Below are positions 1 through 54,463 of a DNA stretch of 54,463 bases, in pieces (the stretch's first letter is position 1; each line of letters begins with the position of its first letter). The DNA comes from Clostridia bacterium (lineage in GTDB: Bacteria; Bacillota; Clostridia; Christensenellales; Aristaeellaceae): the NCBI GenBank assembly GCA_017396845.1, contig JAFQKQ010000024.1, forward strand, positions 1 through 54,463, read 5' to 3'. The notes below the pieces were generated by a model. It did not search any database and was not told the origin of the DNA. It worked only from the letters and a program-made list of their open reading frames with translations. The position numbers and the translations under genes are program-made.

Positions 1-450
1 CTGAGGCTGATTAAGAAGCTGATCGCGAAATACAACCTGACCGCCATATACATCACCCACGACCTGGGCGTAGTGGCAAACGTCGCCGAGCGAATCGCCG
101 TCATGTACGCGGGCGATATCGTGGAAATCGGAACGAGCGAAGAGGTATTTTTTGATCCGCGCCATCCCTACACATGGGCGCTGCTTTCTTCGCTTCCGCA
201 GCTTGGCGTAAAGGGCGAGGATCTGTATTCCATTCAGGGTACGCCTCCCAATCTCTTTCAGGAAATCAAGGGCGATCCCTTTGCACCCAGAAACCCCAAT
301 GCTCTCAAAATCGACTTTGTAAAGCGCCCGCCGTTTTTTGATGTGAGTGAAACGCACAAGGCGCGCACATGGCTTCTGGATCCCAGAGCCCCCAAGGTCA
401 ACCCGCCCGAGAGCATATTGAAGCTTCGCGAAAAGGAGGCGGCAAAGTAA
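1..450 (+). CDS. oppD: Oligopeptide/dipeptide ABC transporter ATP-binding protein, OppD/DppD type (5' end outside window)
   Basis: C-terminal 149 residues of a peptide-importer ATPase; the reading frame is open from base 1, so the Walker A, signature and Walker B parts lie upstream. Visible are the H-loop ([16 protein letters not shown], residues about 17-32) and the tail typical of peptide and nickel ABC ATPases ([13 protein letters not shown]). The tail normally carries a Cys-rich stretch (GCpFxPRCp) that binds an iron-sulfur cluster in some DppD proteins; here it reads GDPFAPRNP with no cysteine. It would couple ATP hydrolysis to peptide uptake at the cytoplasmic face. The stop overlaps the ATG of the next gene by one base, so the two ATPases are translationally coupled, as in opp/dpp operons. 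The ligand cannot be told from this fragment. Confidence 0.9.
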
Positions 451-1370
451 TGAGCGATGTGCTTCTTTCGGTAAAAAACCTCGTCGTTCAGTTCGGAAAA
501 CGCCGCCGCCCCTTCACAGCGGTAAACGACGTATCCTTTGATATCTATAAGGGAGAAACCTTCGGCCTCGTAGGCGAATCCGGAAGCGGCAAGACCACCA
601 TCGGCCGCGCAGTTATCCGCGTAACGCCTACCTCCGGCGGCGTTATCGAGTATAACGGGCAGAAGATCAACGGCAAAATCGATAAAAACCTGGATAAGGA
701 TATTACCCGTAAAATCCAGATGATCTTTCAGGATCCCATGGCGTCGCTCAACGAGCGCGCAAAGGTGGACTATATCGTATCCGAAGGCATTTATCGATCC
801 ACCGACAGGGAAACGCGCAAAAAGCTGGTTGACAAGGCGCTCATGGATGTAGGTCTGCTTCCGGAGTTTTCCAGCCGTTTCCCGCATGAATTCTCCGGCG
901 GTCAGCGCCAACGCATCGGTATTGCCCGCGCGCTTATCATGCAGCCGGAATTCATTATTGCGGACGAGCCCATCAGCGCGCTGGACGTATCCATCCGCGC
1001 ACAGGTACTCAATCTTTTAAGCGAACTTCAGAAAAAACGCGGGCTTACCTATCTGTTTATCTCCCACGATCTGAGCGTTATGCGCTTTATCTGCGACAGG
1101 ATTGCCGTCATTCACAAGGGAAAGATTGTGGAGCTTGCAGAAACCGAAAAACTGTTTAAACACCCGCTCCATCCGTATACCCGCGCGCTGCTCTCCGCCG
1201 TACCTATGCCGGATCCTGTTTCCGAAAAGAACAAGGTGCTTACCGTGTACGATCCGTCCGTTCACCATTATGAAAAAGACAAACCCGTATGGACGGAAAT
1301 CGAAGAGGGGCATTTCGTATACGGAAACAATGCTGAGATTCGGAAATACGAAGAGGAACTGGAAAAATGA
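450..1370 (+). CDS. oppF: Oligopeptide/dipeptide ABC transporter ATP-binding protein, OppF/DppF type
   Basis: A 306-residue second ATPase of the peptide importer. Visible motifs are Walker [10 protein letters not shown] (about residue 42), the Q-loop in QMIFQDP, the ABC signature [10 protein letters not shown], Walker B FIIADEP and the H-loop FISHDLSVM, followed by the peptide-transporter tail [12 protein letters not shown]. The start chosen is the ATG at 450, which has AAGGAGG at 433-439; longer in-frame extensions run back inside oppD without a ribosome site. It is expected to form a heterodimer with the upstream OppD. Its stop overlaps the start of the alanine racemase gene by 4 nt (ATGA), so the racemase is part of the transporter operon. 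Confidence 0.93.
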
Positions 1371-2506
1371 ATAGAAATGAAGCCGCCGCCCGCTGCTGGG
1401 CGGAAATCAATATGGGCGCGATGATTGAGAATTATAAAACCGCCCTTTCGTTTCTCTCATCCGAGACCACGCTCATTCCGGTACTCAAGGCAAACGCCTA
1501 CGGCTGCGGCGCCGAGTATGTTTCTCAAGCGCTCTATCATGAAGGCGCGCGCCTGTTTGCGGTTGCGAGCCTTCTGGAAGCCGTGGAAATCAAGCGTGCG
1601 CTTCCGACAGATGCGGACGTGCTGGTTCTGGGACTTGTCTCCTTGCCGGAGCTTCCCCGCGCAATTCATGAGAACCTGGTTCTGACAGGCTTTTCCGAAA
1701 AGAATCTTCGTGAAATTTCAAAATGCGCCCTTGAGCTTCATAAGGAAGCAAGGGTTCATTTGAAGGTGGACACCGGCCTTCACCGCCTCGGATTTTCGCC
1801 CGATGAAACGGATGCGCTCGTTTGTTCGGCGCTGCTTCCGGGAATTCATGCGGAAGGGCTTTACACTCATCTCGCACTCAGAAACCGCGAGGAGGACGAC
1901 AGGCAGTTTGCGCATCTTGAAAATGCCCGAATGGCGCTTGAAAACGCGGGGGTGGAGATCCCCATGCTTCATGCCTGCGACTCCATCGGCATGGTGCGCT
2001 ATCCTGACAGGCATTACGGCGCTGTCCGCGCGGGTGCATGGCTGTATGGCAACTGCCCCTACCGCTACGAGCATCCGGAAAAATGCCGCGAAGTAATATC
2101 GATCAAATGCCGCGTCGCGCAGATCCGCACAGTTGCCGCCGGCTCCTGCGTGGGATACGATGACGAACACCCGCTTGAAAGGGAAACGCGCGTAGCAACG
2201 CTTTCCGCCGGATATGTAGACGGCTTTCCGAGGCTCAATAACAAGGGCGAAGTGCTGATCAATGGCAAGCGCGCCCGCGTTCTGGGGCTGGTATGCATGG
2301 ATCAGATGATGGTGGATGTAACGGACATCCCCGAGGCGACGGAAGGTGATGAAGCGACGCTGCTCGGAAACGGCATCGGCGTAATTGAATACGCGGCTGC
2401 GGCGGGTCTCAATCGAAATGAAGCCTTTTCCAGAATCGGACGCAGAATACCGAGAATCTATCATAATGAAGGACAGGTACTGAAAATTCAGGCGGATATT
2501 GAATAA
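1367..2506 (+). CDS. alr: Alanine racemase, PLP-dependent
   Basis: 379 residues, a normal length for Alr. The PLP lysine is K41 in VLKANAYG, the second catalytic base is Y264 in VGYDDEH, and the C-terminal domain carries [10 protein letters not shown] (about 280) and [11 protein letters not shown] (about 309). It interconverts L- and D-alanine for peptidoglycan and acts in the cytoplasm. The gene is the last of a peptide-importer operon, coupled to oppF by an ATGA overlap, and is followed by a strong terminator. The linkage suggests handling of imported alanine-containing peptides, but that is inference; the enzyme may equally be the cell's housekeeping racemase. Specificity for another amino acid such as serine cannot be excluded from the motifs alone. 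Confidence 0.9.
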
Positions 2507-2531
2507 AAACCAGATAAACCCAAAAATCAAG

Positions 2532-2571
2532 GGGGCTGCTGCAGAATGTTTGCTTCTGCGGCAGCCCCTTT
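2532..2571. terminator. Bidirectional hairpin terminator between alr and the GH1 gene
   Basis: 15-bp stem 2532-2546 / 2554-2568 with one G-T type mismatch and a 7-nt loop. Flanked by TTT on the plus side and by an A-rich stretch (2515-2530) that gives a U-rich tail on the minus strand. It lies between two convergent genes, so it can end both transcripts. Confidence 0.85.
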
Positions 2572-2580
2572 GAAAACATA

Positions 2581-3906
2581 TTATCCTTCGTTCATGACCT
2601 TGAGGATAAAATCGCGATACCAGTAGGCGCTTTTTTTCCATGTGCGCTCCATGGTCTCGAAATTGGTGTGGATGAGGCCGTATTTGGATTCATAACCTGC
2701 GCTCCACTCAAAATTATCCATGAGTGACCAGAGATAATAACCGCGCACATCGATACCCTCGCCAAGCAATTCGTCAACGGATTTCAGCGCCTTATCGATA
2801 TATGCGATACGCTCGTCATCGTGGATCATGCCGTCGGAAGCGGGCGTCTCATTTTTTCCTGAGAATCCGTTCTCCGTCACATACACAGGGATATTCAGCT
2901 TATAGGAAGCCTTTATGAATTTTAGTATTTTGCCGAGATTCTCGGGATGAGATTGATGCTGTATGTAGAAATTACCGCCGTTTTCACCCGATGTCTCCGC
3001 CTGTTTCCTTACGCCCACGGTGAGCGTATTGTAATAATTCATGCCGTAGAAATCAATGGGCAGATTGGTAAGCCGAAAGTCTTCGTCATACATGATGGGC
3101 AGCGTGCCCTCATGGTAGAATTTATCGAGGATATATTTGCTGTAGCCCTGGCCCAGCAGACGGTCGGTATAGAACTTCCAGTTCTCCTCGTCCTCATCCT
3201 TCGCCAGCGCAATATCCTCAGGAGAATCGGTGCGGGGGAAACGCTTCCAGATATCAATGACCACGCCGATCTTTCCCTTTGCGCCGGATGCGCGGAATGC
3301 TTCAACGCCTGCGCCGGAAGCGGTCATTACATTGTGACGCGCCTGATTTCCCCACGCCTTGTCCTTGTGACCGGGGGCAAAGAATCCCAGTCCATAACCG
3401 ACATATGTAGCGATAGGCTCGTTGATCGTTACCCAGTATGGCACCGTGCCGCCGAATTCGCGGAACATCTTATCGGCATACTCGCTGAACCAGTATTGAC
3501 TGTCGCGGTTTACCCAGCCGCCCTTTTCCTCAAGCGCCTGCGGAAGATCCCAGTGATAGAGCGTTACGTTGGGTGCGATGCCCGCCTCCAGCAGTTTATC
3601 GAAGCAGCGCTTATAATAATCCACGCCCTTTTGATTGAGCGCGCCTGTGCCCTTGGGCAGCACGCGGCCCCATGAGATGGACATACGGTAGCTGTTTATG
3701 CCCAAATCTTTCATTTGCTTGAGGTCATCGTCAAACATTGTGTAGCTCTGACATGCGGCTGACGGCTTTGCGCCGCCCTTTATCTTGCCCGGTTTGTCCG
3801 CGAAAGCGTCCCAGATGCTCGCGCCGCGTCCATCCGCAAAACCGCCGCCTTCGATCTGTGCTGCTGCGGTGGCTACGCCAAACAGGAAATCTTTTTTGAA
3901 ATTCAT
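2581..3906 (-). CDS. Glycoside hydrolase family 1 beta-glucosidase
   Basis: 441 residues, typical GH1 length, with no signal peptide, so cytoplasmic. The acid/base is E163 in TINEP and the nucleophile E345 in VTENG; YHWDLPQAL (about 117) and the C-terminal WSLMDNFEWSAGY also fit GH1. It would hydrolyse beta-linked glucosides (for example cellobiose-type or aryl glucosides) brought in by a transporter. No clear phospho-sugar specificity signature was assessed, so 6-phospho-beta-glucosidase activity cannot be formally excluded, but no PTS genes are nearby. The ATG at 3906 has AGGAGG about 7 nt upstream. It is downstream of a beta-propeller gene on the same strand, 194 nt away, and has its own candidate -10 element. 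Confidence 0.92.
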   Translation of the reverse strand: MNFKKDFLFGVATAAAQIEGGGFADGRGASIWDAFADKPGKIKGGAKPSAACQSYTMFDDDLKQMKDLGINSYRMSISWGRVLPKGTGALNQKGVDYYKRCFDKLLEAGIAPNVTLYHWDLPQALEEKGGWVNRDSQYWFSEYADKMFREFGGTVPYWVTINEPIATYVGYGLGFFAPGHKDKAWGNQARHNVMTASGAGVEAFRASGAKGKIGVVIDIWKRFPRTDSPEDIALAKDEDEENWKFYTDRLLGQGYSKYILDKFYHEGTLPIMYDEDFRLTNLPIDFYGMNYYNTLTVGVRKQAETSGENGGNFYIQHQSHPENLGKILKFIKASYKLNIPVYVTENGFSGKNETPASDGMIHDDERIAYIDKALKSVDELLGEGIDVRGYYLWSLMDNFEWSAGYESKYGLIHTNFETMERTWKKSAYWYRDFILKVMNEG

Positions 3907-4100
3907 ATGCTTGCCTCCTCACAAAAATCCATTATTCATGGAAGCGGAAATTATAGATAAGAATAGCGCGCTTTGCGATGCCGGCTGCTGCCGTTTCGCA
4001 GCTGAATGAGGGGGCGGCTTTTGTCCTAAATATGCGGGATTTGGCGACAAAAACCGGAATTGCTTCGGTGAATCCGGAAAAAGGGGCAGACCCTGCGGGT
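3907..4100 (-). promoter_or_regulatory. Leader region of the GH1 gene with candidate -10 box and inverted repeat
   Basis: On the minus strand a TATAAT lies at 3955-3950, about 45 nt before the GH1 start; the hexamer 17 nt further up is poor (3 of 6). Upstream sits an 11-nt inverted repeat with one mismatch (4015-4025 and 4046-4056, CGGCTTTTGTC / GACAAAAACCG), which could be an operator or a weak terminator of the propeller gene. No coding sequence is seen in this gap. Confidence 0.4.
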
Positions 4101-5285
4101 TTACTCCTCGCTTCTCAGCGCATGCATTGCGTCTGTTACATCGAAGGTGTACATGCCTCTGAAGCCCTCGTAAACGGAGTCGATGGAGATCATTTTTCCG
4201 GTCGGAGACCATACGGGATGGAGGTCGCAGCGGATATCTATCGTTGGGTATGATGCGCAGCGGAAACGTCCAAGCAGGCCGCCTCTTCTCGTGACCGCGT
4301 CGTACAGATAGAGCTCGCGGCAGCCGTCGGCCTTGGGATAGCTGTCGTAGAGCAGATATTCGCGGTTGGGGGAATAGCTGATGTGGCCGTCGAACAGGAA
4401 AAACGACGGATCTACAGCTTTGCCGGTATGCGTTTGATCGGTAAGCTCGTAGAGCTGATTGCCCATATCGCCGAGCTCCAGACCCGATGAATGGAATGCG
4501 ATTACGCTTGGCGATACCCAGTAATAGTGGCTTGCGTAGGCGTAATCGGAAAGTACGAATACATCGCTTCCGTCGGTGTTTGCCGTGATGATAGCGCTTT
4601 TCCAGCCGCTGTTACTAAAGTTTCTCAAGAGGAATGCAAACCTTGTGCCGTCGGTATTGAAATTGATGTGGTTGATCATGATCTTCTGATCCTTGCCGCC
4701 GAAGAAGCCGCCGGTCAGATCCCAGAGTGTCTGAAGGGACAGGATCAGACGGAAGTTTCCCGTTTCGAGATCGATCAGATAGATACCGTCGTTTGACGGA
4801 TGGTTATCGTTTTTCCAATCGTCCGTTCGCCCCGCATAACCGTAGCCCGGACGGAAGTCGAACATGCGATCAAAGTTTATGCTGAGGGCATGCTTTCCGG
4901 TGGGGGAAACGTTTGCAATCGGGCGGTCGATCGTGCGCTCCTTGCCGGTTTTGAGGTTCTTGATCACGCACGCGTAGCCGCAGGCGTTGTTTTTGCGGGT
5001 ATTCCAGATCACGGTATCTTCCGAATTGGGGAGCCACTGTAAAAAGCATCCCTGCTGGAAGCACCAGGCGGTTGTCTCGGCAAATTTTTCCTTTTCGCCC
5101 GTTTTCAGATCGATTACATACAGTTCAGCAATATCATCCTTTTCGGGCAGGCGGTCCCAGAAGTTTACGCGCATGGCGAGATGGCGCGAACCGGTCGAGT
5201 CGAAAGCGGGAATATCGTAATAACCGAAAAACCACTGGCCGTCGTCAGGCGTAATGCGGACGGCTTTTGCCGGGAGCTGTTTCAT
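4101..5285 (-). CDS. Cytoplasmic beta-propeller protein, oligogalacturonate-lyase-like (PL22/TolB-type fold)
   Basis: 394 residues without signal peptide or membrane segment. Repeating blade-like units are visible, each with a strand pattern such as LYVIDLKTGEKEKF, VIKNLKTGKERTI, IYLIDLETGNFRL and LYLYDAVTRRGG, spaced as in WD40/TolB propellers. The overall pattern (DPSFFLFDGHISYSPNREYLLYDS reduced to its core DGHISYSP, and a late LHPVWSPTGKMI) resembles oligogalacturonate lyases of family PL22, which act on short unsaturated pectic oligomers in the cytoplasm. I cannot confirm the catalytic residues. The ATG at 5285 has AGGAGG 8 nt upstream. It follows a terminator that closes the thioredoxin operon and precedes the GH1 gene, so a role in oligosaccharide breakdown is plausible but inferred. 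Confidence 0.5.
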   Translation of the reverse strand: MKQLPAKAVRITPDDGQWFFGYYDIPAFDSTGSRHLAMRVNFWDRLPEKDDIAELYVIDLKTGEKEKFAETTAWCFQQGCFLQWLPNSEDTVIWNTRKNNACGYACVIKNLKTGKERTIDRPIANVSPTGKHALSINFDRMFDFRPGYGYAGRTDDWKNDNHPSNDGIYLIDLETGNFRLILSLQTLWDLTGGFFGGKDQKIMINHINFNTDGTRFAFLLRNFSNSGWKSAIITANTDGSDVFVLSDYAYASHYYWVSPSVIAFHSSGLELGDMGNQLYELTDQTHTGKAVDPSFFLFDGHISYSPNREYLLYDSYPKADGCRELYLYDAVTRRGGLLGRFRCASYPTIDIRCDLHPVWSPTGKMISIDSVYEGFRGMYTFDVTDAMHALRSEE

Positions 5286-5304
5286 ATCGCTTTCCTCCTG
5301 TGTG

Positions 5305-5342
5305 TAAATGAAATAAAGAAAGCCTGTGCATACAGACTTTCT
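5305..5342 (-). terminator. Terminator after the thioredoxin gene
   Basis: On the minus strand an 11-bp stem (5342-5332 / 5327-5317, one mismatch) with a 4-nt loop is followed by a T-rich tail (complement of 5316-5305). It lies 10 nt past the trxA stop and just ahead of the ribosome site of the propeller gene, so it could also act as an attenuator for that gene. Confidence 0.75.
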
Positions 5343-5351
5343 CCATGTGTG

Positions 5352-5660
5352 TTACAGATGCTTCTTGATCAGGTTTTCAAATGCGGGCTTTCCCTGCATG
5401 CCGATCAAGCGGTCTGCTTCTTTGCCGTCCTTAAACAGGATCAGCGTGGGAATGCTCATTACGCCCAGCTGAATGGCGGAATCGGGGTATTCGTCGATGT
5501 TGAGCTTTCCGAATCGCACGCTGCCCTGATAGGTTTCGCTTAATGCTTCCAGAATCGGCGCAGCCATGCGGCAAGGGCCGCACCAGGGCGCCCAGAAGTC
5601 GACGAGCGTGAGTCCGTTAAGGTTCTCGGGGCGAAGGCTGTCAGCGGTAAAAATTTCCAT
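5352..5660 (-). CDS. trxA: Thioredoxin
   Basis: 102 residues, standard thioredoxin size. The active site WCGPC is at residues 26-30, the cis-proline motif MSIPTLILF near 70, and the C-terminal helix follows. It reduces disulfides in cytoplasmic partners. The gene is the last of a five-gene operon; AGGAGG upstream of its ATG sits in the 12-nt gap behind the RseC-like gene. That immediate neighbour is a membrane protein with a redox-type Cys cluster, so the two could exchange electrons, which is inference. No thioredoxin reductase gene is present in the window. Confidence 0.95.
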   Translation of the reverse strand: MEIFTADSLRPENLNGLTLVDFWAPWCGPCRMAAPILEALSETYQGSVRFGKLNIDEYPDSAIQLGVMSIPTLILFKDGKEADRLIGMQGKPAFENLIKKHL

Positions 5661-5672
5661 GGGATCCTCCTG

Positions 5673-6077
5673 TCAATCGATATAGTCGATATTTTTGCGC
5701 GCGCTGCAGGCGAATGTGCCTTTGGTGCGGCGCTTTTTTTCTGTGAGAACAATATACAATGAGCCGGCGGCGAGAAAGGCGAGCGATGTGAGCGCCTGCG
5801 CCCATTCCGCTTTGAAAAGCGCCCAGCCGATCAAAAGACCGATAAAGAGAGATACAAGCGGTATGCCGTAGGCGATCATGGTTGCGCGGGTGAGCATTCT
5901 GTCGCCGATTTCGAGCGTTACGGTATCGCCTTCTTTATAGTCGCCCTTTGGAAGCGGGTAGTGCATGATTGCCTTTTGTCCCATCTGACACGCGCGGCAT
6001 TCTCCGCAGGCTTCCGTGCGTGTGATTTCCGCCATCAGCTTTCCGCGAACGGATACGACAATGGCATCTCGCTTCAA
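5673..6077 (-). CDS. RseC/SoxR-reducing-system family membrane protein
   Basis: 134 residues. An N-terminal soluble part holds the Cys cluster C24-GE-C27-RA-C30 within EACGECRAC, followed by a beta-rich segment (GDTVTLEIGD) and two membrane helices (about residues 68-86 and 91-110), then a basic tail with one more Cys. This matches the RseC family (PF04246), proteins linked in other bacteria to reduction of SoxR and to the Rnf complex. The start overlaps the end of the IspD-like gene by 4 nt (ATGA), so it belongs to the lipid-headgroup-like operon, with thioredoxin directly behind it. Its function in this setting is unknown. Confidence 0.8.
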   Translation of the reverse strand: MKRDAIVVSVRGKLMAEITRTEACGECRACQMGQKAIMHYPLPKGDYKEGDTVTLEIGDRMLTRATMIAYGIPLVSLFIGLLIGWALFKAEWAQALTSLAFLAAGSLYIVLTEKKRRTKGTFACSARKNIDYID

Positions 6078-6727
6078 TTCCGATTCCTCCTTTTTCTAAG
6101 AAGGGATGCAATATACTGCTTTTCCCAGGGGTAGGTGAGCTTCAGGTTCTCGGGGAAATCGTAATATTTCATGAGCCGAATCTCCTCGGGCAGCTGCTGC
6201 GCGACCTCTGTAAGCGGGCTTTCGGAATCAAAATGCGCATACAGCAGCGGAAAATCGTAGCTTTCAGGCGACTGCATAAGGTAGTAGCGGCTTCTGTCCA
6301 CCGCATGCATGTCCAAACAGCCCAGACTGTCCGTAATCGCCTGCGCAGTGGTTACGGCGTGATAGCCCTCCGATATCAGGCGGATGTAAGTATCGATCAA
6401 TTCTCCCGTTACAAGCGGACGAACCGCGTCCATTATTATTACGCGTTCGCAGGCTGCTTCATTCAGATACATAAGGCCGTTTTTCAGCGTTTCATTCCGT
6501 TTTTCGCCGGCAGGAACGAATACAACCGAAGGATAGAGCGTCTGAAGGCGCTTTACGGCCTTTGACGGGTGAGCGGCGATTACGATGGTATCTATGCTTT
6601 TGGCGTTCATAGCCGCCTCGATTGCGTATTCAATCACCATTTTTCCGAGAATCTTGTGGTATTGCTTGGGAAGCGCGCTTTGAAACCGCTGTCCGCTTCC
6701 GCCGGAGAGTATTAAAGCTGCGTTCAT
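6074..6727 (-). CDS. IspD/TarI-like cytidylyltransferase
   Basis: 217 residues of the IspD nucleotidyltransferase superfamily. Visible are the N-terminal nucleotide loop LSGGSGQRF followed by PKQY (about residues 7-23), the metal/cytidine motif MDAVRPLVT (about 99-107), and QSPESYDF (about 152). It should transfer CMP from CTP to a phosphorylated alcohol, giving a CDP-alcohol. In true IspD the substrate is methylerythritol 4-phosphate, in TarI ribitol 5-phosphate. The N-terminal loop has S where IspD usually has A, and the usual C-terminal TDE motif is altered (LTEVAQQ). The gene overlaps both neighbours by 4 nt, and the upstream one is a CDP-alcohol phosphotransferase, so a role in making a CDP-alcohol for lipid headgroup transfer is favoured over isoprenoid synthesis. 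Confidence 0.75.
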   Translation of the reverse strand: MNAALILSGGSGQRFQSALPKQYHKILGKMVIEYAIEAAMNAKSIDTIVIAAHPSKAVKRLQTLYPSVVFVPAGEKRNETLKNGLMYLNEAACERVIIMDAVRPLVTGELIDTYIRLISEGYHAVTTAQAITDSLGCLDMHAVDRSRYYLMQSPESYDFPLLYAHFDSESPLTEVAQQLPEEIRLMKYYDFPENLKLTYPWEKQYIASLLRKRRNRN

Positions 6728-8820
6728 GGAGCGGCTTCCTCCGATGTGTTTTCTGCATGATCGTCTGTTTTCAAATTTTCTTCTGCGAATGACGTCTCCG
6801 CTGCTTCTGCTGCTTCCGTCTCTTCGCGCTTTTCATCGCTGTTTCCCGCTTCCGTTTCGGGGCGGGTGCCGCTCTTGATCAGCATTGCGCCGACGCCGAG
6901 CGCCACGTAGAAGATTTCGCGGATTCGGGAGAGGAGGGAGGCGGTTACGCCGAAGGAGGCGGAAACGCCCGTCCAGCCGAGGCTGAGCGCGAGACCGAAT
7001 TCGCGCGAGCCCACCTGCATTGGCACAAAGAACATCAGATTTCCGATCAGGGACGCACAGCCCAATGCGATCACGCATTCGGGATAGGTTATCTTAACGC
7101 CCAATATCAGGAATATGATGTAGAATTCCACTGCTTCCATCAGGCGGGCGGCGTATTCCATGCAGACGGTTGCCCAGAAATCGCGCTTTCTGGCGTGAAA
7201 AGCCATCATTTCACGGTCAACGGTTTCAAGGCTTTCGCGGTTTTTATCGATCAGATTGGAAAAGACGCGGCCAATAAGCGGTATGCGGGAAAGAAGCGAA
7301 AGGAACGGAACCGCAAGCCCCTTGCTTCCGCTTCTGAAAAATGCAAAGCATATGTACACGCCCAGCATCGCAACAAGAATTGCAACGAGGGGCGCAAGTA
7401 TCCCCTTTGAGAATCCGAAGAAAATCAGGAATAATACGGCCGATGTGAGCCAGTACATGATGTGCGAAAAGGTATGCATCACGGTGAACGTGAGCGTGGT
7501 GGCGGTTGCCTTTTCTGTGCCGATTTTCGGCTTCAACTCCATAATTCTGTAGGGTTCTCCGCCGATCATGCCGACCGGAGTCACATGGTTGAGCGCGAAG
7601 CCGGATATCACCACTTTAAACATATGAACAAAGGATATGCGCTTTTTGTCCTCGCCCATAATCTGAAGGTAGGCAAATGTATGAACCGCGTATATCGCCG
7701 CCCAGAGCCCGATCAGCGACGGAAGCCATATCGGCATGGAATGCAGTATTGCCTGCCAGTCAATCCGACCAAGGTCGGTTTTGGCCAGCATGAATATCAC
7801 GCCGACGACGCCGATGATAAAGAATACCACGGGCATGCGTTTCTTCTTTTCTATGGGCGTTTCGCTTCCGGGAAGGCGGCAGTGCACAAGCACGTTTTCC
7901 GCGATGATTTCATAGCGCGAACGCATGAAGCGGCACAGAAAGCCGAACACGAAGAGCTCAATCGGAAAATACAGAAGCGGCGCGCCGATCAGCACGCAGC
8001 CGAAGAGCGTGTAGGCGCGGGCGTTGAAGGTGAGAATATTGGTGAGCTGAATGTATTTAAGACTCTCCTTGCGGTACTGCTCCCGGGCTTCCTTTTTCTG
8101 CTCCGGCTCCGCTTGTTCATATCCCTTAATCAGCCTTTGGAAATTCGGCGTGGCAAGCTCCTGCATGAAGGTATACATGCCGTAGAAGAACAGATAGATT
8201 TTCTGAAAGCGCGCGCCTGTCCAGGGGAGAGAGGCGCGGGATTTTGCAATCTCTCTGGAGCTGTCCAATTCGCTTGCGCTTTTGCCCTTCAGAAAGAACA
8301 GATGGATATTTCTTAAGTAATCCGCGATCATGCACTGGCGTTCATGCCCGAATATCGCGCATATGAATACGACTACCCAGATCCAGCCGCCCCAGGGCTT
8401 ACCGCCGGAGAAGGGAATCGCATGATCCATGAGCCTAAGGCACAGTGCGCAGTATATGGCGACATACCATACGCTGGTCGAGAGCCCGTCGAGGATGCGG
8501 CCAAGGGTGGACTTGTTGCCGGTCAGGCGTGCAAGCTGCCCGTCGGTGGAATCAAGGATATTGGCAAATATTACAAGCAGTACGCCGATCAGATTGATGC
8601 TGAAGTTTTCGGGATAAAACAATAGGCCGCCGGTAAAGCCGATGCCCATGCTGAGCAGCGTGACCATATTGGGGGACCAACCGATCTTCATGAAAAAGCG
8701 AGCCCACAGATACCCCAGGGGCTTTGTAAATATCCTGTCGAAAAACTCTTCGGTATCTTCCGACTTATAGGCCGCGCGGATGTCCGTGCGCATCCTTTGA
8801 ATGGATTCCCGGATGGCCAT
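6724..8820 (-). CDS. CDP-alcohol phosphatidyltransferase fused to a flippase-like (LPG_synthase_TM) membrane domain
   Basis: 698 residues. The N-terminal half (about 1-310) is a CDP-alcohol phosphatidyltransferase with the signature D90-x2-D93-G94-x2-A97-R98-x8-G107-x3-D111. The fourth signature Asp, expected at 115, is Thr (LDGLSTSV), so the usual catalytic base is missing. The C-terminal half (about 330-645) is a multi-helix domain of the LPG_synthase_TM / YbhN type with HVTPVGMIGGEPYR and QVGSREFGLALSLGW. A 45-residue acidic tail follows. The N-half would transfer a phospho-alcohol from a CDP-alcohol to a lipid acceptor; the C-half resembles proteins that move lipids across the membrane. 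Neighbours supply a kinase (21-nt gap) and a cytidylyltransferase (4-nt overlap). Substrate unknown. Confidence 0.88.
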   Translation of the reverse strand: MAIRESIQRMRTDIRAAYKSEDTEEFFDRIFTKPLGYLWARFFMKIGWSPNMVTLLSMGIGFTGGLLFYPENFSINLIGVLLVIFANILDSTDGQLARLTGNKSTLGRILDGLSTSVWYVAIYCALCLRLMDHAIPFSGGKPWGGWIWVVVFICAIFGHERQCMIADYLRNIHLFFLKGKSASELDSSREIAKSRASLPWTGARFQKIYLFFYGMYTFMQELATPNFQRLIKGYEQAEPEQKKEAREQYRKESLKYIQLTNILTFNARAYTLFGCVLIGAPLLYFPIELFVFGFLCRFMRSRYEIIAENVLVHCRLPGSETPIEKKKRMPVVFFIIGVVGVIFMLAKTDLGRIDWQAILHSMPIWLPSLIGLWAAIYAVHTFAYLQIMGEDKKRISFVHMFKVVISGFALNHVTPVGMIGGEPYRIMELKPKIGTEKATATTLTFTVMHTFSHIMYWLTSAVLFLIFFGFSKGILAPLVAILVAMLGVYICFAFFRSGSKGLAVPFLSLLSRIPLIGRVFSNLIDKNRESLETVDREMMAFHARKRDFWATVCMEYAARLMEAVEFYIIFLILGVKITYPECVIALGCASLIGNLMFFVPMQVGSREFGLALSLGWTGVSASFGVTASLLSRIREIFYVALGVGAMLIKSGTRPETEAGNSDEKREETEAAEAAETSFAEENLKTDDHAENTSEEAAP

Positions 8821-8841
8821 TTTTGTTTTCCTCCCACAAGC

Positions 8842-9798
8842 CTATTTGCCTGAAAGCGCGTTTCTGTATTGCCAGGCGCGTTTTGCCCAGTCTATGGAAT
8901 AACAGATCTCCGGATGGGTATTGCCTTCGATAAACGTATTGCAGGCGCGAAGCGTGGTGTCGATGGAGAAGGCGGTCAGACATTTATCGGCGCTTGTTCC
9001 TTCGGGCATTATACGGAAAAGAAGGGACATGAATTCGTCATTTGTCAAAAGCGTATGCTTCACGACTGTTCCCAGATATCTGGACATTTCAAATTCGAAG
9101 GGCGCGATATAGCCGAGCGGATCGATCAGCACGCAACTTCCGCCGTTGACCAGCATGTTGCATTCGTGTGCGTCGCCGTGAATAATGTATCTTGCATCGC
9201 ATTTAAATGTTTCAATCGCGGCAAAAGACGCCTCAATGCTCGGAAGGAGCGCTTCAAGTGCCGCTTCTCCCGATTGATTGATGACTCTTTTTGCGTTTTC
9301 GGCTACCGAATACAGCACGTCTTCATACGCAGGGAACGCGGTACATCCGGAAGGGGCTTCCTTTTTCTGCGCATACAGCGATGAAAATACGGCTTCCTTT
9401 GCCGCGTGCGCGCATTTGCCGTCTTCGGGAATGTATTTCATAAGCAATGCGCCCAGAGATTCGTCTACCTCATACAAAGGGCACATTTCCTGATATGGAA
9501 GCGTTTGATAGCACAATATTTCTGTCTTCAGGCGCGGTGAAAACGGCGGTATGACTTTTACTGCCGCATCGCCGTATTTCGGGCTGGAAGCATAGAGTAT
9601 GGTTCCGAAGCGCGAAGTATTCTCGGCGCCAAAGAACGTAAGCTGCCATTTGTCGGCGATGCGGTTGATTTCGCCTTCCAAGGCCCGGATCCATTCGTGG
9701 GCCTGGTCGGGAAACTGCTGCATCAGATAGCTTACCGTATTCTCGGAAATCAAAGGTATATCTATTTTCACGTAAAAGAGACCTTTCGCGGCGCACAT
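8842..9798 (-). CDS. APH-fold kinase, streptomycin-6-kinase / hydroxyurea-kinase-like
   Basis: 318 residues. The kinase-fold markers are the nucleotide lysine K81 in AAVKVI, the catalytic loop IIHGDAHECN (D209, H211, N214) and the metal motif LIDPLG (D226), as in APH(6)-type phosphotransferases (PF04655). It should phosphorylate a small hydroxylated compound with ATP. The context, directly ahead of a CDP-alcohol transferase and a cytidylyltransferase, argues for activation of an alcohol headgroup rather than antibiotic resistance. Start: the ATG at 9798 has GGAGG only 3 nt away; a GTG at 9771 has AAAGG about 10 nt upstream and gives a 309-residue protein starting VKIDIPL, so the start is uncertain. 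A near-consensus promoter precedes it. Confidence 0.75.
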   Translation of the reverse strand: MCAAKGLFYVKIDIPLISENTVSYLMQQFPDQAHEWIRALEGEINRIADKWQLTFFGAENTSRFGTILYASSPKYGDAAVKVIPPFSPRLKTEILCYQTLPYQEMCPLYEVDESLGALLMKYIPEDGKCAHAAKEAVFSSLYAQKKEAPSGCTAFPAYEDVLYSVAENAKRVINQSGEAALEALLPSIEASFAAIETFKCDARYIIHGDAHECNMLVNGGSCVLIDPLGYIAPFEFEMSRYLGTVVKHTLLTNDEFMSLLFRIMPEGTSADKCLTAFSIDTTLRACNTFIEGNTHPEICYSIDWAKRAWQYRNALSGK

Positions 9799-9827
9799 GC
9801 GCCTCCAGAATAAAAATAATACAACTT

Positions 9828-9856
9828 ATTATAGCATTGCTTTGCGGAATCTGCAA
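9828..9856 (-). promoter_or_regulatory. SigA-type promoter of the kinase-transferase-cytidylyltransferase operon
   Basis: Minus strand: -35 TTGCAG (9856-9851), 17-nt spacer, -10 TATAAT (9833-9828). The predicted transcript starts about 20-25 nt before the ATG at 9798. It is the only strong promoter seen ahead of the five genes ending at 5352. Confidence 0.8.
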
Positions 9857-10001
9857 GCGCGAACGCAGACGCATGCGCGGATAAAAGATGATGATTTTTC
9901 TTTATTTGTTAAGCGGGATATTGTATAAGGCGCTGAAAATGCCGTTCGTGACCGGCGCTTTTAGGATGCGTGCGAAAGTTACGAAACTGCTCGCGCTGCG
10001 C

Positions 10002-10030
10002 TTGTTATGCAGGCGTTATATTGGTATAAT
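10002..10030 (+). promoter_or_regulatory. SigA-type promoter of the GH9 gene
   Basis: -35 TTGTTA (10002-10007), 17-nt spacer, -10 TATAAT (10025-10030). The predicted start near 10037 leaves about 35 nt of leader before the ATG at 10072, which helps choose that start over the upstream ATG at 10045. It is divergent from the kinase operon promoter; the sequence between the two (9857-10001) shows no gene. Confidence 0.7.
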
Positions 10031-10071
10031 ATATCCAGCGGAATATGAACGGAAACGGGGGAAAGCGGTAT

Positions 10072-11610
10072 ATGAATATACTTATCAATCAGATCGGATA
10101 TATGCCTGAGGCCAGAAAAGTCGCAGCGGTCAGGGGCGGACTTTTCCAAAATGCGGAGATTTTGAATGAAAAGGATCAGGCGGTGCTTTGCGTGCCGGTT
10201 TCAAGCGAAAAGACAAGCATATGGGGCGACGAGGTTTCGTATGCGGATTTTTCAGAGCTCCATGTACCCGGAAAATATGTGGTGAAGATCGGAGACGAAA
10301 GATCGTATCCATTTGAAATCGCCAAAGACGTGTACGGCAAATGCCTTACGGCGCTTGTCGATATGTTTTACTATCAGAGATGCGGATGTGATCTTTCAAG
10401 CGATATCGGCGCGTTTAAGCATTCCGCGTGCCATATGACGAAGGCCAGAGTATACGGTACGCAGGAATACAGAGAGGTTTCCGGCGGCTGGCACGATGCG
10501 GGCGATTTCGGAAGGTATATCGTGCCCGCAGCCAAGGCGGTATGCGACCTTTTGATTGCGTATGAATGGAACAAAAAGGCGTTCGAAAAAGCCGGAATTA
10601 CCGAGATCATCGGGGAAACGAAATGGGAACTTATGTGGATGCTTAAAATGCAGCGCGAGGACGGCGGCGTATACCACAAGGCCACCTGCGCCTCCTTCTG
10701 CGATATGATCATGCCGGATGAGGAAAAAGAAGAGATCATTCTTTCGCCCGTATCCACTACTGCAACCGGAGATTTTGCCGCGTGCATGGCGATGGCGTAC
10801 CGCTTCTATAAAGATGCGGACGGGGCGTTCGCGCTTGAAATGAAAAACGCAGCCGTGAAGGCGTGGGAGTTTCTCCAAAATAACGGCGCGATTCTTTTCA
10901 AAAACCCGGCGGGCATTACGACCGGCGAATACGGCGACGACTGCGATCAGGACGAAAGACTGTGGGCGGCGATCGAGCTTTTCAGATTGACGGGAGAAAA
11001 GAAATATGAAGAAGCCGCGCTTTCCATGATTGGAGATTTCGACTTTACGCTTGCGCCGCTCGGCTGGGCGGATGTTTCGGGATATGCGGCAATTGAGGGC
11101 ATGGATCTGGAAGGCGAGCTTGGCGAAAAATGCAGACAGTGGGTGAAAACGGCTGCCGAGAGCCGGTATAAGGGTATCAACGCCTACGGAATCGCGATGA
11201 CGGACAGCCTTCCCTGGGGCAGCAATATGGATGTATCCGACGACGGCATGCTGTTTTACTGCGCGTGGAAGCTGACGGGGGATGAGAAATACCGGGAAGC
11301 GATGCATAAGCAGCTGAACTATATACTGGGCGTAAATCCGATGGGGTATTCGTATGTTTCGGGCTTCGGCACGAAGTGCATGCGCTATCCGCATCACCGT
11401 CCGAGCATTGCAACCGGCGTTTGTCAGCCGGGAATGCTCTCCGGAGGCCCTGCCAGCGGCATGATGGATCCCGTGGCGAAGGAATTCCTTCAGGGAAAGA
11501 GCGCAGGAAAGAGCTATATCGACGACCATGGAAGCTATTCGACGAACGAAATCTGTGTGTACTGGAATTCGCCGCTGGTCGCTCTGATGGCGGCCGTCAA
11601 GGCGGAATAA
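10072..11610 (+). CDS. Intracellular glycoside hydrolase family 9 enzyme
   Basis: 512 residues from the ATG at 10072. A short N-terminal Ig-like (CelD_N) domain (about 1-85, beginning NILINQIGY) precedes the alpha/alpha-barrel. The GH9 catalytic base region is GGWHDAGDFGRY (D142, D145) and the acid is E493 in YSTNEICVYW. There is no signal peptide, so it acts inside the cell; cytoplasmic GH9 enzymes known elsewhere are exo-acting beta-glucosidases or glucosaminidases rather than secreted cellulases. The exact sugar cannot be read from the sequence. A G-rich stretch near 10056-10061 may serve as ribosome site. The next gene, a UroD-like protein, begins 31 nt downstream with GGAGG, so the two are likely co-transcribed. 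Confidence 0.88.
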   Translation: MNILINQIGYMPEARKVAAVRGGLFQNAEILNEKDQAVLCVPVSSEKTSIWGDEVSYADFSELHVPGKYVVKIGDERSYPFEIAKDVYGKCLTALVDMFYYQRCGCDLSSDIGAFKHSACHMTKARVYGTQEYREVSGGWHDAGDFGRYIVPAAKAVCDLLIAYEWNKKAFEKAGITEIIGETKWELMWMLKMQREDGGVYHKATCASFCDMIMPDEEKEEIILSPVSTTATGDFAACMAMAYRFYKDADGAFALEMKNAAVKAWEFLQNNGAILFKNPAGITTGEYGDDCDQDERLWAAIELFRLTGEKKYEEAALSMIGDFDFTLAPLGWADVSGYAAIEGMDLEGELGEKCRQWVKTAAESRYKGINAYGIAMTDSLPWGSNMDVSDDGMLFYCAWKLTGDEKYREAMHKQLNYILGVNPMGYSYVSGFGTKCMRYPHHRPSIATGVCQPGMLSGGPASGMMDPVAKEFLQGKSAGKSYIDDHGSYSTNEICVYWNSPLVALMAAVKAE

Positions 11611-11641
11611 ACGCATTCAACTGATCGGAGGAAACGCGCCT

Positions 11642-12751
11642 ATGAAGTGGAATCGGCAGGAGTTTATTGATCTGCTTACGTTCAATCATCCGCCGCGCGA
11701 AATGTTTGTAGAGCTCATGGGTCCGCTCGTCGGTCTGGAGGACGAATGGAGAAGACAGGGCGCGTCGGAGGGCGAAATCGCGCTTACCGATTTCGGTTTC
11801 GATTATGTGCCCGTATGTACCGTTGGAAATATGGACGCGATTCACGGGTTTCCGGAAACGGTTATCGAGGAAACCGGAGAGTATGTGATCCGGCGGGATT
11901 ACCTCGGCAGGACTTCCAAGCTTATAAAAGGGTATGCCAGCATACCGCTGCCGATGGATTTTCCGGTAAAGTGCATGGATGATTGGCGCAAGATCAAGCA
12001 TATGTTTGAATACGACGAATCCCGTGTGGATACGGACGCGCTTTTGCAGGCGAAAAAGCTTCAGTCGCAGGGCGTATTGATTCGCGCGTCGATTCCCGGC
12101 GGATTTGATCTTCCGAGAGAATTGATGGGCGACGAGATGGCGTGCGTATGCGGGTATGAGGATCCTGAGCTGCTGAACGACATTCTCGATACGGCAGGGA
12201 TTACCTGTGAGCGCGTGATTGACAGGATTACAAAGGTCGTTTCGATTGACTATCTGTTCGTTCATGAAGATATGGCGGGAAAGAGCGGGCCGCTTTGGGG
12301 GCCGAAGCAGGTGCTTGAGTTCGTAAAGCCGTATTACAGAGGCGCGTGGGATCTGGCTTCCAGCAGAGGAACCAAGATTTTTTCGCAGGACAGCGACGGC
12401 AATATGAATGCGGTCATCGACGCGTTTATCGAATGCGGCATAAACGTTTTCTATCCGTGCGAACCTGCAGGGAACATGGATATCGTTGAGCTGCGGAAAA
12501 AATACGGGAGTAAATTCGCTGTGATGGGCGGTATTGATAAGCATGTGCTGAGAAAATCCAAGGAGGACATCGACCGTGAGCTTGAATACAAGCTTCAGCC
12601 CTGCATGCGTAGTGGCGGAACGGTCTTCGGCCTTGATCACAGAATTCCAAACGGCACGCCGCTGAACGCCTACCGGTATTACGTGAATCAAGCGCGGGAA
12701 ATGCTGGGGATTGCGGAATTTGAAAAGGGCTGGGGGAGAATGGCGTTTTAG
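11642..12751 (+). CDS. UroD-like protein, DSDG subgroup (first of three in the window)
   Basis: 369 residues of the uroporphyrinogen decarboxylase / MtaA-CmuA superfamily TIM barrel. The segment after the sixth strand reads KIFSQDSDGNM (D250, D252) and is followed by FYPCEPAGNMD and FAVMGGIDK. In MtaA-type cobalamin methyltransferases the matching position carries the zinc ligands H-x-C; these are absent, so a zinc thiol-methyl chemistry is unlikely by homology. No corrinoid protein gene is near. It sits in a two-gene unit behind an intracellular GH9 enzyme, so a role in sugar metabolism is suggested by context only. GGAGG precedes the ATG. The function of this subgroup is not known to me. 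Confidence 0.8.
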   Translation: MKWNRQEFIDLLTFNHPPREMFVELMGPLVGLEDEWRRQGASEGEIALTDFGFDYVPVCTVGNMDAIHGFPETVIEETGEYVIRRDYLGRTSKLIKGYASIPLPMDFPVKCMDDWRKIKHMFEYDESRVDTDALLQAKKLQSQGVLIRASIPGGFDLPRELMGDEMACVCGYEDPELLNDILDTAGITCERVIDRITKVVSIDYLFVHEDMAGKSGPLWGPKQVLEFVKPYYRGAWDLASSRGTKIFSQDSDGNMNAVIDAFIECGINVFYPCEPAGNMDIVELRKKYGSKFAVMGGIDKHVLRKSKEDIDRELEYKLQPCMRSGGTVFGLDHRIPNGTPLNAYRYYVNQAREMLGIAEFEKGWGRMAF

Positions 12752-12872
12752 TGAGGAACGCAGAGCAGGGAATTGGAAGTGCGGAGCATGGATTAGAGCG
12801 GTTCCGTTTTTCACGCTTAAAGCATTCCGGCAAGAGGAAACGTTAAACAGTGCGCATTACACGTATCCAAAG

Positions 12873-12915
12873 ACAAACAAGGCTTACGCAGAGAAAACGC
12901 GTAAGCCTTGTTTGT
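12873..12915. terminator. Bidirectional terminator with a perfect 17-bp stem
   Basis: 12873-12889 and 12899-12915 are exact reverse complements with a 9-nt loop; the stem ends are A/T-rich, giving a U-rich 3' side in both directions. It separates the GH9/UroD-like unit from the convergent liv operon. The 120 nt before it (12752-12872) hold no recognisable gene. Confidence 0.85.
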
Positions 12916-12943
12916 TATATTCAATTCTCTTGATTCCGTTACG

Positions 12944-13651
12944 TCAGCCGCCCAGATACGCCGCTCGTACGCGGTCGTCTTCCAGAACCTGCTTTGCGCT
13001 TCCGGACATGGTGATCGAGCCGGTTCCGAGAACATAGGCGCGATCGGCGATGGAGAGCGCCATCTGCGCGTTCTGTTCTACCAGAAGGATGGTGGAGCCT
13101 GCGGCGTGCAGTTCCCGGATGATGTCGAAAATCTGCTCGACCAGTATCGGTGCTAGACCCATCGACGGCTCGTCCAGCATCAAAAGCTTGGGCTTGCTCA
13201 TCAGTGCGCGGCCCATGGCCAGCATCTGCTGTTCGCCGCCGGAGAGCGTGCCCGCTACCTGCTTTTCGCGTTCTTTCAGGCGCGGAAAGCGTTCGAATAT
13301 GTTTTTCAGAGAGGAGGCAACCTCGCCGGCAGGGCGGGTATACGCGCCCATTTCGAGGTTTTCGCGCACGGTCATCTGCTGGAATACGCGGCGGCCCTCC
13401 GGACAAAGCGCCATGCCAAGGGAAACCACTCTGCTGGCCTGCATCTGGGTGATGTTTCTGTCGCGGAACAGGATTCTTCCGGAGCGGGGCTTCAATAGAC
13501 CGGAAACGGTGTTGAGCGTGGTGGATTTTCCTGCGCCGTTTGCGCCGATCAGGGTTACGATTTCGCCTTCGTTTACCTCAAAGGAGACGTCTTTGATGGC
13601 GTGGATGTTTCCGTAGTATACGTGGATGTTTTCAACTCTCAAAAGACTCAT
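12944..13651 (-). CDS. livF: Branched-chain amino acid-type ABC transporter ATP-binding protein LivF
   Basis: 235 residues, standard LivF length. Walker A GANGAGKST (about 35), signature LSGGEQQMLAMGRAL (about 137), Walker B LLMLDEPSMGL and the H-loop LVEQNAQ are all visible. It pairs with LivG to power uptake. It is the last gene of livJ-H-M-G-F on this strand, 2 nt behind livG. Confidence 0.96.
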   Translation of the reverse strand: MSLLRVENIHVYYGNIHAIKDVSFEVNEGEIVTLIGANGAGKSTTLNTVSGLLKPRSGRILFRDRNITQMQASRVVSLGMALCPEGRRVFQQMTVRENLEMGAYTRPAGEVASSLKNIFERFPRLKEREKQVAGTLSGGEQQMLAMGRALMSKPKLLMLDEPSMGLAPILVEQIFDIIRELHAAGSTILLVEQNAQMALSIADRAYVLGTGSITMSGSAKQVLEDDRVRAAYLGG

Positions 13652-13653
13652 CG

Positions 13654-14502
13654 TTAGCCCTCCTTCTTTTTTCCGAGGTATGCCTCGATGACGGTCGGGT
13701 TCGACTGAATCTCTGACGCTGTGCCCTTGGCGATGATGCGGCCGTAGTTGAGCACGCAGATACCCTCGCAGATGCCCATGACCAGGTTCATATCGTGCTC
13801 AATAAGCATGATGGCAATCTGGAACTGGTCGCGGATTTTGGTGATGTTATCCATCAGTTCTTCCGTCTCGTGCGGGTTCATGCCGGCGGCGGGTTCGTCC
13901 AGAAGTAGGATCTTCGGATTGGTTGCCAGCGCTCTGACGATTTCGAGCCTGCGCTGCGCGCCGTAGGGAAGGGAACCTGCTTTTGCGGAGGCCATGTCCT
14001 GCATATCGAATATGGACAGAAGCTCAAGCGCTTTTTCGTGCTGCTTCTTCTCCTGCTTCCAGTAGCCGGGCAGGCGGAGAATACCGGCGAACATATTGTA
14101 GGGAATCTGATTGTGAAGTCCGATTCGAACGTTGTCTTCCACCGACATATTGCCGAACAGGCGGATGTTCTGGGAGGTTCTGGCTACGCCTAAGCGGTTG
14201 GCCTGAACGGTATTCATGCCGCTGGTTTCCTTGCCGTCGATCAGAACCGTGCCGGTGGTGGGCTGATAGACCTTGGTCAGAAGGTTGAACACCGTCGTTT
14301 TGCCCGCGCCGTTGGGGCCGATAAGGCCGGCGATTTCGGTGGATCCGATGGTAAGGTTGAAATCCTCAACCGCTTTCAGACCGCCGAATTCAATGCCCAG
14401 ATGGCGGGTTTCCAGCACCGGGCGCTTGTTGATATCGCGCTCGGGAACGATGCTGAAGCTCGGGTAGGCGACCATCTTGGTGGTGGATTTGCGCTGCGTC
14501 AT
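13654..14502 (-). CDS. livG: Branched-chain amino acid-type ABC transporter ATP-binding protein LivG
   Basis: 282 residues. Walker A GPNGAGKTT (about 58), Walker B ILLLDEPAAGMNP and the H-loop MLIEHDMNLV are clear, and the Liv-family C-terminal ending YLGKKK is present. The signature region reads SLPYGAQRRLEIVRAL, the usual form for LivG. An N-terminal extension of about 27 residues precedes the ABC domain. Its ATG overlaps the livM stop by 4 nt. Confidence 0.96.
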   Translation of the reverse strand: MTQRKSTTKMVAYPSFSIVPERDINKRPVLETRHLGIEFGGLKAVEDFNLTIGSTEIAGLIGPNGAGKTTVFNLLTKVYQPTTGTVLIDGKETSGMNTVQANRLGVARTSQNIRLFGNMSVEDNVRIGLHNQIPYNMFAGILRLPGYWKQEKKQHEKALELLSIFDMQDMASAKAGSLPYGAQRRLEIVRALATNPKILLLDEPAAGMNPHETEELMDNITKIRDQFQIAIMLIEHDMNLVMGICEGICVLNYGRIIAKGTASEIQSNPTVIEAYLGKKKEG

Positions 14503-15575
14503 GATGCTTCACCCCTCCTGCTTCTTTTGAATATCAATTTTATACAGCCGGTAACGATGGAAAGAATTTGTTTTACAAACACGCTGTTTCTTGCAAGCAT
14601 GACCAGTATCAGTACGATTGCGTACACCAGCATGCGGTAGGAACCGAACTCGCGCAGGACCTCCGGAAGAACGGTCAAAAGCGTTGCGGCGATGACGGAG
14701 CCGCGGATGGAGCCGATGCCGCCCAGAACCACGAATACGAGGATCAGTATGGAGGTGTCAAACCCGAACTTCTTGGGCTCGATGGAGGTGTTCAATCCGT
14801 ACATAGCGCCTGCAATGCCGGCAAGGGCAGCGGAGGTGACAAAGGCCATCATTTTGTACTTGGTTACATTTACGCCCATGGACTCTGCAGCGATGCGGTT
14901 GTCGCGGCTGGCCATAATGGCGCGTCCGGAGCGGCTGTTGATCAGGTTCAATACCACAAACAGCGCAATCAGAACCACGACAAATGCGGCGTCAAACGAG
15001 GCCAATTTGTCAATGCCCGATGTATTCATGGGGCCGGCAATGATCTTCTTTCCGGGAAGGGGAGAAGTGAGCAGAAAGCCCGTGTGCAGCGTGCCGCCTT
15101 CAACGGATACATACAGACAGTTGATGAGGTTTCGGATGATTTCGCCGAATGCCAGCGTTACGATTGCCAGATAGTCGCCGCGAAGGCGAAGAACGGGAAT
15201 GCCGATCAGGAAGCCGGCAACGCCCGCCGCAATACCGCCGGAAATGAGCGCGGCGATTAAGCGGACGACGTCGATATTTGCTTCGGGGAATGCGGAACCT
15301 AACCACTGGCTGGCGACGATGCCCGCATATGCGCCGATGCTCATAAAGCCCGCGTGTCCAAGGCTCAATTCGCCGGAAATACCGACGGTCAGATTGAGAG
15401 AGACCGCCATTACGATGTAAACGCAGATCGGAATCAGCTGTCCCTTGAGGGAACGGGACATTTTAAAGCCTTCGATATCGCCGGAGAGCGCCAGCTTGCA
15501 GATGAAGAAGGCGATGATGACAATTGCGTAGGTGATCAGATTGTTTATGAAAGTCTTGCTGATTTTTCTCTTCAT
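14499..15575 (-). CDS. livM: Branched-chain amino acid-type ABC transporter permease LivM
   Basis: 358 residues with about nine to ten membrane helices and the LivM core segments LSLGHAGFMSIGAYAG (about 76), LRLRGDYLAIVTLAFGEI and LGGIGSIRGSVIAA. It forms the translocation pore with LivH. The ATG at 15575 is chosen because TGAGGTG sits 5 nt upstream and overlaps the livH stop; the longer ATG at 15599 lies inside livH without a ribosome site. Confidence 0.94.
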   Translation of the reverse strand: MKRKISKTFINNLITYAIVIIAFFICKLALSGDIEGFKMSRSLKGQLIPICVYIVMAVSLNLTVGISGELSLGHAGFMSIGAYAGIVASQWLGSAFPEANIDVVRLIAALISGGIAAGVAGFLIGIPVLRLRGDYLAIVTLAFGEIIRNLINCLYVSVEGGTLHTGFLLTSPLPGKKIIAGPMNTSGIDKLASFDAAFVVVLIALFVVLNLINSRSGRAIMASRDNRIAAESMGVNVTKYKMMAFVTSAALAGIAGAMYGLNTSIEPKKFGFDTSILILVFVVLGGIGSIRGSVIAATLLTVLPEVLREFGSYRMLVYAIVLILVMLARNSVFVKQILSIVTGCIKLIFKRSRRGEAS

Positions 15576-15585
15576 TTCCGTCACC

Positions 15586-16470
15586 TCACACCTTTTCATG
15601 AACCTTTTTGCCCAGAAGGCCTGCGGGACGAACGAGCAGTACGATGATCAGAACCGCGAAAACCAACGCGTCGCCCAGCTGGTCGGATACGTAGGCTTTG
15701 CCGAGGATTTCGATAAGTCCCAACAGAAGTCCGCCGATCAGTGCGCCGGGAATAGAGCCGATGCCGCCGAATACAGCGGCGGTAAAGGCCTTGATGCCGG
15801 GCATGGAGCCGGTGGTGGGCATGAGGGAGGGATAGGATGAGCAGAGCAGAACGCCCGCAATTGCAGCCAGCGCCGAACCGATGGCGAAGGTCATAGAAAT
15901 CGTAAGGTTTACGTTGATGCCCATCAGCTCTGCCGCGCCCTTATCCTCGGAAACCGCGCGCATGGCTTTGCCCATCTTGGTCTTGTTGATAAAGGTGGTG
16001 AGCGCGATCATGATGATGATGTTGGCCAGAACCGTTACGATGGTTTCGCTGGTGATGTGCATTTCGCCGCCGAACAGGGAAAGCGTTCCGAGGCCTACAA
16101 CGCTTGTAAAGCTCTTCGGGTTTGCGCCCCAGATGAGCAGCGCCAGATTCTGAAGCAGATAGCTCATGCCGATGGCGGTGATGAGCACCGCAAGAGACGT
16201 GGCCTTTCTCAGGGGCTTATAGGCAAAGCCCTCGATGGCGATGCCGAGGATGGTGCACATTATTACGGAAATGACGACCGAAGCAATCGGGTGCATGCCG
16301 AAATACTGGGTGGCGGAGAAGGAAACATATGCGCCGATCATGATTACGTCGCCGTGCGCAAAGTTCAGCATTTTGGCAATGCCGTAGACCATTGAGTATC
16401 CCAGGGCAATGATGGCGTAGATACTGCCCAGACTCAGGCCGCTGATAATGTGGGACAAGAATTGAATCAT
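15586..16470 (-). CDS. livH: Branched-chain amino acid-type ABC transporter permease LivH
   Basis: 294 residues from the ATG at 16470, which has GAGGAG about 10 nt upstream; the ATG at 16494 has none. Family segments are GLSLGSIYAIIALGYSMVYG (about 11), LNFAHGDVIMIGAY and AVFGGIGSIPGALIGG. About eight membrane helices. Partner of LivM. It is separated from the binding-protein gene by about 170 nt containing two strong stem-loops. Confidence 0.95.
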   Translation of the reverse strand: MIQFLSHIISGLSLGSIYAIIALGYSMVYGIAKMLNFAHGDVIMIGAYVSFSATQYFGMHPIASVVISVIMCTILGIAIEGFAYKPLRKATSLAVLITAIGMSYLLQNLALLIWGANPKSFTSVVGLGTLSLFGGEMHITSETIVTVLANIIIMIALTTFINKTKMGKAMRAVSEDKGAAELMGINVNLTISMTFAIGSALAAIAGVLLCSSYPSLMPTTGSMPGIKAFTAAVFGGIGSIPGALIGGLLLGLIEILGKAYVSDQLGDALVFAVLIIVLLVRPAGLLGKKVHEKV

Positions 16471-16525
16471 GTTGGATTCGCTCCTCTTCAGCATTTCATG
16501 GGTACTTCATATACGTGAAAGTAAC

Positions 16526-16628
16526 CAACAACAATCAGCCGGGTTCGGTTGACTGTTGTTGATTACCGCTTATCAGTACATTGGCAATGGATATCTCCCC
16601 GGTCCAGGCTTCTCCAAGGCCGGGGAGA
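16526..16628 (-). other. Two strong stem-loops between livJ and livH
   Basis: Hairpin A: 16526-16541 / 16546-16561, 16 bp with two mismatches and a 4-nt loop. Hairpin B: 16594-16602 / 16620-16628, 9-bp perfect GC-rich stem. Neither is followed by a T run on the minus strand, so they look like RNA-protecting or partial-termination structures rather than full terminators. Such elements commonly raise binding-protein levels over the membrane components. Confidence 0.6.
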
Positions 16629-16642
16629 AGAATCTGTGCGGA

Positions 16643-17776
16643 TTATTTTGCGCCTACGTATACGCCGTTTTCGATGATAACCGCGGTGGGAGTCTTGTCA
16701 ACTTCACCGGTGGAATCCCAGTGCATAACACCGGTCAGACCGTTGATCTCGACGGTCGGGAATACTTCGATCAGCATTTCGCATGCATCTTCGGGGCTGG
16801 TCTCGGCGGTGATGCCGGCCTTCTCAACGGCTGCGAACAGCGCGTAAACGCCGTCATAAGCGTCTGCCGCGAACTGGTTCGGGATGTCACCGTAGGTGTT
16901 CTGGTAGGTGGTTACGAAGTTTACGGTGAGCTCGTCCTGCGCGTCGGCAGAGAAGGGGGTAAGGAGCATTACGCCTTCGGCGAGGCTCTTGTCGAAGCCT
17001 TCGAGCGCGAGAATGCCGTCCATGCCGTCAACGCCGAAGAATACGGGGCTGAAGTCGATGGCGTTAGACTGGGAGAGAATCATGGAAGCGGGGGTGTAGT
17101 AGATGGGGAGGAATACCAGCTCGGCGCCGGCATTCTTCATTTCGGCGATCTGAACGGAGAAGTCTGCGTTCTTGTCGTCGGAGAAGGAGGACGTGGCTAC
17201 GATTTCAAGGCCCAGCTCGTTTGCTCTGGCGAGGAAGGACTGGTAGATGCCGACGGAGTAGTCCTGCGCGTTGTTGTAGATGATGCCGACCTTTGTGGCC
17301 AGCTTGTGATCTACGATGTACTGCGCGGATGCGGTTCCCTGTGCGGAATCCTTGAAGCATACGCGGTAGATGTTGTCCTTGCCTACGGTGATGGCGTCGG
17401 CAGAGCCGGAGGGAGTGAGCATGAAGATGCGCTCTTCATAGGCATACTCGGAAACGGCGATGCAGGAGCCGGAGGTTACGGTGCCCAGCATGATGGTTAC
17501 GCCGTCGTCGAGGAGCTTGTTATAGGCGTTTACGCCCAGCTCGCCGTCGCCCTGGTCGTCTTCTGCGAGGATTTCGAACTGTACGCCGCCCTTGGCGTTG
17601 ATTTCTGCGGCTGCGATCTTTGCGCCGTATTCAACGGCCAGACCATACTGGGCATAGGGGCCGGTCAGAGGGCCGATAATGCCGATCTTGATGGCGTCTT
17701 CTGCCATCGCGAAGGGTACGCACAGCGCCATAGCGACTACGAGAAGCACGGTAATGAGAGTCTTGGTGAACTTCAT
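16643..17776 (-). CDS. livJ: Liv-type periplasmic-fold substrate-binding protein
   Basis: 377 residues. Signal peptide MKFTKTLITVLL...AMA with a predicted type I cleavage before EDAIKIG, then the Leu/Ile/Val-binding fold with IGIIGPLTGPYAQYG and GSADAITVG. There is no lipobox cysteine at the cleavage site (the only Cys is in ALCVPF), which is unusual for a binding protein in a monoderm. The start at 17776 has AGGAGG 8 nt upstream; a longer frame to 17866 overlaps the promoter. It delivers its ligand to LivHMGF. Ligand could be branched-chain amino acids, amides or another small polar molecule. Confidence 0.92.
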   Translation of the reverse strand: MKFTKTLITVLLVVAMALCVPFAMAEDAIKIGIIGPLTGPYAQYGLAVEYGAKIAAAEINAKGGVQFEILAEDDQGDGELGVNAYNKLLDDGVTIMLGTVTSGSCIAVSEYAYEERIFMLTPSGSADAITVGKDNIYRVCFKDSAQGTASAQYIVDHKLATKVGIIYNNAQDYSVGIYQSFLARANELGLEIVATSSFSDDKNADFSVQIAEMKNAGAELVFLPIYYTPASMILSQSNAIDFSPVFFGVDGMDGILALEGFDKSLAEGVMLLTPFSADAQDELTVNFVTTYQNTYGDIPNQFAADAYDGVYALFAAVEKAGITAETSPEDACEMLIEVFPTVEINGLTGVMHWDSTGEVDKTPTAVIIENGVYVGAK

Positions 17777-17847
17777 AGTGGATTCCTCCTGATGCGTATT
17801 TTCGTTTAGGAACGCATATATACAATATGTGCGAAAACGATATGGGT

Positions 17848-17876
17848 AATATACACTCCCTATCACGGATTGTCAA
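17848..17876 (-). promoter_or_regulatory. SigA-type promoter of the liv operon
   Basis: Minus strand: perfect -35 TTGACA (17876-17871), 17-nt spacer, -10 TATATT (17853-17848). The leader to the livJ start is about 65 nt. Confidence 0.85.
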
Positions 17877-18515
17877 GAGAATCTGCCTGTATTTTATGCA
17901 ATCTTCATTTTTGAATTCAAAAGGCGAACAATATTTCCGTATTGTTTATAGGGCAGCGTATTTTTCGAATCAAAATGAAGGGAAACGGATAGCCGTAAAT
18001 GATTTTGATAAGTTTTTTCGAAATGAATCATGTATGATTGGAAGGATAAGAATGTACGAGATAGAATAGACATGCATATAATACGGCTTATTATGTATAA
18101 ATGGTATGCGCGATGAGTAAATAAACACTTTAGAAGACGCAGACAGGGAAGAATGCGAAGCTGTAGACATACGAAAAAACACATTTTTTCCCTGATTTGC
18201 ATCACGAAATCGCACATGAACATAATACTTCTTCCCTAATGCCTGTACTTTGGAAAGGCCATTGTTTGCCGTACGATTTATATGATATTCCTGAAAGGTT
18301 TCCCACGCTTTCATCGGGGTAAGGCTTCGCCGGACAAAAAACTGCCGCAGAACTTTTTCTTTCTGCGACAGTTTTCAGGTGAAGAAAGTTGTTTAAGCAT
18401 TATCACGGAAAGGAAGATTTGTGAGCGGCAAAGGGATGGGGCGCTAAAGTACGTTGGATGCTCTTACGGACTCCGCGATTACACTTTGCCTACTTAGAAA
18501 AATCGGCATAAGCCC
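17877..18515. other. AT-rich gap of about 640 nt without a convincing gene
   Basis: Between the liv promoter and the DUF1294 gene. Short frames occur on both strands, but none has a ribosome site and protein-like composition. A perfect 14-bp palindrome (17909-17922, TTTTGAATTCAAAA) lies about 33 nt upstream of the liv -35 and could be an operator or chance in AT-rich DNA. The terminator at 18332-18375 closes the DUF1294 transcript. Confidence 0.5.
18332..18375 (-). terminator. Terminator downstream of the DUF1294 gene
   Basis: 15-bp stem 18375-18361 / 18352-18338 with one mismatch and an 8-nt loop; on the minus strand it runs into TTTTTT. About 140 nt past the DUF1294 stop. Confidence 0.75.
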
Positions 18516-18782
18516 TTATTTTACGAAAAGCCAGACCAGAAGTGCAACTTGCATGATCAGGAACAGAGGTACGGTCAGCGTGAATTTCTTTTTTAGCGTC
18601 TTGTGCCGTAAAAGATACATGGCGGCGATGGCGCCGGGCGCACCGAAGAGGAAGGACAGAAGCAGAAGCGTTTTTTCGGGAATGCGCCAGCCGCCCTTTT
18701 TTGCCTGCCGCTTGTCGTGGGCGTACGCGATAAACGTACATAAGCTCATAACCGCTTCTATCGAAATCAAGATCGTCGTCAT
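18516..18782 (-). CDS. DUF1294 family small membrane protein
   Basis: 88 residues with three hydrophobic stretches (about 3-18, 38-58, 69-87) and the DUF1294 markers AYAHDKRQAKKG, RIPEKTLL and LLRHKTLKKKF. The function of the family is unknown. It is a single-gene unit: a consensus promoter lies 40-68 nt upstream and a terminator downstream. A small inner-membrane role is all that can be said. Confidence 0.85.
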   Translation of the reverse strand: MTTILISIEAVMSLCTFIAYAHDKRQAKKGGWRIPEKTLLLLSFLFGAPGAIAAMYLLRHKTLKKKFTLTVPLFLIMQVALLVWLFVK

Positions 18783-18821
18783 AATATCCCTCGCTTTCTG
18801 CGTATATTTTTTTCACTGCGT

Positions 18822-18850
18822 ATTATACATGAATCATCCGCCGCTTTCAA
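18822..18850 (-). promoter_or_regulatory. SigA-type promoter of the DUF1294 gene
   Basis: Minus strand: -35 TTGAAA (18850-18845), 17-nt spacer, -10 TATAAT (18827-18822). It sits directly behind the end of the UroD-like gene at 18860. Confidence 0.8.
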
Positions 18851-18859
18851 TCGTCAGCG

Positions 18860-19864
18860 TCAGATCACCGCTTTTTCGGCGTATTCCCTGAATAGCTTCA
18901 GATAGATCCTGTAGTTTTCATAGGAAACGCCCGGCGGGGTCTGATGATCGACCGAGGGCGCGAAGCCGCCCTGACGCATAATGGGAAGCAGGCGCTCGAA
19001 TTCCGCGCGCATGGCTTCCTCGCCCTTGTTCATGACCATTTTGTCAAAGTGACCTATGAACAGAAAATCCGGGTGGCGAAGTCTGAGCGCTTCAAGATCC
19101 ACGCCCGCCTGGCGTTCCAGAGGCAGTATGCCCTGAATGCCCGCGCGCTTGAACCAGTCGATGGCTTTCGAAATATCGCCGTCGGAATCGATAAATACCT
19201 TCGTTCCGCTTTTTCGGATCGGCGGGATCATTTTTTCGTAGTACGGCAGCATGAATTCATTAAACAGCTTTTCGGAGATCATGGGGCCGTTATTATAGCT
19301 CATGTCCTCTGCAAAGGTCATAAAATCGGGCGTAAAGTATTCAAGCACGCGCTCGAATATGCGCATATTGTACTTGCACAGATCCTCATTGATCATGTGC
19401 ATAAGCTCCGGCTCGTCGTAAAACGCGTAGAGGTGGTTTTCGATGCCGAGCAATGTTCTCGGCCCCCAGAATGGCCCCTCCTGCGTGATCCACAGTATTG
19501 CTTCGCCGTTTTTCTGCATTTTGGCATGCAGTTTCATTTTTTTATCGTCAATGGGGTTATCGGGATAGAGAGTCGGCTTTATTTCTTTGTATTCCCGAAC
19601 GGAGGTAACGAGCGGAGAACCGTGATATGCGGGCTTCGGCGTTGCGCCTGTTTTGAAGCCGATCCAGGTTTGCAGGTGAAGATCAAGCCCCATTTGCAGG
19701 TGCAGGCTTTCCCATTCGCTCAAGCCGTTTATGCTTTGAAGCGTTACGCCTTCTTCCCTCCAGCGCTCGATTGTCTTGTCCCACCAGGTTGCCCATTCGA
19801 GCATGGGAAGCCGATCCGGTTTTTCAAAGTTCATGGTCTTTAAAAAGCGCTCGCGAACAGTCAC
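18860..19864 (-). CDS. UroD-like protein, DSDG subgroup (second of three)
   Basis: 334 residues of the uroporphyrinogen decarboxylase superfamily. The N terminus MTVRERFLKTMNFEKPDRLP is the usual opening of these proteins. The position of the MtaA zinc motif reads VFIDSDGDI (D226, D228), followed by ILPLERQAGVD and FLFIGHFDK, close to the pattern in the protein at 11642. It starts with GTG, with AAGGGGG about 8 nt upstream. It lies 35 nt behind a DUF4317 gene on the same strand and may share its transcript. It is unlikely to be a haem-pathway decarboxylase, as no other such genes are near except the distant hemZ. Confidence 0.8.
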   Translation of the reverse strand: MTVRERFLKTMNFEKPDRLPMLEWATWWDKTIERWREEGVTLQSINGLSEWESLHLQMGLDLHLQTWIGFKTGATPKPAYHGSPLVTSVREYKEIKPTLYPDNPIDDKKMKLHAKMQKNGEAILWITQEGPFWGPRTLLGIENHLYAFYDEPELMHMINEDLCKYNMRIFERVLEYFTPDFMTFAEDMSYNNGPMISEKLFNEFMLPYYEKMIPPIRKSGTKVFIDSDGDISKAIDWFKRAGIQGILPLERQAGVDLEALRLRHPDFLFIGHFDKMVMNKGEEAMRAEFERLLPIMRQGGFAPSVDHQTPPGVSYENYRIYLKLFREYAEKAVI

Positions 19865-19899
19865 CGTATTATCCCCCTTTTTTTTCGTATATACGGGAA

Positions 19900-21027
19900 T
19901 CAGATTCCTACCGACATACCGTTTACCGTTACGCCCTCATCGGCGCGGATGAGTATGTATTTGATTCCGTCGATCACGCGGGTTTCGATCAGCCCTGCGC
20001 GGTCGGGGCTTACGCGAACAACTACATCGGGCGTTCTGACTTCAAACTGTCTCTCGTTTGCGATGGATGCGGCGGGGATGTCCATGCCCAGTCCGAACGT
20101 ATCATCAAAGCTTTTTTCAAACGCTTCCGTCTTTGTGTCGGAAACGCCGCACTCAGTAAGCATCCGGCTCACCTCGCGCTTGGTGATTCTGGCGGGCTCG
20201 GCTTCTTTGTCGCTTTTCTGCTCTTCCAGGCGCCGATTGATTTGTTCGTTTACCGCCTGAACGACCTCCATGCTGCATTCATCTTCAAGCGCTTCAACCA
20301 GAAGACTCTGAAACGCTTCCTTCTGTTCGGCGGCGGGGATTACCTCGCTTGTCTTTAATACCGCATCCGTGAAGTCGGCATGGCAGTCGGAGAGATCCTT
20401 TGTATAGAAAAGCGCTTTATGAATGTTGGGGCCTCTGTCTTCATAAGCAGGGAACATAAAGCCCATTTCCGGCGGAGCTACCACCCAATCGGGATCCTTT
20501 GAATGGAAGTCGTTCTCGCTTGCAATGTAGCTGAGCGCAGCCTTTGACTGCTTGACGGGGCATACGGCGCAGATGAGATAGCTGAAAACATTGTCGCTTT
20601 CAAGGCTTTCCAGTTCGCCGTCCGATGATTTCACAGGTACATCGTACGCGTCATGCATGACGAGGATTAGATAATTTCCTTCAATTTGCGTGCTTTCGAT
20701 GATTCGGGTGAAAAAATCGTTTACCGTATCATCGTTAAGCAGCGCTTCTTTATTCATATCGGTAAGCCGGCCGTGTTCTTCGCCTTCCATCACCTGATCT
20801 ACCGGAAAATGAAGCTCCATCAGGTTTTTTCCTACGTCGCCGGAGAGAATGCGCTTAAATATCTGCATATAGCTGTCCGCCTCCGTTTCGGGAAGCGATA
20901 TCAGCGGGCGGTGAAAGGCGGAAATGACGGCTCTATTCCCGTTTACATAACAGCCGCGGATTTCGATGGGATTATGGCTTTCGGGATTCAGCCTTTTGCG
21001 GATTTCGGAGATATCCTTTTTATTCAT
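19900..21027 (-). CDS. DUF4317 family protein
   Basis: 375 residues beginning MNKKDISEIRKRLNPE and continuing RGCYVNGNRAVIS, which matches the DUF4317 family common in Clostridia. It is soluble, with no signal peptide, acidic in the middle and ending in a compact beta-rich domain (about 310-375, VRVSPDRAGLIETRVIDG). No enzyme motif was recognised and the family function is unknown. A good promoter lies 42-70 nt upstream; the UroD-like gene follows. Confidence 0.85.
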   Translation of the reverse strand: MNKKDISEIRKRLNPESHNPIEIRGCYVNGNRAVISAFHRPLISLPETEADSYMQIFKRILSGDVGKNLMELHFPVDQVMEGEEHGRLTDMNKEALLNDDTVNDFFTRIIESTQIEGNYLILVMHDAYDVPVKSSDGELESLESDNVFSYLICAVCPVKQSKAALSYIASENDFHSKDPDWVVAPPEMGFMFPAYEDRGPNIHKALFYTKDLSDCHADFTDAVLKTSEVIPAAEQKEAFQSLLVEALEDECSMEVVQAVNEQINRRLEEQKSDKEAEPARITKREVSRMLTECGVSDTKTEAFEKSFDDTFGLGMDIPAASIANERQFEVRTPDVVVRVSPDRAGLIETRVIDGIKYILIRADEGVTVNGMSVGI

Positions 21028-21068
21028 GAAGTTATCCTCGCTTGTCAGATTTATCCCTGCGGGATTTA

Positions 21069-21097
21069 ATCATATTCCATTTGGCGAATCCCGTCAA
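21069..21097 (-). promoter_or_regulatory. SigA-type promoter of the DUF4317 gene
   Basis: Minus strand: -35 TTGACG (21097-21092), 17-nt spacer, -10 TATGAT (21074-21069). Confidence 0.75.
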
Positions 21098-21119
21098 GAG
21101 GGAATATGGGAGATGATGC

Positions 21120-21152
21120 AAAAAAGCTGCCGGAGTATTTTCCGGCAGCTTT
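21120..21152 (-). terminator. Terminator of the Gfo/Idh/MocA gene
   Basis: Perfect 12-bp stem 21152-21141 / 21134-21123 with a 6-nt loop, then six T on the minus strand. It is 15 nt past the oxidoreductase stop. Confidence 0.9.
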
Positions 21153-21166
21153 CAAAAGAAAAATGA

Positions 21167-22333
21167 TTAGATTTCGGGAATCTCCACTTCGATTTCCTTG
21201 CCGATCTCGCTGGACTTGTAGATGCCGTCGATGATGGCCTGGTTGTAGAGAATCTGGCTGGTGGGGACGGGCGCGGGCTCATTGTTGATGATGGCGTCCA
21301 GGAAGCTTCTGATCTTCTTGTAGAACAGGCCCTTGCCGCTGCTGTCCTTAAGAATCGGGATCTTCTCCTCCATCATAACGCCGGCCAGATCGTGATACAG
21401 CGTCATTTCGCCGCCGACGGTGCCGTTCCAGCACTCGGTGGAAGGAATGCGCAGACCACCCTTGGTGCCCATGATGATGGTGTCGCCGGGGGTGTCCAGA
21501 TGCATCGCCCATGCAATACGGAAGTCGAGCACGATGTCGCCTTCCAGGCGGATGAATGCGGCCGCGAAATCGTCTACGGAGAAGCGCTTGGCGTTTTCTT
21601 CCGCGGTGTGGAAGCGGTCGGCATACTGGGTTTCGGGATTGGTGCCGAAGAAGGCGCTCTTATATCCGGAAACGGTCAGGGGCTTGGGATAGCCGATGGC
21701 ATTCAGCACCATATCGAGGGAATAGCAGCCGATATCGCCCAGCGCGCCGATGCCGCCGGTGGACTTTTCGATAAAGGTACTGTTCGGGATGCCGCGGCGG
21801 CGGCCGCCGCCGGTCTGGATGTAGTAGATCTTACCAAGAACGCCGGAATCGACGATCTTCTTGATCATCTGCATATTTACGTCTCCGCGGGGCTGGAAAC
21901 CGATGGAGAGCAGCTTTCCGCTCTTCTTCTCTGCGCGGCATACTTCAACCGCCTCGTCCAGCGTTACGGTGAACGGCTTCTCAAGCAGTACGTTTACGCC
22001 GTGCTCGAGCGCGTAGATGGTGGGAATGGCGTGAGCGGTATTGTAGGTGCATACGCTTACCGCATCCAGCTCTTCGTTGTCGATCATTTCCTTGTGGCTG
22101 GGATAGAAGCGAACGCCTTCTACGCCGTAGCGCTTCATGAAAGCTTCTGCCTTGCCGGGGATCAGATCCGCTGCGGCGACGATTTCTACGTCTTCCATCT
22201 CTTTATAGCTTTCAATATGGGCTTCCGCAATCCAACCGGTGCCGATAATACCGATTTTCAGCTTTTTGGTTACTGCTGCTTTTTCCTCTTCAAAGCTCTG
22301 GGTAAACTGGTTGAGTACCTGATCGTTCGCCAT
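21167..22333 (-). CDS. Gfo/Idh/MocA family NAD(P)-dependent oxidoreductase
   Basis: 388 residues from the ATG at 22333, chosen because GGAGGG lies 7 nt upstream. A 24-residue lead precedes the Rossmann motif IGIIGTGWIAEAHI (about 27). The family motif EKPF is in LLEKPFTVT (about 118) and the C-terminal catalytic region includes GGIGALGDIGCYSLD, with D and H/Y positions typical of sugar or inositol dehydrogenases. It probably oxidises or reduces a sugar or cyclitol; the substrate cannot be read. It is transcribed away from an AraC regulator, and the shared upstream region holds a matched pair of inverted sequences, so control by that regulator is likely. Confidence 0.88.
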   Translation of the reverse strand: MANDQVLNQFTQSFEEEKAAVTKKLKIGIIGTGWIAEAHIESYKEMEDVEIVAAADLIPGKAEAFMKRYGVEGVRFYPSHKEMIDNEELDAVSVCTYNTAHAIPTIYALEHGVNVLLEKPFTVTLDEAVEVCRAEKKSGKLLSIGFQPRGDVNMQMIKKIVDSGVLGKIYYIQTGGGRRRGIPNSTFIEKSTGGIGALGDIGCYSLDMVLNAIGYPKPLTVSGYKSAFFGTNPETQYADRFHTAEENAKRFSVDDFAAAFIRLEGDIVLDFRIAWAMHLDTPGDTIIMGTKGGLRIPSTECWNGTVGGEMTLYHDLAGVMMEEKIPILKDSSGKGLFYKKIRSFLDAIINNEPAPVPTSQILYNQAIIDGIYKSSEIGKEIEVEIPEI

Positions 22334-22369
22334 GTGAATGCCCTCCAATATACATATATAGTTCTCACG

Positions 22370-22442
22370 CATTAATCACAGCCTATTGACATTTTATCAC
22401 AGGTGGAATATCATATGTATGTGAAATACGGCGTGATTAATG
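22370..22442. promoter_or_regulatory. Candidate operator pair for the AraC-type regulator
   Basis: CATTAATCAC at 22370-22379 and its exact reverse complement GTGATTAATG at 22433-22442. Centres are 63 bp apart, six helical turns, so both face the same side. One lies close upstream of the oxidoreductase, the other downstream of the araC promoter. Confidence 0.5.
22386..22414 (+). promoter_or_regulatory. SigA-type promoter of the AraC regulator gene
   Basis: Perfect -35 TTGACA (22386-22391), 17-nt spacer, -10 TATCAT (22409-22414). The predicted start near 22421 rules out upstream start codons at 22403 and 22415. A second TATAAT with an extended TG motif (22454-22459) lies too close to the gene start to leave a ribosome site. 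Confidence 0.7.
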
Positions 22443-22474
22443 ACGATTTGTGCTATAATTTTCGGGAGATAAAA

Positions 22475-23290
22475 ATGTACGAGCTTTTTGAAAGACACCG
22501 GGATATCATGAAGGAATGCGTAATCTGGGATTCGGGGCGCGTGTACTGCCTTCCGCATTATCATTCCGGGGTTGAAATTGTGTACGTTCTTGAAGGAAAG
22601 GTAACGGCTGTCATCGGCGGAAGAAACGTAAGCGCGGGGGCGGGCGAAGTTTTTGTAAGCGGCTGCTATACCGTGCATTCGTACGGGGATGAATTGAGCC
22701 CTGCTGTGGTTACCATCATTCCGCCGGGCGAGGTGCCGGCGATTGAAAAGATGCTGATTTCCGGCAGATTTGTGTCGCCTGTATTCAGAGACGATACGGG
22801 CGAGCTTAAGGAAATGCTGATGCTTCTCAAAAATAACCATCAGGATAGTACCGTCCGCATGGGCATGTGCTATGCGATATTGGGTTTTATCATGAAAAAA
22901 GCCGGCTTTGAAGCGACCGACAGCGCGCATCGGGGCGGCGTAATGGCGGAGGTGCTGAGCTATCTTACGAAAAATTATGCGCAGAACAATCTGTCCGCGC
23001 AGTCTTTAGCCGCGTATTTCGGTTACAGCCGCAGCCGGTTTTCGCATCTGTTCAAAGCCAATATCGGCGTGAGCATACCAAGGTACATCAATATTCTTCG
23101 CTGCCGGAACGCTGCCAAGGTACTGGTGGAGACGGATATGGCGGTGGTGGACGTTGCGATCAACGCGGGATTCAACAATTCGCATACGTTTTATGTGGCG
23201 TTTCGGGAGATCTACGGCATGACGCCGGGAGATTATGTAAAGGCGGCAAGGGACGCCGCCGAGAGGGAAGGAAAGGAAAGCGGGCGGTGA
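22475..23290 (+). CDS. AraC family transcriptional regulator with cupin sensor domain
   Basis: 271 residues from the ATG at 22475 (GGGAG about 6 nt upstream). The N-terminal part (about 10-95) is a cupin-like domain with HYHSGVEIVYVLEG, typical of sugar-sensing AraC proteins. The C-terminal part (about 155-255) is the double helix-turn-helix: LSAQSLAAYFGYSRSRFSHLFK and a second helix pair ending VAINAGFNNSHTFYVAFR then GMTPGDY. It probably senses a carbohydrate and controls the divergent oxidoreductase and itself. A small terminator overlaps its stop codon. Confidence 0.92.
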   Translation: MYELFERHRDIMKECVIWDSGRVYCLPHYHSGVEIVYVLEGKVTAVIGGRNVSAGAGEVFVSGCYTVHSYGDELSPAVVTIIPPGEVPAIEKMLISGRFVSPVFRDDTGELKEMLMLLKNNHQDSTVRMGMCYAILGFIMKKAGFEATDSAHRGGVMAEVLSYLTKNYAQNNLSAQSLAAYFGYSRSRFSHLFKANIGVSIPRYINILRCRNAAKVLVETDMAVVDVAINAGFNNSHTFYVAFREIYGMTPGDYVKAARDAAEREGKESGR

Positions 23291-23306
23291 AAACCGCCTT
23301 TTTTTA
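23283..23306 (+). terminator. Terminator overlapping the araC-type stop codon
   Basis: 6-bp GC stem (23283-23288 / 23293-23298) with a GAAA tetraloop, then seven or more T. The stem includes the T of the TGA stop. It serves the plus strand and may also slow the convergent spoIIP transcript. Confidence 0.75.
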
Positions 23307-24386
23307 TTTCTTTCCGCCTTTTTTACCGGAAAACATGCCGCCGGTCATTTCGCGGAAGCCGCCTGTCAGTTTTTTGCCCGCGCCCTTTAACGTACCGGTC
23401 GATACGAGCGCGAAAAGGATTGCGCCGGCAACCGATAAACCGATCAGCCATTTTACGCCCGTGGATACGCCCTTCTTTTCCGCATCCTTTTCCGTTGCCG
23501 CCTGTTCTTTGTTTGCGCTTGTCGGGTACAGAGATTGACTGATTACGTCGGCCATATATTCCGTGGAATCAATGGCGAGCGATTTATCGATTTCATGCGT
23601 ACCGAACTCCAGAAGAATCGCCTGCGGATAAAGATCCTGATTGTAATTGCCCTTGCCGATGTAGATATCTTTGATAAGCCCCGGATATTCCTTGTCGGCA
23701 ACACTTTTGAGCTTTTTGGCGAAGGCGCGGTTTTCACTGCTGTTTGCATTGTTCTTTCCGACAAACAGGCGAACCATGCTGGCTTCCTTTCCTTCGACTG
23801 TGGTTTCGTATTCATCTCTGTCAATACCGTCTCTGTGAATGTCGATCAGCGCATCCGGACTTTTTTTCATAAGCTCCGCCGCCACATTCCGGCTTCTTTT
23901 GTATGCGCCTGCATCGTGGGGATGAAATGTCTCTTCGGAATACACAGTCTCGATTCCGAGTTTTTCAAGGTTCTTTTTGAGCGCATTCCCCACGTCGTAA
24001 ATGCCTGCGTTTTTCATGAGCGAGGATTCTCCGTCGCCGGGAATGTAGGACTCATCCGAATGGGTGGAGTACATGCATATGAGCTTTCTGTCCTTTTCCT
24101 TGCCGCCGAGAGCGGATGCGGCTTCCACGGAAAGCGCCGGTTCATTTCCCATATCCCTTGCAATCGCGGTACGCGTTTTGTCGTCTGCGGACACGATTTC
24201 ATACAATCGGTTGTCGGAAGTGATATATTCGTCGCCCGGATACATTTTGCCAAGGCGCGATGTGATATAGCGGCCGTTTTCATCCGTCATTTTATATACG
24301 AATTCGTCCTCGGCTTCTTCGGAAAAAGCGCATGTCATGAGTAAAAAGGCGGTCAGCAGCAGTGGAATTATAAGCGTTTTTTTCAT
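23304..24386 (-). CDS. spoIIP: SpoIIP-type sporulation amidase with an unusual C-terminal membrane anchor
   Basis: 360 residues. An N-terminal signal sequence (1-22) is followed by a linker and the SpoIIP amidase core: MYSTHSDESYIP (H109, E112), DIHRDG (H184) and AILLEFGTH (E260), the expected zinc and catalytic positions. SpoIIP cuts septal peptidoglycan during engulfment of the forespore. Unusually, a membrane helix follows the catalytic domain (about 311-332) and ends in a short Gly/Lys-rich tail; the B. subtilis protein is anchored at the N terminus instead. The ATG at 24386 has AAAGGAGG upstream. The gene lies 16 nt behind a membrane protein gene. It shows that the organism forms endospores or descends from one that did. 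Confidence 0.88.
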   Translation of the reverse strand: MKKTLIIPLLLTAFLLMTCAFSEEAEDEFVYKMTDENGRYITSRLGKMYPGDEYITSDNRLYEIVSADDKTRTAIARDMGNEPALSVEAASALGGKEKDRKLICMYSTHSDESYIPGDGESSLMKNAGIYDVGNALKKNLEKLGIETVYSEETFHPHDAGAYKRSRNVAAELMKKSPDALIDIHRDGIDRDEYETTVEGKEASMVRLFVGKNNANSSENRAFAKKLKSVADKEYPGLIKDIYIGKGNYNQDLYPQAILLEFGTHEIDKSLAIDSTEYMADVISQSLYPTSANKEQAATEKDAEKKGVSTGVKWLIGLSVAGAILFALVSTGTLKGAGKKLTGGFREMTGGMFSGKKGGKK

Positions 24387-24402
24387 TTTTTCTTCGCCTC
24401 CT

Positions 24403-25023
24403 TTACGTATTTTCCGTTTTGGCGCCGCGGCGGATGCGTTCCCTGAATTCGCCCGTAAGCTCGCTTGCAAGATATGCGGTGACGCCCGATATCACGATTG
24501 CGTCCAGTATGCCGGCGCTTCCGAGATACAGCGTTTGCTCCGTGCCCTGAAGCCAAAGGGCGGTCGATTGAAACACGTCCGAAAGCACTATGCCCCAAAT
24601 GCCCGATATAAACGCGCATCTTCGGGAACGGGTCAGCGTGCACGAAATGAGGCCGCACAATACGCCGTAGAGGTAGTTTATGTCTATAAACATTTTGCCG
24701 GGCTCATCCGGGAAAAATATCCCGAGCGCCAATACCGCGCAGCCGGCTGCGAGCGACGCGATTGCCGTTCGAATGCGTTCATGATTTGTATCCGCCTTTA
24801 AAAACACATAAAGGCTCAAAAGCAGCGGAACGACCGCGCCGCCCAGCGATATTTTTATACGCCCGAACAGCGGAACGGGCGGCAGTATGCTTCCGATCAG
24901 AATCAATCCCACAAACAGAAGCGCCTGGCGGTCGGTCAGAGATAGCGCGTCCAGCACGCGCTGGCAGATGCCTGAAAAAACGAGTATGGAAACCAGAATG
25001 AGAAGAATGTGTCCTCCTGACAT
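24403..25023 (-). CDS. Polytopic membrane protein, DUF1614-like
   Basis: 206 residues with about six hydrophobic segments (for example ILLILVSILVFSG, LFVGLILIGSILPPVPLF, GGAVVPLLLSLYVFLK). The sequence layout, with GSILPPVP and GILDAIVISGVTAYLAS, resembles DUF1614 proteins, whose function is unknown. The ATG has GGAGG 9 nt upstream. It is immediately ahead of spoIIP with a 16-nt gap, so a link to sporulation or the cell envelope is inferred from position only. Family assignment is moderate. Confidence 0.6.
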   Translation of the reverse strand: MSGGHILLILVSILVFSGICQRVLDALSLTDRQALLFVGLILIGSILPPVPLFGRIKISLGGAVVPLLLSLYVFLKADTNHERIRTAIASLAAGCAVLALGIFFPDEPGKMFIDINYLYGVLCGLISCTLTRSRRCAFISGIWGIVLSDVFQSTALWLQGTEQTLYLGSAGILDAIVISGVTAYLASELTGEFRERIRRGAKTENT

Positions 25024-25128
25024 GCGTCTGATCCTCCGATTAGAATGTGACGAACTTAGTCTGCCGGATTTTTGCTTTTATATACCCGAAGATTGTTTTT
25101 TTATCCCTTTCAGGCAAGGCGGAATAAA

Positions 25129-25159
25129 CGAATAGCGGATAAAAAAGATGCGCATACTT
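25129..25159 (+). promoter_or_regulatory. Candidate forespore-type (SigG/SigF) promoter of the DUF1540 gene
   Basis: CGAATA (25129-25134), 18-nt spacer, CATACTT (25153-25159), close to the SigG pattern TGMATA-N18-CATACTA known from Bacillus. No comparable SigA pair is visible in the same interval. Confidence 0.45.
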
Positions 25160-25200
25160 CTATCGCGCATAGCGCAATCATTTGAAAGGAAGTGTAAATC

Positions 25201-25374
25201 ATGTCGCAGAAACAGCCCAACAGCCACATTCGCTGCCGCGTAAACAGCTGCCAGTACCATCTGGACGACAAGGATTGCTGCTCGCTCGGCGCCATCCAGG
25301 TAGAACCCTGCGAATGCTGCTCCACCGGAAAACCGTCTGACGAAAGCTGCTGCGGAAGCTACAGGCATAAATAA
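25201..25374 (+). CDS. Small Cys-rich DUF1540 protein
   Basis: 57 residues, beginning MSQKQPNSHIRCRVNSC and ending SYRHK. Nine cysteines at about 12, 17, 26, 27, 37, 39, 40, 50 and 51 form a likely metal-binding knuckle of the DUF1540 type (CRVNSCQYH...CCSLGAIQVEPC). The function of the family is unknown. A good ribosome site AAAGGAAG (25185-25192) lies 8 nt before the ATG and a clean terminator follows the stop. The promoter-like sequence upstream looks forespore-specific, and the divergent neighbours are a DUF1614-like gene and spoIIP, so expression during sporulation is plausible. Confidence 0.85.
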   Translation: MSQKQPNSHIRCRVNSCQYHLDDKDCCSLGAIQVEPCECCSTGKPSDESCCGSYRHK

Positions 25375-25408
25375 AAAGGAAAAGGGAGCAGAGGTTTCCC
25401 TGCATAAG

Positions 25409-25442
25409 GCGTAGCCGGAAATGATCCGGCTATGCTTTTTTT
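25409..25442 (+). terminator. Terminator of the DUF1540 gene
   Basis: 11-bp stem 25409-25419 / 25425-25435 (one G-T pair), 5-nt loop and seven T. Confidence 0.9.
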
Positions 25443-25512
25443 AGGTTTTATGTACATAATGAAGCAGGGGACGATGAAGGATTTTTTGATATTCGGCTTG
25501 CGGAAAGATCTA

Positions 25513-25770
25513 TCAGTCTGTATTGGTTTGATGCTCGCGCACGCAATCGGCGTATTTTTTAAACAATTCTCTCTGCTCATCCGTCATGGCGGCTTTGCGT
25601 TTTTCCTCGTTTGTGCAAATCAGCCGGATCAGTCCGCAGCTCGCCGCTAAGGCACAGATCGTTAAAGCGGATCGGATGATGCTCCTTGATAAAATCTCTG
25701 TGCATATATCCCCGCCGACCAATAGGTCTGGTTCCTTTCGGTTTACGAATATCGGGAATATAGGAATCAC
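25513..25770 (-). CDS. Possible small single-helix membrane protein, start uncertain
   Basis: An open frame of up to 85 codons. Its second half looks protein-like: a hydrophobic helix (SALTICALAASCGLIRLIC) followed by a charged helix (NEEKRKAAMTDEQRELFKKY). The only near start codon for the full frame is a GTG at 25770 without a ribosome site. An AAGGAG (complement of 25682-25687) lies ahead of the helix but no ATG, GTG or TTG follows at a proper distance, so the gene may have lost its start. No family recognised. The remaining bases between 25443 and 25830 show nothing else. Confidence 0.3.
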   Translation of the reverse strand: MIPIFPIFVNRKEPDLLVGGDICTEILSRSIIRSALTICALAASCGLIRLICTNEEKRKAAMTDEQRELFKKYADCVREHQTNTD

Positions 25771-25830
25771 CGCAGATGGATATCGTTCATCTTTTGCATC
25801 ATATGCGCCTTCGCAAAAGCGTTTTACGTG

Positions 25831-25870
25831 TAAAAAAGAAGCGATGCTCGGTTATCAAACCAAGTATCGC
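25831..25870 (-). terminator. Terminator at the end of the cyclophilin operon
   Basis: 13-bp stem 25870-25858 / 25853-25841 with one mismatch and one G-T pair, 4-nt loop, then TTCTTTTTTT on the minus strand. A second, looser hairpin (25943-25933 / 25915-25905) lies between it and the gene stop. Confidence 0.8.
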
Positions 25871-25978
25871 TAACTTTTGTCCGGTAAAACCCGTCTGACA
25901 GACGCCGTAAAACAGTTGAATTTTTAGTTTCGCTGTTTTACGGGCGCTTGCCGATTCGCGGGGGTTATGCGCAAACCT

Positions 25979-26494
25979 TTACAGCTTCGTGAAGGGGAAT
26001 TCCTGACCGAAATCCTCTACGGTAACGGTCTTGATCTTCTGCTCGGTTACGGGGCGGTCGCTTCTGTCGGTTCGCGTGGAAGCGATTTCGTCCACCGTTT
26101 CCATGCCGCTCGTTACGCGGCCGAACGCGGCGTAGCCGCCGTCCAGGTGCGGGGCGTTCTGGTGCATTACGAAGAACTGGCTGCCGGCGGAGTTGGGCAT
26201 CATGGAGCGGGCCATGGAGAGTACGCCGCGCTCATGCTTGATGTTGTTTACAAAGCCGTTCTGGCGGAATTCGCCCTTGATGCGCCAGCCGGGGCCGCCC
26301 ATGCCGGTACCGGTGGGATCGCCGCCCTGAATCATGAAGCCGGAGATGACGCGGTGGAAGATGAGGCCGTTGTAGAAGCCGCTCTTTACGAGGGATACGA
26401 AATTGCCTACGCTTTCGGGCGCGAGCTCGGGATACAGCTCAGCGGTAAAGGTCTTGCCGTTTTCCATTTCAAAGGTAACGATGGGATTTTTCAT
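25979..26494 (-). CDS. Cytosolic cyclophilin-type peptidyl-prolyl isomerase
   Basis: 171 residues with no signal or membrane segment; starts MKNPIVTFEM at 26494, with GGAGG 8 nt upstream. The active-site block [16 protein letters not shown] (about 58-73) keeps the F-H-R and Q residues of cyclophilin A, and GSQFFVMHQ and YAAFGRVTSGM are intact. It should catalyse proline isomerisation in the cytoplasm. It is the third of three tandem cyclophilin genes, 4 nt behind the membrane-anchored copy, and ends the long secDF operon. Confidence 0.93.
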   Translation of the reverse strand: MKNPIVTFEMENGKTFTAELYPELAPESVGNFVSLVKSGFYNGLIFHRVISGFMIQGGDPTGTGMGGPGWRIKGEFRQNGFVNNIKHERGVLSMARSMMPNSAGSQFFVMHQNAPHLDGGYAAFGRVTSGMETVDEIASTRTDRSDRPVTEQKIKTVTVEDFGQEFPFTKL

Positions 26495-26498
26495 GATA

Positions 26499-27182
26499 CT
26501 AACCTCCAATTTTTGTAAGCGGATATGTTTCACCCTTGGTGTCTACGCGAATGGATTTGATGACCCGATCGGTGAGCGGGCGATCGCTTTCGTTGGTGGG
26601 GGTGGTCGCAATGGCGTCGACTGCCTCCATGCCGTATACGACTTTGCCGAACGCGGCATAGTTCCCGTCGAGTCCGGGCGTGTCCTGATGCATGATGAAG
26701 AACTGGCTGCCGGCGGAATCGGGAAGTGAAGACCGCGCCATGGAGAGCACGCCGCGCTCATGGGACAGGTTATTAATGAAGCCGGCGTTGGTAAATTCAT
26801 CTTTTATACTGTAGCCGGGGCCGCCCATGCCGGTGCCGGTGGGATCGCCGCCCTGGATCATAAAGCCGGGAATTACTCTGTGAAAGATGAGCCCGTCATA
26901 GTATCCGGAATTGGCGAGGGAGATAAAGTTTGCAACCGTATTCGGCGCAACGTCCGGATACAGCTCCATGACAATAAAGCCCAGATCCTCCATTTCCAGC
27001 ATGGCTACGGGGTTTTTCTCGTTTGTAAGCGTGTATTCCTCCGGCGCGGGGGCCTTTGAAGGGCGGTTTTTGATTATGGCAAATACGCCGGAGAGCGCGA
27101 GTATGATTACGAGAACCGCCGCCAATGAGATGATCAGCGTCTTACTCTTGTTTGCGTGTTTTTTGCTGCTTTTGCTGCCCAT
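26499..27182 (-). CDS. Membrane-anchored cyclophilin-type peptidyl-prolyl isomerase
   Basis: 227 residues. A basic N terminus and one membrane helix (about 14-37, [18 protein letters not shown]) place the isomerase domain outside the membrane. The active-site block [16 protein letters not shown] is complete, as are GSQFFIMHQ and [11 protein letters not shown]. It probably helps extracytoplasmic proteins fold after Sec export. It follows directly on the lipoprotein cyclophilin gene and precedes the cytosolic copy. Confidence 0.92.
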
Positions 27183-27917
27183 TTACAGATTTCCTCCTAA
27201 AGGTTCAGGTGTGTTTTGAGGCTCCGTTTCTTCCTGAAGCGTGAACGGGTCGGGGGTAGGCTCGGGAGGCGGAGTCGGCGTGATTTCCTCGCCGTACTTG
27301 ATCACGGTGTAATCATAGCCTTTGGTATCTACGCGGATGGACGCGATGGTTTGCTTGATCAGCGGCCTGTAATTCTTGTCAAGGCTTACAAAGCAAAGGT
27401 CATCCAGCGTTTTGAGGGATACAGCGTCGCCCGGTTCGATCCAGCCGAACGCCGCGTAATCGCCGTCATATTCGAGGCGGGTGGACTGCATGATGAAAAA
27501 CTGACATCCGGCGGAATTGTAATCGTTTTCCAGTCGGCACATGGATATTACGCCGCGCTCGTGCGAGAGATTATTCATCGTGTAGCCGTTTTTCGAAAAT
27601 TCGCCCGCGATGGCGTAGCCGGGTTCGCCGGTTCCGTCGCCTGCAATATCGCCGATCTTCATAAAGTAGGTGGGGTATACGTAATCGATCTTTGCGCCGT
27701 CGTAGAAGCCGGTGTTTGCGAGAGTGATGAAGTTTGAAACGGTATTCGGAGCGCTTGCGGGGTCGAGCGTGAAGGTCATGGTCGCGCCGGATTCCATGGT
27801 GATAACCGCTTTGGGCTTCGGAATATCGGCGTAGGGGCTTACTTCCTCCCGGCCTGCGCAGCCGGTAAGAAGAATGAGGGTGAGCGCAAGAAGAATCAGT
27901 GCCGTTCGCTTTTTCAT
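27183..27917 (-). CDS. Lipoprotein cyclophilin-like protein with a degenerate active site
   Basis: 244 residues from the ATG at 27917 (AGGAGG upstream; ATGA overlap with hemZ). A signal peptide ends in the lipobox LLTGC (Cys20). The cyclophilin fold is recognisable from APNTVSNFITLANTGFYDG and HERGVISMCR to QFFIMQS and YAAFGWIEPG. At the active site the usual FHRxxPGFMxQGG is replaced by IDYVYPTYFMKIG, so the catalytic Arg, the Phe and the Gln are gone. A Pro/Glu-rich tail (TPTPPPEPTPDP) follows. It may be a non-catalytic chaperone on the outer face of the membrane. Confidence 0.85.
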   Translation of the reverse strand: MKKRTALILLALTLILLTGCAGREEVSPYADIPKPKAVITMESGATMTFTLDPASAPNTVSNFITLANTGFYDGAKIDYVYPTYFMKIGDIAGDGTGEPGYAIAGEFSKNGYTMNNLSHERGVISMCRLENDYNSAGCQFFIMQSTRLEYDGDYAAFGWIEPGDAVSLKTLDDLCFVSLDKNYRPLIKQTIASIRVDTKGYDYTVIKYGEEITPTPPPEPTPDPFTLQEETEPQNTPEPLGGNL

Positions 27918-29377
27918 TGCGTATCCTCCTTTATAAGCCTTCGCTTTCTCTCGGTCATTTCGTCTACGCGCTTTATGTATTCCTCGATGTTTTTTACGTT
28001 CGGCGCGCGCTCGATTCGCCTTTCGCGCGGGAACAGCCATTTGGTAATTGCGCCTGCGCCCAGTGCCAGCACCTTCGCCGTTTCCTCCATATTGCCGATG
28101 TTGTAAAGGCATGCATGTCCGCGCTTGGCGTAGCCAACATTTTCAAGATTTCCCGCCATGTATTTCTGCCTGTACAGGTAATACGGCTTCCAGCCGCCGT
28201 CTTTCAGCATATTTCTTGCCAGACGGATCATATTGTCCGCATCCTCTGCGTTCGCCTGATTGTGGCTGCTGCCTTCAACCGTCAGTCTTTCATGAAGCTT
28301 GCTGCTCCTTTTGATGGCTAGGGAGTGCACGGTTACGGATTCGGGATTGAGCTCCGTTACGATTTTAAGCGTCCTTTCAAAATCCATGTAGGTTTCGCCG
28401 GGAAGCGCCGCGATCAGATCCATATTGATGTGGTCAAAGCCCTCTTCCCGCGCAAGATGATAAGCCTTTAACGTATCCTCCGCCGTGTGCGCGCGTCCGA
28501 TCACGCGCAGCGTTTCATTGGAAAAGGTCTGCGGATTTACGGAGATTCTGGAAACCGCCTGCCTTTTTAGCATTCTGAGCTTTTCGCTGTCGATTGTATC
28601 GGGCCGTCCCGCTTCCACCGTCCATTCTCTTGCGCCGGGGAAGGCGGTCATGGCTTCGTCAAGCACTCTTTCAAGCTGGCCGCAGGTAATCGCAGTGGGC
28701 GTTCCGCCGCCGACATAGCCCGCGCGAAGCGTGAGCCCCATTTCTTTCATGAGATGGGAAGTGCTTCTGATTTCCCTTGTCAGCGCCTCTACATACGGCT
28801 CTGTAAGCCTGCCGTTTCCGATTTCGCCGGAGGCAAAGGAGCAGTAGGCGCATCTCGTTACGCAGAAGGGAATGCCGATGTAGAGATCAAACGTGTTTTC
28901 CTCGGGCGTAATAAAGCCCTTCTGCATTTCGATGATCTCCGTAAGCAGGCTCGCCTTTTCTTTGGACACATAGAATTCGTCCATTACCCATTTTTCGGCT
29001 TCCCCGGCGCTCATACCCTTTTCCATGGCTTCATATATAAGCCTCGTCGGGCGGATGCCGGTGAGAGAGCCCCAGGGGGGCATGCGGTTGAGCGCTTTTG
29101 AAAGCAGCAGAAAAACGGCGGTCTTTGCCGCGCGCTTGATTTGGCGCTTTTCTTCAAGTCCGCCGGACAGCGTCTGCTTTGTTTCTACGGATTCTCTTCC
29201 AAGGCAGCTCTCGGCGCTTTCGCGCCAGACGCCCGGAGAAACGCATTCGTGAATGTGCGTAATCCGGGTTTCACCCGCATCCTCGCGAATCTCAACATCG
29301 CCCAGAAAGAGGCGGATGACTTCGCATATTTCGGGGTACAGCCAAGCTTCATTGGTGTTCAGACGAATGGAGGTCAT
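27914..29377 (-). CDS. hemZ: HemZ-type radical SAM protein (coproporphyrinogen dehydrogenase family)
   Basis: 487 residues from the ATG at 29377, which overlaps the stop of the MBL gene by 4 nt. An N-terminal domain typical of HemZ (LTGIRPTRLIYEAM, about 105) precedes the radical SAM domain with C172-x3-C176-x2-C179 in PFCVTRCAYCSF, then GGGTPTA and the HemN-like region YYLYRQKYMAGNLENVGYA. The family is annotated as oxygen-independent coproporphyrinogen dehydrogenase, but many Clostridia carrying it lack a full haem pathway, so the true substrate is unsure. It sits in the conserved block rel-dtd-MBL-hemZ. Confidence 0.88.
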   Translation of the reverse strand: MTSIRLNTNEAWLYPEICEVIRLFLGDVEIREDAGETRITHIHECVSPGVWRESAESCLGRESVETKQTLSGGLEEKRQIKRAAKTAVFLLLSKALNRMPPWGSLTGIRPTRLIYEAMEKGMSAGEAEKWVMDEFYVSKEKASLLTEIIEMQKGFITPEENTFDLYIGIPFCVTRCAYCSFASGEIGNGRLTEPYVEALTREIRSTSHLMKEMGLTLRAGYVGGGTPTAITCGQLERVLDEAMTAFPGAREWTVEAGRPDTIDSEKLRMLKRQAVSRISVNPQTFSNETLRVIGRAHTAEDTLKAYHLAREEGFDHINMDLIAALPGETYMDFERTLKIVTELNPESVTVHSLAIKRSSKLHERLTVEGSSHNQANAEDADNMIRLARNMLKDGGWKPYYLYRQKYMAGNLENVGYAKRGHACLYNIGNMEETAKVLALGAGAITKWLFPRERRIERAPNVKNIEEYIKRVDEMTERKRRLIKEDTQ

Positions 29378-29997
29378 GGGCACAGAACCTTTCGTATATT
29401 GTGAATGACCTCTTTGTCTCCGTGCCCGGAATACACCGTCGTCTCCGGGGGGAGCATAAGAAGGCGCCTAAGGGACGCGGTCAATTCTGACCAGTCGCCG
29501 CCGGGTAGATCGGTTCTTCCGAAACCGTCGTCAAAGAGCGTATCGCCGGTGAATATGACGCGCTCCTCCTGATTATACAGGCAGATTCCGCCCTTTGTGT
29601 GCCCGGGCGTTTTGATTACGGTAAAGGGGATGCCGGCAAGCTCGATTCCGCCTTCCTCCAATATTACAATATTCTCTGCGGGCATATACGGCGTAGTCGA
29701 GCCGGGCGGGCAGAGGCTTGCGGATTTGATTGTAAGCGCGGGCGCGTCCTCTTTGGATGCGTATATCTTTGCGCCGGCGTCCTTCTCAAGATAAGCGGCG
29801 GACAGAAGGTGATCGAAATGACCGTGCGTTACGACGATCGCATCCACAGTGATATTCCGCTTTTGAATTTCGCTTGAAAGATACGGATAGTCATCGCCTG
29901 GATCGATCAGAAGCGCACCCTTGCTTCCTTCATTCCTTACAATGTAGCAGTTGGCCTCGATGGGGCCTAAAACGATGCGTTCGATTGAAAGCGCCAT
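29374..29997 (-). CDS. Metallo-beta-lactamase-fold hydrolase, glyoxalase II-like
   Basis: 207 residues. The metal motif THGHFDH (about 58-64), further ligands in TPGHTKGG (H about 133) and FTGDTLF (D about 152), and the C-terminal YSGHGDKE are all present, as in small glyoxalase II / MBL hydrolases. The natural substrate is unknown, possibly a thioester. The gene follows dtd by 1 nt and overlaps hemZ, the order commonly seen in Clostridia. Confidence 0.9.
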   Translation of the reverse strand: MALSIERIVLGPIEANCYIVRNEGSKGALLIDPGDDYPYLSSEIQKRNITVDAIVVTHGHFDHLLSAAYLEKDAGAKIYASKEDAPALTIKSASLCPPGSTTPYMPAENIVILEEGGIELAGIPFTVIKTPGHTKGGICLYNQEERVIFTGDTLFDDGFGRTDLPGGDWSELTASLRRLLMLPPETTVYSGHGDKEVIHNIRKVLCP

Positions 29998-29998
29998 A

Positions 29999-30448
29999 TC
30001 AGAATCCTTTCCGGCTGTCGATCAAAATCGTAACAGGGCCGTCGTTTAAAAGAGAGACCTCCATATGTGTGCGGAATCTGCCGGTTTCCACCTTGATTCC
30101 GGCTTCGCGAATGCGCTGAACGAGCGTATCGCACATCGGCTCCGCGATTTCCGGCCTTGCCGCCGTGATAAAGGAGGGGCGATTTCCTTTGCGAACGTCG
30201 CCTGCCAGCGTAAACTGGCTTACCAGCAGTATTTCGCCGCCGACATCTGCGAGGGATAGATTCATCTTTTCATCCGCGTCTTCAAACACGCGAAGGCCGA
30301 TCAGCTTTTTTGCGATGTAGTTGAGATCGGCGTCGGTATCTCCGTCCTCAACGCCCAAAAGTACCATATAGCCTCGTCCGATTTCGCCTACGCGTTCGCC
30401 TTCCACGTCTACGGACGCACGGGTTACTCTCTGTACAACTGCGCGCAT
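29999..30448 (-). CDS. dtd: D-aminoacyl-tRNA deacylase
   Basis: 149 residues, full DTD length. It opens [13 protein letters not shown] and carries the two catalytic motifs SQFTL (about 76) and NDGPVT (about 135). It removes D-amino acids, and glycine mischarged on tRNA-Ala, from tRNA in the cytoplasm. It lies 18 nt behind rel in the same operon. Confidence 0.97.
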
Positions 30449-30466
30449 AAATCTATCCTCCGTCCG

Positions 30467-32668
30467 TCAGGAGCTCACGCGGAACACTTCGATGATGTCG
30501 CTGCGTTTTCTGAGCTGCCTGATGATTTTTTCAAGCTGTGTCGTATTTTTTATGGACAATGTGAGCGTAATCTGACTGGTTCCGTTTTTCATGGTTCTCG
30601 CCGCTACTGCCACAATCGGCACCTCGAGGGTTGCGAATATGGTAGAAAGATCGGCAAGAAGGCCGGCTTTGTCGTAGCCGATGACCTGAATGTCTGCGTC
30701 ATACGAGCCCGCGCCGGAGGCTTCCCATTCCACGCGAACCATTCTCTCGGGCTCTACGCCTTCATCCTGCATGTTCTGACAGTCGGATCTGTGTACCGAT
30801 ACGCCGCGGCCGCGCGTAACATAGCCGATGATGTCATCGCCCGGAAGGGGATTGCAGCAGTGTGCGAACCTTACGAGCATGCCGGGATTTCCTTCTACGA
30901 TAATGCCCTGCGCGGAGCCCTGCGGCGCAGCCGGACGCGCGGCGGGGGTCTCCGTTACCTCAACGGGCTTTACGGGCTCCGCCTTCTGCGTCTTTTTGAA
31001 TTCCTCCGCCAGGCGGTTGATGACCTGCGGCGCGGAAAGACCGCCGAAGCCCACCGTTACATACAAATCGTCCTGCGAGGAAAGCGTATACCGCTTATAG
31101 ATGACCTCCAAAAATTCCGTTTTGCAAAGCTGCGAGAACGTATATCCGAGGCGCTTGGCTTCCTTTTCCAGAAGCTCACGTCCGCGGACGATATTTTCGT
31201 CCTTGGATTCATTTTTGAGGAACGAGCGGATTTTTGCTTTGGCTTCGCTGGTTTTTACGATGTTCAGCCAGTCGCGCGATGGACCGTGCGAGTTGGCGCT
31301 GGTCATGATTTCGACAAAATCGCCGGTCTGCAGCTGAGTAGTCAGCGGCACAATTCTGTGGTTGATCTTTGCGCCTACGCAGCGGTTTCCGACCGCCGAA
31401 TGAATGCGGTAGGCGAAATCCAGGGGCGATGCGCCCTTGGGAAGGGAGATAATATCGCCCTTGGGCGTAAACACGAGCACCTCTTCCGCGAAAAGGTCCA
31501 CGCGCAGAAGGTTTCCGAATTCCCTGGAATCGCCGGTTTCGCTCTGCCATTCCATGATGCGCCTGAGCCAGCTGAGCTTTTCATCCAGCGTATCGGCGGC
31601 TTTGCCCTCTTTATAGCGCCAGTGTGCGGCGATGCCGTATTCGGCGGCGCGGTGCATTTCCATGGTGCGAATCTGCACTTCAAACGGGCGGCCTTCCTTT
31701 CCGACGACGGTGGTGTGAAGGGACTGATACAAATTATTCTTGGGAACCGAAATATAATCCTTGAACCTGCCCGGAATCAGGGGCCAGAGCGAGTGAATCA
31801 CGCCCAGAGCGCTGTAGCATTCCTCCTGCGTGTTTACGATTACGCGCACGGCGATCAGGTCCGTAATCTGTTCGAAGGTTTTGTTCTGCGTCTTCATCTT
31901 GCGGTAGATGGAGTAGAAATGCTTGGGGCGGCCGTCGATTTCGCCCTTGATGCCCCTCTCGCCGAGCTTTTCCTTTAAGGATTCCACGATTTCGCGGATC
32001 CAGTCTTCGCGTTCGGAGCGCTTCATGCCCACCTTTTCCACCAACTGATAAAACGCGTCGGGGTCGATATAGCGAAGGGCAAGATCTTCCAATTCCCACT
32101 TGACCGCGTATACGCCGAGCCTGTGCGCAAGGGGCGCATAGATATCCAGCGTTTCTTTGGCGATGGGAATCTGACGTGCAGGCTTCTGGGTTTTGAGCGT
32201 GCGCATATTATGCAAACGGTCGGCAAGCTTTATCAGCACCACTCGTATATCCTTGGACATGGCGATCAGCATTTTACGGATGGATTCCGCCTGCTGATCC
32301 TCGCGGGTGAAAAAGTCCATGCGGGTGAGCTTGGTAACGCCGTCCACCATCAGCGCAATTTCGCTTCCGAAATTCTTTTCCACCACGTCAAGCGTGATGC
32401 TCTTTACATCCTCCACGCAGTCGTGCAGAAGACCGGCGGCGACGGTCGCGGGATCCAGCATCAGATCCGCAAGTATGATGGCTACCGCCGTGGGATGCGC
32501 AAAGTAGGGTTCGCCGGACAGGCGTTTCTGATCCTTGTGCGCGTCCTCCGCGAGGCGGTAGGCTTTCTCAATTACGGAAATATCCTCCGTGGGGTGGTAT
32601 TTTCGAACGTGACTGATGATTTCTTCAAGCGAGGTATAGCCCGTATTGATTTGCGTATTTTCACTCAT
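30467..32668 (-). CDS. rel: Bifunctional (p)ppGpp synthetase/hydrolase, RelA/SpoT family
   Basis: 733 residues from the ATG at 32668 (AAGGAGG 8 nt upstream, 8-nt overlap with recJ). Domains in order: HD hydrolase with GLLHDCVEDV (about 78), synthetase with KNNLYQSLHTTVVG (about 295), TGS domain with VFTPKGDIISLPKGA (about 398), a conserved middle region and a C-terminal ACT domain (about 655-733). Both active domains look intact, so it should make and break the stringent-response alarmone. In most Clostridia an apt gene lies between recJ and rel; here it is absent. Confidence 0.96.
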   Translation of the reverse strand: MSENTQINTGYTSLEEIISHVRKYHPTEDISVIEKAYRLAEDAHKDQKRLSGEPYFAHPTAVAIILADLMLDPATVAAGLLHDCVEDVKSITLDVVEKNFGSEIALMVDGVTKLTRMDFFTREDQQAESIRKMLIAMSKDIRVVLIKLADRLHNMRTLKTQKPARQIPIAKETLDIYAPLAHRLGVYAVKWELEDLALRYIDPDAFYQLVEKVGMKRSEREDWIREIVESLKEKLGERGIKGEIDGRPKHFYSIYRKMKTQNKTFEQITDLIAVRVIVNTQEECYSALGVIHSLWPLIPGRFKDYISVPKNNLYQSLHTTVVGKEGRPFEVQIRTMEMHRAAEYGIAAHWRYKEGKAADTLDEKLSWLRRIMEWQSETGDSREFGNLLRVDLFAEEVLVFTPKGDIISLPKGASPLDFAYRIHSAVGNRCVGAKINHRIVPLTTQLQTGDFVEIMTSANSHGPSRDWLNIVKTSEAKAKIRSFLKNESKDENIVRGRELLEKEAKRLGYTFSQLCKTEFLEVIYKRYTLSSQDDLYVTVGFGGLSAPQVINRLAEEFKKTQKAEPVKPVEVTETPAARPAAPQGSAQGIIVEGNPGMLVRFAHCCNPLPGDDIIGYVTRGRGVSVHRSDCQNMQDEGVEPERMVRVEWEASGAGSYDADIQVIGYDKAGLLADLSTIFATLEVPIVAVAARTMKNGTSQITLTLSIKNTTQLEKIIRQLRKRSDIIEVFRVSS

Positions 32669-35033
32669 CCGCTCCGCCTCCTTCCTCTGCCAGATGCTTA
32701 AAGGCAACCAATCGATTGTATAAGGGATTATCCTCCGGGTTCTTTTTCACCATTTCGGGAATTTCGATCCTTGCGCCGTCCTTTTTATCGTTTATGTGCA
32801 TAAGGTCCATATCGTCAAGAATCATGAGCCCTGCGTGAACCGCGCATTCGCTCAGATCCGCTTCATCCGAAAGCGCGCGGATCAGAGCGCTTTTGGATGA
32901 GAAGAAGTAAGGTCTTTTGGCGACTCTCCTTGCCGACTGATAGATGCGCCTGAGCGGCTCGGTTTCGGGCATATGCCGGAACAACCGGCAGGGTGCAACG
33001 GACTGAATGTGAAATGCCGCGTCGACGAGGCCGTCGGGTATGTCTGCGAGAATCACGGTTTTATAAAAGGGCGGGCATTCGCCTGTCGGCGCGACGGCAA
33101 TGGCGCGGAACGCCCGCGCGTCCAACGGGTATTCTCCGATGGTTACATCGAAAGGGATGTCTTCGCTTGATTCGATCAGACTGAGCGCTTTCTGCGCGCC
33201 CTCTGCGCTGGCGGCGACGATTAATACGCCCTGCACGGAGTTTGCTGCGATATCCGTTAGCGCACCTTTTGATAATGCCCTTGTTTCTCCGAAAGAATAC
33301 CGATTATTATACACGGCGTCTGTTAAGAATGATTGAAACAGCGCGCAGGTTCTTGTGACGGCTTCGGTCAGGCGATCCGTCGCGGGCACGGGGGCCAGCG
33401 CTCGGATTTCCGCTTGAACGCTCGTCCTGCCCTGATAGCTGGATACAGACGCTGCAAACAGTACATCCGCCTTTTTCGGAAGAGAAGAGGCAAGCTCGCC
33501 CTTCCTGAACCAAATGCCGTCCATATACGTGCCTGCGTTTTTCAGCGTGAGCTTCAAGTGCTGGCTGTTTGCGCCGACGGCGCGGGCGGATGAGATATCG
33601 CATTTCATGCGGAACACGGGCGCGGGATTTCCGCAGCCGGTGGGAGCAAGCGCCTCCAGGGCGTATACGGATTCTGGCGTAAGCGAATCGGAGGCAATTT
33701 CAAGGTCGTATTCCATTTTCGGGATATAGGCCTCGGGCGGTATTTCACGAAAAAGATACGCGTCCAGCGCCGATTGAAACGCCTCCAGCTTTTCCGGAAG
33801 TATGCGAAGCCCCGCCGCCATTTTGTGACCGCCGAACTGCACCAGGTGCTCGGATACGTTTGTAAGCGCGTCGTGAATATCGATCTCTTCAATCGAGCGG
33901 CAGGAGCCTACGTAAACGCCGTCTTCCAGCGTAAGCACGATGGAAGGATAGCGGTATTTTTCGGTAAGGCGCGATGCGGCAAGCCCGATCACGCCGGCGT
34001 TCCAGTTATCGCCGGCTACGATGATTGCGCGGTGTTCGGTGAAATCGAAATCCCGGATCATCGCTTCGGCTTCGTCAATCGCCGTTTGCTCCAGCGTCTT
34101 TCGCCTCGTATTTTCTTCGTTCAGTTCGCCCGCCAGCAGGTAGCATGCGTCGATATCGGTTCCGGTAATCAGGTTGTACGCGCGCATGGCGTCGCCGATT
34201 CTGCCGCTGGCGTTTAAACGTGGGGTGAGCTGAAAGGCAATGTTTCCCGCGGAAAGCGGCCGTCCGGATAGGCCGGCGGCGTCGATCAGGGCGCGGACGC
34301 CGGGACGGGGGGAGGCGTTGATCTTTTTCAGTCCCAAATGCGCGATGGCGCGGTTTTCATCAATCAACGGAACGATATCCGCAATCGTTGCAAGCGCGGC
34401 AAAATCGATATATTCCATTGCGCTGTCCCGTCCGCCGAGCGCGGATACCAGCTGGAAGGCTACGCCTGCGCCGCAGAGGGAGGGGAAGGGATAGCTGTTC
34501 AAAAGCGGATTTACCACAGGGCAGTCGGGCAGTTCGCCTTCCGGGCGGTGATGATCCGTTACTACAACCGTAAGCCCGCATTTCTTTGCGTGCTCGACGA
34601 GGGCGCAGGCGGTGATTCCGCAGTCCACCGTTACGAGCAGGCGATATTTTTCGGATATTGCGCTTACGGCGTTTTCATTTAAGCCGTAGCCTTCATGGTG
34701 CCTTGAGGGCAGATACGGCTCTGCCTTTGCACCAAGGGATTTTAAATAGCTTACCAGTATCGCGCTTGCGCATACGCCGTCTACATCGTAATCGCCATAT
34801 ACGCAGATGCTGTCCCCGTTTTTTACGGCTGACTGTATCGCGTCCACTGCTTTTTGCATATCCGAGAGCAGAAAAGGATCCCTTAATTGCTCGCGGGACG
34901 GATGCAGAAACCGATGCGCCTCTTCGGCGGAGGAAATTCCGCGAAGGCGCAGAAGCGAATACAGTATATCGTCGATATCGTCCGGTTTTTGAAAGTAGGG
35001 AGCGTTTGTCTCCCGGGGGATCAGCTTGAGCAT
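32661..35033 (-). CDS. recJ: Single-stranded-DNA-specific exonuclease RecJ
   Basis: 790 residues from the ATG at 35033 (TGAGGTG upstream). The DHH phosphoesterase motifs are YGDYDVDG (about 83), VTVDCGIT and VVTDHHRPEG, with the DHHA1 and OB parts behind; a long C-terminal region (about 560-790) is typical of Firmicute RecJ. It degrades single-stranded DNA 5' to 3' in repair and recombination. Its 5' side is separated from secDF by a hairpin, its 3' end overlaps rel. Confidence 0.95.
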   Translation of the reverse strand: MLKLIPRETNAPYFQKPDDIDDILYSLLRLRGISSAEEAHRFLHPSREQLRDPFLLSDMQKAVDAIQSAVKNGDSICVYGDYDVDGVCASAILVSYLKSLGAKAEPYLPSRHHEGYGLNENAVSAISEKYRLLVTVDCGITACALVEHAKKCGLTVVVTDHHRPEGELPDCPVVNPLLNSYPFPSLCGAGVAFQLVSALGGRDSAMEYIDFAALATIADIVPLIDENRAIAHLGLKKINASPRPGVRALIDAAGLSGRPLSAGNIAFQLTPRLNASGRIGDAMRAYNLITGTDIDACYLLAGELNEENTRRKTLEQTAIDEAEAMIRDFDFTEHRAIIVAGDNWNAGVIGLAASRLTEKYRYPSIVLTLEDGVYVGSCRSIEEIDIHDALTNVSEHLVQFGGHKMAAGLRILPEKLEAFQSALDAYLFREIPPEAYIPKMEYDLEIASDSLTPESVYALEALAPTGCGNPAPVFRMKCDISSARAVGANSQHLKLTLKNAGTYMDGIWFRKGELASSLPKKADVLFAASVSSYQGRTSVQAEIRALAPVPATDRLTEAVTRTCALFQSFLTDAVYNNRYSFGETRALSKGALTDIAANSVQGVLIVAASAEGAQKALSLIESSEDIPFDVTIGEYPLDARAFRAIAVAPTGECPPFYKTVILADIPDGLVDAAFHIQSVAPCRLFRHMPETEPLRRIYQSARRVAKRPYFFSSKSALIRALSDEADLSECAVHAGLMILDDMDLMHINDKKDGARIEIPEMVKKNPEDNPLYNRLVAFKHLAEEGGGADE

Positions 35034-35102
35034 CGTATGCACCTCAAAAAAGATAAGTTCGTAATGCCTGATGGGTGTTTTGGAGTTTTTGACGGCATAA
35101 AT

Positions 35103-35138
35103 GTGGGAATCCGGCGTTTTTTTACGACGGGTTCCCAC
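35103..35138 (-). terminator. Hairpin between secDF and recJ
   Basis: 10-bp stem with one mismatch (35138-35129 / 35112-35103), extendable inward to 14 with a second mismatch. No long T run follows on the minus strand, so partial termination or RNA processing is more likely than a full stop, in keeping with no strong promoter being seen ahead of recJ. Confidence 0.45.
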
Positions 35139-35150
35139 AGTAATATCGCA

Positions 35151-37790
35151 TTAGTTCCCGCTTTCGATTTTTTTGGATTCCTCGTCTGCTTCCGAATCCT
35201 CTTCTTCGTCCTCGGCTTCCCAAAGCGACATATTCTCTTCAAACGTTTCCTTGTTGAGCACGAAGGTTCTGCCTTCTTCCGCTTCCTTTTCGGTGTTTTC
35301 TTCCTTTTCGGCCTCCTTTGACTTTCTGTGCGCATCAGTCTTATCGGAAAGACGCGCCCAGACGGAGCCGTTTAACATGAGGGAGGAATAGGTGCCCGCC
35401 AGCATGCCGACCAACAGCGGGAATGTAAACGCACGGATGGAATCCACGCCGAAGATGAAGAGCGCAGCGAGGGTGAAAAGCGTGGTGATGGTGGTGTTGA
35501 TGGTTCTTGAGAAGGTGGAGGAAACGCTCATGTCCGCAATTTCCGCATTGGAATTTGTTTCATGATACAGCTTCTTATTCTCGCGTACGCGGTCAAATAT
35601 GATGATGGTATCGTTTATGGAATAGCCCACGATCGTCAGAAGCGCCGCAATGAAGGGCGAATTGACCGGGTACAGGAAGGAGAAGAACGTCATAAACGAC
35701 AGCATAATCAATATATCGTGCATAAGGCCCCAAAGCGCGGCGACGCCGGAAATGAGGTCGAAACGGATCGCGATATAGATCAGCATCAGCACCAGCGCGA
35801 TGGATATGGACATGACGGCGTTTTTGATCAGGTCGCTGCTTGCAACCGCGCCCGCATGCTCGATGGAGATGTAGGTAAAGCCGGGATAATTTTCGCGCAT
35901 TTCGCTTTCCAGCGCCTCGCGTACGGCGGCGGAGGGATCAAACGGCACAACGATCAGGCGGACAGAGCCGTCTTCAGCGCTTTCGGCAAGTACTGTAGAT
36001 ACGCTTACGGCATTTTCTTCAAGCGCGCCTGACGCTTTTTCTTTAAGCTCGTCCGGTTCGCAGTCTCCTGAAAGCGTAAACATACAGCCGCCGGAGAGGG
36101 CGGTATCCATGCTGTTGTCGATCAGATAGCGGAGGGAAAGCCTCTGGAAGGCTTCCTCCTGAAGGTTCATGCCGCTGAAAATGCCTCTGACAGCCTTTTG
36201 AACGCCCGAAACGGGATCGGCAAGGGGAAGGCGAATCTGAAGGTTTGTAAGCTCGCCTTCGCCGCCGTCACGGGAAGCCACCTTGCTTACATTGTTATCT
36301 TCAAAGCCGGCGCGGGTCAGTATGCCGGAAACCTCTTCCGTAGAAAAATCTTCGCCGACGGCGTATTCCAAAATGGAGCCGCCGGTAAAATCGATACCGA
36401 TATTGAGCCCGAGACCGAAGATGTTCAGGATGACGGCAGACAGAATAATGACAAGCGATACAATATGGAGAATTTTTGCGTGCTTTACAACGGATACGGT
36501 CTTTTTCGGCTGAGCGCGGCCCTCTCTGATGTACAGTGCGCGGGACGTAAAGCCCAGACGGATGGCGTGCTTGAACAGAAAACGGGTCAGGGATACGGCG
36601 GTAAACAGGGACACGATTACGCCGAGGGCGAGGGTGTAGCTGAAGCCGCGGATGCTGCCGGTTCCAAAGAACATCAGCACAAACGCCGCGATCAGCGTGG
36701 TGATATTTGCGTCCGCAATCGCCCGAAGGGCGTTTTTGAAGCCGGTCTTTACAGCGCTTTCATAGGAGGAGCCCAGAAGCACCATTTCGCGGAAGCGCTC
36801 AAAGATGACGATGTTCGCATCGACCGCCATGCCTACGCCCAGCAGGATTCCGGCGATTCCGGGGAGGGTGAGCTGGATTTTGAAGTGCGCAAGGAAATTG
36901 AATATGATGATAATGTATACGCCCAGCGCGATATCAGCCATCAGACCCGGAAGGCGGTACATAACGATCATGAAAAGGAATACAAGAAGAATGCCCACAA
37001 TGCCCGCAATCAGCGCCGTATCGATGGCGTCTTCACCGAGCGTTGCGGAAATGGCGCGGGTTTCGCTCTCTTCGATATCCAGAGGCAATGCGCCGGACAT
37101 GATGAGCGTTGCAAGGTTTTCGGCTTCCTTCATCGCGTTTTCATAGCCCTGCGCGCCGCCCATCGTAATGGATACGTTTCCGCCCGGGATTCTCTCCGTA
37201 ACCCTCGGGCTTGAGATTGCTTCGCCGTCCAGATTGATTGAGATATACTGTCCGCGCAGGCGCTCGGTGGCGTCCGAGAATACCTTCGCGCTCTCCTTGG
37301 TCAGTTCAAAATTGACCATCGCTTCATAAACGCCGCTCTCGGAGGGCGCTCCGGCTACGCGGACGTTGGAAACGTCCTTGCCTTCGATGATTACGTTTCC
37401 GTAGGGATCGGTAAAGGTGAGGTGCGCGGGCGTTCCGATGATTTTCAGAACCTCCTGAGGGTCGGAAACATCCGGAATTTCCACGCGGATATAGCTGCCG
37501 CCCTGAAGGCTGATGTTGGCTTCGGTATATCCCTGATTGGTCAGGCGGTTTCTGAGCACCGACGCGGTGTCTGAAAGCAGGCGCTGGAATTCTTCATCGG
37601 AATAACCGTCGTTTTCGGCGTAATACACGGTATACACGCCGCCGCGAAGGTCAAGGCCGAGGGAGAGAGCGTCTTTTACAGGAGAAAGCACGCGTTTTCC
37701 CTGAATATTGAGGCCGCATACGGAAAGCGCGCCCAATAAACACACCAATATGATTGTCAATAGCAGTATAAACCAGCTTTTCTTACGCAT
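35151..37790 (-). CDS. secDF: Protein translocase subunit SecDF (fused SecD and SecF)
   Basis: 879 residues joining SecD (about 1-425) and SecF (about 440-780) in one chain, as in Bacillus. SecD shows LGLDLRGGVY (about 45) and the membrane block LGVGMAVDANIVIFERF; SecF shows IGIDFTGGSILEY (about 475) and SINDTIIIFDRVRENKK. About twelve membrane helices with two large outer loops. It uses the proton gradient to pull exported proteins through SecYEG. The last 75 residues are highly charged and rich in Glu/Lys, an extension beyond the usual end. First gene of a nine-gene operon. Confidence 0.96.
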   Translation of the reverse strand: MRKKSWFILLLTIILVCLLGALSVCGLNIQGKRVLSPVKDALSLGLDLRGGVYTVYYAENDGYSDEEFQRLLSDTASVLRNRLTNQGYTEANISLQGGSYIRVEIPDVSDPQEVLKIIGTPAHLTFTDPYGNVIIEGKDVSNVRVAGAPSESGVYEAMVNFELTKESAKVFSDATERLRGQYISINLDGEAISSPRVTERIPGGNVSITMGGAQGYENAMKEAENLATLIMSGALPLDIEESETRAISATLGEDAIDTALIAGIVGILLVFLFMIVMYRLPGLMADIALGVYIIIIFNFLAHFKIQLTLPGIAGILLGVGMAVDANIVIFERFREMVLLGSSYESAVKTGFKNALRAIADANITTLIAAFVLMFFGTGSIRGFSYTLALGVIVSLFTAVSLTRFLFKHAIRLGFTSRALYIREGRAQPKKTVSVVKHAKILHIVSLVIILSAVILNIFGLGLNIGIDFTGGSILEYAVGEDFSTEEVSGILTRAGFEDNNVSKVASRDGGEGELTNLQIRLPLADPVSGVQKAVRGIFSGMNLQEEAFQRLSLRYLIDNSMDTALSGGCMFTLSGDCEPDELKEKASGALEENAVSVSTVLAESAEDGSVRLIVVPFDPSAAVREALESEMRENYPGFTYISIEHAGAVASSDLIKNAVMSISIALVLMLIYIAIRFDLISGVAALWGLMHDILIMLSFMTFFSFLYPVNSPFIAALLTIVGYSINDTIIIFDRVRENKKLYHETNSNAEIADMSVSSTFSRTINTTITTLFTLAALFIFGVDSIRAFTFPLLVGMLAGTYSSLMLNGSVWARLSDKTDAHRKSKEAEKEENTEKEAEEGRTFVLNKETFEENMSLWEAEDEEEDSEADEESKKIESGN

Positions 37791-37846
37791 AAACCGTTTC
37801 CGCCTCCGATGCCGGGTATCAGCTAATTCGTATCGTATATCATATT

Positions 37847-37875
37847 ATTATAAAACAAATTCCGTTTTGCGTCAA
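37847..37875 (-). promoter_or_regulatory. SigA-type promoter of the secDF-recJ-rel operon
   Basis: Minus strand: -35 TTGACG (37875-37870), 17-nt spacer, -10 TATAAT (37852-37847), about 57 nt before the secDF start. Confidence 0.85.
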
Positions 37876-37944
37876 TGCTTACAAAAGCAGATTCGCGAAA
37901 TCGCTGAAAAAATGATGAACGGACAACCATTAACATCATGCCGC

Positions 37945-37973
37945 TTGATGAGAAAGGGAATCTTTTATATAAT
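37945..37973 (+). promoter_or_regulatory. SigA-type promoter of the radical SAM gene
   Basis: -35 TTGATG (37945-37950), 17-nt spacer, -10 TATAAT (37968-37973); the leader is about 38 nt. Confidence 0.8.
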
Positions 37974-38017
37974 CAATGTACTGTTCATGAAAATACGTTT
38001 ATCCGGAGGCTGGGCAT

Positions 38018-39142
38018 ATGAAGATTTCCAAGAAGGACGCGCTTATGTGGTTTGAGTTTTTCAGCGAATACTGTCAAAACGAAAAGCTGTTTCCCAAGCA
38101 GCAGGAGATCGTTTTCGCTGTATTTCATCAGATTGAACGCGCCGTCCGTCATCAGAATGAGCTTCTGAAAGCAAAGATCAGCGGGCTTAAGACGCTTGAA
38201 AACCGCACGCTGTATGTTGGCGACAGCGAAAAATTTCCCGCCGGATGCCGCTCCTGCCTCCTTGGAACGGGATTGAGCGCCGTAAGAAAGACCAATACCT
38301 GCAACGCCAACTGCCGCTTTTGCTACAATTATGGCGAAATGGATATGATCGAGCCGATCGGCGAGGGCATGTGGGAGATCGGCGGTACGAAGTTCAGAGA
38401 AGAGGATATCGAGCTTCTGATCAGCATTTCAAACCGCCCGACCGGCATCAGCTATGTGTATCTGGAGCCGTTTATGGAGATTGAAAAGTATTACGGCGTG
38501 ATCGGAAAATTCAAAAGCGCGGGCATTCACCAGCACATGTATACAAACGGAATAAATGCGAATGAAGAAAATCTGAAGGCGCTGGGAGAAGCGGGGCTTG
38601 ACGAGCTGAGATTTAATCTGGGCGCAACCAACGCCTCCGACAGGGTGATTGAAAATATAGGAATTGCCAAAAAGTATATTCCTGCCGTCGGAATCGAAAC
38701 GCCGATGACAAAGGAGCTGTTCACTCAGTTTATGAGGAAAAAGGATCGGATTCTATCTACCGGTCTTGACTTCATGAACTGCGCGGAGCTTCATTTGAAT
38801 CCCAACAACATTCTAAACTATGAAGGCGAAAACATGTACATTTCGCGCCACGGCTATATTTCGCCTGTCTGGAGCCGATCTCTTACGCTGCAGTTTATGA
38901 AAATCGCGGACGATGAAAAGTGGCCCATCGCCGTTCACGATTGCTCGAACGATACAAAGTTCGCAAGGGATTTGAACCTTCGCGCGAAAGAGGGCGGCTG
39001 GTTCGGCGCAAGCAATTACGGCTGCGAATTCGAATTCACGCCCTATGAAGCCTTCCTTCCGGTGCTACGGGATGACAGCTTCCGCTTCTTGGAGGAAGAG
39101 GAGCTTCCCGAAGGCTACCGTCCGGGAGAGATGATATACTGA
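38018..39142 (+). CDS. Radical SAM protein of unknown function with an extra upstream CxxC
   Basis: 374 residues; GGAGG 8 nt before the ATG. The radical SAM cluster is C95-x3-C99-x2-C102 in TCNANCRFCYNYG. Another pair, C77-x2-C80 in AGCRSCLLGTG, lies 15 residues ahead and is spaced as if it could hold metal or a disulfide. The barrel continues with YVYLEPF, HQHMYTNGINA (about 172) and LRFNLGA. A C-terminal part ends in acidic EEEELPEGYRPGEMIY. Late residues include VHDCSND and YGCEFEF, additional Cys that may bind substrate or metal. The gene stands alone between its own promoter and terminator, so context gives no substrate. Confidence 0.85.
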   Translation: MKISKKDALMWFEFFSEYCQNEKLFPKQQEIVFAVFHQIERAVRHQNELLKAKISGLKTLENRTLYVGDSEKFPAGCRSCLLGTGLSAVRKTNTCNANCRFCYNYGEMDMIEPIGEGMWEIGGTKFREEDIELLISISNRPTGISYVYLEPFMEIEKYYGVIGKFKSAGIHQHMYTNGINANEENLKALGEAGLDELRFNLGATNASDRVIENIGIAKKYIPAVGIETPMTKELFTQFMRKKDRILSTGLDFMNCAELHLNPNNILNYEGENMYISRHGYISPVWSRSLTLQFMKIADDEKWPIAVHDCSNDTKFARDLNLRAKEGGWFGASNYGCEFEFTPYEAFLPVLRDDSFRFLEEEELPEGYRPGEMIY

Positions 39143-39177
39143 TAAAGAAAAACTTTATCCGGCAGGTATTTAAACAG

Positions 39178-39221
39178 AACCGCCTCCGTTTCCGCGATTA
39201 CGGGTTCGGAGGCGGTTTTTT
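39178..39221 (+). terminator. Terminator of the radical SAM gene
   Basis: Perfect 11-bp stem 39178-39188 / 39207-39217 followed by T through 39221. Confidence 0.9.
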
Positions 39222-39434
39222 GAAATCCTGCCATTGTGCATTTTCGCTTAATAATAGATGAAAGAATCATTTTTCTAAAGTGCAGCATTCAAGGAAGGCC
39301 GCTTTATGTCTGCTTTTGCATAACCAACCTCAGCGCGTCTTTTGCGCGTATCATATATCGCATCTTTGGTCAAACGAAAAAACGCGATATACCGCAGGGA
39401 GGGAATGCGGATTGAATACAAAACAGTATGCAGC

Positions 39435-39474
39435 AAAGCGCTGCTGTTTGCCTTTTTGCAAACAGCAGCGCTTT
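39435..39474 (-). terminator. Hairpin with perfect 17-bp stem after the serine operon
   Basis: 39474-39458 and 39451-39435 pair exactly around a 6-nt loop. No T run follows on either strand, so its termination strength is uncertain; its position 65 nt past the DUF1015 stop fits an operon end. Confidence 0.6.
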
Positions 39475-39538
39475 ACAATAATCAAAATTCAGAGAATTGA
39501 CCGGTGCTATCGATAAAGCAGTCTCGCCGTTCCCCGCT

Positions 39539-40774
39539 TTACAGTATCTTCCTTGCTTCCATATAATACCGCTTCTCGTGCGCTTCGCCCATGGAGAAGG
39601 TTTTTCTGGGGAGAACGCCGCCGGATCGGATGGAGGGGAAGAGTAGGGATTTATCGATGGTTCCGATCAGTATGCCGGTATTGCCGTTTTGCGCGAGGGC
39701 GCGTACGGCCTTATCGCCGTGCACGTAGTCGATGGAGATTTCGGGGTGAGAGGAAAGGTACTGATCCAGGAAGGGCTGAAGAACGGCTACGGGAAGCGCG
39801 CCGGTGTCGGGAGAGAGAGAATACGACTGATCGCCCTGTTCCGATACGAAAACGAAGTCGTTTCCCGAGGAAAGAGCCATGCCCTTTTCGCTTAAGTACG
39901 CTTTGAATGCCTCAATGAGGCTGTTTGCATCCGCGCCGAACAGTACGCGATGGATCGGCTCGAATATGAGCGCGGGGGAATGCAGGTTTACAAGCTCGGT
40001 GAGCGCGTATTTTGCGGGATGCGCCTCAATTTCTTCGGGCGTAAGCGTCTTTTTGATGTTTTCCCAGCAGGCCTTTGCCGTTGCAAGAGAATGATTGCCG
40101 TCGCCAACGGCGTAGAGGAAGCCGTCTGCGCGGCTGTAAAGCGCGTATACGGCGTTTTCGATGATTTCCTCCGCAGCTTTCGTTACCTTCCAGCCGCGAA
40201 GATGACCGCCGCCCAGCATCAGGTCAAAATCATACAGGGGCTCGGTCTGCAAAACCGCTTCGTATACCTTTTCGATCAAAAGCATATCTTTGTCGTCGAT
40301 CAGGATCATTACATGCGGAGATTCGATGCTCGCACCCTCGCGGATTTTTACGCGCGGGGGAATTCGCTCAACGATTGTGCCCTCGGTTGCGCGGATAAGC
40401 GCGTTTGCGCCGGGGGTAAAATCGTACTGATCCAGATCCACAGACGCGATGAGCCCCAACCGCACGCCGCTTTCGGTGGTTCGCTCGGTGAGCACGAAGC
40501 CGTTTTCCACTTTCTTTTCGATTGCGCCGGTTTCCAGGTATTCCTTCATAGCCTTTCGGATGAGGGGAATCCGCGCTTCGGCGCTGCTCAGGTAAATTTC
40601 CGGCTGAATGATCCGAAGGGTGGAGGGAGAATCGCCAACGATTTTTTCTGCGTTTTCCCAGTAATCGTTCTGCGATGTATACTGGTCGCAGGCGACAACG
40701 GCCCATTTCATGGGATCCACATGATCTGCGGGAAGATAAATATCGGCGGGTGCAATGCCCGGAAGAGTGCGCAT
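39539..40774 (-). CDS. DUF1015 family protein linked to serine biosynthesis
   Basis: 411 residues from the ATG at 40774 (AGGAGG 7 nt upstream). The DUF1015 features are the N-terminal GIAPADIYLP, YDFDLMLGGGHLRGW (about 205), FLYAVGDGNHSLATAKACW (about 238; a His/Asp motif that may bind metal) and a C-terminal DKSLLFPSI. The biochemical role of the family is not settled, but it is often found with serA and serC, as here. It follows serA after a hairpin that may lower its expression. Confidence 0.88.
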   Translation of the reverse strand: MRTLPGIAPADIYLPADHVDPMKWAVVACDQYTSQNDYWENAEKIVGDSPSTLRIIQPEIYLSSAEARIPLIRKAMKEYLETGAIEKKVENGFVLTERTTESGVRLGLIASVDLDQYDFTPGANALIRATEGTIVERIPPRVKIREGASIESPHVMILIDDKDMLLIEKVYEAVLQTEPLYDFDLMLGGGHLRGWKVTKAAEEIIENAVYALYSRADGFLYAVGDGNHSLATAKACWENIKKTLTPEEIEAHPAKYALTELVNLHSPALIFEPIHRVLFGADANSLIEAFKAYLSEKGMALSSGNDFVFVSEQGDQSYSLSPDTGALPVAVLQPFLDQYLSSHPEISIDYVHGDKAVRALAQNGNTGILIGTIDKSLLFPSIRSGGVLPRKTFSMGEAHEKRYYMEARKIL

Positions 40775-40798
40775 ATAGGGTCCTCCTTTATGAAAACA

Positions 40799-40835
40799 CG
40801 GCATTCACGCGCCGGTTTTCTGTGCGTGAATGCCG
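40799..40835 (-). terminator. Hairpin between serA and DUF1015
   Basis: 12-bp stem 40835-40824 / 40810-40799 with a 13-nt loop, followed by GTTTTCA on the minus strand. Likely a partial terminator. Confidence 0.6.
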
Positions 40836-40854
40836 CCTGCTTTGTTTTGGTCTT

Positions 40855-42024
40855 TTACGCCTGAATCACGCGCACGCGATACACGGTATCAAGCGCTGCA
40901 ATTTCTTTCTGAACGCTCTCATCCAGCGCGGTGTCTACATCAAGGCAGGTGTAGGCGTACTTGCCGCGGGATTTGTTGAGCATGTTTTCGATGTTGATGT
41001 TTCTGGCGGAAATGAGGGACGTAATCGAGCTTACAACGTTGGGAACATTCTTGTGAAGCACGATGATTCTCGGGCAGGTGACGCGTCCGGGATCGGCGGC
41101 GGGATAGTTTACGGAATTCTCAATCGCGCCGGTTTTGAGATATGCGTCCACCTGCTTTGCGACCATGCGCACGCAGTTGTCTTCGCTCTCGGGCGTGGAT
41201 GCGCCGATATGGGGAAGGCACACGGCGCCCTTTACGCCGAGAAGCTTCTCCGTTGGGAAGTCGCAGACATATTTTCTAAGCTGTCCGCTTGCGAGGGCTT
41301 CGATGATATCGTCCGCTACGCACAATTCGCCGCGGGCGAAGTTGAGAAGGCATGCGCCTTTCTTCATGCGGGAGAGGACGTCCTTATTGAACTTGCCCTT
41401 GGTTTCGGGGTTAAGCGGCACATGTACGGTGATGTAATCGGCGTTTTCGATAACTTCCTCTTCGCTCTTTGCGTGCTTGACTGCGCGGGAGAGCATCCAT
41501 GCGTGATCGACGGAGATATAGGGATCGTAGCCCATGACCTCCATGCCGAGCGCCGCTGCGGCGTTGGCAACCAAGAGACCGATTGCGCCAAGACCGATAA
41601 CGCCCAGCGTCTTGCCCTGAATTTCGGGGCCTACGAATGCCTTTTTGCCCTTTTCAACCAGCTTTTCAACGTTTTCGCCTTCGCCCTTCAGGTTCTCGGC
41701 CCATGCGCTTCCGCCCACGATATCGCGGGAGGCGAGCAGAAGACCGGCGATCACGAGCTCTTTTACGGCGTTTGCGTTCGCACCGGGGGAATTGAATACC
41801 ACGACGCCCTTTTCGGCGTAGTCATCCAGCGGAATATTGTTTACGCCGACGCCTGCGCGGGCGACTGCCAGAACTTCTTTTTCAAGGTCGTATGCGTGCA
41901 TATCCGCGCTTCGTACGATAATAGCGTCGGGATTTACGGCGTCCGGCGAAAGATTGTATTCGCTTTCTTTGATAACTTCGCGCCATACGGGCGAAACAGG
42001 ATTCAAAAGTTTGATATTCGTCAT
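40855..42024 (-). CDS. serA: D-3-phosphoglycerate dehydrogenase with C-terminal ACT domain
   Basis: 389 residues from the ATG at 42024, 1 nt after serC. The NAD-binding motif is GVIGLGAIG (about 145), and the catalytic R, E and H are in NFARGEL, DFPTEKL and LPHIGAST. A short ACT domain (about 315-389) could bind serine as feedback inhibitor. It makes 3-phosphohydroxypyruvate, the first step of serine synthesis; serC next to it does the second. Confidence 0.95.
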   Translation of the reverse strand: MTNIKLLNPVSPVWREVIKESEYNLSPDAVNPDAIIVRSADMHAYDLEKEVLAVARAGVGVNNIPLDDYAEKGVVVFNSPGANANAVKELVIAGLLLASRDIVGGSAWAENLKGEGENVEKLVEKGKKAFVGPEIQGKTLGVIGLGAIGLLVANAAAALGMEVMGYDPYISVDHAWMLSRAVKHAKSEEEVIENADYITVHVPLNPETKGKFNKDVLSRMKKGACLLNFARGELCVADDIIEALASGQLRKYVCDFPTEKLLGVKGAVCLPHIGASTPESEDNCVRMVAKQVDAYLKTGAIENSVNYPAADPGRVTCPRIIVLHKNVPNVVSSITSLISARNINIENMLNKSRGKYAYTCLDVDTALDESVQKEIAALDTVYRVRVIQA

Positions 42025-42025
42025 T

Positions 42026-43102
42026 TTATCCACGCTCCACTTCGAATTGCTTCATCACCTTGATCAGGTGTTCAACGCCGTCAATGCCCATGGCGTTGTA
42101 AATGCTGGCGCGCATGCCGCCGACCAGACGATGGCCCTTGATGTTCAAAATGCCGTTCGCCTGCGCCGTCTTTACGAACTCAGCGTCCAGATCGTTGTCG
42201 CCGGTGTGGAAGGTGACGTTCATGATGGAGCGGTGCTCCTTCATGGCGGTGCCCTTGAAAAGCTTGCTCTCGTCCAGATAGTCGTACAAAAGCTTAGCCT
42301 TTTCGTTGTTGCGCTTGCTGATTTCCTCTACGCCGCCGATCTTTTTCAGCCATTCCAGGCAAAGACCTGCCATGTAAATGGAGTAGGTGGTGGGGGTGTT
42401 CAGCATGCTTCCGTTTTCGGCCATCTTCGTCCAGTCGAGAACCTTGGGCGTATTGGCGTTTGCGCGTCCCAGAAGATCCTTTCTTACGATAACCACAACT
42501 ACGCCTGCGGGGCCGATATTCTTCTGAGCGCCGGCAAAGATCACGCCGAACTTGTTTACGTCCATCGGCTCGGAGAGGATGTTGCTGGACATATCTGCAA
42601 CCAACGGCACATTGCCCGTATCGGGAATGGAGGTAAAGCGCGTTCCGAAGATAGTGTTGTTGGTGGTGATGTAGAAATAATCGGCGTTCGGATTCATATC
42701 CGCTTTGTTGATTTCGGGGATATAGGTATAGTTGTCATCGCGGGAGGACGCGATTACGCGCACGTCGCCGTATTTTTTGGCTTCTACCAGAGCGCCGTGG
42801 GCGAAGTTTCCGCTGTCCACATAATCCGCGCTCGTCTTTAAAAGGTTCATGGGCACCGCCGCGAACTGACCCGTCGCGCCGCCCTGAAGAAGCAGAACCT
42901 CATAATTATCCGAAATTCCCATAAGCTCACGAAGGAGACTTACTGTGTGATCAAAAATTTCGATATAGCCCTTAGATCGATGGCTCATCTCCATTACAGA
43001 CATTCCGGTTCCCTTGTAGGAAAGCATTTCAGATGCAGCGCGAGACAGCGCCTCCTCCGGGAGCATTGACGGGCCGGCAGCAAAGTTAAAAACTCGATTC
43101 AT
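42026..43102 (-). CDS. serC: Phosphoserine aminotransferase
   Basis: 358 residues, standard length. It starts MNRVFNFAAGPSMLP, has the PLP lysine in FAGAQKNIGPAG (about 195) and the family blocks LLQGGATGQF and TPTTYSIYM. It converts 3-phosphohydroxypyruvate to phosphoserine. First gene of serC-serA-DUF1015. No serB phosphatase is in the window. Confidence 0.97.
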   Translation of the reverse strand: MNRVFNFAAGPSMLPEEALSRAASEMLSYKGTGMSVMEMSHRSKGYIEIFDHTVSLLRELMGISDNYEVLLLQGGATGQFAAVPMNLLKTSADYVDSGNFAHGALVEAKKYGDVRVIASSRDDNYTYIPEINKADMNPNADYFYITTNNTIFGTRFTSIPDTGNVPLVADMSSNILSEPMDVNKFGVIFAGAQKNIGPAGVVVVIVRKDLLGRANANTPKVLDWTKMAENGSMLNTPTTYSIYMAGLCLEWLKKIGGVEEISKRNNEKAKLLYDYLDESKLFKGTAMKEHRSIMNVTFHTGDNDLDAEFVKTAQANGILNIKGHRLVGGMRASIYNAMGIDGVEHLIKVMKQFEVERG

Positions 43103-43136
43103 ACAGGTAATCTCCTTTCAGCAAGTAATAACGTGC

Positions 43137-43165
43137 ATTATACGCCCATTCAAAGAAAAATGCAA
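43137..43165 (-). promoter_or_regulatory. SigA-type promoter of the serine operon
   Basis: Minus strand: -35 TTGCAT (43165-43160), 17-nt spacer, -10 TATAAT (43142-43137). Confidence 0.8.
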
Positions 43166-43200
43166 GAGGAAATGTTCTTAATATGCAAATATTCTCATAG

Positions 43201-43235
43201 AAATAAAAAACCGACCCGTGTTTGAATCGGGTCGG
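43201..43235 (-). terminator. Terminator at the end of the scpB-trmB operon
   Basis: Perfect 8-bp GC-rich stem 43235-43228 / 43218-43211 followed by TTTTTTATTT on the minus strand. Confidence 0.9.
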
Positions 43236-43252
43236 AACTGAAAAATCAAATT

Positions 43253-43918
43253 TTATATTTTGGGCTGCTTCTTGGCAATCAGGAATTTGATCGGTACGCC
43301 CTCCGATGAGAACATTCTTTCGTGCTCCGTTTCATAATTGGGCGAAAAACCGCTTTCGTGGAGATCGTAGGTTATGTAGGAAATATCAAATCCGGACTCT
43401 TCGAAATATTTCAGCGAATCGTGAAACAGTGTATCGTCGTCGGTTTTGAAGTATATTTCTCCGCCGTCTTTCAAAAATTCGCGGTAGAACGAGAGCTGAC
43501 GAGTATGGGTAAGACGATGCTTGGCCTGCTTCGGGCGCTTGTCCCATGGATTGCAGAAGGAGATATAGATTCGATCGATCACATCCTCCGGCGCGAAGAA
43601 CTTCCAGATGTATTCAATGTGGAAATTCGTGATCAGAAGGTTGTCAACCGCACGCTTTCCCCTGTACGCGTTTTCCGCATTTCTTTTGCATACGCCCATG
43701 ATCGACGTATTGATGTCTACGGCGATGTAATTTACTTCCGGGTTTTCAAGCGCCATAAGGCATGTAGAAACGCCTTTTCCGCATCCGAGCTCAAGATGAA
43801 CCGGGGCGTTTTTTTCAAACGCCCGATTCCATTTTCCGCGCATTTCCGCCGGATCCTTTACGTAAAACGGGCATTCGTCCAATTCCGGTCTTGCCCATTT
43901 TTTCACTCGCATCCTCAT
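43253..43918 (-). CDS. trmB: tRNA (guanine-N7-)-methyltransferase TrmB
   Basis: 221 residues. The SAM-binding motif is HLELGCGKGVST (about 41), then YIAVDIN, and the TrmB-specific block ISFCNPWDKRPKQAKHRLTH (about 118). The usual wording is NPWPKxRHxKRRLTH, so Asp replaces the second Pro, a small deviation. The C-terminal TDYE-like part reads NYETEHERMF. It methylates G46 of tRNAs. Last gene of an operon, 17 nt behind the phosphoesterase. Confidence 0.93.
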   Translation of the reverse strand: MRMRVKKWARPELDECPFYVKDPAEMRGKWNRAFEKNAPVHLELGCGKGVSTCLMALENPEVNYIAVDINTSIMGVCKRNAENAYRGKRAVDNLLITNFHIEYIWKFFAPEDVIDRIYISFCNPWDKRPKQAKHRLTHTRQLSFYREFLKDGGEIYFKTDDDTLFHDSLKYFEESGFDISYITYDLHESGFSPNYETEHERMFSSEGVPIKFLIAKKQPKI

Positions 43919-43935
43919 AACTTTTCTAACCTTCT

Positions 43936-44709
43936 TTATGTAATCAAATGAATTTCCGGCCTCGCGCCGAAGCGGACGGGGTATTTGCTGGTGCCGATGC
44001 CGTTTGATACGATGACAAGGGTATCTCCGAATTGCTTTTCGCCGGATAGATGGGTATATTGGTACTTGCCTTCGTAATTCAATAACTCGTAGCAGGTAAG
44101 ACCCAGCACGTTGATCTGCCCGCCGTGGGTGTGCCCGGAGAGCATCAGATTCGGCTTTACGTCCGTTTCGCTTACAAACTTCTTAAGAGGCATGTGCGAA
44201 AGGAGCACGCGGAAAACGTCGTTTTCTTTCGAAAACAACCCCGTCAGCTGAGGCTCGTGGAAATATGCGTCCTTAAGCCCCGCAATCTCCATATGCTTCC
44301 CGTTTTCAAGCGGTATTCGCGCGCATTCGTTTAAAAGCAGTGTAACGCCGCCCTTTGAAAGTTCGATTTTCAATTGCTCGGGATTCCAGTCGAAGCGCTG
44401 GCTGTCGTTGTTGCCGCAGACTGCGAATATACCGTATTTTGCATGCACGTTCTTCATTTCGGATACGAACTGCAAAATTCCGTCGTTGTATTCGCTGATA
44501 TCGCCGCCAAAGAGGAGAAGCTCGGGCTGTAATTCCCGAATCTGTGCAGTCAATCGATCAAGAAGCGTCTCCTGATTCTTTCTCAGATGAATATCCGATA
44601 CGAATACCGTTCTTGCCGGAATACCGATTCGATTTTGGGTGACATGCGGCGCATTCAGGAGCTTTTTTCCGTAATACAAACCGCCTGTGGGTTTTTGAAA
44701 ATAGAACAA
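43936..44709 (-). CDS. Calcineurin-like metallophosphoesterase, YkuE/YaeI-type
   Basis: 257 residues. The start is taken as the TTG at 44709, which has AAGGAG 8 nt upstream overlapping the GH42 stop; another TTG at 44715 is only 2 nt from it. Metal motifs are SDIHL, FGGDIS, CGNNDSQ, LLSHMP and SGHTHGGQ. In the third motif the usual GNHD reads GNND, so the His that assists catalysis is Asn. No strong N-terminal signal or helix is seen. Related proteins act on envelope lipids or phosphodiesters, but the substrate here is unknown. Confidence 0.87.
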   Translation of the reverse strand: MFYFQKPTGGLYYGKKLLNAPHVTQNRIGIPARTVFVSDIHLRKNQETLLDRLTAQIRELQPELLLFGGDISEYNDGILQFVSEMKNVHAKYGIFAVCGNNDSQRFDWNPEQLKIELSKGGVTLLLNECARIPLENGKHMEIAGLKDAYFHEPQLTGLFSKENDVFRVLLSHMPLKKFVSETDVKPNLMLSGHTHGGQINVLGLTCYELLNYEGKYQYTHLSGEKQFGDTLVIVSNGIGTSKYPVRFGARPEIHLIT

Positions 44710-44721
44710 TATCAATTCTCC

Positions 44722-46743
44722 TTATTTGCGGCAAATGATTTCAAAACCGTTTGCGGGAAGTACCTTTAAGCCCTTTACGCATTCGCCCGTGATCATGCTT
44801 ACGCCTTCGGGAAGGGAAACGGATGCGTCCTTTTCGGAGAAGTTCATGACAAAGACGTAACGATTTCCGTCTTTTTCTCTTTCGGTGACGGTTACGCCGT
44901 CCGGGAGTCCGGAGACGATGGGGGTTACGTTTGACGATTTCAGAAGCGCCTTGTAGAAATCATCAAGGAATCTCTGCTCCGTGCGCGCAGCGATATACCA
45001 GGTTTCGCCCTTTCCGGTCTTTTTAACCGTAAGCGCGCCGGTTCCTGCGTAATAGTCGCTTTCGTACGCGCCCACCATTTTTGCGCCTTCCAGGTTCAAT
45101 ACATCCAGCATGAAGCCGCATTCATATCTTCCCTGCATATCGATGTCGTCGTTTTTATTGATGACAATGGCGTTTTTCTGGCCGTCGTACAGCGCGTCGG
45201 TTTCCTCCGCCCATACGCCCGCAAGTTTCTTCAGCGGACCCGGCGCTCCGCCTAAGAAGCACAGATCATTCTCATCGGCGACGCCTGAGAAATACCCCAA
45301 TACCAGCGTTCCGCCGTTTTCTACGAAGGCCTCCAGCCTTTCGGCTACACCGGGCTTTACCATATAAAGATACGGCGCGGCGATTACTTTGTACGCGTTA
45401 AAATCCTTTTCGGAATCGATCACGTCGATATTTACGCCGCGCTTGCTGAGCGCCTCGTAATGCGACACGAGCACCTTGTGATATTCCTTGTCCTTTACCG
45501 GTCCCTGCGCTTCATTAAGCGCCCAGAAGGATTCGAAATCGTAGATCAGTGCGCATTCGCTCTTGATTTCGGCGTTTACGATGGGCGAAATCTTCTCAAG
45601 GAGCGCGCCTACTTCTTTTACTTCTTTAAACACGCGCGTCTTGTTCGTCATATCGTGACCGATGACCGCGCCGTGGAATTTCTCGGGGCCGCCGCGGCCC
45701 TTGCGCCACTGGAACATCATCACCGTGTCCGAGCCGTGCGCGACGGCTTGAACGGAGGAAAGCATATGAATGCCCGGGCGCTTGATTTTGCATACGTCGT
45801 GCCAGTTTACCTGAGAAGGTGTGGATTCCATCAGCGACCACGGCTTTAAAAGATATCCGCGCACGGAATCATAGGTGAACGCGGTGTCGACGGCGGTTCT
45901 GTAATCGGAATATTTGCCCCACTTCGAATAGCAGTCGTAGCCCATGAAATCGACAACTTCGGCGAATTTCGGGTAGGAAAGGAACGTGAAGTTCTGCATG
46001 GTGTTGATGGTCACGGGCAGATTGGGCGTGATTTTTTTGATCGGCGCGGTTTCGCACTTCACAAAGTCAATCGTCTGATGCGTAACAAACCGCATCCAAT
46101 CGAGCGTAAGCCCGGTAAGGGACGTTTCTCCGTTTCTTTCGGGCGAACGGATCTGATCCCAGTCGGTGAACGTTTTCGACCAGAATGAAGTCCACCACGC
46201 CTTGTTCACGTTTTCAAGCGTATGATATTTTTCTTTGAGCCATTTTCTAAACGCCCGCTGGCAGTTTTCGCAGTGGCACTGACCGGAGTATTCGTTTGAA
46301 ATATGCCAGCCGACAACAGCGGGGTGAGATGCGAATTCCTCCGCCAGGCGCGTGTTCATCTTGGTTACGAACGAGCGGTAGACGGGGGAGGTAAAGCAGT
46401 GATTGTGCCTGTTTCCATGCTCGAATTTTACGCCGTTTTCGTACCGCAGCACCTCGGGATATTTTTTGCTCATCCATGCGGGACGAGCGCCGGAGGGCGT
46501 TGCAAGGAAGGCGGATATGCCGTTTTTATGGAAATTATCGAGGATATCCCTGAGCCAGCCGAAGGTATACTTTCCCTCTTCCGGCTCGAGCGCCGCCCAG
46601 GCAAAAATGCCGACGGACAAAAGATTTACGCCCGCTTCCTTCATATAGCGGATATCGTCTTCAAGTACATCGGGTCTGTCCAGCCACTGATCGGGGTTGT
46701 AATCGCCGCCGTGTCCGAATGCGGGCAGTTTGAACTGAGCCAT
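44722..46743 (-). CDS. Glycoside hydrolase family 42 beta-galactosidase
   Basis: 673 residues, typical GH42. The acid/base is E151 in HISNEYSG and the nucleophile E306 in LMESTPSQVNW. The four cysteines of the zinc site are present (C116, C156, C158, C161). Domains: TIM barrel (1-390), trimerisation domain with a class I glutaminase-like fold (about 395-605) and a beta domain. No signal peptide. It hydrolyses short beta-galactosides inside the cell. It lies between DUF6062 (24-nt gap) and the phosphoesterase (6-nt spacing) in an operon headed by scpB, an odd setting for a sugar enzyme. Confidence 0.95.
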   Translation of the reverse strand: MAQFKLPAFGHGGDYNPDQWLDRPDVLEDDIRYMKEAGVNLLSVGIFAWAALEPEEGKYTFGWLRDILDNFHKNGISAFLATPSGARPAWMSKKYPEVLRYENGVKFEHGNRHNHCFTSPVYRSFVTKMNTRLAEEFASHPAVVGWHISNEYSGQCHCENCQRAFRKWLKEKYHTLENVNKAWWTSFWSKTFTDWDQIRSPERNGETSLTGLTLDWMRFVTHQTIDFVKCETAPIKKITPNLPVTINTMQNFTFLSYPKFAEVVDFMGYDCYSKWGKYSDYRTAVDTAFTYDSVRGYLLKPWSLMESTPSQVNWHDVCKIKRPGIHMLSSVQAVAHGSDTVMMFQWRKGRGGPEKFHGAVIGHDMTNKTRVFKEVKEVGALLEKISPIVNAEIKSECALIYDFESFWALNEAQGPVKDKEYHKVLVSHYEALSKRGVNIDVIDSEKDFNAYKVIAAPYLYMVKPGVAERLEAFVENGGTLVLGYFSGVADENDLCFLGGAPGPLKKLAGVWAEETDALYDGQKNAIVINKNDDIDMQGRYECGFMLDVLNLEGAKMVGAYESDYYAGTGALTVKKTGKGETWYIAARTEQRFLDDFYKALLKSSNVTPIVSGLPDGVTVTEREKDGNRYVFVMNFSEKDASVSLPEGVSMITGECVKGLKVLPANGFEIICRK

Positions 46744-46767
46744 TTGAGCCCCTCCCTGATAGATTAT

Positions 46768-47481
46768 TTATACGCACTTTCCGCGAAGCTTGAGAATCGT
46801 TCTGTCCAGAGAATCCTTGCTCGTGCCCCACGGCTTGTCTGCATTTTTATGATCGAATTTGAGCGTGAACCACTCGATTTCCTTTTCCAGGCGCGCAAGG
46901 TTTTCCATTTCCAGTTCGTTGAGCTGCTTGGTGAACTCCTTCAGTTCAATTCCGTTCAGCTGCTCGGGCGCGGCGTTCAGGATTTCGGCAAAGTGCTTAA
47001 GGCAAAGCCCCTTGCTCTTTTGCAGCTGCTGCCTGAACGCGCTCTTGTGCTTCCACATGTATACAAGGGTGTATACATATCTGTCCATGGTGCTCTTTAA
47101 GCGGTCGCAGAGTATGCAGGTGTCCGTGATATGGGAAAAATCCGTTCCGGAAGTGGGAGCTTTTCTCGAAAAGAAGCCGACCTTTGCGGGCTCGTTTACT
47201 GCCATCGAGGTTTTTCCGAGCCGCGCCATGGTTTCCTTTAAATACGTGTGCGCCATCAGCGCCACGCCCAGGCGGTTATTGTTATTGAGCATCAGCTTGA
47301 AATGCCGTCCGCAGAAGCCGTACTTGTTTACTTCCACTCTCACGTCCGGCTCCATAACGCTTCCGCCCATGAACGCGTCCACGTAATTCTTTTCGTTCTC
47401 CGCCTCCAGATGGCACATCGGGCATTCGCAGTCCGTGCGGTATGCGTCCCATACGGGAATGGTATCGATATGGTGTCTCAT
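46768..47481 (-). CDS. DUF6062 family Cys-rich protein
   Basis: 237 residues with repeated Cys/His clusters: CECPMC (about 18-23), FCGRHF (about 57), CILC (about 122-125) and CLKHF (about 160), which suggest two zinc sites built from CxxC and CxxH. Matches DUF6062, common in Clostridia and of unknown function. It overlaps scpB by 4 nt (ATGA), so it is translated together with it. Confidence 0.82.
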   Translation of the reverse strand: MRHHIDTIPVWDAYRTDCECPMCHLEAENEKNYVDAFMGGSVMEPDVRVEVNKYGFCGRHFKLMLNNNNRLGVALMAHTYLKETMARLGKTSMAVNEPAKVGFFSRKAPTSGTDFSHITDTCILCDRLKSTMDRYVYTLVYMWKHKSAFRQQLQKSKGLCLKHFAEILNAAPEQLNGIELKEFTKQLNELEMENLARLEKEIEWFTLKFDHKNADKPWGTSKDSLDRTILKLRGKCV

Positions 47482-48017
47482 AATACATCCTCCTCATCCG
47501 GCTTTTGAAGCTGAGCAATGTTCGGAAGATCCGAAAGGGTTTCCAGTCCGAAATGGCGCAGGAATTTATCCGTCGTTTCATACAGTATCGGCCGTCCCAG
47601 CGTTTCCTTGCGCCCGGCCTCCATGATGAGCCCGCGCGTAAGCAATAGCTGTACCGAATAATCGCATTTTACGCCGCGAACCGCCTCTACATCCGCCTTG
47701 GTGACCGGCTGGCGGTAGGCGATAATCGAAAGCGTCTCCATCACCGCCTGCGAAAGCGACTGCTTTTTTACGGGCTGCAGAAACATCTCAACATATTTCG
47801 CGTAATCGGGATTGATGGACAGCTGAATCTCCATGCCGTGCCGGTTCAGCCTGATGCCCCTTTTTTCCAGCAGACAATGATCCCGAAGCTGCTCGATCGC
47901 AGGCTCCAATTCCATCTGCGTAAGGTTCAGCGCATGCGCAAGCGCATCCACCCGCACCGGTTCGCCCGCTACATATAATACCGATTCCAATATTCCGCAA
48001 AGCTCGTTGATTTCCAC
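47478..48017 (-). CDS. scpB: Segregation and condensation protein ScpB
   Basis: 179 residues from a GTG at 48017 with AGGTGG 5 nt upstream. The ATG at 48044 falls at the predicted transcript start and has no ribosome site. Family features are the paired winged-helix domains with LESVLYVAGEPV (about 10), LSQAVMETLSIIAYRQPVTK (about 100) and GRPILYETTDKFL (about 155). It joins SMC and ScpA in the condensin complex. scpA, usually adjacent, is not in the window. Confidence 0.93.
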   Translation of the reverse strand: MEINELCGILESVLYVAGEPVRVDALAHALNLTQMELEPAIEQLRDHCLLEKRGIRLNRHGMEIQLSINPDYAKYVEMFLQPVKKQSLSQAVMETLSIIAYRQPVTKADVEAVRGVKCDYSVQLLLTRGLIMEAGRKETLGRPILYETTDKFLRHFGLETLSDLPNIAQLQKPDEEDVL

Positions 48018-48047
48018 GTAAACCACCTGCCAGATTTTATCCATTAT

Positions 48048-48076
48048 ATTATACCGAATTCGGATAAGGGTGTCAA
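48048..48076 (-). promoter_or_regulatory. SigA-type promoter of the scpB operon
   Basis: Minus strand: perfect -35 TTGACA (48076-48071), 17-nt spacer, perfect -10 TATAAT (48053-48048). It is the only strong promoter found for the five genes down to trmB. Confidence 0.88.
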
Positions 48077-48120
48077 TTGAAGATGTATAGCCGCTTATGT
48101 ATATATGTTTCGCTTTGTGC

Positions 48121-48150
48121 TTGAAAAAGTATATGCATTTATGTTATAGT
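48121..48150 (+). promoter_or_regulatory. SigA-type promoter of the GntR regulator gene
   Basis: -35 TTGAAA (48121-48126), 18-nt spacer, -10 TATAGT (48145-48150), leader about 20 nt; divergent from the scpB promoter. Confidence 0.65.
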
Positions 48151-48175
48151 TACAAAAAACGAAAGAGAGCGGCAC

Positions 48176-49096
48176 ATGATCAACAGAGAGAGCGGCGTCC
48201 CAATTTACATACAGATTCAGGAGCTTTTGGAGGAGATGCTTCAAAACGGTTCCCTCATGCCCGGCGATATGCTCCCTTCAGAAAACGAGCTTGCGGAAAA
48301 GCTCACCGTAAGCAGGCTTACCGTCAGAAAAAGCTATGTTGAAATGGTAAAACGAGGCTTTTTCTATACCATACAGGGGAAAGGTACGTTTGTAAGGGAG
48401 CATAGAGGAGAGAACTTCGCTGTGTCTCGTCCCAATCCGTCCAAGGATATCATCGGCGTGATACTGCCCGAGGTGCAGGGCTTCTATGGCGACATTTTTG
48501 ACGGCATTCGTGAAAAATGCGCGGACTTGGGACTGAATATACAATTGATGTTCAATAATGCGGTGGAGCTTGAAATTACCTCCATCCGGCATTTGATCGG
48601 CGAGAATTCCAAGGGAATACTGATCAGCCCGTCGCGCCATGCAAACACCATCATTGAGCATTATCAGAAATTGATCAACTCATCCGTTCCTACGGTTATG
48701 ATCGGAAAGCCGCCGTTTAAAATCCCGGCTTCGTCCATTTCCTGCGACGATGTATTCGGCGTATACCGTGCCGTAGAAATGCTGATTTCGCACGGGAATA
48801 CGCAGATCTGCTATATCAAAAACAGCTCCTATCTCGACAGCGCATCAGAGGAGCGCTTCAGCGGATATCTTGCCGCTCTGCATGATTATTTCCCCGGGGA
48901 TCAGCCTATATGCATGGATCTCAACCGGCCGACGTTCATGGAAGATCTCAAAAAAGCGGTTCGCGGACCGAACCCTGTCACGGCATTCTTTTGTTACTGC
49001 GATGCCGCAGCGGCCACGGTATACGGTTATCTTCGCCAGATGGGCGTATCCGTACCGACTGGTATCTGCCGCCGACGGAGACCGCTAAGCTGGTAG
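48176..49096 (+). CDS. GntR-type regulator with LacI-like sensor domain, C-terminally truncated
   Basis: 306 residues. The GntR winged helix is at 1-75 (PIYIQIQELLEEML, LPSENELAEKLTVSRLTVRK, GKGTFV), followed by a periplasmic-binding-type sensor domain from about 92 (IIGVILPEVQGFYGDIFDGI). Homology-like sequence runs to GVSVPT near 49060. There a LacI-type protein would continue with a PEDVSVxGFD motif and about 70 more residues; instead the frame reads GICRRRRPLSW and stops. The DNA at that point continues, in another frame, as the 3' end of a solute-binding-protein gene. The regulator probably lost its effector pocket through a deletion, though the DNA-binding half is intact. Confidence 0.85.
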   Translation: MINRESGVPIYIQIQELLEEMLQNGSLMPGDMLPSENELAEKLTVSRLTVRKSYVEMVKRGFFYTIQGKGTFVREHRGENFAVSRPNPSKDIIGVILPEVQGFYGDIFDGIREKCADLGLNIQLMFNNAVELEITSIRHLIGENSKGILISPSRHANTIIEHYQKLINSSVPTVMIGKPPFKIPASSISCDDVFGVYRAVEMLISHGNTQICYIKNSSYLDSASEERFSGYLAALHDYFPGDQPICMDLNRPTFMEDLKKAVRGPNPVTAFFCYCDAAAATVYGYLRQMGVSVPTGICRRRRPLSW

Positions 49097-49248
49097 GCAC
49101 CAACCTGGGCGACATGGAGAACAATCTGTTCATCAACATCATCTGCGGCAACGAGTCCGTTGACGCATTCGACGCCTTCTGCGCGGATTGGGCAGAAATG
49201 GGCGGCGCGGACATTCTCGATGAAATGACCGTACTCAGCGCTCAGTAA
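49057..49248 (+). pseudogene. 3' remnant of an extracellular sugar-binding-protein gene (LplA-type)
   Basis: 63 codons in a frame different from the regulator encode DWYLPPTETAKLVGTN, NNLFINIICG and VDAFDAFCADWAEMGG, then DEM and a stop. This is the pattern of the C terminus of lipoprotein sugar-binding proteins of ABC transporters (a long protein of about 500 residues). It has no start or ribosome site of its own and its 5' part is missing. The fragment joins the regulator frame near 49057-49062. The most likely reading is a deletion that removed the rest of both genes, and perhaps permease genes, between them; a mis-assembly is the alternative. Confidence 0.7.
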
Positions 49249-49273
49249 TAAAAACGCATAATATAATACGCAA

Positions 49274-49299
49274 GGGGAACGTCTTTTCGGGCGTTCCCC
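49274..49299 (+). terminator. Hairpin after the binding-protein remnant
   Basis: Perfect 8-bp stem 49274-49281 / 49292-49299 with a 10-nt loop and only a short GTTT tail. It sits in the leader of the following UroD-like gene; a TATAAT at 49262-49267 upstream has no good -35. Confidence 0.5.
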
Positions 49300-49317
49300 G
49301 TTTGAGGAGTTATGAGT

Positions 49318-50421
49318 ATGCTGAAAAAAGCAAAGGAAACCATGACCTCGCGCGAGCGTGTGCTGAAAACGTTTCGCTTTGAAAAGGTGGACAGGCTTGC
49401 CGTCGATTACAGCGCGAATCCGATCGTTCACGGAAAACTCGCGCAGACGCTTGGCTTTTCGCCCAACGATTATGAAAGTGTGTTTCAGGCGCTGGGCGTG
49501 GATTATCGGAATATCGGTGTAAGGTATAAAGGGAAAAAGCTGTTTCAGGATATGGAAGGCCGCGAAACGCATCCGGTATACGGCTACAGATCGCGCTGGG
49601 TGGAGAATCCGTCGGGCGGATATCAGGATTTTTGTGATTTTCCGCTGATGGATGCGGATGATGAGGAAATCGCCGGTTTTCCGGTCGCGGATCCGGATGA
49701 TTTCGACTATGAGCCGATTGACGCGATGCTCACATTGTATGCCGATAAGGCGCTGTATGCGGGCGATGCGGGGTATGCCGATATTATCAATGCCACCGGA
49801 CGCGTAATGGGCATGGAGCAGACGCTCGTCAATCTGTTTACCGAAGACGAAGCCACGCTTGAATACATCCGCAGAAGAAGCAATATGGAACTCGGTATTC
49901 TGGAAAGAATTCTGGAAAAAGCCAAAGGCCGCATCGATTTTCTGTTCTTCGGCGAGGATCTGGGCGCGCAGCACGCGCCGCTCATCAGTCCTGCGCTCTA
50001 TAAAAACGTAATAAAGCCCTTCCACAAGCAGTATGCGGATCTTGCCAAAGCCTACGGCTTGCCCATCATGGTGCATTCCTGCGGTTATTCCAGCTGGGCA
50101 TACGATGATTTTATCGATATCGGTGTAAACGCAGTGGATACGCTTCAGCCGGAAGCCGCGAACATGCAGCCGGCATACCTGAAGACTCGCTACGGACATA
50201 AGCTTTCCTTCCACGGTGGCATTTCTACCGCAGGCCCGCTTGTAACCGGCACGGCCGACGAAGTATATAAGCTTGTTTCGGAAACAGCCGAAATATACAA
50301 CAAAGGCGGCGGCTATACTGCCGCGCCCACCCATATGATTCAGGACAATACGCCTGTTGAAAACATACTTGCCATGTATCAGGCTGCGCACGATTTTGAC
50401 GTCGGGAGGAGTTTCGAATGA
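49318..50421 (+). CDS. UroD-like protein with intact H-x-C motif (third of three)
   Basis: 367 residues from the ATG at 49318, which has GAGGAG 8 nt upstream; the ATG at 49312 is too close to it. UroD/MtaA-type barrel beginning TSRERVLKTFRFEKVDRL. Unlike the other two in the window it keeps H253-S-C255-G in MVHSCG, the position of zinc ligands in cobalamin methyltransferases; the region ahead includes FGEDLGAQHAPL and that behind SFHGGIS. Its stop overlaps the start of an amidohydrolase gene by 4 nt, so the two products are probably made in equal amounts. No corrinoid protein is near. Reaction unknown. Confidence 0.85.
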   Translation: MLKKAKETMTSRERVLKTFRFEKVDRLAVDYSANPIVHGKLAQTLGFSPNDYESVFQALGVDYRNIGVRYKGKKLFQDMEGRETHPVYGYRSRWVENPSGGYQDFCDFPLMDADDEEIAGFPVADPDDFDYEPIDAMLTLYADKALYAGDAGYADIINATGRVMGMEQTLVNLFTEDEATLEYIRRRSNMELGILERILEKAKGRIDFLFFGEDLGAQHAPLISPALYKNVIKPFHKQYADLAKAYGLPIMVHSCGYSSWAYDDFIDIGVNAVDTLQPEAANMQPAYLKTRYGHKLSFHGGISTAGPLVTGTADEVYKLVSETAEIYNKGGGYTAAPTHMIQDNTPVENILAMYQAAHDFDVGRSFE

Positions 50422-51605
50422 AGCTTATATCGCCTCATGAGCTATGGAGTATCCGTGCATGCGACACGCACTGCCACCACCTGACGGAGGAATTTTTCTC
50501 TTCCGTTTCGCTGTACAATCTGATGCAGATGACGTATGTAAGCTGGATTTTGCCTTCTCAGGGCGATACGCCCGAAGGACGTAAAAAATATTTTGAGCTG
50601 ATGGGCGCAAACAGCTATTTTTACTGGTGGAAAAGGGGCGTGGAGGCGCTGTACGGCGAGGGGGAAACGCTTACGCCTGAATCGTGGGATCGGTTTGATA
50701 CGCGCATAAAGAATGCCTATAAAATTCCCTTTCACGATATTGAGATTCTTAAAAACGCATGCCTGTATGACGATATACTGCTGGACGACTACAAATGCCC
50801 GGGCAGCGATCATACGCATCCCGAAATCATGCGCCCCATTTACCGAACGGATATGTTTCTGCAGGGCTATAAAAAGGGTGTGACCGATGAAAACGGAAAC
50901 GATGCATACGAGCAGTTTGAAAATGAACCGACCTCGCTGGATGAATATGTAATCGAAACCGAAAAGGCGATATCGCGCGCGGCAGCCCGAGGCGCAGTGG
51001 GTCTTAAAACCGCAATTGCGTATGAAAGAAGCCTTGAATTTGAAAAGGATGGCCGTCTTCTTGCAGAACGCGCATTTCAAAACGGGTGCGCGGCAAAGGA
51101 GGAGATCAAGGGCTTCGGCGATTTCATGATGTTTGAAATCGCGAAAATCGCTGCGCGCCTGAATGTGCCCGTTCAGATTCATACGGGACTTGGCGCGCTG
51201 TCGGGCAGCCGCGCCATCGGCCTTCGAGATCTGATTCACATGAATCCAGAAACGAAATTCGATATTTTCCATGCAAGCTATCCGTGGTGCGAGGATGTTC
51301 TGGGGCTTGCGCACAATTACAAAAACGTATATGTCGACATTTGCTGGCTTCCGCTGATCTCTGCGGAAAAGGCGGCTTCATTCCTCAAGGAGGCGCTTGA
51401 ACTGATTGATTCCGGGCGCATCATATGGGGGTGCGATACTTGGACGAGTGAAGAAAGCATGGGCGCACGGCTGGCGGCGCATGAAGTGATCGCGGATGCG
51501 GTAAACTGCTTCATCGAAAAAGGGCGCATTTCCTATGAGTTGGGCATGGATATCGCTGAAAAAATCCTGCGCACAAACGCAAAACGCCTTTTCGGACTTA
51601 TGTAA
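50418..51605 (+). CDS. Amidohydrolase-superfamily TIM-barrel protein
   Basis: 395 residues. Metal-site markers are DTHCHH (H18, H20), VQIHTG (H255), FHASYPW (H285) and WGCDTW (D340), in the order of the amidohydrolase 2 group (uronate isomerase and decarboxylase relatives). The C-terminal segment AEKILRTNAKRLFGL is the family's closing helix. No signal peptide. Substrate cannot be told; decarboxylase, lactonase or isomerase activities all occur in this group. It is coupled to the UroD-like gene and followed after 23 nt by a beta-helix protein, all on one transcript. Confidence 0.85.
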   Translation: MKLISPHELWSIRACDTHCHHLTEEFFSSVSLYNLMQMTYVSWILPSQGDTPEGRKKYFELMGANSYFYWWKRGVEALYGEGETLTPESWDRFDTRIKNAYKIPFHDIEILKNACLYDDILLDDYKCPGSDHTHPEIMRPIYRTDMFLQGYKKGVTDENGNDAYEQFENEPTSLDEYVIETEKAISRAAARGAVGLKTAIAYERSLEFEKDGRLLAERAFQNGCAAKEEIKGFGDFMMFEIAKIAARLNVPVQIHTGLGALSGSRAIGLRDLIHMNPETKFDIFHASYPWCEDVLGLAHNYKNVYVDICWLPLISAEKAASFLKEALELIDSGRIIWGCDTWTSEESMGARLAAHEVIADAVNCFIEKGRISYELGMDIAEKILRTNAKRLFGLM

Positions 51606-51628
51606 CGCGATCAAACAGGAGGGGATGT

Positions 51629-53272
51629 ATGGCACTTTTTACGCCGCCCGTGAATGGGCAAACGCTTGTCATTGAAAACAAGAAAATCGATATCTTTCCA
51701 AAGGATACCGTGCAGGCATATTACGCGTTTTCCAATAACGACGCGTCCGAAAAAAACATATATGCGCATGTAAAGAATATTCATGATGCAGAGATTGATT
51801 TTTCCGGCGCGAACCTTGCTTTTCACGGGCGGATTACGCCTTTTATATTGGATGAATGCGAAAATGTAACGATCAAAAACCTCACAATCGATTACGCGCG
51901 CACCTTCTACACACAGGGGAAAGTGGTATTTTCCGACCGCGCTTCGGTGGTTCTTGATATCTCAAGCGCATACCCCTACCGGTTAGAGGACGGCAATCTG
52001 ATCATGGAGGGGGAACACTGGGAAAACGATCTTCACGACGGGATTATGCTGTTTCAGGAGTTTGACAGGGAAACGAAATCGCCGGCGTACAATTCGCCGG
52101 TTCTCGTATGCAGAGTCGGGCGAGGCGTGGAAAACGATCCGACCGCTCCGCTTCCCATGCATCTTCTCGGCTGCGAAATAACGTCCGAGGGCTTTTTGAA
52201 GCTTACGGGCGATATTCCCTGCACGTATACGCCCGGAAACATCCTTGTAATGACGCACGAAAAGCGCGAGAATCCGGCGTTCGGAATTCATAAATGCAAA
52301 AATGTGCGCCTTGAAAACATAAAAATACTGCACGCAGGTTCGATGGGCATAATTGCCCAGTTGAGCAAGGATATATCCCTCCATCGCGTCGTGATTAAGA
52401 CGGAAGATGAAAACCGCATTGTGAGCGTAAACTGCGACGCTTCGCATTTTACCGCGTGCGAGGGTGAGATTTCCATAACGGACTGCGTATTTGATAGCAT
52501 GATGGACGACGGGGTAAACGTTCACGGCGCTTATACCCGCGTACTTTCCAAAGATTGCGATACATGCGAAACGGAAATCATGCATTTTCAGCAGTTCGGC
52601 GTGCTCTTCTACCGCCCGGGCGATACGGTAGCGATGCTTGATAAGCGCACAGGGCGCATCCGCGCACATCTCACGGTCAGCGAAGCGCGCCTGATCAGTC
52701 AAAGCGTGATCCGAGTGCGCTTTAATGAACCCTTGGATCTTATGGAGGAAGATGATTTCCTCGAAAACCTCACGCTTACGCCCAAAGTACATATAAACGG
52801 TCTTAAAACAGGAAAAAACCGTCCGAGGGGCGTACTCGCAACCACGCCGCAATGCGTTCTCATTGAAAACTGCACGTTTGAAAGCAGCGGCTTCGGCATT
52901 CATATCGCAGGCGACACCTGCTTCTGGTACGAATCGGGCGCGGTAAAGGATATGACCATCCGCAATAACCGCTTTATCAACTGCGGCCGCAACATGGGCG
53001 ATTTCGCCATCGCCGTCACGCCCGAATACGAAGCGGCCCGAAGCGGCGAAACCTTTCATAAAAACATACGAATCGAAAACAATACCTTTGAAGGCTTTCT
53101 GGATGGCGCAGTATATGCAAAAGGCGTGGACGGCCTGTTCATCAAAGAGAACACGATCATAAAAACCTGCGATTATCCCAAACGCGGGAAAACCAAACCC
53201 GTCGTCTGGGACACGTGCAAAAATGTATCCTCCGATATTGATGCGGAAGAAGGAACAGGGCCGTTTGTTTGA
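51629..53272 (+). CDS. Right-handed beta-helix protein, GH110-like (alpha-1,3-galactosidase family)
   Basis: 547 residues; AGGAGGGG lies before the ATG. Repeated short strands such as CENVTIKNLTIDYA, CKNVRLENIKILHA, EISITDCVFDS and VKDMTIRNNRFINC mark a parallel beta-helix. The segment DSMMDDGVNVHG (D293, D294) is the wording I associate with GH110 alpha-1,3-galactosidases, where paired Asp residues catalyse. There is no signal peptide, whereas known GH110 enzymes are exported, so an intracellular role on imported sugars is suggested. GH42 beta-galactosidase lies 5 kb away. Alternative: another beta-helix glycosidase or epimerase of the same fold. Confidence 0.65.
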   Translation: MALFTPPVNGQTLVIENKKIDIFPKDTVQAYYAFSNNDASEKNIYAHVKNIHDAEIDFSGANLAFHGRITPFILDECENVTIKNLTIDYARTFYTQGKVVFSDRASVVLDISSAYPYRLEDGNLIMEGEHWENDLHDGIMLFQEFDRETKSPAYNSPVLVCRVGRGVENDPTAPLPMHLLGCEITSEGFLKLTGDIPCTYTPGNILVMTHEKRENPAFGIHKCKNVRLENIKILHAGSMGIIAQLSKDISLHRVVIKTEDENRIVSVNCDASHFTACEGEISITDCVFDSMMDDGVNVHGAYTRVLSKDCDTCETEIMHFQQFGVLFYRPGDTVAMLDKRTGRIRAHLTVSEARLISQSVIRVRFNEPLDLMEEDDFLENLTLTPKVHINGLKTGKNRPRGVLATTPQCVLIENCTFESSGFGIHIAGDTCFWYESGAVKDMTIRNNRFINCGRNMGDFAIAVTPEYEAARSGETFHKNIRIENNTFEGFLDGAVYAKGVDGLFIKENTIIKTCDYPKRGKTKPVVWDTCKNVSSDIDAEEGTGPFV

Positions 53273-53304
53273 GCTTGTGCAGAAATCATCATTCGCCGAT
53301 TCCG

Positions 53305-53344
53305 ATTCCGCGCCCGATGGGCGGCATTCATTCGAGCGCGGAAT
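53305..53344 (+). terminator. Hairpin downstream of the GH110-like gene
   Basis: Perfect 9-bp stem 53305-53313 / 53336-53344, GC-rich, 22-nt loop, with only a weak T tail. Probable end of the UroD-like / amidohydrolase / beta-helix transcript. Confidence 0.5.
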
Positions 53345-53387
53345 TGCTGTTGCTCGGTTCATCATTTGTAAAATGCTTGAATACCCC

Positions 53388-53416
53388 TTTACCGGCGCAA
53401 AAAACGCGTGTATAAT
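53388..53416 (+). promoter_or_regulatory. Promoter of the ileS T-box transcript
   Basis: -35 TTTACC (53388-53393), 17-nt spacer, -10 TATAAT (53411-53416). Confidence 0.7.
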
Positions 53417-53424
53417 ATGAATAC

Positions 53425-53676
53425 ATATTGCCATGATGGGGACGGCTTATGGCGCGGCTTTGCAAAGCGATCCGGAGGATGGTGCAAGTTCGGACAAAGC
53501 GGTCATTTGGAATCACCCCGGAGCAGCGGTCTGAAATCGCTTTTGCGAAAGTAAACGCCGCCGTTTGCGCACGTTACAGCGCACGCGTGTCAGCTGCACG
53601 CAATGAGAGGGCGTTTTATGCGCCAATATGGGTGGTACCGCGAGCCATCGTCCCATAATGGGGACGGGGCTTTTAT
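53425..53676 (+). promoter_or_regulatory. Isoleucine T-box riboswitch of ileS
   Basis: The highly conserved T-box GGGTGGTACCGCG is at 53630-53642. The specifier loop reads GGAATCACC (near 53508), giving the Ile codon ATC. The terminator (53643-53654 / 53661-53671 and following T run) overlaps the T-box side, with the antiterminator formed by pairing of the T-box with upstream sequence. Uncharged tRNA-Ile would bind and allow read-through. The rest of the 440-nt gap before ileS holds only the upstream gene's hairpin and the promoter. Confidence 0.93.
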
Positions 53677-53712
53677 TTTTTATTTTCTGATTATAATGTG
53701 GGAGGCAAAGCC

Positions 53713-54463
53713 ATGTTTGAAAAGGTGTCAACCAATCTGGACTTTCTGACGAGAGAAAAAGAGGTTTTGGCGTTCTGGAAGCAGAACGAAATCTTCAAAA
53801 AGTCCATCAGCCTTCGTGAGGGCTCTGATGTATTTACGTTTTACGACGGACCGCCTACGGCCAACGGAAAGCCGCATATCGGTCATATCGAAACCCGCGC
53901 CATCAAGGATCTGATCCCGCGCTACATGACCATGAAGGGAAAGAACGTGCTTCGCAAGGCAGGCTGGGACACGCACGGTCTTCCGGTAGAGCTGGAAGTG
54001 GAAAAGGTTTTAGGTCTTGACGGCAAGGAGCAGATCGAGGCCTACGGTCTTGAGCCGTTCATCAAAAAGTGCAAGGAATCCGTATGGAAGTATCAGGGCA
54101 TGTGGGAGGATATGTCCGACCGCGTAGGCTTCTGGTGCGATATGGAAAACCCCTATATCACGTATGAAGACAACTACATCGAGTCCGAGTGGTGGTCTCT
54201 TAAGGAAATCGCGAACCAGGGGCTCCTTTACAAGGGCCACAAGATCGTTCCCTACTGCCCCCGCTGCGGAACCGCGCTGTCCTCTCACGAAGTTTCTCAG
54301 GGCTACAAGCAGGTGAAGGAGCGCTCTGCCGTCGTCCGCTTCAAGGTCAAGGGCGAGGAAAACACCTATATCTACGCATGGACCACCACCCCGTGGACCC
54401 TGCCGAGCAACACCGCACTGTGCGTCAATGCCGATGAAACTTACGCCAAGTTTGACTATGAAG
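53713..54463 (+). CDS. ileS: Isoleucyl-tRNA synthetase (N-terminal part, continues beyond window)
   Basis: 250 codons visible from the ATG at 53713, with GGGAGG 9 nt upstream. The class I signature is PHIGH (H55-x2-H58) in [14 protein letters not shown], and the start of the editing domain is seen at [14 protein letters not shown] (about 228). The wording [16 protein letters not shown] with [12 protein letters not shown] fits the long, eukaryote-like (type 2) IleRS found in many Clostridia, a group often less sensitive to mupirocin; that is inference from this fragment. Expression is controlled by the upstream Ile T-box. Confidence 0.97.

What the first reader, a model, noticed from the sequence alone, without database searches (positions are those of the whole stretch)
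5352..9856. Kinase + IspD-like cytidylyltransferase + CDP-alcohol transferase/flippase fusion: a possible unknown lipid-headgroup pathway
Seen: five genes behind one near-consensus promoter, with 4-nt overlaps at two junctions. Known families: an APH-fold kinase, an IspD-type cytidylyltransferase and a CDP-alcohol phosphatidyltransferase would carry out, in order, phosphorylation of an alcohol, CDP activation and transfer to a lipid, the logic of the Kennedy pathway. The transferase is fused to a flippase-like domain, which could move the product across the membrane. Inference: the operon builds an uncharacterised phospholipid or glycerol-type headgroup. The kinase and cytidylyltransferase are both from families with unrelated textbook jobs (drug phosphorylation, isoprenoid synthesis), so automatic annotation would miss it.
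Basis: partly seen in the sequence, partly recalled or inferred. Interest (0 to 1): 0.78.

Follow-up and report, generated by a model that had tools for sequence, protein, structure and literature searches.

The report
Likely bacterial Kennedy-type lipid headgroup operon
A bacterium carries a small gene set that probably phosphorylates an unknown alcohol, activates it with CTP, attaches it to a membrane lipid and moves the lipid across the membrane; the parts come from enzyme families better known for other jobs, and which lipid it makes is still unknown.

Summary
The five genes are real. The core is three: a kinase, a CDP-alcohol transferase fused to an MprF-type flippase domain, and an IspD-like cytidylyltransferase. 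This set recurs in 5 of the 7 family genomes that hold the transferase; in the other two neither kinase nor this IspD was found. RseC and thioredoxin go with it only in the window's genus.

The IspD-like enzyme is not the isoprenoid one: the genome has a separate IspDF and a TarI-like copy, and a tree splits them off. In four genomes of the order a relative of the kinase and of this IspD form one protein, twice directly beside LicD. Unfused relatives of the transferase/flippase pair sit beside aminoethylphosphonate genes. Both support "activate with CTP, then transfer".

Unexpected: the transferase lacks the fourth motif Asp (Thr/Ser in 7 of 9). A sister species without kinase and IspD also changed His159 and Asp167, otherwise conserved.

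Headgroup, acceptor and activity are untested. New variant of Kennedy/Lic/Pnt logic.

The parts
8842..9798 (-). APH/RIO-like small-molecule kinase (318 aa), first gene of the module
   Evidence: ORF; HGDAHxxN and IDP motifs and K81 invariant in 5 of 5 orthologues; weak APH and APH_6_hur matches; homologous to the C-terminal half of IspD-kinase fusions (E 1.9e-35)
6724..8820 (-). Fusion protein (698 aa): N-terminal CDP-alcohol phosphotransferase + C-terminal MprF-type flippase-like domain
   Evidence: both Pfam domains in 6 of 6 fused homologues; the two halves are separate adjacent genes in G038, G171 and G773
7891..8820 (-). CDP-alcohol phosphotransferase region (residues 1-310): D90, D93, G94, A97, R98, G107, D111 of the motif present, fourth Asp position is Thr115; conserved His159 and Asp167
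   Evidence: Alignment A8 of 9 homologues; leave-one-out; coordinates worked out from residue numbers
6895..7818 (-). LPG_synthase_TM (flippase-like) domain, residues 335-642
   Evidence: Pfam PF03706 E 1.2e-22
6074..6727 (-). IspD-like cytidylyltransferase (217 aa), one of three IspD-type genes over the Pfam cut-off in the genome, in the clade of IspD-kinase fusions
   Evidence: (below the IspD and ribitol-enzyme cut-offs)
5673..6077 (-). RseC/MucC family membrane protein (134 aa, TTG start), seen with the module only in the window's genus
   Evidence: present in L005 and L006, no match in the g11 loci
5352..5660 (-). Thioredoxin (102 aa), seen with the module only in the window's genus
   Evidence: (TIGR01068 over cut-off)
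9828..9856 (-). Putative promoter: TTGCAG - 17 nt - TATAAT with TG one base before the -10
   Evidence: Read by eye; not reported by the consensus scan, the -35 being weak
5313..5346 (-). Terminator-like hairpin after the thioredoxin gene
   Evidence: consensus match only

Best explanation
A three-enzyme CDP-activation pathway ending at the membrane. The kinase phosphorylates a small alcohol X (inferred). The IspD-like enzyme couples X-phosphate to CTP, giving CDP-X (inferred from family, conserved residues and kinase-IspD fusions). The CDP-alcohol transferase domain moves phospho-X from CDP-X to a lipid acceptor, most simply diacylglycerol as in the Kennedy pathway (inferred). Its fused MprF-type domain carries the finished lipid to the outer leaflet (inferred). 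Co-conservation, gene fusions and motif states are shown; no activity is. X is not identified. A polyol or cyclitol is slightly favoured over choline or ethanolamine, because the profile of IspD-kinase fusions scores best against a ribitol-phosphate enzyme and the kinases lean to APH(6) and methylthioribose kinase, but this is weak.
For: Kinase-transferase-IspD order in window, L005, L066, L067, L068, with an ATGA overlap of transferase and IspD in 5 of 5. In a survey of 300 family genomes the transferase occurs in 7 at E<1e-90. In a second survey of 300 (no new handles were given, so apparently the same genomes) kinase orthologues are in 5 of these 7, and the only other matches are 4 more distant kinases. 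The module's IspD is at the locus of the same 5; in G770 and G773 neither it nor the kinase was found. IspD-kinase fusions in G790, G1027, G098, G191; kinase half hhalign E 1.9e-35; a profile of the four, holding no window sequence, finds the window kinase at 1.2e-42. LicD next to the fusion with an ATGA overlap in G098 and G191. Unfused transferase/flippase pair in G038 beside PEP mutase (itself carrying a PF01467 cytidylyltransferase-like domain) and AEP transaminase, both over cut-off, and a separate nucleotidyltransferase; in G171 beside a nucleotidyltransferase and a phnS2-like binding protein that is under its cut-off. Kinase motifs, IspD residues and seven of eight CDP-AP motif residues intact. 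Separate IspD-type genes elsewhere in the genome.
Against: The transferase lacks the fourth Asp of its motif in 7 of 9 homologues. G770/L006 keeps the fusion, and G773 the unfused pair, without kinase and this IspD (draft genomes, 93% and 75% complete). The pairing of kinase and IspD is not strict outside the module: IspDs of the same clade stand with no kinase match in the fetched stretch in G275 and G156, and G1031 has the kinase but no IspD match to the fusion profile (62% complete). No biosynthesis or uptake gene for X was recognised in the operon. LicD contexts show that the kinase-IspD product need not end on a lipid. Predicted structures were too poor to use. The genomes are drafts and the system is rare (fusion profile at E<=1e-40: 1 of 299 genomes of the phylum, the window's own).
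Confidence: 0.7

Rival explanations
1. The transferase domain is catalytically dead or only a lipid-binding platform. The fusion protein is in effect a flippase or scramblase, and CDP-X from kinase and IspD is used by another transferase elsewhere in the cell.
For: Fourth motif Asp absent in 7 of 9. In MtPgsA1 this Asp is a metal ligand and the presumed base (PMC6506517 passages); in frog CHPT1 alanine at any of the four leaves under 20% activity (PMC10182977 passages). L006 keeps the fusion without kinase and IspD.
Against: D90, D93, G94, A97, R98, G107 and D111 are invariant in 9 of 9, which a dead enzyme would not need. In human CEPT1 alanine at the fourth Asp leaves about 15% activity and a His is proposed as base (PMC10156783 passages). 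The one member with His159 and Asp167 changed is one of the two without kinase and IspD; the other, G773/L069, keeps both residues. The overlap of the transferase and IspD genes is conserved.
Confidence: 0.17
2. The product decorates a glycan or teichoic-acid-like polymer rather than a lipid, as in the Lic and TarI systems, with a lipid-linked sugar as acceptor.
For: IspD-kinase fusions sit beside LicD in G098 and G191, and LicD lies near a solo IspD in G156. The genome has a TarI-like gene next to a protein that I read by eye as TagF-like.
Against: In the module the transferase is a CDP-alcohol phosphotransferase, a family whose known acceptors are lipids or small alcohols (recalled), fused to a lipid-flippase-like domain. 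I recognised no LicD or glycosyltransferase by eye among the ORFs of window 1-16000; no family search for them was run.
Confidence: 0.1
3. The IspD-like protein is a second copy of the isoprenoid enzyme (CDP-methylerythritol) and its place here is incidental.
For: Pfam IspD family; closest solved structures of the single sequence are isoprenoid IspDs.
Against: Scores 104.8 bits against an IspD cut-off of 181.3 and 68.5 against 166 for the ribitol model. An IspDF-like protein is on C106. The tree puts the window protein with IspD-kinase fusions, split from IspDF and TarI by a 100/100 branch.
Confidence: 0.03

Closest known systems
CDP-choline/CDP-ethanolamine (Kennedy) pathway, including the bacterial version in Treponema denticola (LicAC enzymes + 1,2-DAG cholinephosphotransferase)
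   Same: Kinase, cytidylyltransferase and CDP-alcohol phosphotransferase in the same logical order (PMC6805115 passages)
   Different: Kinase is weakly APH(6)/RIO-like and not shown to be a choline kinase; the cytidylyltransferase is IspD-type, not LicC-type; the transferase is fused to a flippase-like domain and lacks the fourth Asp; substrate unknown
Pnt phosphonate tailoring (PEP mutase, PntC, CMP-aminoethylphosphonate)
   Same: Relatives of this transferase/flippase pair sit beside AEP genes or an AEP-type transporter (G038, G171); same CMP-activation logic (PMC6697681 section 6)
   Different: No PEP mutase match in the window genome (73% complete); kinase + IspD in place of PEP mutase + PntC
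LicABCD phosphocholine and TarI / ISPD-FKTN-FKRP ribitol-phosphate systems
   Same: An IspD- or LicC-type enzyme makes a CDP-alcohol used by LicD-type transferases, and bacterial ISPD-LicD and ISPD-reductase fusions are noted there (PMC4873967 passages); IspD-kinase fusions sit beside LicD in relatives
   Different: The window has a CDP-alcohol phosphotransferase, not LicD; a kinase, not a reductase, supplies the phosphate ester
MprF (bifunctional lysyl-phosphatidylglycerol synthase and flippase)
   Same: Lipid-headgroup enzyme and flippase-type domain in one protein (PMC5898192 passages)
   Different: The enzyme half is a CDP-alcohol phosphotransferase and stands first; in MprF the Lys-tRNA-dependent synthase half stands last

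Membership tests
CDP-alcohol phosphotransferases | Full motif D1xxD2GxxAR...GxxxD3xxxD4 | tested here: not met
   D1, D2, G, A, R, G, D3 present in 9 of 9; the D4 position is Thr or Ser in 7 of 9 including the window, Asp in L034 and L035. Homology to the family stands; the canonical motif is incomplete.
CDP-alcohol phosphotransferases | Profile match over the curated cut-off | tested here: met
   36.6 bits against cut-off 22; 6 of 6 fused members match at E 0.001
MprF-type flippase domain (COG0392 / PF03706) | Profile match over the curated cut-off | tested here: met
   81.3 bits against 33.4
MprF-type flippase domain (COG0392 / PF03706) | Lipid translocation | not testable with these tools
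   Needs an experiment
IspD (MEP cytidylyltransferase) | Equivalog score, and being the genome's only or main IspD | tested here: not met
   104.8 of 181.3 bits; two other genes score higher on the Pfam model, one read as IspDF
TarI ribitol-5-phosphate cytidylyltransferase | Subfamily score and clade | tested here: not met
   68.5 of 166 bits; groups apart from the G000 TarI-like gene
APH / choline-kinase superfamily | Fold and catalytic HGDxHxxN and D motifs | tested here: inconclusive
   Motifs invariant in 5 of 5; APH matches 4 of 5 and APH_6_hur 3 of 5 members at E 1, the window under cut-off; fold model too poor, pLDDT 49
Kennedy-type pathway | Kinase + cytidylyltransferase + CDP-alcohol transferase co-encoded and co-conserved | tested here: met
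   5 of 7 family genomes with the transferase; in the other two neither partner was found
Kennedy-type pathway | Choline or ethanolamine headgroup, diacylglycerol acceptor | not testable with these tools
   No substrate evidence from sequence
Phosphonolipid (AEP) pathway | PEP mutase in the genome | tested here: not met
   0 of 1 genomes with PF13714 at E 0.001, genome 73% complete

The most novel reading that the evidence does not exclude
A new class of bacterial membrane phospholipid: a polyol or cyclitol headgroup, phosphorylated by an APH-type kinase and CMP-activated by a third, non-isoprenoid IspD clade, is put on diacylglycerol by a CDP-alcohol phosphotransferase that works without the fourth motif Asp, with His159 and Asp167 taking over as base pair, and is exported at once by its own fused MprF-type flippase.
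Probability: 0.3. Interest if true: 0.78.

Novelty: new variant of a known kind. Interest (0 to 1): 0.6.

Why it matters
It would add a further route, besides LicA/LicC and Pnt, by which bacteria make CDP- or CMP-activated headgroups, and give a function to a kinase family and an IspD clade that name-based annotation would call drug kinase and isoprenoid enzyme. The loss in L006, with its changes at His159 and Asp167, and the Asp-to-Thr/Ser exchange give direct handles on how CDP-alcohol transferases choose their catalytic base, a point on which bacterial and eukaryotic structure papers differ. Four searches of the open-access library listed no paper that, by title and start of abstract, describes this combination; one search listed 15 of 28 matches, and subscription papers and preprints are not held.

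Tried and rejected
Kinase model mean pLDDT 49.1, fusion 34.1. Both were judged unusable; no fold search was run.

A 'relaxed transferase' reading of L006 was tested by leave-one-out on the six fused proteins. Breaks at columns invariant in the other five, transferase region / flippase region: L006 25 of 144 / 9 of 123; window 14 of 133 / 9 of 123; L005 5 of 124 / 3 of 117; L066 4 of 123 / 6 of 120; L067 2 of 121 / 3 of 117; L068 3 of 122 / 4 of 118. Fisher p for L006 0.016, for the window protein 0.39. On the nine-row alignment, which has no flippase part, L006 breaks 7 of 54 (H159R and D167A among them), but the more distant L069 breaks 10 of 57, so this second test does not single out L006. 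dN, transferase / flippase: L005-L006 0.197 / 0.142; window-L005 0.204 / 0.272; window-L006 0.286 / 0.309; dS 0.98-2.0, near saturation. Mild relaxation at most, not a pseudogene.

A phosphonolipid reading of the window was rejected for want of PEP mutase. Substrate guessing by nearest solved structure was weak. Module-IspD profile: best hit 3f1c, then isoprenoid and ribitol enzymes mixed; single window IspD: isoprenoid IspDs first. IspD-kinase fusion profile: ribitol enzyme 4jis first. Kinase profile: 2pyw (deposited as uncharacterized protein; recalled by me as a methylthioribose kinase) E 7e-4, and methylthioribose kinase 2olc E 0.2. Nearest solved structures of the transferase include inositol, serine and choline/ethanolamine enzymes alike, so the acceptor cannot be read off. 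The flippase half found no solved structure at E 1.

A plasmid search with an IspD-kinase fusion gave 15 of 72,556 records, none covering more than 58% of the query and all starting in the IspD half. The genome-contig scan found 2 loci. Class survey with A1 at E<=1e-15: only the window's own genome, 1 of 391. Phylum survey with A10 at E<=1e-40: likewise 1 of 299. Order survey with the fusion protein: 23 of 396 genomes at E<=0.001, of which 4 (G000, G038, G171, G205) match strongly over both halves, G205 across contig ends; the other 19 are weaker partial matches, best 1.8e-12, not followed. Family survey: 3 of the 10 hits (G803, G1010, G1028; E 4e-12 to 9e-14, short open frames) were not counted as orthologues. 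Order survey with the first two IspD-kinase fusions (A9) at E<=1e-40: 8 of 297 genomes, of which 2 (G098, G191) are full fusions; the rest, the window included, match the IspD half.
Full report
WHAT IS THERE. Five minus-strand genes lie head to tail between 9798 and 5352: kinase, transferase/flippase fusion, IspD-like cytidylyltransferase, RseC/MucC protein and thioredoxin. Two junctions overlap by 4 nt. An extended -10 promoter with a weak -35 lies at 9856-9828 (read by eye; not reported by the scan), and a terminator-like hairpin at 5346-5313 follows the last gene. The window is one whole contig of a 2.79 Mb draft genome, 73% complete.

WHICH GENES BELONG TOGETHER. Two relatives came from the named collection: L005, Clostridiales MAG SIG361, with all five genes; and L006, Clostridia MAG RGIG6213 from sheep rectum, with the fusion, RseC and thioredoxin only. 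Surveys of whole genomes placed both in the window's genus (as G805 and G770) and gave three members of another genus, g11 (G970, G938, G909), where kinase, fusion and IspD stand in the same order; neither RseC nor thioredoxin is matched in the stretches fetched there. The ATGA overlap between fusion and IspD genes is conserved in 5 of 5. So the unit is three genes. Among 300 genomes of the family the transferase is found in 7 at E below 1e-90. In a second survey of 300, apparently the same genomes, kinase orthologues are in 5 of these 7, and the other matches are 4 more distant kinases. The module's IspD is at the locus of the same five. In L006/G770 no third IspD over cut-off and no kinase were found; in G773 no kinase, and only a 53-bit IspD match against 233 bits for the window protein on the same profile. 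G770 is 93% and G773 75% complete, so absence in G773 is weak evidence.

NOT THE ISOPRENOID ENZYME. The genome has two further IspD-type genes over the Pfam cut-off: one on C106 in a frame that I read by eye as IspDF, and a TarI-like one on C68 beside a protein that I read as TagF-like. The window protein scores far under both model cut-offs. In a tree of 25 IspD-type proteins it lies in an 11-row set with the four IspD-kinase fusions and two solo proteins (support 98/97), and the wider 16-row set is split from IspDF and TarI by a 100/100 branch. Residues invariant across the module's IspDs, the IspDF and the TarI-like copy include the GxGxR, K, DxxRP, R and NxKxT positions, so catalysis looks possible. 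That these are the catalytic positions of E. coli IspD is recalled, not tested.

INDEPENDENT SUPPORT FOR ACTIVATE-THEN-TRANSFER. (a) In G790, G1027, G098 and G191 an IspD domain and a kinase domain form one protein of 514-535 aa. The C-terminal half is homologous to the window kinase (hhalign E 1.9e-35; a profile of the four fusions finds the window kinase at 1.2e-42). (b) In G098 and G191 the gene next to the fusion, overlapping by ATGA, is LicD (PF04991 at 6e-48 and 5.7e-47). [quoted passage not shown] (c) Unfused relatives of the window's transferase and flippase domains are neighbours in G038 and G171, and in G205 across contig ends. In G038 they stand beside PEP mutase, which carries a PF01467 cytidylyltransferase-like domain, and aminoethylphosphonate transaminase, both over cut-off, and a separate nucleotidyltransferase that I call LicC-like by eye. 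In G171 they stand beside a nucleotidyltransferase and an aminoethylphosphonate-type binding protein that is under its cut-off (157.6 of 392.75 bits). This is the Pnt logic of PMC6697681 (outline with abstract, section 6 and passages seen). Thus the transferase/flippase pair is found with two different donor makers, and the kinase-IspD pair with two different transferases. Against a strict pairing: IspDs of the same clade stand without a kinase match in the fetched stretches of G275 and G156, and G1031 has a kinase but no IspD match to the fusion profile.

THE ODD ACTIVE SITE. CDP-alcohol transferases carry DxxDGxxAR...GxxxDxxxD. In nine homologues the first seven positions are invariant, but the last Asp is Thr or Ser in seven, Asp only in the two unfused ones from G038 and G171. 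In MtPgsA1 this residue (D93) binds metal and is the presumed base (PMC6506517, passages). In human CEPT1 alanine there leaves about 15% activity and His155 or His197 is proposed as base (PMC10156783, passages). In frog CHPT1 any of the four Asp to Ala falls under 20% and Glu129/His133 are proposed (PMC10182977, passages). The window family has a His159, conserved in 8 of 9, 48 residues after the third Asp; CEPT1 His197 is 43 after D154, which I take as its third Asp. Whether they correspond is inference, not an alignment result.

A NATURAL EXPERIMENT. L006 keeps the fusion gene, but the 361 bases before it on the contig give no kinase match and about 54 bases separate it from RseC. It is the only one of nine with His159 and Asp167 changed. 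In the six fused proteins, breaks at otherwise invariant columns are enriched in its transferase half (25 of 144 against 9 of 123, p 0.016; window protein 14 of 133 against 9 of 123, p 0.39). On the nine-row alignment the distant L069 breaks more columns (10 of 57) than L006 (7 of 54) while keeping His159 and Asp167. The gene is intact and still under constraint. The simplest reading is that kinase and IspD were lost as a pair and the transferase half is under relaxed selection while the flippase half is kept. One genome cannot prove this.

HOW IT LIKELY WORKS. Alcohol X is phosphorylated by the kinase, turned to CDP-X by the IspD-like enzyme, transferred to a lipid by the transferase, and moved outward by the fused domain. 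Shown: homology, co-conservation, fusion, motif states. Inferred: every reaction. X and the acceptor are unknown. The kinase family's weak lean to APH(6) and methylthioribose kinase and the ribitol-enzyme hit of the fused relatives point faintly to a polyol or cyclitol.

VERDICT. New variant of a known kind.

Noticed in passing
L083:776-2383 (-), L084:6361-7950 (-), L096:9156-10700 (-), L097:8163-9713 (+): IspD-kinase fusion proteins, two of them (L096, L097) beside LicD in what look like polysaccharide clusters: an apparent one-protein CDP-alcohol synthase of unknown substrate.
   Followed up: partly
L035:1312-7575, L034:156-6981: Transferase and flippase genes beside aminoethylphosphonate genes (L035) or an AEP-type transporter (L034) and a nucleotidyltransferase: candidate phosphonolipid synthesis and export loci.
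   Followed up: partly
L070:9151-14195, L072:9771-17075: Different, short CDP-alcohol transferases next to a fused nucleotidyltransferase-PEP mutase, an alcohol-dehydrogenase-like protein and a phosphonopyruvate-decarboxylase-like protein: looks like a hydroxyethylphosphonate tailoring cluster (names by eye and blastp).
   Followed up: no
L097:15405-16691, L101:2617-3906, L100:6991-8157: IspD domain joined to a further domain, a short-chain dehydrogenase in L097 and L101 by Pfam (L100 not scanned). As in CDP-ribitol synthases (the comparison is recalled). The three form a sister clade to the IspD-kinase group.
   Followed up: partly
L082:6419-8790: In G1031 a phosphatidylinositol-phosphate-synthase-like gene (under cut-off), a PHP-like gene (named by eye) and a solo kinase of this family stand in a row; no IspD partner was matched by the A10 profile. 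It hints that the kinase may serve inositol lipids.
   Followed up: partly
L069:2854-4958: Unfused transferase (Thr at the fourth Asp position) and flippase genes in G773, with no kinase or IspD match on the 12.3 kb contig.
   Followed up: partly
window 5673-6077: An RseC/MucC-family gene tied to a thioredoxin gene behind the module in all three members of the genus found; RseC is usually discussed with proteobacterial sigma-E or SoxR reduction (recalled), so its role here is unclear.
   Followed up: no
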